From: Candidatus Bathyarchaeota archaeon
GTDB lineage: Archaea; Thermoproteota; Bathyarchaeia; Bathyarchaeales; WUQV01
Assembly: GCA_021158125.1 (NCBI GenBank)
Contig: JAGGVF010000015.1
Span: forward strand, 1 to 51,703
Direction: 5' to 3'
Length of the DNA: 51,703 nucleotides
In this document: positions 1 through 51,703 of the stretch, piece after piece
Numbering within the stretch: position 1 is the stretch's first letter
Layout of the letters: the number at the start of each line of letters is the position of its first letter
Position numbers and translations under genes: made by a program
The notes under the pieces: generated by a model
Told to the model about the DNA's origin: nothing
The model's database searches: none
Seen by the model: the letters and a program-made list of their open reading frames with translations, nothing else

Positions 1-823
1 TGCGTCTATAAAAGACTGTTTGGACTGCGTCTCTGGAAGGAAATATTTTCTCGCTTTTCTTTGGTAGTCTTTTAATCATTGCTATTGCTTTATCGCTTAT
101 GGGAAGTATTCTAGGGAGACTTCCTTTCTCTGGCGTTATTCTCACCGTTTTATGCTCAAAGTCTATGTCTGACCATTTTAGATTCAAGGCTTCACCTAGT
201 CTCATACCAGTTTCCTTAAGCAATTGAAGGAGAGCTGAAACTGTCTTTGAGGTATTCGCTATTAAGATGTCGAGTTCAGCCTCAGTTGGAATAAACGGAA
301 TTTTCGTTACAACCCTATAGGTTGGTGGCTCCCATTTTATGCCTAAATAGTCATAGAAGCTCTTTAAGACAGCTACGTAATGATGCTTTGAAGTCTCACT
401 CATTGAAGCCTTAGCTAGAAAATCCTCAACTGCCTCTGGGTTAAGGATATCTGTCTTTTTAGCTATGTAGTTGAGCTTTTGACTGTAATCTCTAATGCTG
501 AATTCACGTAAACCATGCTTCCTTAAATGCCAAAGAAACTCAATGATTTTTCCCTTGACTTCTTGTTGACTAGTCTCTGTGGCTCCCGCTTCCCGCTTTT
601 CAAGTCGCCTTAGAACTTCCGTCATGAGGTTTGCCTCACGACGTGCACCATGATACCCATGTGTATATTGTGGTTTATAAGGTTTATTACTTGGCACACC
701 ATGTGAGAAACGATAGCCACAATCCCTACATAAATAGCGTTGAACAACCTTTCCATCAGCCAAATATCTTAAACCATCCTTCCAGACACGCTTAGAACCA
801 CATTGAGGGCATTTGACAGCCAT
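1..823 (-). CDS. Tyrosine recombinase/integrase with N-terminal zinc ribbon (partial)
   Basis: The gene runs off the left edge, so the C-terminal catalytic part is missing. Reading from ATG at 823, the first 40 residues form a zinc ribbon (CPQC near residue 5, CRDC near residue 35). A SAM-like core-binding domain follows, then the start of the catalytic domain with TGMRLGEALNLKW, whose Arg is the first catalytic residue of the R..H-R-Y set. The remaining His, Arg and Tyr lie outside the window. Such enzymes integrate or excise archaeal plasmids and viruses. The adjoining AAA ATPase, AbrB and RHH genes support an integrated element. The ATPase gene ends just upstream on the same strand (its stop is at 831), so the two are probably co-transcribed. 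An XerA-like host recombinase is less likely because of the zinc ribbon. Confidence 0.85.
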   Translation of the reverse strand, partial: MAVKCPQCGSKRVWKDGLRYLADGKVVQRYLCRDCGYRFSHGVPSNKPYKPQYTHGYHGARREANLMTEVLRRLEKREAGATETSQQEVKGKIIEFLWHLRKHGLREFSIRDYSQKLNYIAKKTDILNPEAVEDFLAKASMSETSKHHYVAVLKSFYDYLGIKWEPPTYRVVTKIPFIPTEAELDILIANTSKTVSALLQLLKETGMRLGEALNLKWSDIDFEHKTVRITPEKGSLPRILPISDKAIAMIKRLPKKSEKIFPSRDAVQTVFYRR

Positions 824-830
824 TAGCCCC

Positions 831-2405
831 TCACTTAGACCAATGCCATAATCCATATGGGTCTCTGAACAGCTTACCCTCATCTACAAAAATCTGAAAA
901 ATCCTCTCTGCTTCCTCAAAACTGCACTTTCTGTGCTTAACAATCAAATCTATAGCTTGATTCTCATAGAAGGGTTCTTGAAGTTCATTCCTTAAAATGT
1001 TGTAGAGTTCACCTATTCCGTTAGAGGAATTTTTTACCCCACTCTCAAGAGGTTTATATCTCAGCTTACGCTTGTCTGAGGGGTCTGGTTCGTGATATAA
1101 TAAGCCCGCAGACTCTAATGTCTGCAAAATTTCCTTTGCGTATTTATAGCCTATAGGCTTATGGAACTCCTTAAAGTAGGCTTTCTGAAACTCTAGAATT
1201 GTTAAGCCGTTTTCGTTAAAGTATGGCTTCAATTTTCGGTATATTTCCCAAAGTTCTGGAGATAAGCCAAATTCATTAGCTTCAGCAATAGAGTAATAAA
1301 GTCTGAATCCAGCTTCAACATCTTTCTCATTAACAATAATGTTTCTACAGATGGGATTTCCAGTTTGCTTTCTATTCATGAAATTAAGCAATGCATGAGC
1401 TTTAATTAAGGCTAGAAGCCTTGATATGTCTCTTTGGTGCCGAGGAATTAGATAAGGATGGTCTTCCATAAACTGAGTGTAGATGTAGCTTCTAAGCTCC
1501 TCTGGAATTATAACGTTCCTAATGTTTGCTTCCTTTATTTTTCTAACTCTCTCTATTAACATTTTTCTCTTAGGGTCTTTCATTAGCCTCTTAATGAAGG
1601 CGTCTCGGTCAGCTTCCCTTTCAATCTTCAAGAAAATGCTTTCCCTCAATTTTTCTTGGCTCTTTTCTGGAGAAAGCAAAAGCAACCGTGTTTTCTCTTG
1701 TTCTTCCATACCCAATTTTGCAGAACAATAAACTATTGTTGGAAAACCTCTAATCACAACTTTCTTAGTTCTTAAGCCATGCCTTTCCTTCTTATCAGTT
1801 ATTATGTGAGTTATTTCCCTCTCATCATGAGAAGCTAAAGGTCTGATTCTCTGCAAGAATAAATAGTGTGGCATGTCGAGAAAAATTACAATTTTCCTTT
1901 CAAAATCAACAAGGTAATAGCTTTCCTTGACCATTTCCTTCCATAAACGTTTTCTTTTTTGATATTCAGCCTCAATTTCTTCTTTTGAGGGCTTCTTTCC
2001 CTCAAACTCAAGTTCTTCTTTAACCTTAGCCCTTGTGGGTCTATGCTCATCAGTAATCGGAACTCCATATTTCGACATCAAAACACTTGGCAAATGAGAC
2101 CAAGAACTGGGAGAAGCATAACCTATTTTAATAACGTCTTCTTGTGGGAAATAAGCGGAAATCTCCAGAGGAATATAGCTTTTTCCAGTAGAAGACTCAG
2201 CCAAAAATCCGAGATTAATCTGGTCTTCATGTGTATAGGTCAGAAGCATAACTAAAAACGTTATAACTTTGTTGTCATCATCATGCTTAATGGTGCTTCC
2301 TAGAATTTCAATCAAATCTTCAATAGACAGCTCCTTTTCTTCCGACAAGCTCGTACATCCCCCAGAACAAAGTGTTGCTATCAAGAAAATAGACAAATCA
2401 ACCAC
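831..2405 (-). CDS. AAA-type ATPase of an integrated element (replication/helicase-like)
   Basis: This 524-residue protein has a Walker A-like loop at residues 69-76 (AESSTGKS, Ala in place of the first Gly) and a hydrophobic strand ending in Asp at 172-177 (IVIFLD) that looks like Walker B. A segment near residue 325 (RHQRDISRLLALIKAHALL) resembles the helical region after sensor 1 in MCM-type and viral helicase ATPases. The C-terminal ~150 residues look like winged-helix DNA-binding repeats. The start is GTG with AAAGG a few bases upstream. It lies directly upstream of the recombinase on the same strand. A role in replication or maintenance of the element is inferred from this context; the exact family was not identified. 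Confidence 0.6.
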   Translation of the reverse strand: MVDLSIFLIATLCSGGCTSLSEEKELSIEDLIEILGSTIKHDDDNKVITFLVMLLTYTHEDQINLGFLAESSTGKSYIPLEISAYFPQEDVIKIGYASPSSWSHLPSVLMSKYGVPITDEHRPTRAKVKEELEFEGKKPSKEEIEAEYQKRKRLWKEMVKESYYLVDFERKIVIFLDMPHYLFLQRIRPLASHDEREITHIITDKKERHGLRTKKVVIRGFPTIVYCSAKLGMEEQEKTRLLLLSPEKSQEKLRESIFLKIEREADRDAFIKRLMKDPKRKMLIERVRKIKEANIRNVIIPEELRSYIYTQFMEDHPYLIPRHQRDISRLLALIKAHALLNFMNRKQTGNPICRNIIVNEKDVEAGFRLYYSIAEANEFGLSPELWEIYRKLKPYFNENGLTILEFQKAYFKEFHKPIGYKYAKEILQTLESAGLLYHEPDPSDKRKLRYKPLESGVKNSSNGIGELYNILRNELQEPFYENQAIDLIVKHRKCSFEEAERIFQIFVDEGKLFRDPYGLWHWSK

Positions 2406-2424
2406 ATCCTTTCAGTTTTATGCA

Positions 2425-2622
2425 TTATTGCTTTGTTTCTTTCCGCTTTTTTGAAGCAAACTCATAAATTATCCTTGTTTCTCCTTCGACACGCACAATA
2501 AACTTATCACCTTTCTTTACGCCTAAAAGCTCTCTGACTTCTTTGGGTATAACTACAACAAGGCTATCGGGTCTTCCAACCTCATAGCACTTGACGATAT
2601 CAATAACTTCTTCCATACACAT
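2425..2622 (-). CDS. AbrB/SpoVT-type swapped-hairpin transcription regulator
   Basis: A small AbrB-like DNA-binding protein. The diagnostic core is RPDSLVVVIPKEVRELLGVKKGD, quoted here in pieces as SLVVVIPKEVR and LLGVKKGD, typical of the looped-hinge MazE/AbrB fold. I place the start at 2622 (MCMEEV) rather than at the longer upstream reading, because the extra N-terminal residues are hydrophobic and Cys-rich and would disrupt the domain. A TATA-like AAATAA lies about 30 bases upstream, which fits a leaderless mRNA. It is transcribed toward the ATPase and recombinase and may be the regulator of the integrated element. It could also be the antitoxin half of a pair, but no toxin is seen next to it. 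Confidence 0.75.
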   Translation of the reverse strand: MCMEEVIDIVKCYEVGRPDSLVVVIPKEVRELLGVKKGDKFIVRVEGETRIIYEFASKKRKETKQ

Positions 2623-2819
2623 CCCAAATATATACGTATATCTAGGCTTATTTAAGAAATTCGCCTTTTTATTTGTATATTTTGCACAAATACAAAAAAA
2701 TAATGCTCTATTGGTTAAAATAACCATAAAAACCAAAAATCCATGTGTGTATTATGTTGACTTTTCTACCAGTTAATAAATCTTATTAATTAGTATCCCT
2801 AAGTATTCCATGATAAGAA

Positions 2820-2975
2820 ATGTATAAAAACGTAAAGCTGTCGCTTGAAGCCCATGAAGAACTTACTAAATTGAAAGCTGAACTAATAGGGATGAAAGGA
2901 GACCCAAACCTATCTTATAGCGATGTCATTCTAGAACTAATCAAATTCTACCGAGAACATCAAAAAAGCAAGTAA
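2820..2975 (+). CDS. Small RHH/VapB-like DNA-binding protein
   Basis: This 51-residue ORF starts at ATG 2820 and ends at TAA. It begins NVKLSLEAHEELTKLKAEL and continues with SYSDVILELI, the beta-strand, helix, helix layout of ribbon-helix-helix antitoxin-like proteins of archaea. It is the first gene of a rightward pair, divergent from the AbrB gene. The next small gene starts 16 bases downstream. An element-borne repressor or antitoxin is plausible. No PIN-domain toxin follows, so the toxin-antitoxin assignment is not supported. Confidence 0.6.
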   Translation: MYKNVKLSLEAHEELTKLKAELIGMKGDPNLSYSDVILELIKFYREHQKSK

Positions 2976-2991
2976 AGGAGAGAATGTCTAG

Positions 2992-3150
2992 ATGAGGGAG
3001 AATTTAGAGAAGAGGCTTTCAGACCCTACTGACCCTCTTAGCGTCTATGCTTATGGATGGTTCATTAGGAAAAACCGTAAAAAGAAGAAAATAAAAGCTA
3101 AAGAGGAAAAGAGGCAGAGAAAGAACTCTGAACCTTCAGAAAAACCTTAA
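2992..3150 (+). CDS. Small highly basic protein of the integrated element
   Basis: A 52-residue ORF with a clear ribosome-binding site (AAAGGAGAG at 2973-2981). After an N-terminal stretch containing DPTDPLSVYAYGWF it becomes a Lys/Arg-rich tail (RKNRKKKKIKAKEEKRQRK) with no hydrophobic core. It follows the RHH-like gene closely and is probably co-transcribed. The composition suggests nucleic-acid binding, but no family is recognised. Confidence 0.45.
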   Translation: MRENLEKRLSDPTDPLSVYAYGWFIRKNRKKKKIKAKEEKRQRKNSEPSEKP

Positions 3151-3266
3151 ATTGTCAGTAGTGGTTTCTACGCTAGTTCTTCCAAGTGCATAATTCAACC
3201 AGATAATCTAGGGTTGGAAGCTTCTTAACTACGTTATGGTCTGGGTTATTGTATGCTTACTATTTA

Positions 3267-3755
3267 TCAAGATGCTGACATTGAAATGTTTATTGTTCCG
3301 CTTGTTGTCGAGGTTATGGATTTGGCTATATAATTTACAGTTATGTGCAGTTTATATGTTCCTTGACTGAATGTATAGCCATCCGAGGGAGAAGAATTGT
3401 CTAGATAAAGAGTTGTTACATATTCGCCTGTGGAATTGTTTCTGAATTCTATACTAACCTTAAAATATGTAAAGTCTTGAATGGTTGCAGAATCTAATTC
3501 AAATGTCACATGATAGGTAGCTGGAAGCGTCATTTCTCCAACATAGCCGAAGTCCTTTATCCCAGTCGCTCCAGAATATATTGTTCCTAAGTCTAACTGT
3601 ATGGGGTTAGGCGACAGACTTGCAGACTCATTTGGGGACAGAATTACGTAGGAGATATTTATTTGACCGAACATTTCAAGGGCTAGAACAATCCCAGAAA
3701 TCATTGAAACAACAAGTAAAGCTATAGCCCATTTAGGAATAGCCAACTTAACCAT
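3267..3755 (-). CDS. Secreted or membrane-anchored beta-rich protein
   Basis: Translation from ATG 3755 gives 162 residues. GGGGAG lies seven bases upstream, which favours this start over the longer reading that begins at 3794. Residues 9-27 are a hydrophobic membrane or signal segment preceded by Lys residues, and the rest is Ser/Thr/Asn-rich beta-strand sequence with several N-glycosylation sequons (NNS, NSS, NIS). This is a typical layout for archaeal exported or surface proteins. The small size and single N-terminal segment resemble camelysin/TasA-like or pilin-like proteins, but no pilin peptidase motif is evident. It sits in the integrated element next to the palindrome region. Confidence 0.55.
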   Translation of the reverse strand: MVKLAIPKWAIALLVVSMISGIVLALEMFGQINISYVILSPNESASLSPNPIQLDLGTIYSGATGIKDFGYVGEMTLPATYHVTFELDSATIQDFTYFKVSIEFRNNSTGEYVTTLYLDNSSPSDGYTFSQGTYKLHITVNYIAKSITSTTSGTINISMSAS

Positions 3756-4262
3756 AAGCCTTCTCCCCAAATATATCATAACATGAAAAAGCATTTAAGA
3801 ATTACACACTCAATCAAACCAAACAAGGATTTTCTATTACACCCTAAACTGCAAAACATTCCTTCACGTAGATAATAACCAATACAACGACAAACACCAA
3901 TGACACATAACAAAATAAGCAGTAACTGAACCAACGAGTAAACAATTGCTGGGAACACCACGCGGACAACCACCAGTATCATGCTATACTTAAATTTAAG
4001 TATAGCATGATACTGGGCTATTCCTCGATAATATATTCCGTTTTTTGGCTTTGCCTCGATTATATGGCTTTTTGGGGTTTTTGTGGTTGTATGGTTTAGA
4101 GGATTACAATAGGAGATATATACCCTCTAAGGGTGGGGTAAATTTTTTCTCCAAAACTTGAGCATATAACTAACTTTCCCTACGTAAAAACAGACATGCA
4201 AACCTAAGTTTTGAAACAGATTTTTAATAACACACTTGATAAATGATTAGTGGGTTATTCGC
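3756..4262. other. Intergenic control region with a 44-bp perfect palindrome
   Basis: About 500 bases without a convincing gene. At 3973-4016 there is a perfect 44-bp palindrome (arms CCAGTATCATGCTATACTTAAA and its exact complement). Just after it, CCTCGATAATAT and CCTCGATTATAT form a short direct repeat, and TTAGAGG (4096-4102) pairs with CCTCTAA (4124-4130). The segment is AT-rich with T-runs. An origin, partition or repressor site of the integrated element is possible. An ORF on the minus strand across 3776-3982 is probably spurious. Confidence 0.5.
3973..4016. repeat. 44-bp perfect inverted repeat
   Basis: Both halves of 22 bases are exactly complementary with no spacer, centred on the AAATTT at about 3994-3995. 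A perfect palindrome of this length is far beyond chance. As DNA it could extrude a cruciform or bind a dimeric protein. As RNA it would form a long hairpin. It lies in the intergenic space between the secreted protein and the zinc-finger membrane protein. Confidence 0.9.
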
Positions 4263-4604
4263 ATGGTAACATGTGCTGAATGTGGAAAGAAAATTAATGA
4301 GAATGAAGCTGTATGTGACAATGTTATTATCAGAGTTTATCAGAGAGGAGTTTTTTACACAGTTAGCTACGGGGCTAAAATGTTTTGCAGTGTTGAATGT
4401 AGGGATAAGTGGAACAACCGAATGAATGCTCTGGTTAAGAGGTTAAGGAAGAGATTTTTGATTTTCCTAGCGTTCGTAATTTCGATGCCCATCATATTTC
4501 TGGTAATATTCCAATGGGTTATCCCCCAGATTTTGAAAAGATATGCAACATTACTGTTTCGAAATTTTAGGCTAGTTTTAATTGAGCTTTTTAAGGTGAT
4601 GTAA
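4263..4604 (+). CDS. Zinc-finger protein with one membrane segment
   Basis: This 113-residue protein opens with a four-cysteine zinc site (CAECG near residue 4, then C19 and the FCSVEC pair at about 41-46), similar to TRASH/MYM-like treble-clef fingers. A strongly hydrophobic helix at about residues 65-90 and a basic C-terminal tail follow. It would put a small zinc-binding domain at the membrane. The ATG at 4263 is preceded by a TATA-like ATTTTTAATAAC about 35 bases upstream. No close family is recognised. It lies inside the integrated element. Confidence 0.5.
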   Translation: MVTCAECGKKINENEAVCDNVIIRVYQRGVFYTVSYGAKMFCSVECRDKWNNRMNALVKRLRKRFLIFLAFVISMPIIFLVIFQWVIPQILKRYATLLFRNFRLVLIELFKVM

Positions 4605-4770
4605 GTCGATTTTTCTGTGGTTTTGTTTTATGAATGGAGCTTTGTTATTTTAAGGGATTTGTCTATGTCGTCCCCAATAGCATCTCCCATCATATAAGGT
4701 ATGCTTTGATATGTTCATGAGCATAATTATTATATACATCTTACATATCAAACGGTCTCATGGTGAGGAT

Positions 4771-5283
4771 ATGTCTAAAAGAAAAGTTGACTTAGAATCT
4801 TTGAGGAAATATTTTGAGGGGCTTAGAGCTTTGAGGTTTGAGGAGAAGAAACGTAAATGTAGAAGTGTTAGGGAGTTAGCTCATTATTTATGCATTATGA
4901 AGGTTAAGGAAGTCTTGAATGAGCATGGAGTTTTTGGATGTGAACTAGTTAACTATACTTCTTTTGCTAGGAAGATTCTAGGAGAAGTTTTTAATCATGG
5001 AGCTGAATTTTTAGATGATTTCTTTGATTGCTATGAAAAAGTTTGGATTAAACGTTTTGGAGCTAAACCAGAACTTCTAGGAAAGGTAGAGCTTGTAATT
5101 TTGGCTACTTTAGAGAACATGGATAAGATTGAGCTTGAATATCTCAGAATGCACCATCCAGAGGAGTATAAGAAACGCCTAGAACAGCTAGAAGAGGGAG
5201 AAAGGAAAGAAATTGAGAGTTCTGAAGCCAAAACTTTAGAGGAAAAGATGAGGCAAATACGCCAAAAATTTAAAGTTACTTGA
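4771..5283 (+). CDS. Hypothetical helical protein, first gene of a two-gene unit
   Basis: A 170-residue charged, mostly alpha-helical protein. I chose ATG 4771 because GGTGAGG lies just upstream (4762-4768); the longer reading from 4711 adds a hydrophobic leader with no ribosome-binding site. The C-terminal third is coiled-coil-like (EEYKKRLEQLEEGERKE). No family is recognised. Its stop codon TGA is embedded in a 17-bp hairpin sequence that recurs after the next gene, so the two genes probably form one transcript with related 3' signals. Confidence 0.55.
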   Translation: MSKRKVDLESLRKYFEGLRALRFEEKKRKCRSVRELAHYLCIMKVKEVLNEHGVFGCELVNYTSFARKILGEVFNHGAEFLDDFFDCYEKVWIKRFGAKPELLGKVELVILATLENMDKIELEYLRMHHPEEYKKRLEQLEEGERKEIESSEAKTLEEKMRQIRQKFKVT

Positions 5284-5294
5284 ATTATTCAAGT
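5278..5294 (+). repeat. 17-base hairpin, copy 1, overlapping a stop codon
   Basis: The stem ACTTGAA and TTCAAGT encloses a three-base TTA loop. The stop codon of the upstream gene is part of the stem. A second copy at 5566-5582 has the same core but a G-C closing pair in place of A-T, so base pairing is kept while sequence changes. Confidence 0.6.
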
Positions 5295-5308
5295 TCGGAG
5301 AGCCTAAA

Positions 5309-5563
5309 ATGGCTGTTCTCGATGAGAATGAGCTAATATTTCGTGAACTGTGCAGAAAAGCAATAAAGGAGCTTAAAAAAATCGCTAAAATAGCAGAAAG
5401 AAGGTTGGACAAGCTTAGAGTCAAAGGATACGCATATAAATTTAGATATTCGACTTTTCTTAGTCCTAGAGGAGCTTATTTAATTATTGAGGTTTATCCT
5501 ACCGATTGGCATTTCTATAAGGAAAAACGTAAGCTTTCAGAGGAAAAGAAGGCTAAAGACTAG
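5309..5563 (+). CDS. Hypothetical 84-residue protein
   Basis: This follows the 170-residue hypothetical gene by 25 bases. GGAG at 5297 is a suitable ribosome-binding site for ATG 5309. The N-terminal half is a basic amphipathic helix (RKAIKELKKIAKIAERRLDK) and the C-terminal half is beta-like with aromatic residues (YAYKFRYSTF, IIEVYPTDWHFY). No family is recognised. It is flanked on both sides by copies of the same 17-base hairpin. Confidence 0.5.
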   Translation: MAVLDENELIFRELCRKAIKELKKIAKIAERRLDKLRVKGYAYKFRYSTFLSPRGAYLIIEVYPTDWHFYKEKRKLSEEKKAKD

Positions 5564-5565
5564 TT

Positions 5566-5582
5566 GCTTGAATTATTCAAGC
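5566..5582 (+). repeat. 17-base hairpin, copy 2, after a stop codon
   Basis: The stem GCTTGAA and TTCAAGC has a TTA loop and begins two bases after the TAG of the 84-residue gene. Downstream, the AT-rich sequence to 5820 also contains the perfect 12-bp palindrome GGAGATATCTCC (5633-5644). This looks like the right-hand end of the integrated element before core genes resume. Confidence 0.6.
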
Positions 5583-5820
5583 TGAGAGAATTAATTTTTC
5601 TCCAATTAAATCAGAAAAAGAGGGGGTTTGCGGGAGATATCTCCAGTTAGTTAGCGTAACAATTATTATTACAGCCTTTTTTGGCATTCACAACACCTCA
5701 ATCATGAAGTAATATACAGCGTTAAATATTTTATTGAACAAACAAAACTTTAGCTCATCAAAGATAAAATTTAAACTTTACAACTCCAAACTAAGCATAA
5801 AACTATCAGGAGAAAATTTC

Positions 5821-7014
5821 ATGCGAAGATTTCACATAGCCTCAGACGAAGAGATAAAGAGAGGAGAAACAACAGACATATACTTCGTAAGAACAAAGCA
5901 GGTTTTAGAGGCCAAAGGTCTAAGCAAAACCCACGTAGTTGCTGAGATAACTCCAGGCGAACTTCCAGGCGGCCTCCCATGGGGAATAATATGCGGAATA
6001 GAAGAAGTAGCAAAACTCTTCGAGGACATACCGGTCAACATATACGCATTTCCAGAAGGAAGCGTATTCTACTACAAAGACTACTACGGAGTCAGAGAAC
6101 CAGTTCTAAGAATTGAAGGATTATACGGAGAATTCTGCATTTACGAAACACCCCTACTCGGAATGCTATGCCAAACCTCAGGAATAGCAACAAGGGCGGC
6201 TAGAGTGAAAAAAGCCGCCGGAGACAAACCAGTAATATCCTTCGGAATAAGAAGAATGCATCCGGCACTTTCTCCCATGATAGACCGAGCAGCCTACATA
6301 GGAGGATTCGACGGAGTTTCAAGTCTAACAGGCGCAAAGGCAGCCGGAATAAAACCCGTTGGAACCATGCCCCACGCATTAATAATAGTTTTCGGAGACC
6401 AAGTTAAAGCCTGGAAAGCATTCGACGAAGTAATGCCCGAAGACGTCCCAAGAATAGCCCTTGTTGACACTTACTATGATGAAAAAACAGAGGCATTAAT
6501 GGCAGCAGAAGCACTAAAAGACAGACTGTTCGGAGTTAGACTCGACACGCCGGGCTCTAGAAAAGGAGATTTTGCAGAAATAGTACGAGAAGTCAGATGG
6601 GAACTCGACATAAGGGGATATAAAAACGTTAAAATCTTCGTTTCAGGAGGCTTAAACGAGGAAAAAGTACGAATCTTAAGCGAAGCAGGAGCAGACGCCT
6701 TCGGGGTAGGAACATACGTTAGTAACGCACCAACAATAGACTTCGCAATGGACATAGTTGAAATAGATGGAAAAATATGTGCAAAAAGAGGAAAACTAGG
6801 TGGAAAAAAGGAAGTTTGGAGATGCCCAGAATGCCTAACAGACATAGTTCTACCATACAATTCTGCACAGCCAAAATGTCCAAAATGCGGAGGAAAAACA
6901 GAAAGAATGCTCAAACCATTAATAGAAAACGGAAAAATAGTAGCTGAACTTTCAAAACCAAAAGAAATTAGAAGCTACGTTCTGAAACAACTTGAAAAAG
7001 TAGAATTAGTCTAA
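5821..7014 (+). CDS. pncB: Nicotinate phosphoribosyltransferase, short archaeal type with zinc ribbon
   Basis: Converts nicotinate plus PRPP to nicotinate mononucleotide in NAD salvage. From ATG 5821, with AGGAG nine bases upstream, the protein is 397 residues, matching the short archaeal form rather than the ORF starting at 5734. It has the FGIRRMHPALSP segment with the active-site His near residue 148, the phosphate-binding FVSGGLNEEK region, and FGVGTY near residue 300. The C-terminus has two CxxC pairs (CPEC, CPKC) forming the zinc ribbon known in the Thermoplasma enzyme. A TATA-like AAAATTTAAAC lies about 50 bases upstream. It stands alone. An NAD biosynthesis gene, nadX-like, occurs at 10.2 kb. 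Confidence 0.92.
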   Translation: MRRFHIASDEEIKRGETTDIYFVRTKQVLEAKGLSKTHVVAEITPGELPGGLPWGIICGIEEVAKLFEDIPVNIYAFPEGSVFYYKDYYGVREPVLRIEGLYGEFCIYETPLLGMLCQTSGIATRAARVKKAAGDKPVISFGIRRMHPALSPMIDRAAYIGGFDGVSSLTGAKAAGIKPVGTMPHALIIVFGDQVKAWKAFDEVMPEDVPRIALVDTYYDEKTEALMAAEALKDRLFGVRLDTPGSRKGDFAEIVREVRWELDIRGYKNVKIFVSGGLNEEKVRILSEAGADAFGVGTYVSNAPTIDFAMDIVEIDGKICAKRGKLGGKKEVWRCPECLTDIVLPYNSAQPKCPKCGGKTERMLKPLIENGKIVAELSKPKEIRSYVLKQLEKVELV

Positions 7015-7018
7015 TGCT

Positions 7019-7222
7019 TCAACCTTCTTTCAATTTTTCTCCAGCTAATATTCCTAATCCAAAGGCAATAGAAAGCGCAACAAACCATTCGTGATGCAGA
7101 GAATCATTCCATTCCCAAATTTTCCCATACAAAACAAACTGATGTAAGATAATGATTATTCCAATTGATATGAATATCAACGCCCAGAGTTTACATCGAG
7201 ACATGATGCTTCTTAAAGGCAT
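7019..7222 (-). CDS. Small two-helix membrane protein
   Basis: A 67-residue ORF with two hydrophobic segments (LWALIFISIGIIIILHQFVL and FVALSIAFGLGILAG), convergent with and four bases from the phosphoribosyltransferase stop. TTAAATATTTAA just upstream could be its TATA box. The start could be at 7222 or at an internal ATG at 7204. The function is unknown. Confidence 0.45.
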   Translation of the reverse strand: MPLRSIMSRCKLWALIFISIGIIIILHQFVLYGKIWEWNDSLHHEWFVALSIAFGLGILAGEKLKEG

Positions 7223-7340
7223 ACTGCAGTTAAATATTTAACATTTTCAATAAACGTTACAAAAATTAAACTTAAAATGAAATTTGTACTGAAATGCATA
7301 TTAGCCCAAACAATTTAAATTTGAAACTACTTTCTGATTC

Positions 7341-7913
7341 TTGAGAGTTGATGATAATTTGCCGCCTCAAAATGGAAGAAGCAAGAAAATAGTGGTTGTA
7401 GCCCATTGCATACTGAACCAGAACTCACGGGTTCAAGGACTAGCAAAATTCAAGGGAACAATAACCCCCATAGTTGAAATACTAACTAAAAGCGGAGTTG
7501 GAATAATTCAGATGCCATGCCCCGAATTTCTCTACATGGGATATAAACGTTGGGCCCAAACAAAAGAACAATACGACATAACCCCATATAGGAGACTCTG
7601 CCGAAAAATAGCAAAACAAATTGCGGAACAAATCCAAGAATATGCAAAAAACAATGTAAAGACGCTTATAATTTTAGGAATTGAAGGAAGCCCAACATGC
7701 GCAGTAACAGAAACAACAAAAGGATACAAAGGCGGAAAACATGCAAAAAATAAAGAACAGAAAACGACAAAAGTTAAAGAAAAGGGAATACTAATTGAGG
7801 AACTACAGAAACTACTAGCGAAAATGAAAATAAAAGTTGATTTTATAGGAATAAACGACAAAAACCTAGAAAAAACATTAACAAAAATCGAAAAAGTGCT
7901 GGCAAACACATAA
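7341..7913 (+). CDS. TudS-related (DUF523-like) putative desulfidase
   Basis: TudS/DUF523 proteins bind a [4Fe-4S] cluster through three cysteines and remove sulfur from thiolated nucleobases. This 190-residue protein shows the three expected Cys motifs: AHCILNQNS near residue 23, MPCPEF near residue 60, and GIEGSPTCAV near residue 122. The latter two, with QMPCPE and GSPTC, are hallmarks of the CD3072-type branch. The start shown is TTG 7341; a later start before KKIVVVAHC cannot be excluded. It sits just upstream of tRNA-Leu with no obvious operon partner. The exact substrate is unknown. Confidence 0.75.
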   Translation: MRVDDNLPPQNGRSKKIVVVAHCILNQNSRVQGLAKFKGTITPIVEILTKSGVGIIQMPCPEFLYMGYKRWAQTKEQYDITPYRRLCRKIAKQIAEQIQEYAKNNVKTLIILGIEGSPTCAVTETTKGYKGGKHAKNKEQKTTKVKEKGILIEELQKLLAKMKIKVDFIGINDKNLEKTLTKIEKVLANT

Positions 7914-7958
7914 ACGGAAAGTTTAATTTTAATACCTTAACTATCAAACTTGAAATAA

Positions 7959-8043
7959 GCGGGGGTCGCCAAGCCAGGCCAACGGCGCAGCCCTGAGGCG
8001 GCTGTCCCATAGGGGTTCGTGGGTTCAAATCCCACCCCCCGCA
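7959..8043 (+). tRNA. tRNA-Leu (anticodon GAG)
   Basis: A class II tRNA with a long variable arm. The acceptor stem GCGGGGG pairs with CCCCCGC, the anticodon loop CTGAGGC carries GAG, and the T arm is GTGGGTTCAAATCCCAC. CCA is encoded at 8044-8046. No intron is present. Confidence 0.95.
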
Positions 8044-8058
8044 CCAAATCGAAATAAG

Positions 8059-8133
8059 GGGCCGGTAGTTCAGCCTGGAATGAACGCCTGACTTGCAATC
8101 AGGAGGTCGCGGGTTCAAGTCCCGCCCGGTCCA
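8059..8133 (+). tRNA. tRNA-Ala (anticodon TGC)
   Basis: The acceptor GGGCCGG pairs with CCGGTCC, giving the G3-U70 pair that specifies alanine. The anticodon loop CTTGCAA reads TGC. CCA is encoded at 8134-8136. It lies 12 bases after the tRNA-Leu CCA. A partial duplicate of its T arm (GGGTTCAAGTCC) follows at about 8143-8154. Confidence 0.95.
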
Positions 8134-8200
8134 CCAATTTTTGGGTTCAAGTCCATAAGTTTTATAAGAGCCAGTAGCTGAGGTTACGGCGGACGTTTAT

Positions 8201-8854
8201 TTGCGTAGACTTGGAGCCTTCTGCAGAAAGCTTAGCGGCATAGTCAGTTTAGTGGAACATGAAATGGTAGATAGACTTTTAGTTTGCGGGATTGACCGTA
8301 TAGGCCTAGGTGTGGTTACTGTTACTCCTCATGAGGAAATTGACGTAAAAAGTTATGAAGGAATATTGATGGCGTCGATCAAGGCCATTAGAGCTGAAGA
8401 AGGAAACGAAAAGCGGATTTACGCATCCTTAAGGTCACGAATTTTTAATTTTAAAAATCGGAAAGAATCTTCCAGTACCAGTGGGCTATAGGAGAAAGGG
8501 TGACTGGATCGAAAAGATTCCGGAATACGAACCGTTGATAAAGGAAATGTTAACTACTTCGACTTAGTGAAAGACTACCGCAAAGTTGAAAGACATATCA
8601 ACAAGAAGTATAGCAAGCTTTTGCAAAAAAGAAAGGTTGAGCCATAAAACTATTGCAAAGATGCTTAGTAATCCAATATATACAGGAAAACCAGTCTGAA
8701 GCGGAGAAAAACTAGAAAGTTAATCGTTAAAATCGCAGAATGGATTATAAAAAAAGAAAAAAGCCTAAAGACTTTCAGAAAAATGTTAAAGACGATAGAG
8801 AATTCGGATGAGATAATCGAAATGTTTGTAAGAAATGATCTTCCACTTGATTAG
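8201..8854 (+). pseudogene. Degraded large serine recombinase
   Basis: Successive frames give recognisable pieces of a serine recombinase. First comes a resolvase-domain segment (DRLLVCGIDRIGLG, VVTVTPHEEIDVKSYEGIL, SIKAIRAEEGNEKR), then a recombinase-domain segment (LPVPVGYRRKGDW, EYEPLIKEM), then in another frame DLVKDYRKVERHINKKYS, then in a third frame SHKTIAKMLSNPIYTGKPV. A helical tail ends at TAG 8854. The N-terminal catalytic serine region is gone, and at least three frameshifts or stops separate the pieces. It starts about 65 bases after tRNA-Ala, consistent with the remnant of an element inserted by the tRNA genes. Confidence 0.75.
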
Positions 8855-8875
8855 TTCTACTGAAAATAACGCTTG

Positions 8876-9415
8876 TTACAAAGTAACCCTAATCAGACAG
8901 AGAGGACGAAAAAGTAATTTTTTAATTATGCTCTTGTACCTCATACGAATCGTTGCTTCTGTCACACGGGTAGCTTCAGCTATTTCTCTTTGAGTCCTAT
9001 GCTCACCCATAAGTATTGAGACTGTGTATGTGCTGGCCGAAACCAATCCCGGCAGGCTCTTGCCGTTGCTACAGCCGTCTTGACTTGTCGCCTGCATTAT
9101 CTTGTTAATAACTTCGGCGGTTCGTCTATTTACCCCGAGAAGCCCGCAGACGCGGTGAATATATGCTTCTACAGTCTCCGTATTGTAGGAAAGGCCCAGC
9201 TGGCTTGGAACAAATTTGCAGCATTTAAAGACTTTCTTAGAAGGAACATTAGTTGCATGTGCTATTTCATGTAGACCGTAGGGTTGCCCTGCTTTTTTGC
9301 TTGCAATATTCTCTGCGATCTGACTGCATACCTCATCCAAAGAGTACCACAAATACTCAAATAGGTTGTCGTCCACCCCAATTTTAGATTTGACTTGACC
9401 AGTCTCCAATAACAT
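8876..9415 (-). CDS. Truncated TFB-like protein (cyclin-fold core only)
   Basis: TFB is the archaeal TFIIB homologue that recruits RNA polymerase to TBP-bound promoters. This 179-residue protein matches the end of cyclin repeat 1 (LHEIAHATNVPSKKVFKCCK) and all of repeat 2, including LPGLVSASTYTVSILMGEH and RTQREIAEATRVTEATIRMRYK, which carries the DNA-recognition helix. The N-terminal zinc ribbon, the B-reader/linker and about half of repeat 1 are absent; full TFBs are about 300 residues. GAGGCGAG lies ahead of ATG 9415. It could be a decaying paralogue or a dominant regulator that binds promoters without recruiting polymerase. A broken TBP gene lies at 33.2 kb. Confidence 0.75.
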   Translation of the reverse strand: MLLETGQVKSKIGVDDNLFEYLWYSLDEVCSQIAENIASKKAGQPYGLHEIAHATNVPSKKVFKCCKFVPSQLGLSYNTETVEAYIHRVCGLLGVNRRTAEVINKIMQATSQDGCSNGKSLPGLVSASTYTVSILMGEHRTQREIAEATRVTEATIRMRYKSIIKKLLFRPLCLIRVTL

Positions 9416-9587
9416 GATTTCTCGCCTCTAAGCTATGTAGAAGCCATGCCTCAGACTCCTAGAGGAATGATGCTTAGGAGGTTCTGCCTCATCCTCTCCG
9501 GTTTCATCTGCGAATTTCCACGTGAGCCCGACGCTACAGTCTGCTGGCATCGGGAAGTCAAACTTTCACTGTTCATCAACCATTTGG

Positions 9588-9632
9588 AACCACCTGTAAC
9601 CACATAGGTGGTTAGAAAACCATATAAACTTT
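9588..9632 (+). promoter_or_regulatory. Inverted repeat and TATA box before the AbrB gene
   Basis: AACCACCT (9588-9595) and AGGTGGTT (9606-9613) form an 8-bp dyad with a ten-base spacer. A TATA-like CATATAAAC follows at about 9622-9630, and further GGTGGT/GTGGTT half-sites lie between it and the start codon. This looks like an autoregulatory operator of the downstream AbrB-like gene. Confidence 0.5.
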
Positions 9633-9662
9633 GTGGTTAATAATGGTTCAAGGTGGTCGAAA

Positions 9663-9833
9663 ATGGAAATAGAGATAGACTTCGTGAAGGCCCAACTTAG
9701 GAAGAGTGGAAGCTTCATGGTTACAATACCTAAACAAGCTGTAGAAATGCTTAACATAAAAAGCGGCGAAAGATTGAAAGTCTTAATTGATAAAGAAAAC
9801 AAAAAAATAGTATACCAAAAAATAGCGGAGTAA
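9663..9833 (+). CDS. AbrB/MazE-like DNA-binding protein
   Basis: A 56-residue looped-hinge protein: QLRKSGSFMVTIPKQAVEML followed by NIKSGERLKVLIDKENKKI. I chose ATG 9663 because AAGGTGG lies nine bases upstream; the upstream ATG at 9633 adds residues outside the fold. It is the first gene of a short rightward set and has a dyad operator upstream. Regulation of itself and of the following small genes is inferred. An antitoxin role is possible but no toxin is recognisable nearby. Confidence 0.75.
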   Translation: MEIEIDFVKAQLRKSGSFMVTIPKQAVEMLNIKSGERLKVLIDKENKKIVYQKIAE

Positions 9834-9843
9834 ATTTTACGCG

Positions 9844-9969
9844 TTGGGGTTTAGGTTGGGAATTACTGACATATTTTTCGATGAAGAAGCTAACGAGAAG
9901 GATTACCTTTGGTTAAAGGTTTTAATTAAAGCACATGGGAAGATATGTGAGGGTTGGTTTAGTGCGTAG
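9844..9969 (+). CDS. Possible 41-residue protein
   Basis: TTG-start ORF ten bases after the AbrB gene, with the acidic sequence GITDIFFDEEANEKDYLWLK. It overlaps the next ORF by 35 bases in another frame. Only the position in a tight run of genes supports it. Confidence 0.25.
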   Translation: MGFRLGITDIFFDEEANEKDYLWLKVLIKAHGKICEGWFSA

Positions 9970-10192
9970 GCGTGATGTTAAATCGTATTGTAGGTTTTCT
10001 AAGAGGAGGCTTGTTTGTCCTTATCCTGAGGAGGAGCGTATGCTTGCTTTCTGCATGGTTTGTAAGGTGACTAGGCTTACGAACCAGCTGGACTTGGTTA
10101 TTAAGCAGAACAAGGTTATTATAGATGTTCTCATGAACATTAGAAATTCCCTTGAAAGAGAGGGAGAGATGTCAGGAGATAGCTTTCTCTAA
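9935..10192 (+). CDS. Small hypothetical protein
   Basis: An 85-residue ORF with an Arg-rich N-terminus (GRYVRVGLVRRRDVKSYCRFSKRR), four Cys residues (YCRF, LVCP, FCMVCK) that could bind zinc, and an amphipathic C-terminal helix (QLDLVIKQNKVIIDVLMNIR). It is downstream of the AbrB-like gene on the same strand and converges with aspartate dehydrogenase. No family is recognised. Confidence 0.4.
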   Translation: MGRYVRVGLVRRRDVKSYCRFSKRRLVCPYPEEERMLAFCMVCKVTRLTNQLDLVIKQNKVIIDVLMNIRNSLEREGEMSGDSFL

Positions 10193-10206
10193 TCCTGTTT
10201 TCTCAT

Positions 10207-10989
10207 TTAGGTTCCTACTATGATGTTTCCGGCTATCCTTTTTAGGGTGGCTATTGCTGAGAGGGCTGCTATGTAGCTTGTTTTTGGGTTTTCCGGGAAG
10301 GGTTTGATCTCGTGTATTATTTCTTTTATTTCTGGGTCGGCTATGATTTTGACTTTAGTTTTGTCCGGGCCTGTTCCTGCGAGGCTTAGGGAGGCTGCCA
10401 CGTTAGCGTTTCTTGGAAAAAGCTTTACGGCATCTCTGACTTTTCCCTCGTATAGTATTGTTGGCTTCTTTATGGCGTTGAGGTTAATCTTTCTTTCTTG
10501 GATGTAGGCGTTTCCTTCGAAACTTGATGGGGGCTTTTTAGTTGTGAGGCAAGCCTCGTATATTTCGCCTACAGCAGCCGATTTAACGTTGTCTAAGCCG
10601 ACAATTGCTCCGGACGGAACATAAACTCTTCTTCCCTTCTTTCTTGCTAAATCTGCTATCTGGCTGTAAAGTTCTTCTTCGAGGAGAGCCCCCACACTCA
10701 TCACCATTAGGTCTTTATTTGCATCTAAAACTTTTAATGCGTATTCTTCTACGGCTTGCTGAGAGGCTGCCTCCACAACAAGCTGAATGCTGTTCATAGC
10801 GATTAGCTCATCTGCACTTTGGCAGATGACGGGCTTTCTAGAAATTTTGTGAGCAAGGGTTTCCGCATGCTCCCTAACAATATCGTAGATTGCAACAAGC
10901 TTGACGCCACCTACTCTTCCCTGGTCGATTGCCCTGGCTATAACGGTTCCAATGGAGCCGCAACCAATTAAGCCAACGCGAAGAGGCAT
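10207..10989 (-). CDS. nadX: L-aspartate dehydrogenase, NAD biosynthesis
   Basis: NadX oxidises L-aspartate to iminoaspartate with NAD(P), the first step of de novo NAD synthesis in many archaea that lack NadB. The 260-residue length matches the family. The Rossmann motif GLIGCGSIG is at residues 6-14. The acidic and Ser/Gly-rich VVEAASQQAVEEY and YVPSGAIVGLD segments and the C-terminal LAGTGPDKTKVKIIADP region, which carries the substrate-binding motif, are all present. There is no nadA or nadC next to it in the window. It converges with the small ORF ending at 10192. Confidence 0.9.
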   Translation of the reverse strand: MPLRVGLIGCGSIGTVIARAIDQGRVGGVKLVAIYDIVREHAETLAHKISRKPVICQSADELIAMNSIQLVVEAASQQAVEEYALKVLDANKDLMVMSVGALLEEELYSQIADLARKKGRRVYVPSGAIVGLDNVKSAAVGEIYEACLTTKKPPSSFEGNAYIQERKINLNAIKKPTILYEGKVRDAVKLFPRNANVAASLSLAGTGPDKTKVKIIADPEIKEIIHEIKPFPENPKTSYIAALSAIATLKRIAGNIIVGT

Positions 10990-11130
10990 ACCTTATCCCC
11001 TTCGTATACAGGTCTAAATCTGTAAAAGCTATGGTTTCTGAAAGTTAATACATCTTTTGTTTAAGGCTTTCCCCAAAATAGTTTATTGCTGCCTTAAAGA
11101 CGTTTAATATATCGTAGTTAAAAGCATTCC

Positions 11131-11275
11131 GTGCTTTTCCCTTAAAACCGAGGCTAGGTAGGCTAGGCCTAAAGGCGGAGAGGAAACGCCAACCACGGAC
11201 TTAACGGCTGACCTGTACGGAGGTGACAGCAGACAAACCTTCATCCCCAAGCCTCACAATTCACAGAGGACATTA
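11131..11275 (+). ncRNA. Candidate structured RNA, family unknown
   Basis: This is part of a roughly 330-base gap between nadX and the RHH fragment. A TATA-like TTTAATATAT at 11105-11114 would place a transcription start near 11135. The following GC-rich stretch contrasts with its AT-rich surroundings, as is usual for archaeal RNA genes. Hairpins can be drawn at GGCG-GAGAGGAAA-CGCC and ACCT-GTACGG-AGGT. The pieces GAGGAAACGCC and ACAGCAGACAAACC recall RNase P RNA conserved regions, but the spacing is too short and no matching 3' strand for helix P4 is found. Confidence 0.35.
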
Positions 11276-11320
11276 ATTTAGGAAGGTTTTTAAGATATTT
11301 CTTTGGTTTTGTTTTGAGGG

Positions 11321-11490
11321 ATGGGCTTGGCGAAAAGCGTGGTTTCAATCACGGTTGATAGGGATGTGCTGCGTCGGATTAGCACTAAGGTTGAGGAGTC
11401 TTCGCTAGCAGAAGCCACGCGCTCGAGTATCCTGTTAGGCAGCTGATGAAGAAGGAGAATAGGCGTGGGACGTCGCAAATCCCATCTTAA
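11321..11490 (+). pseudogene. Frameshifted ribbon-helix-helix protein upstream of parB-like gene
   Basis: ATG 11321 opens an RHH-like sequence (SVVSITVDRDVLRRISTKVEES) that stops at 11446 after 41 codons. A -1 shift at about 11428 continues with YPVRQLMKKENRRGTSQIPS to TAA 11488-11490. The combined product would be about 55 residues, a normal RHH length. It lies directly upstream of the ParB-like gene. Either decay or a sequencing error could explain the shift. Confidence 0.45.
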
Positions 11491-11522
11491 AAATTATTAC
11501 TTTTTGTGTAATTCATAATATA

Positions 11523-11553
11523 AACTATATATACTTGATAATTTCATATCAAG
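11523..11553 (+). promoter_or_regulatory. TATA box and CTTGATA/TATCAAG operator of the ParB-like gene
   Basis: An ACTATATATAC TATA box (11523-11533) abuts a perfect 7-bp dyad, CTTGATA (11534-11540) and TATCAAG (11547-11553), spaced by six bases. The dyad covers the expected transcription start about 15-35 bases before ATG 11568. This fits negative autoregulation, by the ParB-like protein itself or by the RHH protein encoded upstream. Confidence 0.6.
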
Positions 11554-11567
11554 TTTGGTTGAAGTGT

Positions 11568-12299
11568 ATGGTTAGGTTTGATTATTTGGATTTAGACAGC
11601 ATAGTTTTGGGTGAGGGACTCCGCAAGACGCCTGGAGATGAGGTTAGCCTGCGGGAGCTAGCTGACTCAATAGCTAGGCACGGCGTACTACAGCCAATCC
11701 TGGTTGAGCCGACCGAGGAAGAAGGGAAATACCGCCTTTTAATTGGTGAGAGGAGGTTTAAGGCCGCTCGCATGGCTGGAGTAAACAGAGTTCCAGCCAT
11801 AATACTCGACGAGCCTTTAGGGCCTGAGGAAACATTGGAGGCACGCCTAATCGAGAACCTTCACCGAGAGGATATAGATCCGCTTGATGAGGCAGAAGCC
11901 TACGAGGCTTTGCGCGAGATGGGAATAACTGTATCGGCAATAGCTAGAAGAGTCGGCAAAAGCAGACCGTATGTTTCTAAGCGTTTGCGGTTGTTGAGGC
12001 TTCATCCAAGGCTGAGGGAGGTTGTTCGGCAGGGAACCCTAACGCCCGGTCATTGCCAGGCACTGTTAAGGCTTGAGCCAGAACAGCAACTAAGCCTAGC
12101 CGAGCAGGTGATGGCTGAAAACTTAAGCGTGAGAGAAACAAGACAGAGAGTAAGAGAAATCCTTGGAAAGCCATTAAAGTGGCAGCTAATACCCATAAGG
12201 CTTGACCTGGAAACCTTCGAAGCACTAAAGAGAATAGCCCCGGAAGGAGATGTCAAGAAACTTATAGAGGATACTATACGTAGGCTCCTCAAAGCTTGA
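11568..12299 (+). CDS. ParB/RepB/Spo0J-family DNA-binding protein
   Basis: A 243-residue protein. The N-terminal ParB/Srx domain has the boxes DSIARHGVLQPILV, LLIGERRFKAARMAG and LIENLHREDIDPLDEAEAY. A helix-turn-helix follows (SAIARRVGKSRPYVSKRLRLLRL), then a C-terminal dimerisation-like region. In bacterial ParB the GERRxRA box is the CTP site and the HTH binds parS. No parA is adjacent in the window, so a regulatory role is as likely as partition. ATG 11568 is favoured over TTG 11535, which would put the operator inside the gene. Its 3' end overlaps the convergent membrane-protein gene by 11 bases. Confidence 0.85.
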   Translation: MVRFDYLDLDSIVLGEGLRKTPGDEVSLRELADSIARHGVLQPILVEPTEEEGKYRLLIGERRFKAARMAGVNRVPAIILDEPLGPEETLEARLIENLHREDIDPLDEAEAYEALREMGITVSAIARRVGKSRPYVSKRLRLLRLHPRLREVVRQGTLTPGHCQALLRLEPEQQLSLAEQVMAENLSVRETRQRVREILGKPLKWQLIPIRLDLETFEALKRIAPEGDVKKLIEDTIRRLLKA

Positions 12300-12858
12300 T
12301 AGAAAGATTTTTGTGTCGTTTGCGCCGCGGACGTTTTGGTGTGCGTGGCTTAGTAAGGATTCCATAGATTAGCATTATTAATCCTGATAGCATTGCTAGA
12401 GTTCCTAGACCGGTGTAAGGGTAGAATTGCCGACTTACATTTCCTATCTTCCTTATACTACCGTATATGTTGACCGGATTTACTCCCTCATTTTTGATTT
12501 CGAGAAAATCCACGTTTTCCCCGTCGATTTCAACTCTATGAGTGAAAGTTGTTCCGGTTTTATTGAATATAACGTTATTCCATATCTCTTTTCCAGTAGT
12601 CTCATCATAAAAAATAAGGGTTCCTATTATAACTCTCACGTTGTCTGAGGCTGAAATATTTAATTCTAGATATGTTCCGTTGGGCGTTAAAGCCATGAAA
12701 GCCCAGCCAGTAACGTTCTGAGGATATAATGTTGAAGGTGTTATAGGATTCCATTCGTCTATAACGGTTTCTTCTATGCGGGTTTCTTGTATAGAAAACG
12801 CCAAAAATATTCCTGTTACAAAAAATAATAAAGCTAGAATTGCCGTCGCTTTCTTCAT
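12289..12858 (-). CDS. Exported membrane protein with two transmembrane ends
   Basis: A 189-residue protein with a signal/anchor helix at residues 6-22 (AILALLFFVTGIFLAFSI), a 110-residue extracytoplasmic beta-rich domain with several glycosylation sequons (NVT, NGT, NIS, NKT), and a second helix near residue 155 (LAMLSGLIMLIYGIL). A strongly basic cytoplasmic tail (KPRTPKRPRRKRHK) ends it. AGGTGGGTG precedes ATG 12858, which is preferred to GTG 12864. The family is unknown. The layout suggests sensing or structural work at the cell surface. Confidence 0.6.
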   Translation of the reverse strand: MKKATAILALLFFVTGIFLAFSIQETRIEETVIDEWNPITPSTLYPQNVTGWAFMALTPNGTYLELNISASDNVRVIIGTLIFYDETTGKEIWNNVIFNKTGTTFTHRVEIDGENVDFLEIKNEGVNPVNIYGSIRKIGNVSRQFYPYTGLGTLAMLSGLIMLIYGILTKPRTPKRPRRKRHKNLSIKL

Positions 12859-12911
12859 GTGCACCCACCTTGAGCTTAAGCTGAAGGTCTAATTATCTGC
12901 TATAAATGATT

Positions 12912-13094
12912 TTAAAGGCTACTGCTAACCTTTTTGTTTTCCTTAGACACTTGGTAGAGAACACCGTTTTCAGATAGAATTAAAATGCTTCCGCATTTTA
13001 GACACCTATAGTATCGATTAACTCCCTTTTCACCTTTCTGTTCTCCTAAAAGCTCTACTTCACCATGAGAACATTTCGCCTTCATTTTCGCCAA
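12912..13094 (-). CDS. Small zinc-ribbon-like protein
   Basis: A 60-residue ORF containing KCSHGEVELLG, then YYRCLKCGSILIL, giving a C-x-H and C-x2-C ligand set for zinc. Small single-ribbon proteins of this kind are common in archaea. It is 54 bases upstream of the exported membrane protein gene on the same strand and could be co-transcribed. The function is unknown. Confidence 0.5.
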   Translation of the reverse strand: MAKMKAKCSHGEVELLGEQKGEKGVNRYYRCLKCGSILILSENGVLYQVSKENKKVSSSL

Positions 13095-13327
13095 TTATAT
13101 TATTACTAAATGAATTTAAGTTTTCTCCAGATTATGAGAAGCATGTTGAGATTTAACAGAGAAGACACTTAACCCTAAAGCACGGCAAGTGTCAAACCAG
13201 CGGAATTGAAGAAAAAATTCAAAGAATGGCCCACGAGATAGGTTGCGCGTGCCAAAGAAAGAGTGCACATGTTGACTTAGAAGCTCAACTAGATAAAGAG
13301 TAATTTAGATGTATTAAATGTCAAGAT

Positions 13328-13655
13328 TTATTTTCGCTTTTCTAAGTCAAGTAGGTGTGCTAGCTTGAAGAGGAGAACCCATAGTGATATTTCGCCTTGG
13401 TCGAATCCTTCTTCATAAACCTTTTGTATCAGCTTAGTTGCTTCTTCGGTTGTGAGGTAAAACTTTGGTTTGACATAGGGGCATTTTAGGTCTTCTACTA
13501 CTCCAAGGAATCTACACATTAAAGGTCTGGGTAGATCAGGCATTTTCCGTTTTCTATGTATGGGCAGGGTCTAATGGGTTTTTAACAACTTTTTCTTTAA
13601 TACATTTCAGCTCGGGGATTTTCCCGTAAATTTCATTAAGCTCAGAAATTTTCAT
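13328..13655 (-). pseudogene. Broken small Cys-containing gene
   Basis: An intact 71-residue frame (13328-13543, MPDLPRPLMCRFLGVVEDLK then CPYVKPKFYLTTEEATKLIQ) is preceded on the same strand by MKISELNEIYGKIPELKCIK from ATG 13655. A PCPYIENGKCL piece in another frame lies between. The three pieces read as one roughly 105-residue protein interrupted by two frameshifts, although the downstream frame alone could still be expressed. No family is recognised. The 13095-13327 interval next to it holds nothing I can name. Confidence 0.4.
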
Positions 13656-13686
13656 GACACTTCGCCATATCTCAGACTTAAGGCAT

Positions 13687-14196
13687 TCAAACAGTATTTC
13701 TCAATCTTTTGAATAGTTCTTCAAATTCCTCTCTTTTTCTGCATCGATAGGCATAAGAGTAGCTCCAAATCTTAAGAAGCTGAACGTTTCTTACGCTTAG
13801 TGTAGCCAGCATTCCCTTCAATATCGCGTAGGTTTTCTCACTTAATGCCACTACTGTTTTAGGTTTTACTATTTCGAGCTCCCGCTTAAAATACTTAATG
13901 TAGTTTTTAAGCCTTTTTAGAGGTATACTCCGCTCAATAACATTGTTTATGCTTCTACACTTCACTAAGGTTGTTATATGGGAGTTGCAGAACCCATGCT
14001 TCTTTAAAAGACTATATAATAACTCGAAGGAACAATCCAACCTTCTACAAGGGGGTTCCCTCTGACAAACATTACTTGGCCGTCACCTACAAACCCAAAA
14101 ACTCCATTTTTTCAGGAAAAACCATGGGTTTGTTCTACAAGGCTTTTTGCACTTTTTTATTTCTCCCATCAGCTCACGCAGAAGCTCTTTGCTCAT
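13687..14196 (-). pseudogene. Degraded uracil-DNA-glycosylase-like gene
   Basis: The 117-residue 3' frame (13687-14040) contains HITTLVKCRSINN and ELEIVKPKTVVALSEKTYAI, which match the central and C-terminal motifs of family 4/5 uracil-DNA glycosylases (N-x-VKCRP and ELE-x-IKPK-x-VVALG). Upstream, other frames give MSKELLRELMGEIKKCKKPC and then FGFVGDGQVMFVRGNPLVEG, the expected N-terminal region with its VGD motif. At least two frameshifts break the gene between ATG 14196 and the 3' frame. This is therefore an inactive relic unless the shifts are assembly errors. Confidence 0.5.
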
Positions 14197-14224
14197 TCCT
14201 TAATCACTCCAATATTTGACTCTG

Positions 14225-14289
14225 ATTTATATATACATAAAAAATTTAAATCTTTATAATAGCTGTTCCAAGTTGAAATGGACTTGGAA
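14225..14289 (+). promoter_or_regulatory. Promoter with 8-bp dyad operator before the LDH2-type gene
   Basis: Two TATA-like sequences, TTTATATATAC near 14226 and CTTTATAATAG near 14252, are followed by a perfect dyad, TTCCAAGT (14266-14273) and ACTTGGAA (14282-14289), with an eight-base spacer. The dyad sits where the transcription start of the second TATA box would be. That suggests repressor control of the first gene of the catabolic island. AAGGAG lies six bases before ATG 14335. Confidence 0.55.
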
Positions 14290-14334
14290 AAATTTATTAG
14301 ATGTGAAGTGAAAAAAGTAAGGTAAGGAGTTATT

Positions 14335-15384
14335 ATGAAAGTTTTAGATGCGGATCAGCTTAGGCGGATTTGCATCGACATTTTAAGAGCTGTTGGTGCT
14401 TTGGAGGATGAGGCTAAAATTGTTGCGGACAGCTTGATTAAGGCAAATCTTCGAGGCGTTGACTCTCACGGGGTTATCCGATTACCAGTTTATGTTAACA
14501 GAGTTAAACATAAGACCATCGTTCCTGGAGCCCCCTTTACGGTAGTTCGTGAAGCTCCGTCTGCTGCGTTAGTGGATGGTGGATCGGGGTTCGGACAGGT
14601 GGTCGCTGTCAAGGCCATGAAGCTTGCTATCGAGAAAGCTAGAAGGACGGGAGTTGGAGCTGTTAGCGTTAGAAACACTAATCACTTCGGCATGGCTGCA
14701 TATTATGGTCTAATTGCACTTCAAAATGACATGATTGGCATAATAACCTGTAATACTAGCCCATGGGTTGCTCCTTGGGGCGGACGAATTCCGATGCTTG
14801 GTACTAACCCGGTTTGTGTGGCGATACCTTCCGGTGGGGAGATACCAATAATCCTTGATATGGCAACAAGTGCTACTGCCAGGGGGAAAATAGAAAAAGC
14901 GGCAATAGAAGGAAAATCTATACCAGAGGGCTGGGCCATCAATAAGGAAGGAAAACCAACCACGGATCCTGTTGCCGCGCTGAAGGGAGCACTACTACCG
15001 TTTGGTGGCCCAAAGGGCTACTGTCTTTCGTTCATCATTGACATACTATCCGGTGCACTGGCTGACGCTGCATGTGGAAAAAGCGTAGTGTCACTTTACC
15101 CTGAAGACCATAAGTGTAATATAGGTCAATTCTTTCTTGCCTTAAACGTTAACGCTTTTATCCCAATTGAAGACTTCAAAGCCAAGGTTGATAAATTTGT
15201 TCATGAAATTAAAACATGCCCACTTGCACATGAGTATACTGAAATTCTAATTCCAGGGGAAATTGAATACCGCTTTGAGCAGAAACGTCTGCGAGAAGGC
15301 ATTCCTTTAAGTGATGAAACATGGCAAGGTCTCGAGAGGTTATGTAAGGAATTAAAGATCAACATCAGTTCCTTTACAAGCTAA
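14335..15384 (+). CDS. LDH2/MDH2-family NAD(P)-dependent oxidoreductase
   Basis: Members of this family (malate/sulfolactate dehydrogenase, ureidoglycolate dehydrogenase, YiaK 2,3-diketo-L-gulonate reductase) reduce or oxidise 2-hydroxy acids with NAD(P), using a non-Rossmann fold. The 349-residue length is typical. It has the signature RGVDSHGVIRLPVY near residue 40, with the catalytic His, GVGAVSVRNTNHFGMAAYY near residue 105, TCNTSPWVAPWGG and LGTNPVCVAIP near 150, and LDMATSATARGKI near 178. The exact substrate cannot be read from sequence. Its place at the edge of the sugar-acid-like gene island makes a 2-keto or hydroxy sugar acid the likeliest substrate. It has its own promoter with a dyad operator. 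Confidence 0.85.
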   Translation: MKVLDADQLRRICIDILRAVGALEDEAKIVADSLIKANLRGVDSHGVIRLPVYVNRVKHKTIVPGAPFTVVREAPSAALVDGGSGFGQVVAVKAMKLAIEKARRTGVGAVSVRNTNHFGMAAYYGLIALQNDMIGIITCNTSPWVAPWGGRIPMLGTNPVCVAIPSGGEIPIILDMATSATARGKIEKAAIEGKSIPEGWAINKEGKPTTDPVAALKGALLPFGGPKGYCLSFIIDILSGALADAACGKSVVSLYPEDHKCNIGQFFLALNVNAFIPIEDFKAKVDKFVHEIKTCPLAHEYTEILIPGEIEYRFEQKRLREGIPLSDETWQGLERLCKELKINISSFTS

Positions 15385-15397
15385 AAGTGCGTTAGCG

Positions 15398-15934
15398 TTA
15401 TTTTGAGCCCTCTATAGGTTTCCCATATCGCTGACAATAGGCTATTTTAGATAAAGGTTTCCTCGTTGAAACCCTTTCTTTCTCGATAGGATAACCAATC
15501 GCTAGGACAGCCATCAGCTCAAGAAATTTTGGTGCTTCTAGCACATTGTTAACTTTCTCTTTATTTTTCAATATTTCACCGATCCAAACCCCACCTAGAC
15601 CTAGACTAAAGGTCGCTAGGAGCATATTTTGAATACAAGCGCCAATTGCTTGAATATCTTTCACCCTGTCATAACTTATGTTGGTGTCGAGGAAAACAGC
15701 TATAACTACTGGAGCGTCTTTAATTATATTTCCATATATGGTCAATTTCGCTAGACGATTTTTCGTATTTTTATCTCTGACTACTATGAATTTCCATGGT
15801 TGAAGGTTCTTTCCTGAAGGGGCCCATCGGCCAGCATCTAGTATGGTTAATATTAAATCATCACTTACATCCTTGTCCAGAAATTCTCGGCAACTTCTTC
15901 TCTTATAGATAGCGTTTAACACAGGATTACTCAC
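15398..15934 (-). CDS. Nitroreductase-family FMN oxidoreductase
   Basis: A 178-residue flavoprotein of the nitroreductase superfamily. YKRRSCREFLDKDV at the N-terminus binds the FMN phosphate. AGRWAPSGKNLQPWKFIVV is the classic second motif, and GLGGVWIGEI near residue 120 is the third. GTG 15934 is preceded by GGGGTAAG. It is the last gene of the leftward set beginning with E1alpha, 62 bases after the lipoate ligase gene, and converges with the LDH2-type gene. The physiological substrate of such enzymes is rarely known. A quinone, flavin or enone reductase role is possible. Confidence 0.85.
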   Translation of the reverse strand: MSNPVLNAIYKRRSCREFLDKDVSDDLILTILDAGRWAPSGKNLQPWKFIVVRDKNTKNRLAKLTIYGNIIKDAPVVIAVFLDTNISYDRVKDIQAIGACIQNMLLATFSLGLGGVWIGEILKNKEKVNNVLEAPKFLELMAVLAIGYPIEKERVSTRKPLSKIAYCQRYGKPIEGSK

Positions 15935-15996
15935 GTCTTACCCCTTGTGTTTATGTTTATCTAAATAAATATTTAATCCTATTCATTTTCATTGAC

Positions 15997-16740
15997 TTAG
16001 AGGTACATATTTAAGTTAGCTCCAGAGTTCCACTCTTTTGTTACGTATTTTTTATAGTACAATATTTGGGCTATCCTTTCTTCGTAATTATTAAGCTTTT
16101 CCAGCTTCGGAACAATGCCATAGAGTTTACTAAAACCGAGCAATATTAATCCTTTCATAAGCGACATTGGTATGTACTTATTCAATTCATGGTGAAGAGT
16201 TGTAACTTCAGCACGTGGACGGCTTAATACTTCTGATAAAACACTCAAATTTGAGTTAACGAGAAGAGTGCCGTGACATAGAATAGCGTTTTTCTTTATA
16301 TATGAGGCTAAACCTGATATTTTTCTCCCTCTAACTTGTATGGCGTTGGGAGACTTGAAATTCGCATTTATGCCGAGAAACCTTATCCCCTCGATTACAG
16401 CTTTGCTTACAACTTCGTAAATTTCAGTAGGTATCTTTGGAACCAATGGGTGTTTTTTGTCTACGACAATTGTCCAGTTGAGGTTACCATAGTCGTGGTA
16501 TACAGCCCCTCCTCCTGTAAATCGCCTTACGACTTCTATTCCATATTTATCACAGATTTTAAGTTTTACTTCGCAAAATACATCTTGAAAACGACCTAAT
16601 ATTACCGATCGGGGGTTTCTCCAGAAGCGAATCGTATTTGAGGATAATCTCTTATCAGCCGCTATTAATATAGCTTCTTCTACGGCCATATTCAGATATG
16701 GGTCAGAATACTCCAAGTCAAGTAGCCTCCAGCTTTCCAT
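15997..16740 (-). CDS. lplA: Lipoate-protein ligase A-like protein
   Basis: Attaches lipoate, through lipoyl-AMP, to the E2 lipoyl domain. The 247-residue protein has the BPL/LPL signature RRFTGGGAVYHD near residue 72, NLNWTI after it, and GRKISGLASYIKKNAILCHG, which carries the catalytic Lys. ATG 16740 follows CCGGAG by six bases and gives MESWRLLDLEYSD, the normal start of the family; the longer frame from 16779 is less likely. It lies 72 bases after the E2 gene, so the lipoylating enzyme is encoded together with its substrate. Archaea often split LplA into two genes. The C-terminal accessory domain is short here (LYYKKYVTKEWNSG). Confidence 0.88.
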   Translation of the reverse strand: MESWRLLDLEYSDPYLNMAVEEAILIAADKRLSSNTIRFWRNPRSVILGRFQDVFCEVKLKICDKYGIEVVRRFTGGGAVYHDYGNLNWTIVVDKKHPLVPKIPTEIYEVVSKAVIEGIRFLGINANFKSPNAIQVRGRKISGLASYIKKNAILCHGTLLVNSNLSVLSEVLSRPRAEVTTLHHELNKYIPMSLMKGLILLGFSKLYGIVPKLEKLNNYEERIAQILYYKKYVTKEWNSGANLNMYL

Positions 16741-16812
16741 AGTTAACTCCGGTAGGATCCATTCTTTAATGACTGCCATTAAACACCGATCTCAAAAAGA
16801 TAAGATAGCATC

Positions 16813-17979
16813 CTAAAGTAAAGATTGCGGGTTTTGGAGGTATTCTGCAATTTTTCCCAAGAAGGTGGCAGCTAAAGCTCCATCTATGATTCTATGATCA
16901 AATGACAAGCTTAGAGTGACCATTGGCTTTACTCTAACTTGTCCATTAATTACGATTGGTTTCTCAGCTATTCTTCCCACTCCAAGAATCGCAACTTGCC
17001 CTGGAACAATCAAGGGGGTGAAAACATCCACTCCAAACATCCCTAGGTTTGTAATTGTGAAGGTACCGCCTGTCACTTCATTTATAAGAAGCTTGTTTTG
17101 CCTCGCCCTTTCAACCAAATCTTCAATAATTGAATTAATTTCTTTGATATCTTTCTTATCTGCATCACGAACCACTGGAACTATAAGTCCGTAATCTGTT
17201 GATACAGCTAATCCTATATTGATATCTTCTAATAGCCTAATTCGGTCTTCTTCTACGGTTGAGTTAAAAATAGGGCAGTCTCGTAGAGCCTTTGCCGCAG
17301 CCTTAACAAGTATGGCGTTATATGAAATTCGTATACCTTCTCTTTCAAAGTTTTCACGAAGTTTAATCATTACAGTAGCATCCACATCCATTGATATCGT
17401 TACATGCGGAATTGTGCGATGACTTAAGGCCATCCTATCGGCAATAGTTTTCCTGACTCCAGCTAAAGGCACAATTTTACCCTCTTTAGCTTTAAGCTCC
17501 TCGATGGCTTTCAAAACATCCTCCTTAACTATTCTCCCTTGTGGACCTGTACCTCTAATTTTTTCTATGTTAATGTTGTACTCTTGGGCAAGCTTCTTAG
17601 CTATTGGTGAAATTTTAATTCTCTCTGGTTTAACCTTCAATTCTTCTGTTGATGCTCTCTCAGCCTCCTTAAGTTCAAGTTCAGGCGGCATTCGCTTTTC
17701 TGCAATTGCTCTAATAGCCTCTTCAACTTTTGTTACGTCGTCAGAAGGCTCTAATATGACGGCGAGGGGTTCCCCTACGGGCACTTCTGCACCAGCGGGC
17801 GCTAATATTTTGTATAATACTCCCGAAGCTGGAGAAACGACTTCGTAAGTTACTTTTTGGGTCATTATATTTGCTATAGGTTCTCCTTCGCTCACAGTTT
17901 CTCCTTCTTTCTTTAGCCACTCAACAATTTCTCCGCTATCCATTGCTAAGTCTAGCTTAGGCATTATTACCGTTTTCAT
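16813..17979 (-). CDS. 2-oxoacid dehydrogenase E2, dihydrolipoamide acyltransferase
   Basis: Core of a 2-oxoacid dehydrogenase complex. Lipoyl domain at about residues 1-78 with the lipoylated Lys in IMTQKVTYEV; E3/E1-binding domain near 125-160 (ISPIAKKLAQEYNINIEKIRGTGPQG reads over two pieces); catalytic domain with the inner-core motif SFDHRIIDG, the active-site His, near residue 360. I choose ATG 17979, with AGGGCGG nine bases upstream and 13 bases after E1beta stops; TTG 18003 would overlap E1beta. A flexible Glu/Lys linker joins the first two domains. No E3 (dihydrolipoamide dehydrogenase) is found in the window. The acyl specificity (pyruvate, branched-chain, acetoin) cannot be fixed from sequence. 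Confidence 0.92.
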   Translation of the reverse strand: MKTVIMPKLDLAMDSGEIVEWLKKEGETVSEGEPIANIMTQKVTYEVVSPASGVLYKILAPAGAEVPVGEPLAVILEPSDDVTKVEEAIRAIAEKRMPPELELKEAERASTEELKVKPERIKISPIAKKLAQEYNINIEKIRGTGPQGRIVKEDVLKAIEELKAKEGKIVPLAGVRKTIADRMALSHRTIPHVTISMDVDATVMIKLRENFEREGIRISYNAILVKAAAKALRDCPIFNSTVEEDRIRLLEDINIGLAVSTDYGLIVPVVRDADKKDIKEINSIIEDLVERARQNKLLINEVTGGTFTITNLGMFGVDVFTPLIVPGQVAILGVGRIAEKPIVINGQVRVKPMVTLSLSFDHRIIDGALAATFLGKIAEYLQNPQSLL

Positions 17980-17992
17980 TTTCTGAACCGCC

Positions 17993-18985
17993 CTAACAGC
18001 CAAGCGTTTTCCTCACGGCTTCAATTACATCATCTTCAGTTGGTATTACAGCCTTTTCTAACGTTGGGGATACTGGAGCAGGAATAGGTGGTGCAGCGAT
18101 ACGGATGGGTGGAGCATCTAAATAATCAAAAACTTCTTCGACGATCATGCTTACTATTTCTGCTCCAACACCACACGTCTTAACACTGCTTTCAACAGTT
18201 ATTAACCGATTAGTCTTTTTGACCGATTCTATTATGATTTCCTTATCTAACGGGATCAACGTGCGAGGATCGATTACTTCTACACTTACTCCATCTCTTT
18301 CAAGTTTTTCAGCAACCGATAACGCCACTGGAACCATATTGGATATTGCAACGATGGTGAGGTCACGCCCTTCTTTCTTTACATCCGCCTTTCCAAGGGG
18401 TATTGTATACTCTTCCTCAGGCACCTCTCCCTTTGTTTTATAAAGGAGAAAATGCTCGAAAAAGATCACGGGTGAATCATCACGTATCGAGCTCTTTAAT
18501 AGCCCCTTCGCGTCATAGGGAGTCGAAGGAACAACTACTTTTAGGCCGGGAATGTTCACGAACCATGATATTGGAGCTTGGGAATGATCACTTCCTACAC
18601 CCCTTCCCTGCCCTATCATGGTTCTAATGACTAAAGGAACTTTCAATTGTCCGCCAGTAGAATATCTTAACTTTGTAGCGTTATTTACTATCTGGTTCAT
18701 ACAACACATCAAGAAATCCGCGTACATAACTTCAACTACTGGCCTTAAGCCGCTGATGGCCGCCCCTACCGCCGCTCCGACGAAGCCATCTTCAGAAATC
18801 GGAGTGTCTAGAACCCTCTCTGAACCGAATTTCTTCGCTAAATCGGCCGTAACCATAAAAACTCCGCCACGCCCGGAATATCCGTATCGAACATCCTCAC
18901 CCATAACTATGACGCTTTCATCCCTACGCATTTCTTCCTTTAATGCTTCGTTTAATGCTTCAACGAATGTTATTTCTCTATTCAT
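17993..18985 (-). CDS. 2-oxoacid dehydrogenase E1 beta subunit
   Basis: Beta subunit of the thiamin-diphosphate-dependent E1, 330 residues, full length. Residues 3-15 (REITFVEALNEAL) and VIVMGEDVRYGYSGRGGVF form the pyrimidine-binding start with the conserved Glu. GDSH-like GVGSDHSQAPISWFVNIPGLKV is near residue 130, and the transketolase C-terminal domain follows with VIDPRTLIPLDKE. GAGGTGATGGC provides the ribosome-binding site before ATG 18985. It starts nine bases after the E1alpha stop and is followed by E2, the usual alpha-beta-E2 order of pyruvate, acetoin or branched-chain complexes. Confidence 0.93.
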   Translation of the reverse strand: MNREITFVEALNEALKEEMRRDESVIVMGEDVRYGYSGRGGVFMVTADLAKKFGSERVLDTPISEDGFVGAAVGAAISGLRPVVEVMYADFLMCCMNQIVNNATKLRYSTGGQLKVPLVIRTMIGQGRGVGSDHSQAPISWFVNIPGLKVVVPSTPYDAKGLLKSSIRDDSPVIFFEHFLLYKTKGEVPEEEYTIPLGKADVKKEGRDLTIVAISNMVPVALSVAEKLERDGVSVEVIDPRTLIPLDKEIIIESVKKTNRLITVESSVKTCGVGAEIVSMIVEEVFDYLDAPPIRIAAPPIPAPVSPTLEKAVIPTEDDVIEAVRKTLGC

Positions 18986-18994
18986 GCCATCACC

Positions 18995-19951
18995 TCAAAA
19001 GACATACGCCGCTACATTTTCCGGGGATGGATAGGGACTTTCCTCGGCAAATTTTATGGCGTCCTCAACTTCGCGACTGGTTATCTCTCTTATCCTTTTC
19101 AAATCCTCTTCTGTTAGTATGCCTTCTTTTAATAGATAATCTTCAATTCTTCTAATTGGGCATTTTTTCTTCCACTCTTCTATTTCTTCCTTTGACCTAT
19201 AACCAGTTCCTGGATCAGTGGTACCGTGTCCCGCTAATCTATATGTTTTACATTCGAGTAGTGTAGGGCCTTTCCCCTCCCTAGCTCTTTGAACCGCTTC
19301 ACGCGCAGCTTCATAGACCGCTATCACATCATTTCCATCTACCACGACTCCAGGTATATTATATCCATGTGCTCTCCTGGAGATATCCTCTACCGATGTC
19401 GAGTATTTGACGCTTACAGAAATCGCGTACATATTGTTCTCACACACAAATATTACGGGTAAATTCCATATAGCGGCTAAGTTTAACGATTCATGAAAAT
19501 CACCTGTATTGGATGCTCCGTCGCCGAAGAAACATACTGCAACTTGATCGGTTCCGCGCAATTTAATAGATAATCCTGCCCCGACTGCCAGAGGCAAACC
19601 AGCTCCAACTATGGGACATGAATACATTAGACCAGATTCAACATCAGCCACTCTCATTGAGCCGCCCCTACCTTTGCAGCATCCAGTTTCTTTTCCCAGA
19701 ATTTCGGCTGCTAGTTTGTTAAGCGGAAGCCCCTTTGCAATCGCAATGCCATGACCACGATGAGTCCCAAAGACGTAATCATCCTTCCTCAGATGTTCAC
19801 AGACGCCCACAGCGACTGCTTCTTGACCTATGTAGAGATGCACCAATCCCGGAACAAGTCCCTTAGCATACTCTTCACCTATCTTTTCCTCAAAAAGCCT
19901 TATTTTCAGCATTTTTTTATACATTGAGATAATCTTTTCATACGAGTTCAT
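18995..19951 (-). CDS. 2-oxoacid dehydrogenase E1 alpha subunit
   Basis: Alpha subunit of E1, 318 residues. The ThDP motif GDGASNTGDFHESLNLAA, ending at VCENN, is clear near residues 142-171, and HRGHGIAIAKG near residue 65 carries the conserved His that contacts the cofactor. The phosphorylation-loop region YRLAGHGTTDPGTGYRSKEE matches the family. It is the first gene of the leftward unit E1alpha, E1beta, E2, lplA, nitroreductase. GGGGAT precedes ATG 19951, and AT-rich TTTAATTAATTC near 19980-19995 may be the TATA element. Acetoin or branched-chain keto-acid specificity is possible. Confidence 0.93.
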   Translation of the reverse strand: MNSYEKIISMYKKMLKIRLFEEKIGEEYAKGLVPGLVHLYIGQEAVAVGVCEHLRKDDYVFGTHRGHGIAIAKGLPLNKLAAEILGKETGCCKGRGGSMRVADVESGLMYSCPIVGAGLPLAVGAGLSIKLRGTDQVAVCFFGDGASNTGDFHESLNLAAIWNLPVIFVCENNMYAISVSVKYSTSVEDISRRAHGYNIPGVVVDGNDVIAVYEAAREAVQRAREGKGPTLLECKTYRLAGHGTTDPGTGYRSKEEIEEWKKKCPIRRIEDYLLKEGILTEEDLKRIREITSREVEDAIKFAEESPYPSPENVAAYVF

Positions 19952-20028
19952 ATTTTATCCCCTAGATTATCCTGTTAGCTGAATTAATTAAAGAGATGCT
20001 TTTAAAGTTTTTCTAGAAGCACAAGATA

Positions 20029-20042
20029 TCTTTATATAAGGA
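20029..20042 (+). promoter_or_regulatory. TATA box of the zinc alcohol dehydrogenase gene
   Basis: TCTTTATATAAGG is a strong archaeal TATA box. A start site about 25 bases downstream would leave a leader of about ten bases before GTG 20074. The 122-base intergenic space is shared with the divergent E1alpha gene, so both could be controlled together. Confidence 0.6.
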
Positions 20043-20073
20043 AATTCCGCAGTAAGACAGTGAGGGAAAATCC

Positions 20074-21099
20074 GTGAAAGCCGCTCGTTTTATTGGTCCT
20101 AATACGCCTTTAAGAATAGATGATGTACCTATCCCGGAGCCAAAACCTGATGAAGTTTTAGTAAAAGTTAAAGCGGTTGGACTCTGTGGGTCGGATGTTC
20201 ATATCTACCGAGGCAGAACAACCGTTGGTAAAATACCTATTATATTAGGTCATGAAATTGCTGGGATAATAGAAAAAGTTGGTAGTAACGTTACAGATTT
20301 TCAAACTGGTGACAGAGTTTGCATAGATGGTATAATCTTTTGCGGAAAATGTAAAAATTGTAAGGCGGGTAGAGATAATATCTGCGAAAACAGAAAATTG
20401 TACGGAATTCATGAGAACGGAGGGTTTGCCGAATATATAAGCGTGAAATCGGTTAACTGTATTAAATTGCCGGATAATATACCTTTCGAATATGGAGCCA
20501 TATTGACCGATGCTGTTGCAACTCCTTTTCATTCGATCACGAGAGCCGAAATATTTCCAAACGAAACTGTAGTTATTTATGGTGTGGGTGGTTTGGGAAT
20601 AAATGCTGTTCAGATAGTTGCCAAGCTGAGAGGGGCCACGGTAATCGCTGTAGATGTTGACGGAAAAAAACTTGAGATAGCAAAGAAAATTGGAGCTGCC
20701 ACTGCAATAAATGCGAAAAACGAAGATCCAGTTAAAAAAGTAATGGAAATTACAGACGGTAAAGGTGCAGATGTAGCTATCGAATCTGCAGGCAAAGTCA
20801 ACACCACAAAGAATGCTTTTGATAGTGTCCGAGCGGGAGGAAAGGTTATTTTGCAAGGTTTATGCGATGCCCCAGTTTGTTATGATACAAGACTGCTTGT
20901 CAGGAAAGAAATCAGCGTTTTAGCCTCATACGGATATTGCAAATCAGATATTGAAACATTAGTAAACTTAGTGAGTAAAGGAAAAATCGATCTAACCTAC
21001 TCAATCACACATAAAATGCCTTTAGATGAAATTAATAAGGCAATAGAAATTTTGGAAAAAAATATAGGCAGCCCATTTCGCATTATTATATTTCCATAA
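20074..21099 (+). CDS. Zinc-dependent medium-chain alcohol/polyol dehydrogenase
   Basis: A 341-residue MDR-family enzyme of the threonine/sorbitol dehydrogenase type. It has the catalytic-zinc Cys in GLCGSDVHIYRG near residue 37, GHEIAGIIEKVG near residue 61, four structural-zinc cysteines in CGKCKNCKAGRDNIC near 90-105, and the Rossmann GVGGLGINAVQ near residue 170, followed by an acidic VDVD that favours NAD. It starts with GTG 20074. The island context suggests oxidation of a polyol or sugar rather than ethanol. It converges with the binding-protein gene and diverges from E1alpha. Confidence 0.88.
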   Translation: MKAARFIGPNTPLRIDDVPIPEPKPDEVLVKVKAVGLCGSDVHIYRGRTTVGKIPIILGHEIAGIIEKVGSNVTDFQTGDRVCIDGIIFCGKCKNCKAGRDNICENRKLYGIHENGGFAEYISVKSVNCIKLPDNIPFEYGAILTDAVATPFHSITRAEIFPNETVVIYGVGGLGINAVQIVAKLRGATVIAVDVDGKKLEIAKKIGAATAINAKNEDPVKKVMEITDGKGADVAIESAGKVNTTKNAFDSVRAGGKVILQGLCDAPVCYDTRLLVRKEISVLASYGYCKSDIETLVNLVSKGKIDLTYSITHKMPLDEINKAIEILEKNIGSPFRIIIFP

Positions 21100-21132
21100 A
21101 GTTTATTCGATAAGCAATAAAAGAAAAGAGGG

Positions 21133-22506
21133 TTATGGTGCAGCGTATGGGCTTTCAGGTGGTAATGGAACTACTGGTTCTTTGAGCGCGTATTTTTCTG
21201 GATATACACAGTAAAGTGTTCTATTAAACCACTGATACATTACTGTTCTAGCCCTTATATTTTGTCCACCGTTATAAGTGACGCCCCATGGCGACGTCCA
21301 GTTAACTCCCACCCCTTCTTGGAATTTACAGCCATGAGTTGCACAGGGTATTGCGCCGTCAGGAATATCTGTTTCCTCAGCTGCTTTCCTGATAGTTTCA
21401 GGGGTAACTTCGCCGTATTTTTCTATAGCTCTAGGCAAAATATCCGTTAATAACGGCATCATGTGAGCGAATCCCATTCCAGCGTGAGTTAACGGATCTC
21501 TGTTAAATACTGCCCGGTATCTTGCTATGAACAATTCTGTAAGTTCTCTAGCTTCAGGTGTCGATGCTTCCCAGTTTATAGCTGCTGGTGAGACGCCTGG
21601 GTCTATGTTAAATATGTAATTTATATCGTCACCTATGGCTTCGGCTGTTGCAGGTACTCCGTGGCCGCCTCCATGCCCTATAAACGCCTTACATTTTAGA
21701 CCAAGTTCCTTGGCTTGTTTGAGGAAGAGTATGGCATCTGAAACGTAACTTGTCATCCATATAACATCAGGATTAGCATCTTTAACCTTTAATATCAAAC
21801 TTGATAGGTCTGTAGCAGTATGAGAATATCCCTCATCGATTACTACTTGAAAGCCGTATTCTTCAGCAAATTTTCTGTTACTTGCTGCGCAACTGGTTCC
21901 ATAAGGACCATCCTCGTATAGTATAGCTACTTTCAGCTCCGAGGGTTGTACACCAAGTTTTGGGCATATGACATTATAAGTGAATTCACCAGCTAACATT
22001 CCAAAAGCCCCAGCTGGAGTCTGCGGTCTCAATATCCACTTGTAACCACGCTGGGTTATCACATCCGCGACTTCTCCATTAGACCAGTCGACTACACCGT
22101 ATTGTTCACATACCTCGCTTACAGCCATACAAATTGCACTTGAGTAGTGACCAACGATACATTGAACTCCTTCGACAGTAATTAACCTTTCAGCTTCGGA
22201 TGCAGCAACTGTTGGATCACTTTTAGCGTCAGCAACCACGTAATGGATGGGATATTTACCCAGAACTCCCCCTCTCTCGTTAATTATTTCTATAGCCGCC
22301 TTTGTTCCGAAAAATTGCTCGTTTCCCAGAGGCGCCATAGGTCCTGTTAAGGGATAGATTACACCGAGTTTGATCTCGATTTCTTTTGCTCCTGGTTGGT
22401 AAAAGATTATCATGATCCCAGCCACTACGCCTACGATTATGATTATGACTGCTATGACCGCCGCTTGAACTTTTGTTATTGCGGATTTAGACATCAGATT
22501 TTTCAT
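21133..22506 (-). CDS. Liv-type ABC transporter substrate-binding protein
   Basis: Periplasmic-type binding protein (Leu/Ile/Val family, peptide ligand domain), 457 residues. Residues 12-32 form an N-terminal membrane anchor (KVQAAVIAVIIIIVGVVAGI), as is common in archaea that tether binding proteins. The mature start IKLGVIYPLTGPMAPLGNEQ and the repeated Rossmann-like lobes, with VAASEAERLITVEGVQCIVG, match the family. Family members bind branched-chain amino acids, amides, aromatic acids and other small molecules. It is the last gene of the operon SDR, cupin, LivH, LivM, LivG, LivF, binding protein, so its ligand is probably what the island degrades. Confidence 0.88.
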   Translation of the reverse strand: MKNLMSKSAITKVQAAVIAVIIIIVGVVAGIMIIFYQPGAKEIEIKLGVIYPLTGPMAPLGNEQFFGTKAAIEIINERGGVLGKYPIHYVVADAKSDPTVAASEAERLITVEGVQCIVGHYSSAICMAVSEVCEQYGVVDWSNGEVADVITQRGYKWILRPQTPAGAFGMLAGEFTYNVICPKLGVQPSELKVAILYEDGPYGTSCAASNRKFAEEYGFQVVIDEGYSHTATDLSSLILKVKDANPDVIWMTSYVSDAILFLKQAKELGLKCKAFIGHGGGHGVPATAEAIGDDINYIFNIDPGVSPAAINWEASTPEARELTELFIARYRAVFNRDPLTHAGMGFAHMMPLLTDILPRAIEKYGEVTPETIRKAAEETDIPDGAIPCATHGCKFQEGVGVNWTSPWGVTYNGGQNIRARTVMYQWFNRTLYCVYPEKYALKEPVVPLPPESPYAAP

Positions 22507-22572
22507 AATCCCTCACAACTTTCAGTATTACACCTTTCTATACTTAAAATTTACTGTAAACATTCGAGAAGA

Positions 22573-23274
22573 TTATAAGTAAGTCTTCTTTACAAGCTCG
22601 TTTTGCAATAGCTCCTTTCCACTTCCTTCCAGAACTATTTTACCTCGTTCAATTAAATAACCTCTGTCAGCAAATTCTAATGCCTTTTTCACGTATTGTT
22701 CTACAACAAGAACAGTTATCCCTTGATTTGGAAGCTCTTCAAGTAAGCCAAAAAGTTTGCTCACCAAAGTGGGCATTAATCCAAGGGATAGTTCGTCTAT
22801 GATAATTAACTTAGGTAAGGACATCAACCCTCTTGCAATAGATAGCATTCTCTGCTCTCCGCCGCTCAGAGTGCCAGCCATTTGATTTTCCCTTTTTTTT
22901 AGAATTGGGAAAAGTTTGTAAACCAGCTTTAGTGTATTTTCCTCTTCAGCACGTGCCTCTGAAGTGCACGCACCCAGCTTAAGGTTTTCTAAAACACTCA
23001 TTCTGGGAAAAATCCTACCGCCTTCTGGAACTAGAACTAACCCTTTCTTAACAACAGTATGAGCTGGTAAACCATCAATTCTTTCTCCTCTAAAGATTAT
23101 TGAACCGTGAACTGGTCGTTTCAAACCGCAAATAGTTTTCAACAAAGTAGTTTTTCCGGCCCCATTAGGTCCTATTATAGCTACCTTTTCTTTTTCGTCT
23201 ATTTCAAGCGATATGCCCCATATCACCCTTACCTTGTCATAAGTAACAACTAAATCTTTTACTTCAAGCAACAT
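22573..23274 (-). CDS. livF: Liv-type ABC transporter ATPase, LivF-like
   Basis: A 233-residue ABC ATPase. Walker A GPNGAGKTT is near residue 35, the ABC signature is LSGGEQRM, and the Walker B strand is PKLIIIDELSLGLMP. LSLGL after Walker B is typical of LivF. I choose ATG 23274 (MLLEVKDL), which has GGTGAGG four bases away; GTG 23283 is also possible. It overlaps the end of the LivG-like gene by 11 bases. It energises import with LivG. Confidence 0.9.
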   Translation of the reverse strand: MLLEVKDLVVTYDKVRVIWGISLEIDEKEKVAIIGPNGAGKTTLLKTICGLKRPVHGSIIFRGERIDGLPAHTVVKKGLVLVPEGGRIFPRMSVLENLKLGACTSEARAEEENTLKLVYKLFPILKKRENQMAGTLSGGEQRMLSIARGLMSLPKLIIIDELSLGLMPTLVSKLFGLLEELPNQGITVLVVEQYVKKALEFADRGYLIERGKIVLEGSGKELLQNELVKKTYL

Positions 23275-23986
23275 ATTCCTCACCTAAGTAAGCCCTAATT
23301 ACCTCTTTATTTTTAGCGATCTCCTTTGGTTTCCCTTCTGCGATCAATTCTCCATAGTTTAATACAACTATTCTTTCACAAATTGACATGACGAATTTCA
23401 TAACGTGTTCAACAATAACAACCGTGATGCCCTGATCATTTATCTTTTTTATTACCGAAAAAACTTCTTCCATTTCTGCTGGTCTAAGCCCCGCCACAAC
23501 CTCATCCAGTAATAACACTTCGGGCTCCGTGGCAAGGGCTCTTGTCAACTCTAATCTTTTATGTTCAATAATATTAAGATCTCTAGCTAATACATTTCTT
23601 TTGGGGAATAGTCCTGTAAGCTTTAGCATTTCAAATGCCTTTTCTCTCGCTTCCTCGAAGCTTTTGCTTTTAAAAAGCGATCCAATCAACACATTTTCAA
23701 AAACAGTTAATTCTTTGAAAGGTCTGGTCAGCTGAAACGTTCTAGATATTCCCTTTTCGCATATTTTGTATGGGGGAAGTCCCGTTATTTCCTCTCCTTT
23801 GAATATTACAGATCCCGAATCAGGTCGGTAGTAACCGCTAATTACATTAAAAAGTGTGGTTTTCCCAGCTCCATTAGGACCTATTATTCCTAAGATTTCA
23901 CCAGAATTAATTTCTAAATCTACATCTTTGAGAGCACATACGCCCCCAAACGTTTTAGTTACTCTCTTCACTTCAAGTATGGGCAT
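23264..23986 (-). CDS. livG: Liv-type ABC transporter ATPase, LivG-like
   Basis: A 240-residue ABC ATPase with Walker A GPNGAGKTTLFNVISGYY near residue 35, RTFQLTRPFKELTVFENVLIG (LivG hallmark), and LLLDEVVAGLRPAEMEEV as Walker B. The ABC signature is unusual: where LSxGxx is expected there is ARDLNIIEHKRLELTRAL. This degenerate form is common in LivG-like proteins (usually LSYGxQRRLEIARAL), but here the LSYG is largely lost. It starts three bases after LivM stops. Confidence 0.88.
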   Translation of the reverse strand: MPILEVKRVTKTFGGVCALKDVDLEINSGEILGIIGPNGAGKTTLFNVISGYYRPDSGSVIFKGEEITGLPPYKICEKGISRTFQLTRPFKELTVFENVLIGSLFKSKSFEEAREKAFEMLKLTGLFPKRNVLARDLNIIEHKRLELTRALATEPEVLLLDEVVAGLRPAEMEEVFSVIKKINDQGITVVIVEHVMKFVMSICERIVVLNYGELIAEGKPKEIAKNKEVIRAYLGEEYVA

Positions 23987-23989
23987 ATG

Positions 23990-24961
23990 TTACTCCTCCT
24001 CTTTTCTGATGAAATATTTTTTAATGATTCCCGTAAGCCCTTTTGGCATGAAGAGCAGTACAACGATTAGAAGAACTCCGTATATCAAAAGATGCAAACC
24101 TGCATAGGTTCCTCCAAGATGCACCCTAAGCATTTCCGATATTGGCATCAACACTACTGCACCAACTGTGGGGCCGATTATGTCGTACATTCCTCCGAAA
24201 ATCGCGATTAAGGCTATCTGTATAGATAAATCTAAGCTTAAAACTGTTCCGGGAGTTATACACCTATAATACTGGAGCCAGAATGCCCCCCCTATAGCCG
24301 TCAAGAAGGCACTAAGCCATAGCGCTACCATCTTTTCTTTGAGAACGTTGATGCCTAATGCAGCTGCAGCGTCTTCATCTTCCCGAATTGCAATAAGTTT
24401 GTATCTGAATCTTTTCATGCGATATGTAATGAAAAGCGATAGGAGCCAAAGGAAAATTGCAATGTAACAGAAGTATCTTTTATCATTAAACTGGAAATTT
24501 AGTGGTGAAAAGCCTAAATAGCGCAAATATAAACCAAGGGCTCCGCCAGTTATATCTCTATAGTAGAGACAGAGATCCCTTAAGATTTCTGCAAATGCTA
24601 TGGTTGCAAGTGCGAAATAAGTTCCTCTCACACCGAACTTGAAGCATGGATATCCGAGAATTGTAGCTAGGCCTATTGATGCAAGTGCTGCAAGTAACAT
24701 TCCTATCCATGGTGACAAACCGTACCATGTGAACATAAAGTAAGTAAGGTAAGCCCCTATGCCGACAAATGCTGTGTGACCAAGTGAGAGCGTTCCTGCA
24801 AACCCGCCTAATATATTCCAACATGTAGAAAAGAATGCGAAGAGATATATTATGGTAAATATATGGATAATGTATGGGGATACTGGGAGAAGAGGTAATC
24901 CAAAAATGACTATTGCAGCTAGAATCAAAGGCAGGTGTTTTTTGTCTATGCTTATTTTCAT
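23990..24961 (-). CDS. livM: Liv-type ABC transporter permease, LivM-like
   Basis: A 323-residue integral membrane protein with about nine hydrophobic helices. The family motif GYPCFKFGVRGTYFALATIAFAE begins near residue 103. The cytoplasmic coupling-loop segment IAIREDEDAAAALGINVLKEK is near residue 195, and FGGMYDIIGPTVGAVVL lies toward the C-terminus. All are features of LivM. It is located between LivH and LivG in the normal operon order. Confidence 0.9.
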   Translation of the reverse strand: MKISIDKKHLPLILAAIVIFGLPLLPVSPYIIHIFTIIYLFAFFSTCWNILGGFAGTLSLGHTAFVGIGAYLTYFMFTWYGLSPWIGMLLAALASIGLATILGYPCFKFGVRGTYFALATIAFAEILRDLCLYYRDITGGALGLYLRYLGFSPLNFQFNDKRYFCYIAIFLWLLSLFITYRMKRFRYKLIAIREDEDAAAALGINVLKEKMVALWLSAFLTAIGGAFWLQYYRCITPGTVLSLDLSIQIALIAIFGGMYDIIGPTVGAVVLMPISEMLRVHLGGTYAGLHLLIYGVLLIVVLLFMPKGLTGIIKKYFIRKEEE

Positions 24962-24962
24962 T

Positions 24963-25826
24963 TTAGAGTTTCCTCCTTCCCAGAAGCCCTTCAGGCCTAG
25001 CTATTAGGGTAATTAAGAATATCACAAATGCTATGGCTCTTCCTAATTCAACACTAGTCAGGACTCCGGCTACTGCTTCTACTATACCAAGAATGAAAGA
25101 ACCTACAAGTGCTCCCTCGAAGCTTCCTAAACCCCCAAATACTATAATAATCCAAGACATAACACCGAACGATGTCCCAGCTAAGGGAAAAACATAATAA
25201 ACTGGTGCTAACAGAGCTGACGCAATCCCAACTAGGGTACCCGCTAAAGCAAAGGTTAATACGTAAACCCTCTTAACGTCTATGCCCATCAATTCTGCGG
25301 CTTCTCTATCTTGAGCCACAGCACGTATGTTTCTACCAATTCTCGTTTTGTGCAGGAACAGGTACAACAGTATGGAAATTGGCACTGCCACTATTAACGG
25401 TATGACTCTCTCTAAACTTATTGTCATAATTCCGACTGTAATGTTATGTATTTCTATCGGAATTCCCCTATAATCAGCCTTCCAAAGAAGTAGAGCCAAA
25501 TTCTGTAGGAAAATGGAAAGCCCTGCGGTGATCAGAAGCTGGTTTAACTCTGGGGCTTCAATAACTGGTTCTATAAGTAGTTTCTCCGTTGCAACAGCTA
25601 CTAAAATAACCACCGGAACCGTTAGCACTACAGATAGATAGGGGTTTATTCCAAATAATACAAAAAGCCAATAAGCCGTATACATACCTATCATTAAGAA
25701 TTCACCGTGTGCAAAGTTAACAATCTTCATAACTCCGTAGATTATATTAAGACCAACAGCAACTAATGCGTAAACACCACCTAAAATTAAGCCGTTTATA
25801 ATGGCAAGTATTATGAGTTCTATCAT
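24963..25826 (-). CDS. livH: Liv-type ABC transporter permease, LivH-like
   Basis: A 287-residue membrane permease. The first helices give NGLILGGVYALVAVGLNIIYG, then MKIVNFAHGEFLMIGMYTAYW, the hallmark LivH sequence. The coupling loop RAVAQDREAAELMGIDVKRV is near residue 180, and VFGGLGSFEGALVGSFILG follows. One base separates its stop from the LivM start. It is the first transporter gene after the SDR and cupin genes. Confidence 0.92.
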   Translation of the reverse strand: MIELIILAIINGLILGGVYALVAVGLNIIYGVMKIVNFAHGEFLMIGMYTAYWLFVLFGINPYLSVVLTVPVVILVAVATEKLLIEPVIEAPELNQLLITAGLSIFLQNLALLLWKADYRGIPIEIHNITVGIMTISLERVIPLIVAVPISILLYLFLHKTRIGRNIRAVAQDREAAELMGIDVKRVYVLTFALAGTLVGIASALLAPVYYVFPLAGTSFGVMSWIIIVFGGLGSFEGALVGSFILGIVEAVAGVLTSVELGRAIAFVIFLITLIARPEGLLGRRKL

Positions 25827-25833
25827 TTTTCAA

Positions 25834-26271
25834 TCACTTCCGAGTTGTATCATTTTTGAGCTTCACTACACGAACTGGTGGTGAAACAGCATAAACAATG
25901 ATCAAAAGCTCATCGCCAGTATTAACCACTTGATTTTCCACAACACCTACTGGGAAGTATATGGCGTCTCCCTCTTTAACTTCGAGGTGCTTCTCTTCTC
26001 CAGCAACTCTCCAGCAAAGTGTTCCCTTACCTTTAACTATAAGATAAGCTTCCTCAAAATTCTCTGGATATATTATTTCATAGTCTTCTGCCCTGTCGCG
26101 ATCGTGTGTATGCCATCTATGAGCTATTTTCCCGGGATCCACGTAAATTATGCCAACCTGCAGATTCTTTGATCCAGGATATGCTGGTGTAACCATCCTC
26201 TTGCCTCTGCCGCCACCTGGCCAAACTACATCCTCAACATCTGAAGGGTGAATTACAATAGGTTCAGACAT
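25834..26271 (-). CDS. Cupin protein in the transporter operon
   Basis: A 145-residue single-domain cupin. The metal-binding motif 1 is HRWHTHDRDRAEDYEIIY with several His and a Glu near residues 50-67. Motif 2 is GDAIYFPVGVVENQVVN near residue 105, where the usual His is replaced by Glu/Asn. ATG 26271 is preferred because GAGGGG lies eight bases upstream. Cupins in sugar-acid operons are often isomerases, epimerases or lyases; that would fit here, but it is inference. It follows the SDR gene and precedes LivH. Confidence 0.8.
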   Translation of the reverse strand: MSEPIVIHPSDVEDVVWPGGGRGKRMVTPAYPGSKNLQVGIIYVDPGKIAHRWHTHDRDRAEDYEIIYPENFEEAYLIVKGKGTLCWRVAGEEKHLEVKEGDAIYFPVGVVENQVVNTGDELLIIVYAVSPPVRVVKLKNDTTRK

Positions 26272-26282
26272 AACTTTTCCCC

Positions 26283-27215
26283 TCAAACAGGTGGTAATCC
26301 TGCACGAGATCGAATTATGTTTATGTGTTCTCTAATGCCTTCCTCCATAGTATAGGAGGGGGTATAACCTAACTCTTCCTTGGCTCTTGTTATGTCAAAC
26401 TCCATTTGCCACCCAAGTTCTCCAGGCTCAACATGGATGACTGCGTCTGGAATAAGCTTTTTAATGTACTCAGCAGCTTCGTAGATAGTGCGAAGTTCTC
26501 CGCATGTATTGAATATCCTATGTTTGGTTTGCTTTACATTACAAGCTAATATTATAGCCTTTACAGCGTCTTTAACGTATTGCCAGTCAACTTTTTGGTT
26601 TCCATAAGACACCTTCACTGGTCTTCCAAGGGCCGCACCCTCTATAAGCTCACTTGCAAACGCTGTTTGACCTCTCGCTCTTCCAGGACCGTAAACAACT
26701 GTAAATCTTAAGCCAATGTTATCCAGCCCGTACTTCTCGTAGTAGTACTCTCCCATAAATTCATTTAACACCTTACAAGCACCATATACATTAAGAGGCA
26801 TTTTAGGGGCATCTTCGTTAACTGGCTTGTGACCGTAGTATTCGGCACGACCATAAACCGAGATGGAACTGGCCCACACTACCCTTTTAACATCCATTAT
26901 TCTCGCAATTTCAAAGATGTTGGTAGTGCCCTCACAATTGACCTTGATGGCCTTTAATGGTTTTTCTTGCGACTGAGGGATAAGTAAATAAGCTAAATGT
27001 ACTATGTACTCAACACCATACTTTTTTACGCATTCCAAGAGATCCGTAACGTCGAGTACATCCCCTCGGATCACTTTCACTTTATCTTTAACATCGCTTA
27101 TTGCCTCATAATTTGGTTGATAATCATACGCTATGACTTCTTCCCCTCTATTCACTAATTCCCTTATGAGGTGAGAGCCGATGAATCCTGTGCCACCTGT
27201 AACCAGATATGACAT
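26283..27215 (-). CDS. NAD-dependent epimerase/dehydratase-family SDR
   Basis: An extended SDR of 310 residues with the nucleotide motif TGGTGFIGSHL at residues 6-16, an acidic D30 after strand 2 (NAD preference), the catalytic Ser in ASSISVYG near residue 119, and the active-site YGACK near residue 145. The family includes UDP-glucose 4-epimerase, threonine dehydrogenase and sugar-acid dehydrogenases such as D-erythronate dehydrogenase DenD. As the first gene of a transporter operon it is more likely to act on the imported compound than on a nucleotide sugar. A TATA-like CTCTTTATAAATT (27261-27272) lies about 50 bases upstream; the remaining 27273-27435 interval shows nothing definite. Confidence 0.87.
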   Translation of the reverse strand: MSYLVTGGTGFIGSHLIRELVNRGEEVIAYDYQPNYEAISDVKDKVKVIRGDVLDVTDLLECVKKYGVEYIVHLAYLLIPQSQEKPLKAIKVNCEGTTNIFEIARIMDVKRVVWASSISVYGRAEYYGHKPVNEDAPKMPLNVYGACKVLNEFMGEYYYEKYGLDNIGLRFTVVYGPGRARGQTAFASELIEGAALGRPVKVSYGNQKVDWQYVKDAVKAIILACNVKQTKHRIFNTCGELRTIYEAAEYIKKLIPDAVIHVEPGELGWQMEFDITRAKEELGYTPSYTMEEGIREHINIIRSRAGLPPV

Positions 27216-27435
27216 TTAGGGGCCTCATTTTTGGTTGGCTAGAATTAACATAATTGGGTTCTCTTTATAAATTTATCTATCTTCTGATTTAACGCTTAAA
27301 TCTAGTTAAACAAGGATGGGAGGTTTATTCAAATGAGACCATTACTTGTGCAATAAAGCCCATCCAAGACTGTTCTTGGCGACCAAACTGTAAAACGATA
27401 GGTCAGTCAAATATCGTTACTTTTATTTACCAGGT

Positions 27436-29289
27436 TTATCGCAAATTTATTGCAAACTCAAGGCCAAGTTCTTTCAGCTTATCCTTTCTTGGTTTTCCTT
27501 CTTCATCTAGCCCACGTATCCTATAATATTCATTGAGCATAGGTTCTAATTCAACTATCTGTCCCTTTGCAGTCCCGTCTGGTACTGGCTCCTTCAGGAA
27601 TCTTTCCGGCAATGTGTCATCTTCACGTCCGCTACCCATCTTCACGTTGAAAGCTCTTTTCAGCATCCATATTCTTTCCCCAGCTTTCATCAAGTCATCA
27701 AGTTTCGTCTCCCATCCCGTTACTGCCGTATAGACTTTCGCAAGTGTTGTTAACGGCATTCTGCCAAAGAAGACCACAAATTTGCATATTCCTAGTGCAT
27801 CAATCATGCAACAAGCATCCTGCATGATCTTAACCACTCTAGCTTTCCCATCTATTGAAAATCCGTCTAATTGTTTATCAAACCCCAAGTCTGGAATGAG
27901 TATTCCCCTTGATGGAAGGAATGAGTAACCTCTTAGGTGACATGCACCCCTCTCCGAAACCGCGTATTGTAATCCCATTTCTTTAAATCTGTATGGACTA
28001 TGCATTGGAAGTTCAAGACCCCTGACATGCATAGCCAACCTCTCGGCTCCCTTCCCTATTTTTTCTGCGGCTCTCTTGGAGCCTTCGCTTAATGTAGCAC
28101 CGAACCCTTCTTTTTTACCGATAAGCTCAACTAGCTTAACTATGACTTTCGGATCTCCCCAGTTTAACTCAATGCCGCCAGTTTCCTCCTTTGTTATTAT
28201 ACCTTTTTCATAGCACTCCATGGCGAAGGCTATGGTAGCGCCAGCCGATATTGTATCTATACCTAATCTGTTGCATATGTCGTTCGCTTTCGCTATAGAT
28301 TCTAGGTTGTCATTCATACAAAGGGAACCAAAAGCAGCTACTGTTTCATATTCGGGGCCATAACCTTTTAAGGGAGCATATGGCCCTTCCTTTATTTCAA
28401 CATACCTGCCACAGCCTACATGGCATGCAAAGCAAGCTCTTCTTCCGATAAGTATTGTCTTAGCCATTTTAATTCCTGTTATATTATCTGCTCCCGGAAA
28501 AGTCCCTTTTGTCCAATTTTTGATAGGAAGGTTCCCCATCTCTTCAAAGGCTGCAACTCCGCCGGCTGTACCGTAATCACTTAAGCCTTTAAGTTTATCC
28601 TTTGTGTTTTCTATTATTTGCTCTCTAAGTTCTTTAAGTGTTTCAGAATCCTCAACTTTTATGTTTCTGGTTCCCATGCAAGCTATTGCTTTTAACTTCT
28701 TCGAGCCCATTACGGCGCCTAAACCGCATCGCCCGGCGGCCCTTCCGTTGTCGCTTATGATAGCTGCCAACCTAACAAGTTTTTCGCCAGCAGGACCGAT
28801 GCAAGCTACTGCGGCCTTTTTCTCATTTAACTCTTCTTTTACAGCGTTACACGCGTCAAATGTTTCCATTCCCCACATTCCGTTTGCGCTCTTGATTTCG
28901 ACTTCATCGTCATGAATCCATAGGTAAACTGGTTTCTCCGCTTTTCCTTCTATTATAAGCATGTCATAACCAGCTTTCTTTAACTCAATTCCACAGTTTG
29001 CTGAAAAAATTGATTCTCCCCATATGCCCGTCAACGGAGACCTTGAAACCAGTATGGATTTACATCCCGCGGGCACAGTAGAGCCTGTCAACGGACCGGT
29101 AGCAAATATAAGCTTGTTATCAGGGTCGAATGGGTCTGTATTTACATCCATTTCTTCCAACATAATCTTAGCCGCAATCCCCAGCCCTCCAATTAATTTT
29201 TTAGCTAATGAAAGGTCTAGATCTTGCTTGGAAATCTTGTTCTGGGACAAGTCGACTCTGAGAATTTTGCCAACATAACCCCCTACCAT
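27436..29289 (-). CDS. aor: Aldehyde ferredoxin oxidoreductase (tungsten enzyme)
   Basis: AOR family enzymes oxidise aldehydes to acids with ferredoxin, using a tungstopterin cofactor. The 617-residue length is typical. GGYVGKILRVDLS opens the N-terminal domain. The [4Fe-4S] ligands are visible in CFACHVGCGRY near residue 290 and in the C-terminal DACCMIDALGICKF. RGLELPMHSPYRF and AVSERGACHLRG near residues 440-470 are pterin-binding segments. ATG 29289 follows GGGAGG by seven bases and replaces a longer reading from 29346. It diverges from the cupin, RuBisCO-like, kinase operon. Which AOR subfamily (AOR, FOR, GOR, WOR) it belongs to is not clear. Confidence 0.9.
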   Translation of the reverse strand: MVGGYVGKILRVDLSQNKISKQDLDLSLAKKLIGGLGIAAKIMLEEMDVNTDPFDPDNKLIFATGPLTGSTVPAGCKSILVSRSPLTGIWGESIFSANCGIELKKAGYDMLIIEGKAEKPVYLWIHDDEVEIKSANGMWGMETFDACNAVKEELNEKKAAVACIGPAGEKLVRLAAIISDNGRAAGRCGLGAVMGSKKLKAIACMGTRNIKVEDSETLKELREQIIENTKDKLKGLSDYGTAGGVAAFEEMGNLPIKNWTKGTFPGADNITGIKMAKTILIGRRACFACHVGCGRYVEIKEGPYAPLKGYGPEYETVAAFGSLCMNDNLESIAKANDICNRLGIDTISAGATIAFAMECYEKGIITKEETGGIELNWGDPKVIVKLVELIGKKEGFGATLSEGSKRAAEKIGKGAERLAMHVRGLELPMHSPYRFKEMGLQYAVSERGACHLRGYSFLPSRGILIPDLGFDKQLDGFSIDGKARVVKIMQDACCMIDALGICKFVVFFGRMPLTTLAKVYTAVTGWETKLDDLMKAGERIWMLKRAFNVKMGSGREDDTLPERFLKEPVPDGTAKGQIVELEPMLNEYYRIRGLDEEGKPRKDKLKELGLEFAINLR

Positions 29290-29432
29290 CTTGAAACCTC
29301 CCTTGTAACTGTAAACAAGCATAGCACGTATTTTAAATTTACTCATAAAGTTTGAAAGCTTGAGAAAGCAAGTGGTAAAACCTTTTTATATCTGAACTGA
29401 AAACTTTTAATCTCTAAAAATGAGGTGAGATC
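29290..29432. promoter_or_regulatory. Divergent promoter region between aor and the RuBisCO-like operon
   Basis: In 143 bases there are two opposed TATA-like elements: CTTTTTATATCTG (about 29378-29390) reading right toward the cupin gene, and AAATTTAAAATACG (about 29327-29341 on the minus strand) reading left toward aor. GAGGTGAG lies just before ATG 29433 and GGGAGG just before ATG 29289. Shared control of both units is likely. Confidence 0.5.
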
Positions 29433-29813
29433 ATGATCGTCGTAAAATTTGATGAACCGCAAGAATACCATGCCCCAAACCAGGAAACCAGACGAGTCAG
29501 AATCTTCATTGACGAAGAAAAAATCGGGAAAAAGGACATAGTGATGGGCATGAGCATATATGGACCTGGAATGGAGGCCCCATTACACTCCCACGAAGGT
29601 TCCGAAACAATGTTCATAGTGCATGGCAAAGGAGAATTCGGAACGGAAGACAAGGTTGTGCAGGTTGGACCAGGTGACGTACTTTATTTCGAACCAGGCG
29701 AGAAACATTTCCTTAGAAATATAGGAAGTCAGACGCTCGAGTTTATATTTATATACTCCAAACCCGGTGACGAAAAGGTCATAAAGGAGAAATGGATTCC
29801 ACTGAAAAAATAG
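29433..29813 (+). CDS. Small cupin, first gene of the RuBisCO-like/kinase operon
   Basis: A 126-residue cupin with a full metal site: motif 1 is PLHSHEGSETMFIVHGKGEF (two His and Glu near residues 50-57) and motif 2 is GPGDVLYFEPGEKHFLRNIG with the second-motif His near residue 90. Single-domain cupins of this size include sugar isomerases and dioxygenase-like proteins. It is 18 bases upstream of the RuBisCO-like gene, so it very probably works on the same pathway. A keto-sugar isomerase activity is my preferred guess, without direct evidence. Confidence 0.82.
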   Translation: MIVVKFDEPQEYHAPNQETRRVRIFIDEEKIGKKDIVMGMSIYGPGMEAPLHSHEGSETMFIVHGKGEFGTEDKVVQVGPGDVLYFEPGEKHFLRNIGSQTLEFIFIYSKPGDEKVIKEKWIPLKK

Positions 29814-29831
29814 TTTAAGCTGGGAAAGAAA

Positions 29832-31145
29832 GTGTCTGCTGAAGAGTTTACTTACGACCCATATGCTTTTTCTATTTTTGAAGGAGTTGACGTGGACAAT
29901 CATATAATTGCCATTTACTCACTAGAGGTTGAGCCTGGAAGAGATTTCCTTAAAATTGCTGAAGGATTAGCATCCGAGGCGACAACAGGTACTTGGATAA
30001 AAGTTCCTACTGAAACGAGCGAGATAAGGAAAAAATATCAGGCTAAGGTGCTTGGCACATATGAAATTCCGTCAGAAGGGTACCAAAGAGTAATGATAGC
30101 AGTCGCACATCCCATTGAAAACTTTGGTCCAAGTATGCCAATGTCTATGGTTTTAGCAGGAATTGCCGGAAACTTATTTTCGGTAACAGCGGCTCGCGTA
30201 AAGCTTACTGACGTATTTTTACCAAAGAATTTAGTAAAAGAGTTTAAGGGACCAAAATTCGGAATTCCAGGTCTAAGAAACATGTTAAACATACATGACA
30301 GACCTTTAGTTGGAGCCATTCTCAAACCTAAAACTGGCATGTCTCCAAAGGAAGTCGCAGAAGTATGCTACAAAGCGGCATTAGGCGGGGCGGATTTAAT
30401 AAAGGATGACGAGATGCAGTCAGATCCAAGTTATTGCCCACGCATCGAGAGGCTTCATGCAGTTATGGAAGCACTTGATAAAGCACAGGAAGAAACAGGC
30501 AAAAAATGCCTCTATGCACTTAATATAACGGACAGGAGCGATAAAATGCTTGAAATTGCCGAGAAGGCGGTAGAAGAAGGCGCTAACTGTCTTCTGATCA
30601 ACTATATCACATCTGGATATGAGAATTTAAGAATGGTAGCTGAGGATCCAAGCGTATCCGTCCCTTTGTTAGCACATCCGACAATGGCTAGGGCACTTGT
30701 AAGACCAGAAAACATGGGTATAACATATCATACAGTTAAAAAACTCGTTAGATTATGCGGAGCCGATATAACAATACTGTCCTCTGCTTACGGGAAAATG
30801 TATCAACCAATTAGGGAGTATTTCTGGTCTGTGCATGCTCTCAGAGATCCATTTTATGGAATTAAGTCCACATTACCTGCTCTCAGCGGAGGAGTTTACC
30901 CAGGTCTAGCTACTCAGCATGTCAAAGATGTCGGGATAGATATAATGATGATAGCAGGAGGTGGAGTGTTAGGTCATCCTATGGGCGTAACTGCAGGCGT
31001 TAAAGCAATGGTCGCTGCCGTTGAGGCAGCCGCTAAAGGCATACCTTTAGTTGAAGCAGCAAAAACGAGTCAAGAGTTAAAGGTAGCCATAGACACTTGG
31101 GGCGTATACGAAAAACCGAAGGAATATATCTTTAAACCGAAGTAA
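29832..31145 (+). CDS. RuBisCO-like protein (form IV-type), probable phospho-keto-acid enzyme
   Basis: RuBisCO large-subunit superfamily, 437 residues, GTG start. Kept residues: E49, T54 and W55 in SEATTGTW; N114 in IAGNLF; K165 and K167 in ILKPKTG; the carbamylated-Lys and metal cluster K191, D193, E194 in IKDDEMQ; H282; K322 in the loop-6 segment YGKMYQ; S352-G-G; and the G376-G377 phosphate loop. Lost: the phosphate-binding Arg after H282 is Pro283, the following His is Ala286, and the His before loop 6 (H327 in spinach) is a hydrophobic residue. This argues against ribulose-bisphosphate carboxylation. Known RuBisCO-like proteins include MtnW and decarboxylases or transcarboxylases of phosphorylated keto-acids in apionate catabolism. 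The downstream FGGY kinase suggests a phosphorylated substrate here. Confidence 0.88.
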   Translation: MSAEEFTYDPYAFSIFEGVDVDNHIIAIYSLEVEPGRDFLKIAEGLASEATTGTWIKVPTETSEIRKKYQAKVLGTYEIPSEGYQRVMIAVAHPIENFGPSMPMSMVLAGIAGNLFSVTAARVKLTDVFLPKNLVKEFKGPKFGIPGLRNMLNIHDRPLVGAILKPKTGMSPKEVAEVCYKAALGGADLIKDDEMQSDPSYCPRIERLHAVMEALDKAQEETGKKCLYALNITDRSDKMLEIAEKAVEEGANCLLINYITSGYENLRMVAEDPSVSVPLLAHPTMARALVRPENMGITYHTVKKLVRLCGADITILSSAYGKMYQPIREYFWSVHALRDPFYGIKSTLPALSGGVYPGLATQHVKDVGIDIMMIAGGGVLGHPMGVTAGVKAMVAAVEAAAKGIPLVEAAKTSQELKVAIDTWGVYEKPKEYIFKPK

Positions 31146-31148
31146 AAC

Positions 31149-31167
31149 TTTTTCCCCCTTTTTTCCC
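31149..31167 (+). terminator. Possible T/C-rich partial terminator between the RLP and kinase genes
   Basis: CTTTTTCCCCCTTTTTTCCC lies in the 36-base gap just after the RuBisCO-like gene. Oligo-T tracts terminate archaeal RNA polymerase, so this may reduce transcription into the kinase gene rather than stop it. Confidence 0.3.
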
Positions 31168-31181
31168 AAAATGGTGACAAA

Positions 31182-32714
31182 ATGCCGTCTTATTTTATGG
31201 GTGTGGATATCGGAACTTCTGCAGTAAAGGCAGTTATAACTAATGCTGAAGGCAAGATTTATGGTTCATGTTCCGTAGCTAATGATGTCAATTTTCTGAA
31301 GCCAGGATGGGTTGAGCAGAATCCTGAGATTCATTGGTGGAAAAATTTTATATTCGCTGTCAAGGGATGCTTAAAGAAATCTCGTATTCCTCCGAACCAG
31401 ATTGCAGGACTTGGTATAAGCGGCTTATCTGTTAACCTAACTGCTTTAGATAAGAACGGTAAGGTGATACGCCCGGCAATTCTCTACATGGATACGCGAG
31501 CTTTAAAGGAAATAGAATGGTTGAAAGAGAACGTAGGCAATCAGACTTTCCTAGAGATCAACGGAAATCCTATAAGCCATCGTATGTTAGTTCCAAAAAT
31601 TCTCTGGTTCAAGAAACATGAACCCGAAAATTACAATAAGACATGGAAAATACTCATTTCTTCGCAAGGTTACGTTATCTATAAGTTATGTGGGCAAATC
31701 ACAGCGGATTACTATACTGCAGACATGGTGGGCTTGTTCAGCTACAGAGAAAACAAATGGAGCAATAAACTTTCAGAACTCATCGGAATAGACATCGATA
31801 AACTGCCCCAAGCATTTCCATCTTACGAGGTAGTTGGTGAAATATCAACCATATCAGCGAAACAAGTAGGGTTAAAAGCAGGAACCCCTGTTGTTGCGGG
31901 GTCTTGTGACGCAAATATTTCAACTCTTAGTTCTGGTGTAGTATATCCTGGAGAGGCCATGCTATCCTATGGAAGCGTTGGAGCAAGTTACATTTGTTTG
32001 GATAAGCCCAAGGTTCACCCCGGACTTTTCTTTGGCCATTACGTGAAACCTAATAGCTGGGTGTCCGTCATAGCTATGCAATGTGCCGGAGCTATACTGA
32101 AGTGGTTTTACAGAGAGTTCGGCCACATAGAAAAAGAATTTAGTGAGAAATTAGGTTTAAACCCGTATCAAATTCTTGATATGGAAGCAGAAAAAATCCC
32201 ACCGGGATCTAATGGTTTGATAGTACTACCTTACTTTATGGGGGAGAGATCTCCGATTATGGATCCTAACGCAAAAGGCGTGATATTTGGATTAAATCTC
32301 TTCCATAGTAGGGCGCATGTATATCGCGCATTCCTTGAAGCTTTTGGATATGGATTGTCACATCACTTGGATGTTCTGAACGAAATTGGGGTTAAAATTA
32401 AGAGGTGGATAGCGGTTAACGGCGGTGCTAAAAGCAAAATTTGGAGGCAAATAGTATCTGATATAACTGGAATTCCTCAATACTACACTCCGGGGCATCC
32501 AGGCGCCCCTCTTGGAGATGCTTTCCTAGCCGCTATAGGTACGAAAGTTATACGAGATTGGAGCAAAATAAAAGAGTGGGTTCATCTTAAAGATGAAACA
32601 CTTCCAAACATGGAAAAGCATAGATTATACAGAAAATTATACACAATATATAAACGTTTATATGAACATCTAAAGCAGGATATGTGGGATCTTTCAAATA
32701 TTTGTAATATATGA
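31182..32714 (+). CDS. FGGY-family carbohydrate kinase
   Basis: A sugar kinase of the xylulokinase/gluconokinase group, 510 residues. GVDIGTSAVKA at residues 7-17 is the ATP phosphate 1 motif, RPAILYMDTRA near residue 97 contributes to substrate binding, GSCDANIS has the catalytic Asp243, and GERSPIMDPNAKGVIFGLN (residues 353 on) is the FGGY signature region. NGGAKSKIWRQIVSDITG near residue 420 is the adenosine motif. GGTGA precedes ATG 31182. The substrate is unknown. Its operon with the RuBisCO-like protein suggests that it phosphorylates a keto-sugar or keto-acid which that enzyme then converts. Confidence 0.9.
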   Translation: MPSYFMGVDIGTSAVKAVITNAEGKIYGSCSVANDVNFLKPGWVEQNPEIHWWKNFIFAVKGCLKKSRIPPNQIAGLGISGLSVNLTALDKNGKVIRPAILYMDTRALKEIEWLKENVGNQTFLEINGNPISHRMLVPKILWFKKHEPENYNKTWKILISSQGYVIYKLCGQITADYYTADMVGLFSYRENKWSNKLSELIGIDIDKLPQAFPSYEVVGEISTISAKQVGLKAGTPVVAGSCDANISTLSSGVVYPGEAMLSYGSVGASYICLDKPKVHPGLFFGHYVKPNSWVSVIAMQCAGAILKWFYREFGHIEKEFSEKLGLNPYQILDMEAEKIPPGSNGLIVLPYFMGERSPIMDPNAKGVIFGLNLFHSRAHVYRAFLEAFGYGLSHHLDVLNEIGVKIKRWIAVNGGAKSKIWRQIVSDITGIPQYYTPGHPGAPLGDAFLAAIGTKVIRDWSKIKEWVHLKDETLPNMEKHRLYRKLYTIYKRLYEHLKQDMWDLSNICNI

Positions 32715-33207
32715 CTAGCGTCCGATTCTTATTGCGACTATGTGAAAGCTATCGATTTAGCAACATCCTAGTCGTACTGGGCGGTTTTATCAAGGCAGCC
32801 AACTCAAACCCCGCTACCATGCGTGCGGAAGTTAATAAGAGAAATCAATTAACATATCAGGATGCTCCAAGAGTGTCTTACCTTATAAACTTCTGCTGTT
32901 CTTTCTAGCCTATTTTCCAATAGTTTTGTAAGCTTGTTTGATTGCGTTTTCAATCTGCCTAGTATCTGGGCTGATTCTATGATTTTCCTATTTTTGAGGA
33001 TTACTCGTACTGTTTGGATCATTTGGACGTTACGGTTTTCCGATTATCTTGTAGATTTGCTGAACCGTTCTATAACATGCGCGTCTTTATCAGCAAAAAT
33101 TAAAACCGTCCAAGTTTCCTAACTCATTAAGAGAAGCGAAGGCTATGGAATGTTTGAGTTCCTAACGAATGTTCTGAATGAGCTTGAAGGGCTTGTGTTC
33201 AGCATAA
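32715..33207. other. Gap with no recognisable gene
   Basis: About 490 bases downstream of the kinase. Short open frames are present on both strands (for example a Lys/Arg/Leu-rich one on the minus strand near 32900-33110, with ILKNRKIIESAQILGRLK), but none has a ribosome-binding site and a complete, plausible protein. A short plus-strand frame at 33150-33266 (MFEFLTNVLNELEGLVFSI) may be the first part of the following TBP relic. Confidence 0.5.
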
Positions 33208-33628
33208 ATGAGAATAAGCCTAGACGGGATAATGAGGCTTTGGTGGCTGAGTTCTTCAAAATCTGAGATAGAAGCTAGGACGGCAGTGTTGAAAGTGATT
33301 GAGCTGCTGAAAAGTAGAGGGATAAAGGTTGGAAAACTTAGCATTTCTGTTAGGAATGTTGTTGCTTTGGCAGATTTTGGAAGTCAAATAGATCTGATAA
33401 AACTGTGGGAAAGGGCAGGAGCTACTGCTTCAAAGATCATTTACGAGCCTGAACAGTTTCCTTCAGCGGCGGTATACAGAATGGAAAATTCCGCATGTAA
33501 CCTTCGTAATATTCCCGAATGGCAAGGTTATATGTTGCGGAGCAAAGAAAACGAGGGAGATTCATCAAGCCGTCGAGAAGCTTAAAGGTTAGCTGGAAGA
33601 GAAAAACATCATTAAGGCTACTATTTAG
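33208..33628 (+). pseudogene. Broken TATA-binding-protein paralogue
   Basis: A frame from 33208 contains SEIEARTAVLKVIELLKSRG, IKVGKLSISVRNVVALADFG, SQIDL and IIYEPEQFPSAAVYRME. These are the end of TBP repeat 1 and most of repeat 2, with the YEPEQFP-x-x-VYR DNA-binding stirrup. After about 33490 the next frame continues PHVTFVIFPNGKVICCGAKK and IHQAVEKLKG, the expected C-terminal half, then TAG and LEEKNIIKATI. Thus there is one frameshift, one stop, and a missing first repeat. It is not functional as a two-repeat TBP. Its 3' end overlaps the convergent ParB-like gene by eight bases. Confidence 0.8.
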
Positions 33629-34259
33629 TTAGGCTTTTTATTATTAGCAATATTGCGTTGTATATTAGCTTGTCAGGTGTTGTTTCCAGCTTTTTGGCTG
33701 TTTCTTCCAGTTGCCTGTAGAACTTTTTCTGCAACATTATGTTTACGAAGTTTGTGTTTCCGTAGGTTTTTATGGTTAAGGCTCCTTTTGGTGGTTCCTC
33801 AAGCTCAAGTGAAACCACATGGCGCGTAGGGTTGTCTTTTCTGGCTACACGCCGTGTAGCCGCACTAGCCCTTTTCGATTGTTGAGTATCCTTGAACTTT
33901 TCTGGAAGGTACTTCATAACCCAAGTATAGCTCATTCCTGTCTTTTCTGCTATTTTGTAGGCTATTTTTCCCGGTTCTACGCCTTCTTTCTGGTAGATTT
34001 CTGCCAGTCTTGCTAGTATTTGGGTTTTTTCTTTTGCTGGTACGTGTCTTCTGCATACGTTTGCTATCAGCCTTGCTATTAGTCTTTGCTCTTCTGTTTG
34101 TACATTTTCCAGCCTTATTTTTGGCCAGTTTTTATCTGCTTTTAACCGATGCATTCCGTCTATTATGTTGCCATGCCTGTCCAGAAGCACTGGGTAGAGC
34201 CTTCCAACACTTCTAGAAGTAGCCTCCAAGTCGGAGACTACGCGTTGCTTACTCACCAT
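33621..34259 (-). CDS. ParB-like nuclease-domain protein
   Basis: A 212-residue protein with the ParB/Srx-type core LYPVLLDRHGNIIDGMHRLKA near residues 21-41 (quoted in two parts: LYPVLLDRHG and IIDGMHRLKA), then ARLIANVCRRHVPAKEKTQI and a helix-turn-helix-like region (KIAYKIAEKTGMSYTWVMKY). A C-terminal RHH or helical part follows (NIMLQKKFYRQLEETAKKLE). GGTG precedes ATG 34259. Similar small ParB-domain proteins occur on archaeal integrated elements as regulators. It is the only clearly intact gene in the decayed 32.7-35.8 kb stretch. Confidence 0.7.
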   Translation of the reverse strand: MVSKQRVVSDLEATSRSVGRLYPVLLDRHGNIIDGMHRLKADKNWPKIRLENVQTEEQRLIARLIANVCRRHVPAKEKTQILARLAEIYQKEGVEPGKIAYKIAEKTGMSYTWVMKYLPEKFKDTQQSKRASAATRRVARKDNPTRHVVSLELEEPPKGALTIKTYGNTNFVNIMLQKKFYRQLEETAKKLETTPDKLIYNAILLIIKSLTK

Positions 34260-34369
34260 AGTTCACCAAGGTGGAGCAAATCATGTAACATGGCTATGAT
34301 CTGTTTTAAGTTTTTCTGAAATTATTAGAGAAACATGAAGTTGTTCGACGTTGGATATTTGATTATATT

Positions 34370-34534
34370 TTAGTTTTGTTGTTGGCTTTTGAGGTATCCT
34401 ATGAGTGCGAATATTATTCCGAGGGTTGCCATCATTAGGGTGCTGTATGGCTGGAATGGACATTCCAGGTAGGCTTATAAGGCTAATAGAAAGAGGGTAA
34501 GTGCGACTATGTATAGGATGATGTGCCTTCGCAT
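34370..34534 (-). pseudogene. Small membrane-protein relic with an in-frame stop
   Basis: From ATG 34534 the frame reads MRRHIILYIVALTLFLLAL, then a TAA stop, then AYLECPFQPYSTLMM and ATLGIIFALIGYLKSQQQN to TAA 34370-34372. Without the stop it would be a 54-residue protein with two membrane helices. One nonsense change is enough to break it. Confidence 0.4.
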
Positions 34535-34605
34535 GGTTTCATGTTTCCGGACGCTTCCATTTAAGGCTTCTTCCCTTCTCCGTTGTTTTTAGCCTATACT
34601 GCCTT

Positions 34606-34827
34606 GAAGTATCTGCATCTGTCCCCGGTGATTTTGCATCCGACCTGTGAGCATATATAGCCGAAGTTGAGGCGGCAAACGCTATCTCAATACTTGAAGA
34701 GATCCTAGAGGACCGGAACATGCCTTCCTACGCACGGGTGAAGCTTCTAAACGTGATAGCCATCTTAGAAACAGTAAGGGATTGGCCTGGAGGTTCGCTA
34801 AATTTTTGTGCATATTTCTATTCCTAG
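34606..34827 (+). pseudogene. Remnant of a UPF0147-family gene
   Basis: The in-frame sequence [20 protein letters not shown], followed by [20 protein letters not shown], matches the C-terminal half of the small helical archaeal UPF0147 family (A-I-x-I-L-x-E-I and DPNMPxxART patterns). Upstream of it a TGA interrupts ASVPGDFASDL. No start codon is recognisable. Its 3' end overlaps the decayed DUF3782 gene on the other strand. Confidence 0.45.
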
Positions 34828-35275
34828 GTGTTTTGCGGCTTCTAGGGCTTTCTCCTCTGCGTACGGCGTCACCAGCAGCAGTTTTGAGGCTTCCTACCTT
34901 CAAGTTTTCGTAGAGTTCAGCCTTCCTCTCGAATGTGTAGACGTCTGATTATCTGACGTAGGATTTAACCTCCACCAGTATGGTTTTCTCGTTGCTTATT
35001 GCAACGTCTATGTCCATTTGGCTTGGGTAGCCGAAGACTACACCTTCCCTGTCCAGTTTGGTCCAGCGTTCAACCTCGAAGCCTAACTCCCCCTCGACTA
35101 AGCCCCTTATGCTTTGCCTGAAGGCCTCTTCGGCAATTAAGCCCCATCTTGCCCTAAGGCGGAAATGCGCCTACCAACAAGCATGAAGCCCTGTTGATGT
35201 CCTCCCTGAACTTAGCGAGCTCCTCGTCATACCTTCTAAAGCCCACATCCATATCCTCTCTAAGTCTAGCCTGAA
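34798..35275 (-). pseudogene. Decayed DUF3782/PD-(D/E)XK nuclease-like gene
   Basis: Frames on the minus strand give LREDMDVGFRRYDEELAKFR, then after a frameshift RWGLIAEEAFRQSIRGLVEG and MDIDVAISNEKTILVEVKSY (a D...ExK nuclease-type motif). After an in-frame TAA comes SDVYTFERKAELYENLK, and after another shift [20 protein letters not shown] and IEICTKI ending at TAG 34798. These are parts of one archaeal DUF3782 protein with a coiled-coil start and a nuclease-fold end. Two frameshifts and a stop make it a relic. Confidence 0.65.
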
Positions 35276-35283
35276 GAATGAGT

Positions 35284-35467
35284 TTCTAAGCCTACTTGAG
35301 AAGGATAAGGAGTTTCGCTACGCAGTTGCGGGCTTGCTTGGCCTAGGGGAGATACTGCGCAGACTGGACAGAAGCGAGCAGGGACTGTAAGGCTTAGGGA
35401 GGATATGAATGTGGGCTTTAGAAGGTATGACGAGGAAATTGCCTCAAGACCTCAACCAACTGAATAG
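35284..35467 (+). pseudogene. Inverted N-terminal fragment of a DUF3782 gene
   Basis: Plus-strand frames read LSLLEKDKEFRYAVAGLLGL, then GEILRRLDRSEQGL, then after a frameshift RLREDMNVGFRRYDEEIAS to TAG 35467. This is the N-terminal part expected for the gene relic on the opposite strand. The segment 35393-35436 is 42/44 identical to the complement of 35221-35264. A duplication-inversion or two head-to-head relics would explain it. Confidence 0.55.
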
Positions 35468-35861
35468 TTGACGGGCCCTCTTAAAGAGCTCCGCGTATGC
35501 GTTGAAATTTTAAATTTGGAAGTAATTTATAATTTCGACATCGAACATTCTGAAACATGAAATTAATAATTCTCTTTTAATTAAAAAAAGGTGAAAAGAA
35601 GCAGATCCAACAAAATATGTTCCTGAAACAATAAAAGAAATTGCTTGTGAGGGCTCGTCCTTAAGAAAATAACAAGAATTATTCAAAGTTTTTACTTCGC
35701 TAATTATAAATTTACGTTTAGACTTGAACCCTTTCTGGTATTAGTCTCACTCGATCCACCAAATTTTGAAGATTTTACGCAATAAAAATCAGATAAGCCA
35801 ATAACAAGTTTTGAGAATGCTTTTAAGTCTTCGGTTTAACTTTTATTTGAGGTGTTAAAGG
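35468..35861. other. Gap with a possible tRNA 3'-end scar
   Basis: About 390 AT-rich bases without a gene. At 35734-35761, TCTGGTATTAGTCTC and then ACTCGATCCACCA resemble the T arm and acceptor end of the tRNA-Ala at 8.1 kb, with about two thirds of positions matching and the terminal TCCACCA identical. It lies at the right edge of the decayed stretch. Confidence 0.25.
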
Positions 35862-36218
35862 TTGAATGTTAGAGAAGCCGTAATTTCTTTTCAGTATGCT
35901 GAGAGAATTAAGTCTGGGTTGATTATTGCTTCCAAGCTTATTGATGAAGTCTATAAAATGCATGAGGATGAACGGTTGGGAGCGGAGAAACTACTCGTTT
36001 CCTTTATGAACGCTTTAAACGGAGAGATTAAAATCGCCTATAATGCCTCTCGTTTCCAATCATTTAAGGATGCAAGCCTAAGCATTGAAAAAAGCATAGA
36101 GAACATTCGTTCAAGAAAATTTGATGAGGCAATTAGAAACGTTTCACATGCAATTTCGTTAGCAACAACCGAAGGACAAAGGGCAGTTGAAACATTAGAG
36201 GCTGAAAAAATCATTTAA
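35862..36218 (+). CDS. Helical hypothetical protein
   Basis: A 118-residue all-helical protein with a TTG start at 35862 and GAGGTG upstream. Its sequence (AERIKSGLIIASKLIDEVYK, and later EKSIENIRSRKFDEAIRNVS) suggests a four-helix-bundle or HEPN/SAV-like fold, but no motif is definite. It ends 13 bases before the first GNAT gene and is probably in its operon. Confidence 0.6.
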   Translation: MNVREAVISFQYAERIKSGLIIASKLIDEVYKMHEDERLGAEKLLVSFMNALNGEIKIAYNASRFQSFKDASLSIEKSIENIRSRKFDEAIRNVSHAISLATTEGQRAVETLEAEKII

Positions 36219-36231
36219 TCGAGGTTTACGT

Positions 36232-36765
36232 ATGAAAATAGAAGTTAGGAACATCACCGAAAAGAATGTTGATGAAATACCCAAACCATGCAGAAACTGT
36301 GTTTACTGGGAAAACCCCGAAAACTTCGAGAGAATAAGCCCAGAACAAGCTTTCGAATACAAGAAATCATGGTTCATTAAAAATTTGAAGAACTTCGGAA
36401 TATGCGGAAAAATACTCTATGTAAATGGAGTTCCCGTCGCTTATGCCCAGTTTGCGCCAAGTAGCTTGCTTCCTCAAGTAAAAAATTACAACTGTTCCTC
36501 ATTAGGGAAACCCGAAGATAGAATAATCCTTCTCTCATGCCTTTTCGTTTGCAGGCCAGAGTACAGAAATAAAGGTTTAGGCTCAAAACTTCTCACAGAT
36601 ATAATCTCCACCCTGAAACTTCACAGATTTAAGGGAATTGAAACCTTTGCGAGGGAAGACTCGCCTAACAACCCTTCCGGACCAGTACATTTTTACTTGA
36701 AGCACGGATTCCAAATTAAAGAAAAATTAGACCAAAACTTCGCTTTGATGCACCTTAGGATTTAA
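36232..36765 (+). CDS. GNAT-family N-acetyltransferase
   Basis: A 177-residue acetyltransferase. The acetyl-CoA motif A is CRPEYRNKGLGSKLLTDII near residues 103-121, with Q/RxxGxG/A form RNKGLG. The N-terminal part has a Cys-rich segment KPCRNCVYWENPENFE that may bind zinc, similar to archaeal proteins annotated as GNAT with an N-terminal CxxCxxW motif. GAGGTTTAC precedes ATG 36232. The acceptor is unknown. A second GNAT gene follows 24 bases later. Confidence 0.85.
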   Translation: MKIEVRNITEKNVDEIPKPCRNCVYWENPENFERISPEQAFEYKKSWFIKNLKNFGICGKILYVNGVPVAYAQFAPSSLLPQVKNYNCSSLGKPEDRIILLSCLFVCRPEYRNKGLGSKLLTDIISTLKLHRFKGIETFAREDSPNNPSGPVHFYLKHGFQIKEKLDQNFALMHLRI

Positions 36766-36789
36766 TTACCCATCTTAGACAGCATAAAA

Positions 36790-37677
36790 ATGATGGTTAA
36801 AATTAGAAAATTTAGACAAGAAGACTTAACTCAATTAGTGAACATCATAAATGACAGCTATAAGGATAGCTACGAGTTTATCCCCTACACGGAGAATTCG
36901 CTTCTAAAGGAAATTATAGAAAGAAAACTTAACGTTTTAGTCGCTGAAGAAAAAGAAGAAATTAAAGGTTTAATTTCTTACTGGCATGGAGGTTGGGGTG
37001 AGGAAATAGATTTTCTCTGCGTAAAAGAATGCAAAAATCAAAGCGAAATTGAGGACATGCTTTTACAGGAAGTAGAAAAATTTGTTTCTGGAGAAAAGTT
37101 GTTCATAGCCTTAGGCGCTGAAAAAATCGATTATGAAAAATGGGCTAAAAGAGGCTACAAACCTGAAGGCGGCCTCTACCATATGACAGCTGAACTAAAA
37201 GAGCTTAAACCCATACCTCCAATTCCTAAAGAAATAGTCCTACGCAGTTTAAAGATCGGCGAGGAGAAGAAACTAGTCGAAGTTGTTAACACAGCCTACG
37301 GAGGAGAAAGACTAACCTTCAATTCCATTCAAAAATGGAAGGAAAGAGACCCCATTTTCAATGAAGATTGGATTCACGTTGCAGATTATAAGGGCGAAAT
37401 AGTTTCTGTCGTTGTCTCCAGGAGAGACATTAAATACAATAGCTATTTTAGAGCTAAGAGAGGCTACTTGGGGCCTGCTGCAACTCTGCCAGAATACCGC
37501 GGTAGGGGATTGGCTTCAGCCTTAACTCAGAGGGCAATGAACTTCCTTTTGGAAAAGGGCATGGATTGTGTTGGACTTTACACAAGCGAGAGAAATAAAG
37601 TGTCTGTAAGTCTGCTTAAAAAGCTGGGATTCGAAGTGGCGTACCACTGGAAATTTTTAACGAAACATTTTAAGTAG
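36790..37677 (+). CDS. Tandem-GNAT-domain acetyltransferase
   Basis: A 295-residue protein with two GNAT-like halves. The N-terminal half begins MVKIRKFRQEDLTQLVNIIN but has no clear acetyl-CoA motif. The C-terminal half has LPEYRGRGLASALTQRAMNF with the R-G-R-G-L-A pyrophosphate loop and the GLYTSERNKVSVSLLKKLGF ending typical of the family. This resembles mycothiol synthase-like two-domain GNATs in layout only. The start may be the second ATG at 36793. It is in a likely operon with the preceding GNAT gene. Confidence 0.85.
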   Translation: MMVKIRKFRQEDLTQLVNIINDSYKDSYEFIPYTENSLLKEIIERKLNVLVAEEKEEIKGLISYWHGGWGEEIDFLCVKECKNQSEIEDMLLQEVEKFVSGEKLFIALGAEKIDYEKWAKRGYKPEGGLYHMTAELKELKPIPPIPKEIVLRSLKIGEEKKLVEVVNTAYGGERLTFNSIQKWKERDPIFNEDWIHVADYKGEIVSVVVSRRDIKYNSYFRAKRGYLGPAATLPEYRGRGLASALTQRAMNFLLEKGMDCVGLYTSERNKVSVSLLKKLGFEVAYHWKFLTKHFK

Positions 37678-37728
37678 TAATAATGTTTTCTTAGGAAGTG
37701 CCTATGGCAAGTTGTTGCCTAAGTCTTG

Positions 37729-37839
37729 TTAGGTCCTAAACTCATCCAACGTAAGGCCTATAGCTATAATGATTAGGATGAAAATTAAGCCTAACACCAT
37801 AACAGTTGAAGGGTCAAACAGTGCAGCGAGTAACTCCAC
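37729..37839 (-). CDS. 36-residue single-pass membrane peptide
   Basis: GTG 37839 is preceded by GAGGTG with six-base spacing. The peptide is ELLAALFDPSTVMVLG followed by the helix LIFILIIIAIGLTL and an acidic end DEFRT. The ribosome-binding site and the clean membrane helix support a real microprotein. The remainder of 37680-38034 shows TATA-like AT-rich sequence (for example AAATTTATATGCTTATAGG near 37950) and no other gene. Confidence 0.45.
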   Translation of the reverse strand: MELLAALFDPSTVMVLGLIFILIIIAIGLTLDEFRT

Positions 37840-38034
37840 ACTTTTCACCTCGACATGTAGTTTTGATTTACAGTTATTCTGTGAAACTTAACTACACTAT
37901 GTCCCATTTCGGACACATCCAAGTTAAATATGTAAATGAAGAAATAAAATTTATATGCTTATAGGCATACATTATATGCTCTAAGACATATCCTAATTCC
38001 GAACAACATCATTTAAAATATATACAAATGGAGA

Positions 38035-38625
38035 CTAACTTGAACCTAAAGAGCTACAAATGCTTTTAAGTTTAGGAACCAAACCCACGGTCTTTTCGCC
38101 TACCATCTGAACTTTATCCGCAACACCAACAATGTTTTTCACATTGAATATCTTTGCGATTCCATCAACATCAAAAATTGATTCAATATACTCCTTCAAG
38201 TTACCGCTTGTCCTCTGACCCCTATAAGAAACTTCAACAACAGAAACGGCCTCTTGATCAGCCAAGCTTGGAATTAAAGCCCTAAACTCCTTATCCCTAC
38301 GCAACTCCTTTTGAAAAGCCTCAACGCTTGTTATGGCCGAAACTGGAATTTCATACCACGAACCTTCAACACCCACCAGAGCTGGGACTCCCTTCCTCCG
38401 CAACATAACGGCCTCAAATTCATGTAAAACAAGAAGCATAAGCCTCCTATTCGTTAAATAAATATTCGCCAACAAACATGAAACCGGAAAATCCTTTCTT
38501 TGCCTTCCAAGAAACTTTTTAAATTCAACCTCCTTAACAAAAACCGTCGGCGCTAGAATCCCATTCTCAACTATCGCATGCTCGTTCTCCCTGAGCTCCT
38601 TATACAAACCAACAAACCTCGGCAT
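38035..38625 (-). CDS. Hypothetical protein with a PH/GRAM-like layout
   Basis: A 196-residue soluble protein. ATG 38625 has AGGTGA five bases upstream and is preferred to the start at 38634. The pattern ENGILAPTVFVKEVEF, then ANIYLTNRRLMLLVL and WYEIPVSAITSVEAF resembles the lipid-binding PH-like/GRAM fold, in which a strand (xxxLTNxRLxL) is characteristic. A helical C-terminal tail follows. No close relatives can be named, and its neighbours are unrelated. Confidence 0.5.
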   Translation of the reverse strand: MPRFVGLYKELRENEHAIVENGILAPTVFVKEVEFKKFLGRQRKDFPVSCLLANIYLTNRRLMLLVLHEFEAVMLRRKGVPALVGVEGSWYEIPVSAITSVEAFQKELRRDKEFRALIPSLADQEAVSVVEVSYRGQRTSGNLKEYIESIFDVDGIAKIFNVKNIVGVADKVQMVGEKTVGLVPKLKSICSSLGSS

Positions 38626-38674
38626 AATAGTCACCTAGACCGAAACTTTAACGGTTCTACCAAAAATAAGAATT

Positions 38675-38788
38675 ATGAATTCAGAAACCGAATTTGAAAC
38701 ATCCAAAGAGTTTTCTGCATTGATAGAGGCTGGCTTTGAATACGTCTTAGAAAGAAACGGGCTTGTTTATTTCAGAAAAAGGAAGTGA
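38675..38788 (+). CDS. Small 37-residue protein
   Basis: A short ORF, MNSETEFETSKEFSALIEAG then FEYVLERNGLVYFRKRK. It is divergent from the PH-like gene and ends just before the tRNA-Asn gene. A compact helix-strand-strand pattern and the basic end suggest a true microprotein. No clear ribosome-binding site is visible; it may be leaderless. Confidence 0.4.
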   Translation: MNSETEFETSKEFSALIEAGFEYVLERNGLVYFRKRK

Positions 38789-38810
38789 GTGGTCTCCGGT
38801 TTGTCTGTGG

Positions 38811-38883
38811 CGCCGCCGGTCGGACTTGAACCGACGACCCACGGGTTAACAGCCCGTTGCTCTACCAACTGAGCTACGGCGGC
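38811..38883 (-). tRNA. tRNA-Asn (anticodon GTT)
   Basis: Minus strand. The acceptor GCCGCCG pairs with CGGCGGC and the discriminator is G. The D arm is GCTCAGTTGGTAGAGC, the anticodon loop CTGTTAA reads GTT, and the T arm is GTCGGTTCAAGTCCGAC. CCA is encoded at 38808-38810. Confidence 0.95.
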
Positions 38884-38950
38884 GCATCTAATATTTTCAA
38901 AACTCTATAACTATTATTTAAACCTTAAAATTTGGGTAATTGGCCATTTT

Positions 38951-39166
38951 CTATATTCTTATGAAAAGTTTGTATTCTGCTGGTTCGAACTCAAATTCTG
39001 GGCAGTTTATGGCTTGTTTAATGTACTCTCTCATTTTTGTGCAGTATATTTTGTGTGGCTCTCTTATGGCGTGTCTGCAGTTTTGGCAGTTGTTTTCTGT
39101 GCATGTTAGACATTTGATATTTATTTTGAAGGTGGGTTTTTCTGTTAGTGTGTTTTTGTTTTGCAT
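38951..39166 (-). CDS. Small Cys-rich protein
   Basis: A 71-residue protein with seven Cys residues in CLTCTENNCQNC, YCTKM and NCPEFEF patterns, suited to zinc or an Fe-S cluster. TTAAATATTACG lies about 35-45 bases upstream of ATG 39166, which fits a leaderless or very short leader mRNA. It is located between tRNA-Asn and the CAU tRNA, on the strand opposite to the latter. The function is unknown. Confidence 0.5.
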   Translation of the reverse strand: MQNKNTLTEKPTFKINIKCLTCTENNCQNCRHAIREPHKIYCTKMREYIKQAINCPEFEFEPAEYKLFIRI

Positions 39167-39272
39167 GTATGCACCGAACGAATATTATATCGTAATATTT
39201 AATAAATTTTTCTCCCAAGTGAAAACCTTATCTTTAACAACTTCAAAAACTAAAATGAGCCTTCAAAGTGGG

Positions 39273-39346
39273 GGGCCCGTAGCTCAGCATGGTAGAGCGA
39301 CAGGCTCATAACCTGTTGGTCGAGGGTTCAAGTCCCTCCGGGCCCA
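39273..39346 (+). tRNA. tRNA with CAT anticodon (elongator Met or Ile2)
   Basis: The acceptor GGGCCCG pairs with CGGGCCC, the anticodon loop CTCATAA reads CAT, and the T arm is GAGGGTTCAAGTCCCTC. CCA is encoded at 39347-39349. The anticodon stem (ACAGG/CCTGT) lacks the three G-C pairs of an initiator, so this is elongator tRNA-Met or a C34-modified tRNA-Ile. Confidence 0.9.
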
Positions 39347-39530
39347 CCATGCTTGGTTATTGCTTTCTAAACTAAGTTTAATGGTAGGGTGGTACCGACT
39401 GTTTTAGATGTATTACATACTCAAGTCAATGTTTTTCATTAGTTTAGTTGTTTTGTGTTCTGATTCTGATTTTTTCTGCAAAATGTTTATTAAATCGTGA
39501 TATTTAATATATTGTAGGTGAACCATATAA

Positions 39531-39956
39531 ATGAAAAAACTCCGCACAAAACTTTTAGGTAAAAATAGTGATGCTGACTTTACAGTTGAGCTGGAACCAG
39601 GCGGTTATATCTGCCCATACAAGGATTGCGGTAGAGAATTTACAAAACCAATTATTGTTACTAACAAATCGGTAGATCCGCCTCAAACATATTTCGGCTG
39701 CCCCTACTGCCTTTCAAAAATAGATGTACAATTACCTGAAATTGAAAAAGTTGAAGAAAAGGTTGAACAAGCAAGCAAACTTGTTGAAATCAAAAAATTA
39801 ATTGAGAAAAACACTAAAAAGACTAAAAAAGCAGAAAAGAAAAAAGAAGAAGGAAAATGCCCATATCATTTCGGATATTTGAAGGAAAAGCCCAAGGAAA
39901 TGCCAATACCTGAAGAATGCCTTACATGCCCAAAAATGCTCGAATGCATGCTCTAA
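39531..39956 (+). CDS. Zinc-ribbon protein with a coiled-coil linker
   Basis: A 141-residue protein. The first zinc ribbon (residues 28-60) has YICPYKDCGREF and FGCPYCLSKI. A charged coiled-coil linker (EKVEEKVEQASKLVEIKKLI, then Lys-rich) leads to a C-terminal set of Cys and His (GKCPYHFGYLKEK, ECLTCPKMLECML). TTTAATATATTG at about 39504-39515 is a suitable TATA box for a short leader. Archaeal proteins of this kind are uncharacterised. It converges with another zinc-ribbon gene four bases away. Confidence 0.6.
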   Translation: MKKLRTKLLGKNSDADFTVELEPGGYICPYKDCGREFTKPIIVTNKSVDPPQTYFGCPYCLSKIDVQLPEIEKVEEKVEQASKLVEIKKLIEKNTKKTKKAEKKKEEGKCPYHFGYLKEKPKEMPIPEECLTCPKMLECML

Positions 39957-39960
39957 CGCG

Positions 39961-40203
39961 TTAAACTTGGCTTCCTTTTCCAGTTTTTGCTTCGTTTTTA
40001 TGCTTTTTAAGATACTCCTCTCTAATTTTCTCCGCCAGCTTACTGTCCTCAACTATAAATGCTCCTCTGTAGCCGCATTCTCTACACTCCCATAATGACC
40101 ATAGCTGGGGAAGACCAGAAGCCCAAAAAACATTTTTTGAACCGCATCTGGGACAGAAGAGAACCCTTTCCTTTTTCTTCTTCTTACTATTATTCATTGC
40201 CAT
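39961..40203 (-). CDS. Small zinc-ribbon protein
   Basis: An 80-residue protein with a basic N-terminus, then LFCPRCGSKNVFWASG and LWECRECGYRGAF, which gives two CxxC pairs of a rubredoxin/TFIIS-like zinc ribbon. A helical tail rich in Lys follows. It is six bases downstream of the 161-residue gene on the same strand and probably belongs to its transcript. A role in transcription or translation is common for such proteins but not shown here. Confidence 0.65.
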   Translation of the reverse strand: MAMNNSKKKKKERVLFCPRCGSKNVFWASGLPQLWSLWECRECGYRGAFIVEDSKLAEKIREEYLKKHKNEAKTGKGSQV

Positions 40204-40209
40204 TCCAGC

Positions 40210-40695
40210 TTAGAGGATGTATATGCTTTCTCTCCAATTTTTCAGAATTTCCTCGCATCTCTTTCTTATTTCAGGCTTCTTCGTTTTTTCTTTAAGTTTC
40301 TCCAAAAATTCTATTCTCTTTTCAGTTGACCTAAGCTCGGCTTCTCCTCCATAATATAGTTTCCCTTCGATGTATTCTTTCATTTGATAAGCCTTCTGAA
40401 CAAACAGGCTTGCTGCGTCAACTGGATCCTCAACAGCGTATTTGTTCGCCCATATTGCCGCTTCAGCCTCACGGAGTTGGGTTAGGCCGTTGATTTCTTT
40501 TATAAGCCTAATGTATGTACGTAGAAAGTTGTATTGTCCTGTTGTTTTCAAAAGTTTGAGGGCTTCTCTAACCTTCTGTTTAAAGTTTTGGCTACCCACT
40601 ATTCTCAGTCGATGTATATGCCCGGATTCTATTGCTTTCCTCGCCCTTTCAACTTCATCTTTCGTATAAACTCTTTCAGGAAACTCCATTTCCAT
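40210..40695 (-). CDS. Conserved-type archaeal hypothetical protein
   Basis: A 161-residue helical protein. Its N-terminus VYTKDEVERARKAIESGHIH suggests a small nucleic-acid-binding or nuclease accessory fold, and AEAAIWANKYAVEDPVDAAS is central. I cannot assign a family. It lies between S25e and the zinc-ribbon gene on the same strand, in an ordinary archaeal housekeeping neighbourhood. Confidence 0.6.
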   Translation of the reverse strand: MEMEFPERVYTKDEVERARKAIESGHIHRLRIVGSQNFKQKVREALKLLKTTGQYNFLRTYIRLIKEINGLTQLREAEAAIWANKYAVEDPVDAASLFVQKAYQMKEYIEGKLYYGGEAELRSTEKRIEFLEKLKEKTKKPEIRKRCEEILKNWRESIYIL

Positions 40696-40794
40696 CTTTG
40701 TTAGTAGGTTGATTGAAGGGTTTATTGTTTTTGCTCCTTTTTGAATTTACTGAGGAATTGGAAAAGACTGTAGCTTCGGTTTCTTTTAAATAAA

Positions 40795-41103
40795 TTAGGC
40801 TGCTATTGTGTACACTTTTATTTTTCTGCTTCTGGAGACGAACTTTACAATTCCTTTTCTTTCAAGTTCTTCGAGGAAATCTTTAGCGACGCTTATTCTT
40901 AAGTCGAGTTTGGATGCTACTCCATAGGGTGTTATTACCCTCATTTTTTTAAGTTCATTTATTAAGTCATCTTTTATTTCTGGTAGAAGAACGTTGGCTG
41001 TTTTCTTTTCTTTCCCCGCAAGTCTGGCCTTTCTCTGTTGTTCACGTTGCCTTCTCTGAAGTTTTTCCATTTGTGAAAGTGAAAGTTTCTTTTTCCCGCC
41101 CAT
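40795..41103 (-). CDS. rps25e: 30S ribosomal protein S25e
   Basis: The archaeal/eukaryotic S25e protein of the small ribosomal subunit, 102 residues. The basic N-terminal tail (KLQRRQREQQRKARLAGKEK) is followed by a winged-helix domain with LINELKKMRVITPYGVASKL, then SVAKDFLEELERKGIVKFVS and the KVYTIAA end. These match the family throughout. It is a reliable marker that the host is an archaeon with the TACK-type ribosomal protein set. Confidence 0.9.
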   Translation of the reverse strand: MGGKKKLSLSQMEKLQRRQREQQRKARLAGKEKKTANVLLPEIKDDLINELKKMRVITPYGVASKLDLRISVAKDFLEELERKGIVKFVSRSRKIKVYTIAA

Positions 41104-41458
41104 GGTGCATCACGAAGTAGAGAATGCGTGGTTACTAATTAGATTTTCGAGTTACGCTACTGCTTTTACTTCAGCTTTCCTTGTTTTCTGCCACTTTTCT
41201 ATTGGCATACTATGTTTTTTCTCTATGTTCGCCCTATGGACTTCTTCTCAGCCCGTGGATTCTTGATATGGATTAGAAAGGTTTATTATATAGTAAGATT
41301 TAATATATCATGGAGGGATGAATGAAAACCTCCAAAATATATCTCACATATAATCCTCAATGGATTTTCAGCGGATTCCTCAGAAGACTTCAATCGTTTC
41401 GATGATTCCCATAATTTTCCCATTTTTGGTGAAACGAAAAATAAAGGGGAAATCTGGC
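41104..41458. other. Gap with no recognisable gene
   Basis: About 350 bases between S25e and the elongation-factor-like gene. A TATA-like TTTATTATATAG near 41281 followed by ATTTAATATATC and a short ORF of eleven codons near 41322 are visible, but nothing that I can support as a gene or structured RNA. Confidence 0.5.
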
Positions 41459-41725
41459 TTATTCTCCAACTATTTTGTAGACTTTATCGTTTTCTCTTGC
41501 TCGCTGATTAACCTTCAGTCCTATTATTTGGCCGGCTTCAGCCCGTTCTATATTTTTGTGTTCTATCTGCATGGATTCGACTTTTTGTTCAAAGTTTGTT
41601 GTTGCCCCTTTAATTAGAATCTTGTCACCTATGCTTAGTGGAGCCTTCAACTCAACTATGGCTACGCTGATTTTGGGGTAAAAATGTGTAACTCGTCCAA
41701 CTTCAATTAGGTTTTCTTCACTCAA
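41459..41725 (-). CDS. Translation elongation factor domain II-like protein
   Basis: An 88-residue beta-barrel protein. Its pattern EVGRVTHFYPKISVAIVEL, then APLSIGDKILIKGATTNFEQ, then VESMQIEHKNIERAEAGQIIG matches the EF-Tu/IF-2 domain II OB-like barrel, including the -G-x-x-V-GL- end. Such stand-alone barrels are conserved in many archaea and are annotated as elongation-factor-like. It lies near ribosomal S25e. No GTPase domain is attached. Confidence 0.8.
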   Translation of the reverse strand: MSEENLIEVGRVTHFYPKISVAIVELKAPLSIGDKILIKGATTNFEQKVESMQIEHKNIERAEAGQIIGLKVNQRARENDKVYKIVGE

Positions 41726-41795
41726 ACAGACACCACATAGATTCAGTACTGCCTAGAAGCAGATATAATTTATTATTGTTAAAAAGAGGGGAAAT

Positions 41796-42269
41796 TTACT
41801 TTATGGGTTTGAAGTATTTTATGTCGTTTATTGTTCCTTCTCTTTCCGTTTGCGGTTTAAACACAGCTTCTACAAGCATGCCTATTTTAACTTCTTTTGG
41901 TTTCACTTCGCCGATTTTGTGTATTAACCCCCCATAGGCTCCGTTAAACTTTATTAATGCGTAAATTGTTGGTTTTTCAAGTTTTTTCCCGTGTTCATCC
42001 AAGTATACAACTGTATACGTGTAGATTTTCCCTTTAGTTCCAACGTCAACCCATTCTTCAATTTTTTCGAAGCATTCTTCGCAGTAAAGCTTTGGTGGAA
42101 CGTATATTTTTCCGCATTTTTTACATTTAGAGCCCATTATCCGGCCGTTTTCTTTCAATTCTTTGAAGAATCTTTCGCCTGCAATACCCAATGTGTATGC
42201 GTAATCGGGTTCCATGTGTCCGAACCAGTGCCTAAGCTTAAGTGGATTAGTAATTTGGTCTGTTGCCAT
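41796..42269 (-). CDS. DUF35 zinc-ribbon/OB-fold protein, partner of a thiolase-like protein
   Basis: DUF35 proteins bind acyl-CoA and partner thiolase-superfamily enzymes. In archaea they bridge acetoacetyl-CoA thiolase and HMG-CoA synthase. This 157-residue copy has the zinc ribbon SKCKKCGKIYVPPKLYCEEC near residues 45-65 and an OB fold after it (GKIYTYTVVYLDEHGK). Its start overlaps the stop of the next upstream gene by one base in a TAATG junction, so translation is coupled. It is the fourth and last gene of the unit thiolase-like, thiolase-like, DUF35, DUF35. Confidence 0.85.
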   Translation of the reverse strand: MATDQITNPLKLRHWFGHMEPDYAYTLGIAGERFFKELKENGRIMGSKCKKCGKIYVPPKLYCEECFEKIEEWVDVGTKGKIYTYTVVYLDEHGKKLEKPTIYALIKFNGAYGGLIHKIGEVKPKEVKIGMLVEAVFKPQTEREGTINDIKYFKPIK

Positions 42270-42790
42270 TACGTTTCACCCTCCTTTATTGGCTTAAAGT
42301 ACAGTATGTCGGTTATTGCCCCTTCTCTCTGTTCTGGCGGTTTCCAAACTGCCTTGACACGCATGCCGAATTTAACTTCCTTCCAGTCAATTTCACCTAT
42401 TTTGTGGAGAATTCCCATTCCCGGCGAAGCTCCGTCAAGCTCTATGACCGCAACTATTGTTGGCTCTTTAACTCTTGAAGCGTCAGCGGCTATGAACGAA
42501 ACTGAATAAGTGTTTATTTTTCCCGTGTCCTTCACGTAAGTGTATTCGTCTATTGGTTTGAAGCAGAATTCGCAGAAGACTCTTGGTGGAACAGCTATTC
42601 TACCGCATTTTTTGCAAACACTGGCCAAAATTCGACCATTTTTTAGCTCTTCTAGGAAACGGTTCATCGCAATGCCTGCACTCCAAGCGTATTTGGCTTC
42701 TGGCTTATATTTCACTAAAGGAACAAGTCCAGCCCTTAAATCAGCGGTTTTTATCCTTACACCCGGGTATTCCTTAATTTTTTCACTCAT
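42269..42790 (-). CDS. DUF35 zinc-ribbon/OB-fold protein
   Basis: A second DUF35 protein, 173 residues. The zinc ribbon SVCKKCGRIAVPPRVFCEFC is near residues 58-77, followed by the OB fold with GKINTYSVSFIAADASRVKE. AGGAGG precedes ATG 42790. It is about 35% similar by eye to the downstream DUF35 protein, which suggests tandem duplication. Each may pair with one of the two thiolase-like proteins encoded just upstream, giving a hetero-oligomer. Confidence 0.85.
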   Translation of the reverse strand: MSEKIKEYPGVRIKTADLRAGLVPLVKYKPEAKYAWSAGIAMNRFLEELKNGRILASVCKKCGRIAVPPRVFCEFCFKPIDEYTYVKDTGKINTYSVSFIAADASRVKEPTIVAVIELDGASPGMGILHKIGEIDWKEVKFGMRVKAVWKPPEQREGAITDILYFKPIKEGET

Positions 42791-42803
42791 ACTTTATTCC
42801 TCC

Positions 42804-43970
42804 TTAACTTCTCATTATGATTACTGAGCCGTACTGCATTAGGTCTCCCCAAGCTTGAGCAAGTCCTGTTCTGGGGTCGCCTGGAACCTGCCTCTTTCCA
42901 GCTTCTCCTCTAAGTTGCCAGAATATTTCACAAACCTTCATCATTCCAGCGGCAGCTATTGGATTTCCAACTCCTAGCAAGCCTCCGGACGGGTTAATTG
43001 GTAGGTCTCCGTCACGTTCTGTCACGCCTTCAACGGTTAGTTTTGGCGCTTCACCTTTCTTGCAGAGTCTTAGGCCTTCCATATGATGTAGTTCTTTATA
43101 GTCGAATGGATCATAAACTTCTGCTACATCGATTTCTTTTGGCGGATTCTTTATTCCAGCCATCTTGTAAGCCATTTTTGCTGCGCATTCCACGTATTTC
43201 GGATAGTAGAGGTCTCTGTTTGTCCAGTAGGTTGAGTCTATTGCCCATCCGACTCCTTCTATCCATACGGGATTGTCGGTTAGTTGTCTTGCCATGTGCT
43301 CAGATGTGAGGACAATGGCTGCTGCCCCATCGGTTGTTGGACTTATATCTAATCTCTGAACAGGCCAGCATAGCACTTCTGAATTCAAAACGTCTTCAAC
43401 CGTTATTTTCGCTGGGAGTTGAGCGCAAGGATGGTCTAGGGCGTTGCGTTTGTTCTTAACGGCCACTTGGGCTATTTCTTCCTTCTTTATTCCGTGAACA
43501 TGCATGTATCGGTGCATTTCCAAAGCAAATATCCAAATGAGGGTTACGCCGAGCGGTCTAGCCATTATTGGGTCAAATATTGTGTGAAACGCATAAGCTG
43601 GATGAGGGAAGCAGCTTGACATTTTCTCTTCGCATATTACTAGGCACGTATCGAACATTCCGGAAGCAATGTGCCACCATCCAGCGTTTGCAGTGAAAAC
43701 TCCGGTTCCCCCTCCAACATAAACGCGCATGTAGGGTTTCTTGCGTGCCCCAGCGCCGTCAGCTAAGTATTCACCTTTCATGTGTACGCCGTCAAAGGCA
43801 TCAGGAGCTGTTCCAAGAACAACAGCGTCTATATCTCTAAGCTCAAGTCCAGCTTGGTCTAAGGCCATTTTTGCAGCTTCCCAGCAAAGCTCCTTTCCAG
43901 TCTCCTTTAAGTTTCTTCTAAAAAGCGTCATTCCAGCTCCAACAACTGCAACTTTCCTCTTACCAAACAT
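42804..43970 (-). CDS. Thiolase-fold protein lacking the classical catalytic residues (A)
   Basis: A 388-residue member of the thiolase/SCP-x lipid-transfer family, with KVAVVGAGMTLFRRNLKETG at the start and NPSGGLLGVGNPIAAAGM near the end. At the nucleophile position, where an active thiolase has E-C-A-S-S-G, the sequence is VYVGGGTGVFTANAG with no Cys. The catalytic His region HDCF is EVYDPFDYKE (Tyr) and GHP is GNP. It is therefore not a normal thiolase. Ltp2-type aldolases, which also use a DUF35 partner, are thiolase-fold enzymes with Tyr in place of these residues, and offer one possible model. It starts 16 bases after the second thiolase-like gene stops. Confidence 0.8.
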   Translation of the reverse strand: MFGKRKVAVVGAGMTLFRRNLKETGKELCWEAAKMALDQAGLELRDIDAVVLGTAPDAFDGVHMKGEYLADGAGARKKPYMRVYVGGGTGVFTANAGWWHIASGMFDTCLVICEEKMSSCFPHPAYAFHTIFDPIMARPLGVTLIWIFALEMHRYMHVHGIKKEEIAQVAVKNKRNALDHPCAQLPAKITVEDVLNSEVLCWPVQRLDISPTTDGAAAIVLTSEHMARQLTDNPVWIEGVGWAIDSTYWTNRDLYYPKYVECAAKMAYKMAGIKNPPKEIDVAEVYDPFDYKELHHMEGLRLCKKGEAPKLTVEGVTERDGDLPINPSGGLLGVGNPIAAAGMMKVCEIFWQLRGEAGKRQVPGDPRTGLAQAWGDLMQYGSVIIMRS

Positions 43971-43986
43971 TTTCTTGTCTTCCCTC

Positions 43987-45138
43987 CTAACTGCTTAAAA
44001 CTGCAACTGCGCTTGTTGCTGTGGGTATTCCTCTCCAAGTTTGAACAACGCAAGTTTCAATGTCTTCTATTTGCCTCTTTCCCGCTTGGCCTCTTAACTG
44101 TAGAACTGCTTCCAGAAGTCTCTGCAGTCCAGAGGCTTCTAAAGCGTAGCCCATTCCAAGCATTCCGCCTGAAGGATTGACTGGCATTTCTCCGTCGCGT
44201 TCTGTTACGCCTTCTTTGACAAGTTGGCCTGCTTCGCCTCTTCTGCAAAGGCCTAAAGCTTCCATATGCATCAATTCTTTGTAGGCAAACATGTCGCAGA
44301 CTTCTGCGAAGTCTATTTCTTTGACTGGATTGTTTATTCCAGCCATTTTGTAGGCCATTTTTGCTGCAAGTTCTGTGTGAACGGCTCTTCCCCAATCTCT
44401 AGTTTCTAAGCAGGGCGTTTCGGTGTACCATCCAACTCCTCCAACCCATACGGGTTTGTCTGTAAGTTTTTCGGCAGCATCCTTAGAAGCCACAACAAAC
44501 ACTACGCAGCCGTCAGAAATGGGGCTGATTTCAAGTTTTTTCAGCGGGTAAAACTGGACTTCTGAGTTTAGGACATCTTCAACTGTTAGTTTGGCTCCAT
44601 AGCAAGCATGCGGATTTGCCAGAGCGTTTCTCTTGTTTTTAACAACTACTTGGGCGCATTCTTCAGGTGAAGTTCTTGTTTCGCAGAGGTAACGCATCAT
44701 TTCCATGCCTGCAACATAGTATGGGTGTCCGCCTAAAGGTCTATTCAGAATCGGGTCAAAAGCAAAGTTCACTATGCCTTCATAGGTGAGTATGTCTGAC
44801 GCTTTACTGTGGGCCTCTACAGCTACTACGTCGAAATGGCCGGTTTTAATTAGCATGTAGGCTGTTGCAAGTCCGAAAAGGCCGTCAGCCGAGACTGTAA
44901 ACAAGTTTTTCAGAACTGCGCCTAGCTGGTCTGGAACAAACTCGTCGAATATGCTGAATCCTTCCCAGTAGTCTTCTGCGCATGTAATAAAGGCGTCAAT
45001 ATCCCTTCTTGGATTAACTCCAGCGTCTTCATAAGCCCTAACAGCCGCCTCAAACATTATCTCCTTATAGGAAAACTCTGGGGTCACTGGCTGAAAACCA
45101 ACGCATCCGACACCAACTATCGCCACTTCTTTTTTCAA
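43987..45138 (-). CDS. Thiolase-fold protein lacking the classical catalytic residues (B)
   Basis: A 383-residue thiolase-family paralogue, the first gene of the four-gene unit. EVAIVGVGCVGFQPVTPEF is the N-terminal strand. The nucleophile segment reads FTVSADGLFGLATAY with Ser or Val in place of Cys. The first His motif is EVCDMFAYKE and the second is GYALEASG with Tyr. Both catalytic His are gone. It resembles protein A across its whole length, as expected for a heterodimer partner. A structural, substrate-handling or aldolase-type role is more likely than Claisen condensation. Confidence 0.8.
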   Translation of the reverse strand: MKKEVAIVGVGCVGFQPVTPEFSYKEIMFEAAVRAYEDAGVNPRRDIDAFITCAEDYWEGFSIFDEFVPDQLGAVLKNLFTVSADGLFGLATAYMLIKTGHFDVVAVEAHSKASDILTYEGIVNFAFDPILNRPLGGHPYYVAGMEMMRYLCETRTSPEECAQVVVKNKRNALANPHACYGAKLTVEDVLNSEVQFYPLKKLEISPISDGCVVFVVASKDAAEKLTDKPVWVGGVGWYTETPCLETRDWGRAVHTELAAKMAYKMAGINNPVKEIDFAEVCDMFAYKELMHMEALGLCRRGEAGQLVKEGVTERDGEMPVNPSGGMLGMGYALEASGLQRLLEAVLQLRGQAGKRQIEDIETCVVQTWRGIPTATSAVAVLSS

Positions 45139-45272
45139 ATTTTACACCTCAACTTATGAAGAAAAAATAGTATGAAGAAACAGTTCACATAAAACTTTCG
45201 AGAGAACCAGAATACCGCAATAAATAATTGAAATTAACATTAAAATTAGACATCGCAATTTAGGAGACTTAA

Positions 45273-45914
45273 ATGGAGCTCAACGTAGAGTATTTCATTC
45301 AGATGCTAAGGTCTATGGATGGTTTCGGAGTTTTTATAGGAGTGATTTTAGAATCAATTTTTGCTCCTATCCCATCTCCACTTATTCCATTAGCTGCTGG
45401 AGCTCTGCTGATAACTTCCGAAACCGCCTTTACTGATGTTATTTTTCAATGCTTTATCTTTATAGGATTATGGGGAGCGTTTGGAGCCACTGTTGGAGCA
45501 TTAATAATCTACATAATCGCCTATTACGGTGGTCGGGCGGTAATCGAGAAATACGGGAAATACTTTGGTTTTTCATGGGAAGAAGTTGAAAAATTTCAGA
45601 GTAAACTTGAAAGGAAAAGATATGATGAGGCAGTTCTACTTCTCTGCAGAGTAGTTCCAATAATTCCGTTGTCTCCAATATCCATTCTTTACGGAGTAAT
45701 TCACTTTAACCCTTCCAAGTTTACGGTTCTAACGTTTATTGGAGCTTTACCTCGATATTTTATCCTAGGATTTATGGGATGGTACTTTAAGTCAGCTTAT
45801 ATGCAACTTGCCAGCCAAATAGGATTTTACGAAACAATAACGACTCTGCTTATAATAGCATTAATAATCGTAATTATACTACTTTACAGAAGGGGAAAAC
45901 GAGTTCGCTGTTAA
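45273..45914 (+). CDS. DedA-family membrane protein
   Basis: A 213-residue integral membrane protein of the DedA/SNARE-associated (VTT) family, implicated in lipid flipping and envelope integrity. The family pattern ESIFAPIPSPLIPLAAGALL, then GGRAVIEKYGKYFGFSWEEV and CRVVPIIPLSPISILYGVIH is clear; the Arg and prolines of the CRVVPIIP motif are conserved. It starts 135 bases from and divergent to thiolase-like B, and is followed by the functional-looking thiolase gene 60 bases later on the same strand. Confidence 0.88.
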   Translation: MELNVEYFIQMLRSMDGFGVFIGVILESIFAPIPSPLIPLAAGALLITSETAFTDVIFQCFIFIGLWGAFGATVGALIIYIIAYYGGRAVIEKYGKYFGFSWEEVEKFQSKLERKRYDEAVLLLCRVVPIIPLSPISILYGVIHFNPSKFTVLTFIGALPRYFILGFMGWYFKSAYMQLASQIGFYETITTLLIIALIIVIILLYRRGKRVRC

Positions 45915-45974
45915 ACTTTATAAGTCTAGGCAAAGTCTTCTATATTCTCAAAATCAATCATCGGAGGTTAATGT

Positions 45975-47147
45975 TTGAAGGGAAAGCCCCTAGCATCAAT
46001 TGTTTCTGCGGGCTTATCTAAATTTGGAAAATTAAAAGGCTTGTATGCCCGTGAAATCTTCGCTTTAGCGGCAAAAGAAGCCTTTGAACGTTGCCCGAAC
46101 CTAGACCCCAAAAAGGACATTCAAGCCTTATTCATTGGGCATATGGGGGAATCCTACGAACATCAAGGCCACACAGGCGCAACAGCAGCAGATTGGACGG
46201 GGCTACTGCATATACCAGCTACAAGAACGGAATGCGCATGTGCAAGTTCAGGCGCAGCCCTACGGGCGGGAATATTCGCCATAATGTCGGGACTCTACGA
46301 CGTTGTAATGGTTGGCGGGGTTGAAAAAATGACTCATAGAACAACGCCTGAAGTAACCGAATTCTTAGCCATGGCGTCAGACTACCCCTTCGAACAGTGG
46401 CACGGCATAACATTCCCAGGATTATACGCATTGATGGCAACAGCTCACATGCACAAGTATGGAACCACTGAAGAACAGTTGGCAATGGTCGCTGTGAAAA
46501 ATCATCACAACGGATTTTTAAACCCAAAAGCTCACATGCAAAAGGAAGTTACACTTGAAAAAGCTTTAAATTCACGTGTAATAGCTTGGCCGTTAAAACT
46601 TTACGACTGCTCACTAATAACTGACGGGGCAAGCTGTCTAATACTGACAAAGCCTGAAATAGCCAAAAAATTCACCGACACCCCAATTCACATAATTGGC
46701 TCAGGTCAAGGAAGCGACTCAATAGGAATTTATGAAAGAGAAAACTTCACATCCCTCGCAGCTGCAAAATACGCTGCTAAAAAAGCCTACGAAATGGCAG
46801 GAGTAACACCCAAAGACATAGACGTAGCAGAAGTTCACGACTGCTTTACAATAGCAGAAATAATCGCCTACGAAGACTTAGGCTTCTGCGAACCAGGCGA
46901 GGGAGGCCATCTAATAGAGGAGGGAGTAACTACGCTTGAAGGAGAACTCCCAATCAACACAAGTGGAGGACTAAAAGCAAAAGGCCATCCAGTCGGGGCA
47001 ACTGGAACAGCTCAAGCCTACGAAATATATCTACAATTAACCGGACAGGCAGAAAAAAGACAAGTTGACAATCCGGAAGTAGCTTTAACCCATAATGTTG
47101 GAGGTTCGGGCGCAACTGCAGTAGTCCACATCTATAGGAGGGAATGA
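45975..47147 (+). CDS. Acetyl-CoA C-acetyltransferase-like thiolase (apparently active)
   Basis: Condenses or cleaves acyl-CoA thioesters. A 390-residue archaeal thiolase with TTG start (GGAGG upstream). The nucleophile is present in TECACASSGAAL near residue 87, the base His in AEVHDCFTIAEI near residue 290, and the second His in AKGHPVGATGTAQ near 340. THNVGGSGAT closes the active site. In archaea acetoacetyl-CoA thiolase, DUF35 and HMG-CoA synthase act together in the mevalonate pathway. A DUF35 gene follows immediately. HMG-CoA synthase is not in the window, so a fatty-acid or keto-acid role remains possible. Confidence 0.88.
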   Translation: MKGKPLASIVSAGLSKFGKLKGLYAREIFALAAKEAFERCPNLDPKKDIQALFIGHMGESYEHQGHTGATAADWTGLLHIPATRTECACASSGAALRAGIFAIMSGLYDVVMVGGVEKMTHRTTPEVTEFLAMASDYPFEQWHGITFPGLYALMATAHMHKYGTTEEQLAMVAVKNHHNGFLNPKAHMQKEVTLEKALNSRVIAWPLKLYDCSLITDGASCLILTKPEIAKKFTDTPIHIIGSGQGSDSIGIYERENFTSLAAAKYAAKKAYEMAGVTPKDIDVAEVHDCFTIAEIIAYEDLGFCEPGEGGHLIEEGVTTLEGELPINTSGGLKAKGHPVGATGTAQAYEIYLQLTGQAEKRQVDNPEVALTHNVGGSGATAVVHIYRRE

Positions 47148-47148
47148 A

Positions 47149-47568
47149 ATGAGCGAAGCTGAGGCTACACCTTTTACCATTGAGCAGTTTTATCGTTTTA
47201 TGAATGAAGGAAAACTTATGGGCGCTAAATGCATAAAATGCGGAAAAATAATGCTTCCTCCAAGACCAATTTGTATTCAATGCTACTCGGAAAATCTTGA
47301 ATGGATAAAGCTGGAGAATAAGGGAAAGCTTTTGACTTACACTATAATTCATGTTGCTCCTCCACAGTTCCAGCATTTAGTTCCATACGCAGTTGGCATA
47401 ATAGAACTTGAAAAAGGCCTAAAGCTTCCGGGAATGATAAAAGGAATAGACTTTGACAAAATTAAGATAGGAATGGAACTAAAAATAGAAGTTGAGCCCG
47501 TAACAAAGGAAGAAGCCGAGGGGCAAGAGTGGCCTACTTGGCCAAAATATTACTTTAAACCCGCATAG
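47149..47568 (+). CDS. DUF35 zinc-ribbon/OB-fold protein, thiolase partner
   Basis: The third DUF35 protein of the window, 139 residues. AKCIKCGKIMLPPRPICIQC near residues 25-44 is the zinc ribbon; GKLLTYTIIHVAPPQFQHLV starts the OB fold. It starts one base after the thiolase stop and certainly forms one transcript with it. By analogy with the archaeal thiolase/HMGCS complex it would bind the CoA of the intermediate and pass it between sites. Confidence 0.88.
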   Translation: MSEAEATPFTIEQFYRFMNEGKLMGAKCIKCGKIMLPPRPICIQCYSENLEWIKLENKGKLLTYTIIHVAPPQFQHLVPYAVGIIELEKGLKLPGMIKGIDFDKIKIGMELKIEVEPVTKEEAEGQEWPTWPKYYFKPA

Positions 47569-47586
47569 ACAACAATTCTAGACATT

Positions 47587-48258
47587 TCATATTTCAGCTT
47601 TAATCTCCCTTTTCAGTCTTTCAAAAAATTGCTGCATGTACTTGAGTCTCTCTTTGGCAATTTCTTTCGCTTTCCGAGTATACAACCTATTAGGGATGTA
47701 TTTGAACTTGGTTTCAAATTCAAGGTTGGGAGAATGCTTCGATGGGTCTATTATTCTTCCGTCATATTTGCCGCCTTCTAAGTTCTTCTTAACATACTCG
47801 TCTACTGGGATGTCTAAGTAGATTTTTTGACCATACTCACCTGCAAGTATGTAGGATCTCGCTATTCCCGTGGCTCCTAGAACGTCAAGTTTGTCGGCGT
47901 CAGACAAGATTTTTGCTTCTATTGTTTTAGGTTTAACTGGGCTTCTATATCTGTGGGCAACAATGCAGTGTTTGACAAGTTTTATTTTATCTTCTGAATA
48001 GCCCAACTTCCTTAGAATTTTCTCGCTCATTTCCGCACCGAGAACTGCATGGTCAACGCTTCGACTCTCCTTAGCCCTAGCAATGTCGTGGAGCAACGCC
48101 GCTGTTTTTAAGACGTCTAAATCAACGTTTTCCTCATACTTTGCCAAAAGCATGCATAAATTGTAGACTCTCATTACATGGTTTATATCGTGAGCTGGAC
48201 TAGCTCCTTCCATTTCTTTTTTAACAATTTCGTAGAGTCTCTGATACTTTTGCTCCAT
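47587..48258 (-). CDS. HD-domain phosphohydrolase
   Basis: A 223-residue metal-dependent phosphohydrolase. HD motifs: HDINHVMRV near residue 24, LLHDIARAKE near residue 56 (the HD pair), and a further His in VKHCIVAHRYRS near 95, then ILSDADKLDVLG near 122 with the second Asp. This order is found in nucleotide or small-phosphate hydrolases of the YpgQ/YedJ type. ATG 48258 is preferred to 48267. It converges with the DUF35 gene and has a metallo-beta-lactamase gene upstream on the same strand. Confidence 0.88.
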   Translation of the reverse strand: MEQKYQRLYEIVKKEMEGASPAHDINHVMRVYNLCMLLAKYEENVDLDVLKTAALLHDIARAKESRSVDHAVLGAEMSEKILRKLGYSEDKIKLVKHCIVAHRYRSPVKPKTIEAKILSDADKLDVLGATGIARSYILAGEYGQKIYLDIPVDEYVKKNLEGGKYDGRIIDPSKHSPNLEFETKFKYIPNRLYTRKAKEIAKERLKYMQQFFERLKREIKAEI

Positions 48259-48291
48259 AATCGCCAATTAGTCCTCTTAAATTATAAAATT

Positions 48292-48990
48292 TTAAATTTT
48301 CAACTGTTGATTATCGTGAGCGTAGATGTAAATGGCGTTTGGAATACGCCTAAGTTTGTCAATAGAGTCTAAAGCTTTACCAGCGTGATATAAAACTCCC
48401 GGAATATTTCTTTTTTCCAAATTTTCTTTCAGAGGCGCAGCGTCTCCGCAGTAAACGTAATTTTTGTCGTTTAACTTCACAATAACTGATTGATGTCCAA
48501 CAGTGTGGCCAGCAGTTGGTAAGATTGAGATTTCTTCAGTAAGCCTATACTTCCCTTTCAGCGTAACGTAGTCTACATTAACATCGAAAAATTCGCGTAT
48601 GTATGCTGCTTTCTGAAATCTGTCCGGCGCATATGCATATCTTAACTCATCTGCTTGCACGTAAAATTTGGCGTTCTTGAACAAGGCGTTGTTACCACAA
48701 TGGTCAAAATGTAAATGCGTGTTAACCACGATTGTTATATCATCCGGCTTTAAACCGTGAAGGCTAAGCTGAGCCTTCAAATTCTGGTTTTCTGCACGTT
48801 TAACCTCGTAAAAGCGTTTATACTTTTCAGGGAGTTCTCCTAGGCCCGTGTCAACCAGTATTTTCTCTTTTTCAGTTATTATTAGCAAAGGCTTTAGAGC
48901 AGCCTCATATTTCTGTCCCTGATACTTTCCATATACAAGAAAGCTTTTATCGAGCGTAAAGGAACCGTTGTTAAGGAGGATAAGCTTCAC
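48292..48990 (-). CDS. Metallo-beta-lactamase-fold hydrolase (AHL lactonase-like)
   Basis: A 232-residue MBL-fold enzyme with the metal-site motif THLHFDHCG near residue 94, the next His in TAGHTVGHQS near 159, the bridging Asp in YCGDAAP near 181, and the last His in YAHDNQ near 225. The overall arrangement resembles N-acyl-homoserine lactonases and related lactonases. The real substrate in archaea is unknown; lactone or glyoxalase-type hydrolysis is possible. Four bases separate its start from the HAD gene stop. Confidence 0.87.
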   Translation of the reverse strand: MKLILLNNGSFTLDKSFLVYGKYQGQKYEAALKPLLIITEKEKILVDTGLGELPEKYKRFYEVKRAENQNLKAQLSLHGLKPDDITIVVNTHLHFDHCGNNALFKNAKFYVQADELRYAYAPDRFQKAAYIREFFDVNVDYVTLKGKYRLTEEISILPTAGHTVGHQSVIVKLNDKNYVYCGDAAPLKENLEKRNIPGVLYHAGKALDSIDKLRRIPNAIYIYAHDNQQLKI

Positions 48991-48993
48991 CGC

Positions 48994-49686
48994 TTAGGTT
49001 TCTCCTCTTACCTGATTTATCTCCTTTACTAGTGGAGGTAAATCAGTCAGCGAAGTTATTATGCATGTTGCCCCGGCGTCAATTAACTGCTTCGCCGTGG
49101 AAATTCCCGTTGTCACTCCAACTGCATACGAGCCTAAACTGGATGCGCTTTTCATGTCTAAAACGCTGTCGCCGACCACTATGGCTTCTTTAGGTTCAAC
49201 GTTTAGAAGCATCAAAACCTTCTGAAGATGCGAGGCGTCGGGCTTAACCCTAGAAACACTTTCCCGCGTTACAACCACTTCGAAAAGATCTTTTAACCTA
49301 AATCTTTTAAGAACTTGCATTGTAGCGTTTGAGCTGTTCAATGTGAAAAGTCCGAGCTTTAAATTCATTCTTTTAAGTTCTTCTAGAGTTTCCTGCGCTC
49401 CGGGAATTAGACTTGTCTGACGAACAGCCTCAAGTTCAAACTTCTCAATTATCGACAAAGCTTTCTCTCTAACATCCTCGATTTCATCTCTATTTTTCCC
49501 ATTGTTACGCATGAAAACCTCAACTTTCTTAAGCATATCAAAAACACTTTCATTAATAGAGAAAAGCGAAGGTGGAAAACCGGAGCTAACCAGAAACTGC
49601 TTAACCTCCGCCCTAACAACCCTATAGTCAAATCTAAACTCTATCAGCGTACCATCCAAATCGAATATTACTGCTTTCACTGGCAT
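48994..49686 (-). CDS. HAD-superfamily phosphatase
   Basis: A 230-residue phosphoglycolate-phosphatase-like HAD enzyme. Motif I FDLDGTL near residues 8-14 has the nucleophile Asp and acid Asp; motif II is LFTLNSSN near residue 113; motif III is SRVKPDASH with the Lys; motif IV is VVGDSVLDMKSA near residue 170. The helical cap lies between I and II. It is the first gene of the leftward unit HAD, MBL, HD. The phosphorylated substrate is unknown. Confidence 0.88.
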   Translation of the reverse strand: MPVKAVIFDLDGTLIEFRFDYRVVRAEVKQFLVSSGFPPSLFSINESVFDMLKKVEVFMRNNGKNRDEIEDVREKALSIIEKFELEAVRQTSLIPGAQETLEELKRMNLKLGLFTLNSSNATMQVLKRFRLKDLFEVVVTRESVSRVKPDASHLQKVLMLLNVEPKEAIVVGDSVLDMKSASSLGSYAVGVTTGISTAKQLIDAGATCIITSLTDLPPLVKEINQVRGET

Positions 49687-49793
49687 ATCATGCTTGCTCC
49701 ATGTAAAGTTGCGTATGGAAACTTCTTTATGAAAGACTTAAGCCCAAAATATATCTTGTGGTTGAGAAAATATTACCAAAATAAATAGTTACT

Positions 49794-49928
49794 TTACGAA
49801 TTTGTCGATTTTTTCAGTTCTTCATCTGTCATTTTTTGGACTTCTGCGAATGCGATTGTGATGTATACGCGTATTAGGTCGCGACTCATTAATCCGACGC
49901 TTCCCTTTCCGTGTGTTAATGCACCCAC
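49794..49928 (-). CDS. Possible 44-residue protein
   Basis: GTG 49928 opens GALTHGKGSVGLMSRDLIRV, then YITIAFAEVQKMTDEELKKS, with stop at 49794-49796. An internal ATG lies at the Met in LMSRD. The amphipathic helical second half suggests a small regulator or an element-borne microprotein. The support is only an uninterrupted frame and the compact setting opposite the RHH gene. Confidence 0.3.
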   Translation of the reverse strand: MGALTHGKGSVGLMSRDLIRVYITIAFAEVQKMTDEELKKSTNS

Positions 49929-50027
49929 ATGTCCAAAGTGTTTTATATACACTTGTAGTTAATAACCGTTACGATTTAGAAATAAAATTTATATAATGAA
50001 GCATTTTAAGTAACAAAAGGGTGGAAA

Positions 50028-50204
50028 GTGACTAGAAAGGATGTTAAAACAAAGATTAACTTGAGGATTAATATTGAAGGTGAACTGTTGGATAAGTTTA
50101 ACTTTTTGCGGAGTAAGACAGGAATTTTCACAGGAACAGACCTCGTTAGGTATTTGATTGTTCAAGCGTATAATCGTGAAATCGAGAAAGAAAAGAATAA
50201 ATAA
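50028..50204 (+). CDS. RHH-like small DNA-binding protein
   Basis: A 58-residue protein with GTG start at 50028 and GGGTGG upstream. KINLRINIEGELLDKFNFLR, then TGIFTGTDLVRYLIVQAYNR, fits a ribbon-helix-helix repressor: one strand, two helices, and a basic N-terminus. The strand-coding segment (50044-50071) is repeated in inverted orientation 243 bases downstream. TTTATATAATG near 49988 is a good TATA box. A self-regulating repressor is plausible. Confidence 0.6.
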   Translation: MTRKDVKTKINLRINIEGELLDKFNFLRSKTGIFTGTDLVRYLIVQAYNREIEKEKNK

Positions 50205-50314
50205 ACTTTTTTCTGATATGTTTTATTGTTATTTTGGGAGTGACCAGTTAAACTATTGTTAATATATTCTAAGCGTTGACGTTCTAATGTCTCGTGTCGC
50301 GTGTATGGCTAATG

Positions 50315-50342
50315 TTAATCCTCAAGTTAATCTTTGTTTTAA
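50315..50342 (-). repeat. 28-bp inverted copy of the RHH gene 5' coding end
   Basis: The complement of 50315-50342 is identical over 28 bases to 50044-50071, which encode KTKINLRI of the RHH protein. The two copies are 243 bases apart. A transcript crossing both would form a 28-bp stem, and an antisense transcript from here would match the RHH mRNA. The rest of 50205-50383 holds nothing else that I can name. Confidence 0.85.
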
Positions 50343-50383
50343 TACACAAACATATCTTGTGGTTTCAGTTGAATTGTCAAAAT

Positions 50384-51436
50384 TTAAATTATGTGAATGG
50401 ATGAAGCTTTAAAGGAGATGTAGACCTCCTTTCCACGCTCAAGCTTCATCTCAATAAACGATCGCTTAGTAATTAGGGCAACAAAGGAAAGGCCTTCAAC
50501 TTTAACCATTAAACTTATGAGAGAGCCCATATCGATGAAATCTGAAATTTTTCCTCGCAGCACATTCCGCATACTTGACTTAAGCGGACTTTTGGAAATA
50601 ATTATGTCGTCCGGCCTAATGCCCACTATGCAGTTTCCACTCTTTTTAGTTATGGCTTCAACAAAAACTCCGCCAATGTCGATCTTGGCAATTCCCTCCT
50701 TATTCTCAACAATTTTACCATCAAATAGATTTTCAAATCCGACGAATCTAGCCACAAAATCATCTTTCGGTCTACGAAAAACCTGTTCCGGTGAACCAGT
50801 TTGAATTATGGTTCCGTCCTTCATAACCGCTAGGCGATTGGCGAGTATAAATGCCTCAATCTGATCATGCGTAACATGAATGGTCGTTACCTTCAGTTCT
50901 TCATGCAACTTTTTCAGTTCGTTTTGCATTTTTTTCCGCGTGTTTGTGTCTAGGGCGCTTAAAGGCTCATCAAGCAAGAGAATTTTAGGCTTAATAACCA
51001 ATGCTCTAGCCAGTGCGGTTTTCTGCTGTTCTCCCCCGCTTAGCGTCATTGGAAGTCTATCGCGTAAATGTGAGAGCCCCATAAACTCTAGCGTTTGCTC
51101 AACTCTTCTTTCACGTTCAGCTTTGGGAATTTTACGCACTTTCAACCCGAACTCCACATTTTCAAAGACTGTCATGTGCGGGAACAGCATATACTCTTGT
51201 GGAACAAAGCCTACCCCCCTCTTTTCCGGCGGCAAAAACGTTACGTCCATGTTATCAATCCATATCCTTCCAGAATCAGGCCTATGAAAACCAGCTATTA
51301 ACTCAAGCAGCAACGTTTTTCCAGCGCCAGTAGGACCCAATACAACAAAGTATTCGCCCTCCGCAACTTTCAATTCAACACTACGTATCGAGAAATCTTC
51401 CCATTTCTTTGTAACATTTTCGACGTAAACGCTCAT
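50384..51436 (-). CDS. wtpC: Tungstate/molybdate-type ABC transporter ATPase
   Basis: A 350-residue ABC ATPase with an added C-terminal TOBE-type domain, as in WtpC/ModC. Walker A GPTGAGKTLLLELIAGFHRP is near residue 34, the Q-loop is FVPQEYMLFPHMTVFENVEF, the signature is LSGGEQQK, Walker B is LLLDEPLSALD, and VTHDQIEAF is the switch His. The C-terminal third (GNCIVGIRPDDIIISKSPLK) is the oxyanion-regulatory domain. It starts 19 bases after the permease stops. Sulfate and thiosulfate transporters share the layout, but the permease and AOR context favour tungstate or molybdate. Confidence 0.85.
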   Translation of the reverse strand: MSVYVENVTKKWEDFSIRSVELKVAEGEYFVVLGPTGAGKTLLLELIAGFHRPDSGRIWIDNMDVTFLPPEKRGVGFVPQEYMLFPHMTVFENVEFGLKVRKIPKAERERRVEQTLEFMGLSHLRDRLPMTLSGGEQQKTALARALVIKPKILLLDEPLSALDTNTRKKMQNELKKLHEELKVTTIHVTHDQIEAFILANRLAVMKDGTIIQTGSPEQVFRRPKDDFVARFVGFENLFDGKIVENKEGIAKIDIGGVFVEAITKKSGNCIVGIRPDDIIISKSPLKSSMRNVLRGKISDFIDMGSLISLMVKVEGLSFVALITKRSFIEMKLERGKEVYISFKASSIHII

Positions 51437-51455
51437 GTTAAGCTTTCACCCCAGC

Positions 51456-51703
51456 TTAATATACGGGTTTCAAGGGTTTAGCCGCAATCAGCTTAATTAC
51501 TACAAATATTGCTATCGCCGCTATTATCAACAGCGCAGTTATTGGAAGAGCAGCGCTTAACCCTTGATTCACAAACACGTTGTAAAGGTAGACCGGAGCG
51601 GTTGGGGGAACAGTAGCCAAAATGATTACTGCGCCGAATTCGCTTATGGCCCTAGCCCAAGTAAGTAAGCATCCAGTTAATATTCCTCTGAATGCAAGCG
51701 GAA
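51456..51703 (-). CDS. wtpB: Tungstate/molybdate-type ABC transporter permease (partial)
   Basis: Only the C-terminal ~82 residues are in the window. TWARAISEFGAVIILATVPP is the EAA-type cytoplasmic coupling loop typical of ModB/WtpB/CysT permeases, and the final helix ALLIIAAIAIFVVIKLIA is followed by a basic end. The reading continues past the right edge. It is upstream of the ATPase gene in the usual B-C order. The substrate-binding protein would lie further right. Confidence 0.8.
   Translation of the reverse strand, partial: PLAFRGILTGCLLTWARAISEFGAVIILATVPPTAPVYLYNVFVNQGLSAALPITALLIIAAIAIFVVIKLIAAKPLKPVY

Follow-up and report, generated by a model that had tools for sequence, protein, structure and literature searches.

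Among the closest described RuBisCO-like proteins (RLPs), MtnW (or YkrW) is a 2,3-diketo-5-methylthiopentyl-1-phosphate enolase, and the apionate-type RLPs (OiaX and others) are encoded in catabolic operons with a transporter, the gene for a kinase directly following that for the RLP. In all eight annotated plasmid relatives of the apionate-type clade that were examined, this kinase is of the DUF1537 type (i.e., a four-carbon-acid-sugar kinase). In the MTA-isoprenoid shunt of Rhodospirillum and Rhodopseudomonas, the rlp and cupin genes are neighbours (RPA2169-RPA2170 in R. palustris), and the DeepYkr RLPs of R. rubrum and R. palustris, which adjoin a cupin, have a single-phosphate substrate (PMC5893883). 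The locus analysed here resembles the apionate-type operons in its kinase gene and transporter, and the DeepYkr systems in its cupin. The window (i.e., the whole 51,703-nt stretch from contig JAGGVF010000015.1 of a Candidatus Bathyarchaeota archaeon) contains the following features around it:

14335..15384, plus strand: Ldh_2-family (malate/lactate/sulfolactate-type) dehydrogenase
15997..16779, minus strand: lipoate-protein ligase-like protein next to E2, named by inspection of sequence and position
16813..19951, minus strand: 2-oxoacid/acetoin-dehydrogenase-type E1 alpha, E1 beta and E2
20074..21099, plus strand: zinc-dependent alcohol dehydrogenase family protein (threonine/sorbitol dehydrogenase-like)
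21133..25826, minus strand: branched-chain-type ABC transporter, LivK, LivF, LivG, LivM and LivH
25834..26286, minus strand: second cupin-domain protein, 150 aa, with a 4-nt overlap with the SDR gene
26283..27215, minus strand: SDR (NAD-dependent epimerase/dehydratase family), with orthologues in relatives
27436..29346, minus strand: aldehyde ferredoxin oxidoreductase (AFOR) family protein, probable pathway member
29347..29432, no strand: divergent AFOR/cupin promoter region, with a TATA-like TTTTTATAT at about 29383-29391 (by inspection)
29433..29813, plus strand: cupin, 126 aa, Cupin_2 (ORF call and Pfam)
29832..31145, plus strand: RuBisCO-like protein (form IV), 437 aa, GTG start (Pfam, alignment and tree)
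31182..32714, plus strand: FGGY carbohydrate kinase, 510 aa, xylulokinase-like (Pfam)

The initial annotation had read the cupin, the RuBisCO homologue and the FGGY kinase as one operon, and its coordinates proved exact, the three plus-strand genes being separated by 18 nt (cupin/RLP) and 36 nt (RLP/kinase). Their products match Cupin_2, the N- and C-terminal RuBisCO_large domains, and FGGY_N and FGGY_C, respectively, over the Pfam cut-offs. The divergent AFOR gene lies 86 nt from the operon start; by inspection, the TATA-like TTTTTATAT is situated about 40 nt upstream of the cupin ATG, and the RLP/kinase gap contains a T/C-rich tract. Since the genome (98% complete) holds a single PF00016 match, i.e., the window RLP, and a single FGGY match, i.e., the operon kinase, the adjacency of both is no product of many copies.

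When 20 active-site residues were compared in an alignment to form I, II and III enzymes and solved RLPs, 17 were found to be kept in the window RLP. Specifically, it retains K165, K167, K191, H282 and K322 (K175, K177, K201, H294 and K334 in spinach), D193 and E194, as well as E60, T65, W66, N123, S379, G380, G381 and G403-405, the residues for the P1 phosphate, the metal and enolisation thus being retained. Its three losses (R295 to P, H298 to A and H327 to I) are on the second-phosphate (P2) side, with half of the customary substrate-binding site gone. This alignment agrees with the initial annotation, which had listed K165, K191, D193, E194 and K322 as kept, Pro at Arg295, and His298 and His327 as lost. 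MtnW has the fold, the carbamate Lys and the metal ligands in common with the window RLP, and likewise shows His-Pro for His-Arg295 and the loss of His298 and His327. Since the P2-side residues are gone as in MtnW, a singly phosphorylated substrate is suggested for the window RLP. In contrast to the window RLP, which keeps all four residues, MtnW has Gly at E60, Lys at N123 (in all MtnW rows of the alignment), Val, Met or Cys at K177, and Ser at K334; the Lys at the N123 position acts as the base in MtnW. The RLPs grouping most closely with the window RLP in the tree (see below) all carry S379 to G and G381 to A on the phosphate side, so that P1 anchoring is not certain, and one of them (from genome G022) has N123 changed to E.

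The AF2 model of the window RLP (pLDDT 85) found its top PDB match (TM 0.87/0.93) in 2oem, i.e., MtnW with 2,3-diketohexane 1-phosphate. MtnW was also the top-scoring NCBIfam family, with the window RLP scoring below the cut-offs of both its models (256.6 vs. 513.6 bits for TIGR03332, and 310.6 vs. 409 bits for PRK09549), as it did for rubisco_III (TIGR03326; 301.6 vs. 497 bits) and OiaX (225 bits vs. a curated cut-off of 700). With a RuBisCO fold and substitutions at catalytic or ligand residues, it falls within form IV in the broad sense.

In the tree, the window RLP and those of three genomes of the same class (G022, G023 and G024; together the window clade) formed a separate branch (support 100/100), nearest to which were MtnW and uncharacterised Asgard, Thermoproteota and Firmicutes proteins. 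Joining the window clade to MtnW was rejected (AU p=0.001), as was its placement as sister of form I-III (AU p=9e-6), the latter bearing out that the protein lies outside catalytic form III. By its sequence, then, the window RLP is a non-RuBisCO form IV protein, probably of a new subfamily, set apart in a tree in which R. palustris was represented by RLP2 (2qyg, Photo clade). A role as catalytically active RuBisCO in the archaeal AMP pathway is scarcely credible: form III RuBisCO belongs to the same superfamily and has most catalytic residues in common with it (the carbamate Lys, metal ligands, N123 and loop-6 Lys all being kept), but the window RLP lacks Arg295, His298 and His327, belongs to a separate clade, falls short of the rubisco_III cut-off and has different neighbours, with no ribose-1,5-bisphosphate-isomerase-like gene found nearby vs. 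one at 15 of the 21 form III loci. The sister RLPs of Thorarchaeota, Lokiarchaeia, Thermoproteota and Firmicutes are 38-45% identical to the window RLP and share its P2-side losses, but differ from it by Cys for K177 and by Met, Ser, Pro, Cys or Thr at 295. Two phylum matches (G263 and G539, 44-45%) were set aside, having unrelated neighbours, which in G539 are like those of the form III type.

The sampled apionate-type RLPs constitute another clade (support 100/100). The best-scoring tree placed the window clade outside it, with an AU p of 0.047 for joining both, and the window RLP is probably not apionate-type. Unlike the window RLP, the apionate-type proteins keep Arg295, mostly keep His327 and have Phe for Trp66. 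The analogy with phospho-3-keto-acid decarboxylases drawn in the initial annotation found no support, since those enzymes are of this other, Arg295-bearing clade and pair with DUF1537 rather than FGGY kinases, while the His-Pro of the window RLP is the MtnW pattern. Together with the OiaX score, this makes it unlikely, though still conceivable, that the SDR and cupin make a 3-keto acid that is phosphorylated by the FGGY kinase and then decarboxylated or transcarboxylated by the RLP in an apionate-like manner. Such a route would fit the retention of the CO2/enediolate residues (E60, N123, K175, K177, K201, H294 and K334), the occurrence, in the G022 cluster, of an MR/MLE-type protein (this fold being frequent among enzymes that degrade sugar acids), and the weak match of the SDR to D-erythronate dehydrogenase, which is one of numerous comparably weak matches and was given no weight as to the substrate. 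It would be a non-homologous counterpart of the dehydrogenase/isomerase/kinase/decarboxylase scheme. A keto acid may as such be the substrate of the kinase and RLP.

The operon kinase carries its catalytic Asp within GSCDAN and has a non-canonical GLSVN replacing the QMH substrate motif of xylulokinase; though xylulokinase-like, it scores below every curated cut-off (355.9 vs. 380 bits for XylB TIGR01312). FGGY genes were present within 8 kb of the RLP in three of the four window-clade members, two of the four sister Thermoproteota and both Thor loci, vs. none of the 21 form III loci (Fisher p=5e-5, or 0.002 with close relatives collapsed). In G023 and G024 the same RLP and FGGY genes again lie side by side, and no FGGY gene was detected in G022 despite its RLP. 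Moreover, a second FGGY clade, distinct from that of the operon kinase, adjoins related RLPs in G135 and G116 and lies near RLPs in Thor MAGs. Each of two FGGY clades thus goes with a different RLP clade, which makes a minimum of two origins of this pairing probable. A chance neighbourhood, in which RLP and kinase have unrelated roles, would explain the G022 case and the different location of the cupin gene in the relatives, yet is very unlikely given the adjacency of the sole RLP and sole FGGY of this genome, its recurrence in relatives and the empty form III control; the functional tie between both that had been proposed initially is thereby reinforced. In the collection of open-licence papers searched, none linked the term 'RuBisCO-like protein' with FGGY.

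The cupin is of the metal-binding type, with ligands H52, H54, E58 and H92 invariant among orthologues. AF2 modelled it with low confidence (pLDDT 72), and its solved relatives (DddK, TM1459 and oxalate decarboxylase) were too distant for a function to be assigned. Since no match was obtained around the relatives' RLPs (E 1e-8), the cupin first seemed irrelevant; whole-genome searches then located orthologues (49-55%) elsewhere, in exactly the three other class genomes of the RLP clade. SDR orthologues (61-64%) occur in exactly the same three genomes, where they are divergent from the cupin orthologue, so that cupin, SDR and window-clade RLP share an identical distribution (4 of the 257 class genomes). 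A weaker SDR relative (46%) was seen on a 3.5-kb contig of G410, which had no RLP match. The three-gene linkage initially proposed thus stands for RLP and kinase (two of the three close relatives) and not for the cupin, which G022-G024 carry at another locus together with the SDR and Liv set. Because these loci are separate, the case for a shared pathway rests partly on co-occurrence, in two genera only, and the flanking set could have moved between lineages as a block, unrelated to the RLP.

The adjoining metal cupin, as for RPA2169-RPA2170 of R. palustris (PMC5893883), and the MtnW-like single-phosphate active site might in turn indicate methylthioadenosine (MTA) or 5-deoxyadenosine salvage, with the RLP isomerising 5-methylthioribulose 1-phosphate (or 5-deoxyribulose 1-phosphate) and the cupin as its partner enzyme, and an MtnA gene scoring over cut-off is present elsewhere in the genome. 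Nevertheless, such a role is distinctly unlikely: no mtn genes were recognised in the operon neighbourhood, which sets it apart from both the MtnW and DeepYkr systems, and what surrounds the operon instead is a transporter together with enzymes of carbon catabolism; the relatives' cupin is not beside the RLP; and salvage needs no FGGY kinase. The host is moreover archaeal, and isoprenoid synthesis in archaea does not as a rule proceed from DXP.

Several flanking genes recur in the relatives. Liv orthologues (49-56%) stand in the same order beside the SDR/cupin genes in G023 and G024, where they are adjoined by E1 alpha/beta orthologues (52-62%) and where the cluster also includes Ldh_2 orthologues (49%); E1/E2 genes adjoin an RLP in G027 as well (L077). 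The AFOR is a probable pathway member, its orthologue (58%) adjoining another FGGY in G023 and AFOR genes lying within 2 kb of RLPs at L064, L076, L080 and L081. A small protein beside RLP/FGGY in G022-G024 (L070:6074-6784) was dismissed as a partner, being found in RLP-less relatives and unlinked in the window genome. The sister Firmicutes RLPs have SorC regulators (9/9), galactitol-type PTS EIIC (3/9) and class II aldolases (2/9) as neighbours, unlike the window RLP, and this gene content points to ketose-phosphate catabolism.

With roughly even confidence, we propose that the operon encodes the central steps of a catabolic pathway not described so far, in which the kinase yields a ketose or keto-acid monophosphate that the RLP enolises and probably isomerises. 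What the analysis establishes is the make-up of the genes, the clade, the lost residues, the recurring linkage to a kinase and the cupin/SDR/RLP co-occurrence, whereas all substrates, phosphate positions and reaction outcomes, and the step order, are inferred as follows. Once imported, a polyol, sugar or sugar acid would be turned into a ketose (or keto acid) through oxidation by the SDR and other dehydrogenases, and the FGGY kinase would phosphorylate this product, probably at the terminus beside the ketone. The RLP would bind the single phosphate in its P1 site, enolise the kinase product with Mg2+ on carbamylated K191 and reprotonate the enediolate to an isomeric ketose phosphate (i.e., isomerase/epimerase type, without net CO2 chemistry). 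The cupin, as a metal enzyme, would convert one of the substrates or products along this route, and oxidation of the short products would fall to the E1/E2 complex and the AFOR.

Phosphate expulsion after enolisation is a known RuBisCO side reaction. In a highly improbable variant of this pathway, the kinase would make a ketose 1-phosphate, from which the RLP would, upon enolisation, expel the phosphate to yield a 1-deoxy-2,3-diketose, with E1/E2 and AFOR finishing the route: an acetoin-like reduction product would be cut by E1/E2 into acetyl-CoA and an aldehyde, and the AFOR would oxidise the latter. If true, this would account for E1/E2 occurring near RLPs twice (the window set and G027), and would amount to sugar degradation without glycolysis, based on a RuBisCO relative.

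Few RuBisCO-like families have assigned reactions, and such families mark the origin and diversification of RuBisCO chemistry. The window clade adds a branch between form III RuBisCO and MtnW that keeps nearly all enolisation/CO2 residues while its second phosphate site is gone, and the kinase in the same operon offers a direct experimental handle on the RLP substrate. Assigning such RLP genes to carbon fixation or methionine salvage would be misleading; rather, in these uncultured archaea the rare gene set points to a so far undescribed route for the breakdown of sugars or sugar acids.

The RuBisCO homologue sits in a three-gene operon, separated by 18 nt from the upstream cupin and by 36 nt from the downstream FGGY kinase, with gaps and coordinates exactly as reported in the initial annotation and each product matching its Pfam family above cut-off:

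29433–29813, + strand, cupin
29832–31145, + strand, RuBisCO homologue (GTG start)
31182–32714, + strand, FGGY kinase

Both the homologue (PF00016) and the kinase are the sole matches to their families in the genome (1.37 Mb, 98%-complete). A T/C-rich tract between these two genes (31146–31181) could serve as an archaeal terminator or attenuator, and a truncated TATA-binding-protein-like ORF of 125 aa with one partial TBP repeat was observed downstream of the kinase (33208–33585).

The homologue scored below every curated NCBIfam cut-off (i.e., PRK09549 (MtnW type), 310.6 vs. 409; rubisco_III, 301.6 vs. 497; MtnW, 256.6 vs. 513.6; OiaX, 225.4 vs. 700). In an IQ-TREE phylogeny from which the DeepYkr RuBisCO-like proteins (RLPs) were absent, it formed one clade (100/100, 60–67% identity) with RLPs from three genomes of the same class (G022, G023 and G024). 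The sister group (97/97) comprised MtnW and uncharacterised RLPs of Elusimicrobia, Firmicutes, Asgard archaea and Thermoproteota, and the apionate-type and form I–III proteins branched outside this grouping. The AU test rejected joining the window clade with form I–III (p = 9e-6) or with MtnW alone (p = 0.001), while rejection was only marginal for the apionate type (p = 0.047).

Further RuBisCO homologues were noticed among the compared genomes, with G022, G023 and G024 holding three, three and two different ones, respectively. A second RLP type in G022 and G023 (L068:3834–5111, L069:8812–10233) carries K177N, S379A and G380A and keeps Arg295 and His327. RLPs of G027 and G028 (L076:8566–9942, L078:8345–9718) form their own clade and keep Arg295, His327 and K334, with K177N and, in L076, Tyr at 298. 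Homologues of Methanomassiliicoccales and other Euryarchaeota (near 8.0–9.25 kb in L057, L058, L059 and L062; 3.7–5.0 kb in L060; 0.65–1.9 kb in L061) keep all checked RuBP residues, directly follow a ribose-1,5-bisphosphate-isomerase-like gene (6/6), and are possibly an unannotated RuBisCO group; the only one scanned (L057) scored 392 bits vs. the form III cut-off of 497.

Across 70 aligned homologues, with solved RLPs and enzymes of forms I, II and III among them, the window RLP retains (spinach numbering) E60, T65, W66, N123, K175, K177, K201, D203, E204, H294, K334, S379, G380, G381 and G403–405, and carries R295P, H298A and H327I. This agrees with the initial reading that the carbamylated Lys, the Asp and Glu ligands and the loop-6 Lys were kept, and that Arg295 (now Pro), His298 and His327 were lost. 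MtnW, whose substrate has one phosphate, shares the His-Pro at 294–295 and the loss of both His residues, but differs at N123 (Lys), E60 (Gly), K177 (Val/Met/Cys) and K334 (Ser). The best structural match of the AlphaFold model (pLDDT 85) was 2oem, i.e., MtnW with bound 2,3-diketohexane 1-phosphate (TM 0.87/0.93). From residues and model we infer a singly phosphorylated substrate, whose phosphate probably occupies the P1 pocket (one of two RuBisCO phosphate sites), although S379G and G381A in all three close relatives, and N123E in that of G022, call for caution here. The G024 RLP also has an in-frame TAG (L071:8960–8962, − strand) aligned to a Lys of the window protein, for which a pseudogene, sequencing error or read-through are candidates.

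In G023 and G024 the gene immediately downstream of the RLP encodes an FGGY kinase (57–58% identity), and in G022 no FGGY was detected. Of the proposed three-gene linkage, the adjacent RLP–FGGY pair recurs in these two genomes, but with the cupin apart from the RLP in relatives. Within 8 kb of the RLP, FGGY was found in 3/4 loci of the window clade, 2/4 of sister Thermoproteota, 2/2 of Thorarchaeota, 2/9 of Firmicutes and 0/12 of Lokiarchaeia (some loci being shortened by contig ends), and in 0/21 form III loci of the same class, 15 of which carry a ribose-1,5-bisphosphate-isomerase-like gene. Fisher p values for this linkage (7/10 vs. 0/21; p = 5e-5, or 0.002 with close relatives collapsed) are rough, given the common ancestry of the loci and a grouping chosen with the data already in view. 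Because the kinase tree splits into two clades (window/G023/G024 vs. G135/G116/Thor with G065), the pairing probably originated on two or more occasions, which speaks for a functional link between the two genes. Loci of both Thermoproteota and Thorarchaeota (L080:5611–9767, L081, L038 and L045), combining a saccharopine-dehydrogenase-like gene with FGGY and RLP, constitute a second RLP–FGGY system.

The apionate system, to which the initial annotation had likened the operon, has the same RLP-then-kinase architecture, and the window system may work like it in this general sense. However, in 8/8 annotated plasmid neighbourhoods (two haloarchaea included) the apionate-type RLP is directly followed by a four-carbon-acid-sugar (DUF1537) kinase and never by FGGY. 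The apionate-type RLPs sampled also retain Arg295, with Phe replacing Trp66. Given these differences in kinase family and active site, and its separate position in the tree, the window system is probably not a member of the apionate type, and the initial interpretation is partly right. Natrinema and Haloterrigena plasmids (L084, L088) carry apionate-type RLP–DUF1537 clusters with TRAP transporters; annotation of the Natrinema RLP covers its C-terminal part only.

Divergent from and upstream of the operon lie genes for an aldehyde ferredoxin oxidoreductase (AFOR), an NAD-dependent epimerase/dehydratase family protein (SDR), a second cupin, a Liv-type ABC transporter, a zinc ADH, E1 alpha/beta, E2, a lipoate-ligase-like protein and an Ldh_2 dehydrogenase. 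Neighbouring RLP and cupin genes of R. palustris convert 5-methylthioribulose 1-phosphate onward (PMC5893883), and MtnA is encoded elsewhere in the window genome; nevertheless, such an MTA shunt is an improbable role for the window pair given these carbon-catabolic neighbours, the separation of cupin from RLP in relatives, and a route that requires no kinase.

In G023 and G024, cupin and SDR orthologues are divergent neighbours, and their locus, separate from that of the RLP, continues with LivHMGFK and E1 alpha/beta in the window order, with Ldh_2 nearby and an iron-containing ADH; a short contig of G022 carries cupin/SDR together with an MR/MLE-type fragment. SDR (E<1e-90) and cupin (E<1e-30) occur in exactly the same 4/257 class genomes as the RLP clade, which represent only two genera of different families and thus two independent points; one block transfer could also produce this co-occurrence. 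Another, very divergent RLP, in G027 (L077:2227–14301; K334Y, N123C, R295K), accompanies two FGGY kinases, a class II aldolase, fused E1, E2, an ADP-dependent sugar kinase and a class II FBP-type aldolase. Sister Firmicutes RLPs neighbour SorC regulators, galactitol-type PTS, ADH and class II aldolase genes, consistent with ketose-phosphate catabolism; those in apparent PTS operons of this kind (L033, L036, L041, L052) are likely ketose-phosphate isomerases or epimerases. Sugars have been proposed as substrates of Moorella RLP relatives (PMC7325909).

What the data show directly is the gene anatomy, the clade, the residue changes, the recurrent linkage and the co-occurrence. The pathway that we infer, in its substrate, phosphate position, reaction and step order, would most likely start with oxidoreductases yielding a ketose or keto acid for phosphorylation by the FGGY kinase. 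The RLP would then enolise the phosphorylated product, using Mg2+ on the carbamylated Lys, and reprotonate it to an isomer, with the cupin, E1/E2 and AFOR acting on products. The window RLP itself represents a real, rare and new branch of the form IV RLPs and has a partner kinase.
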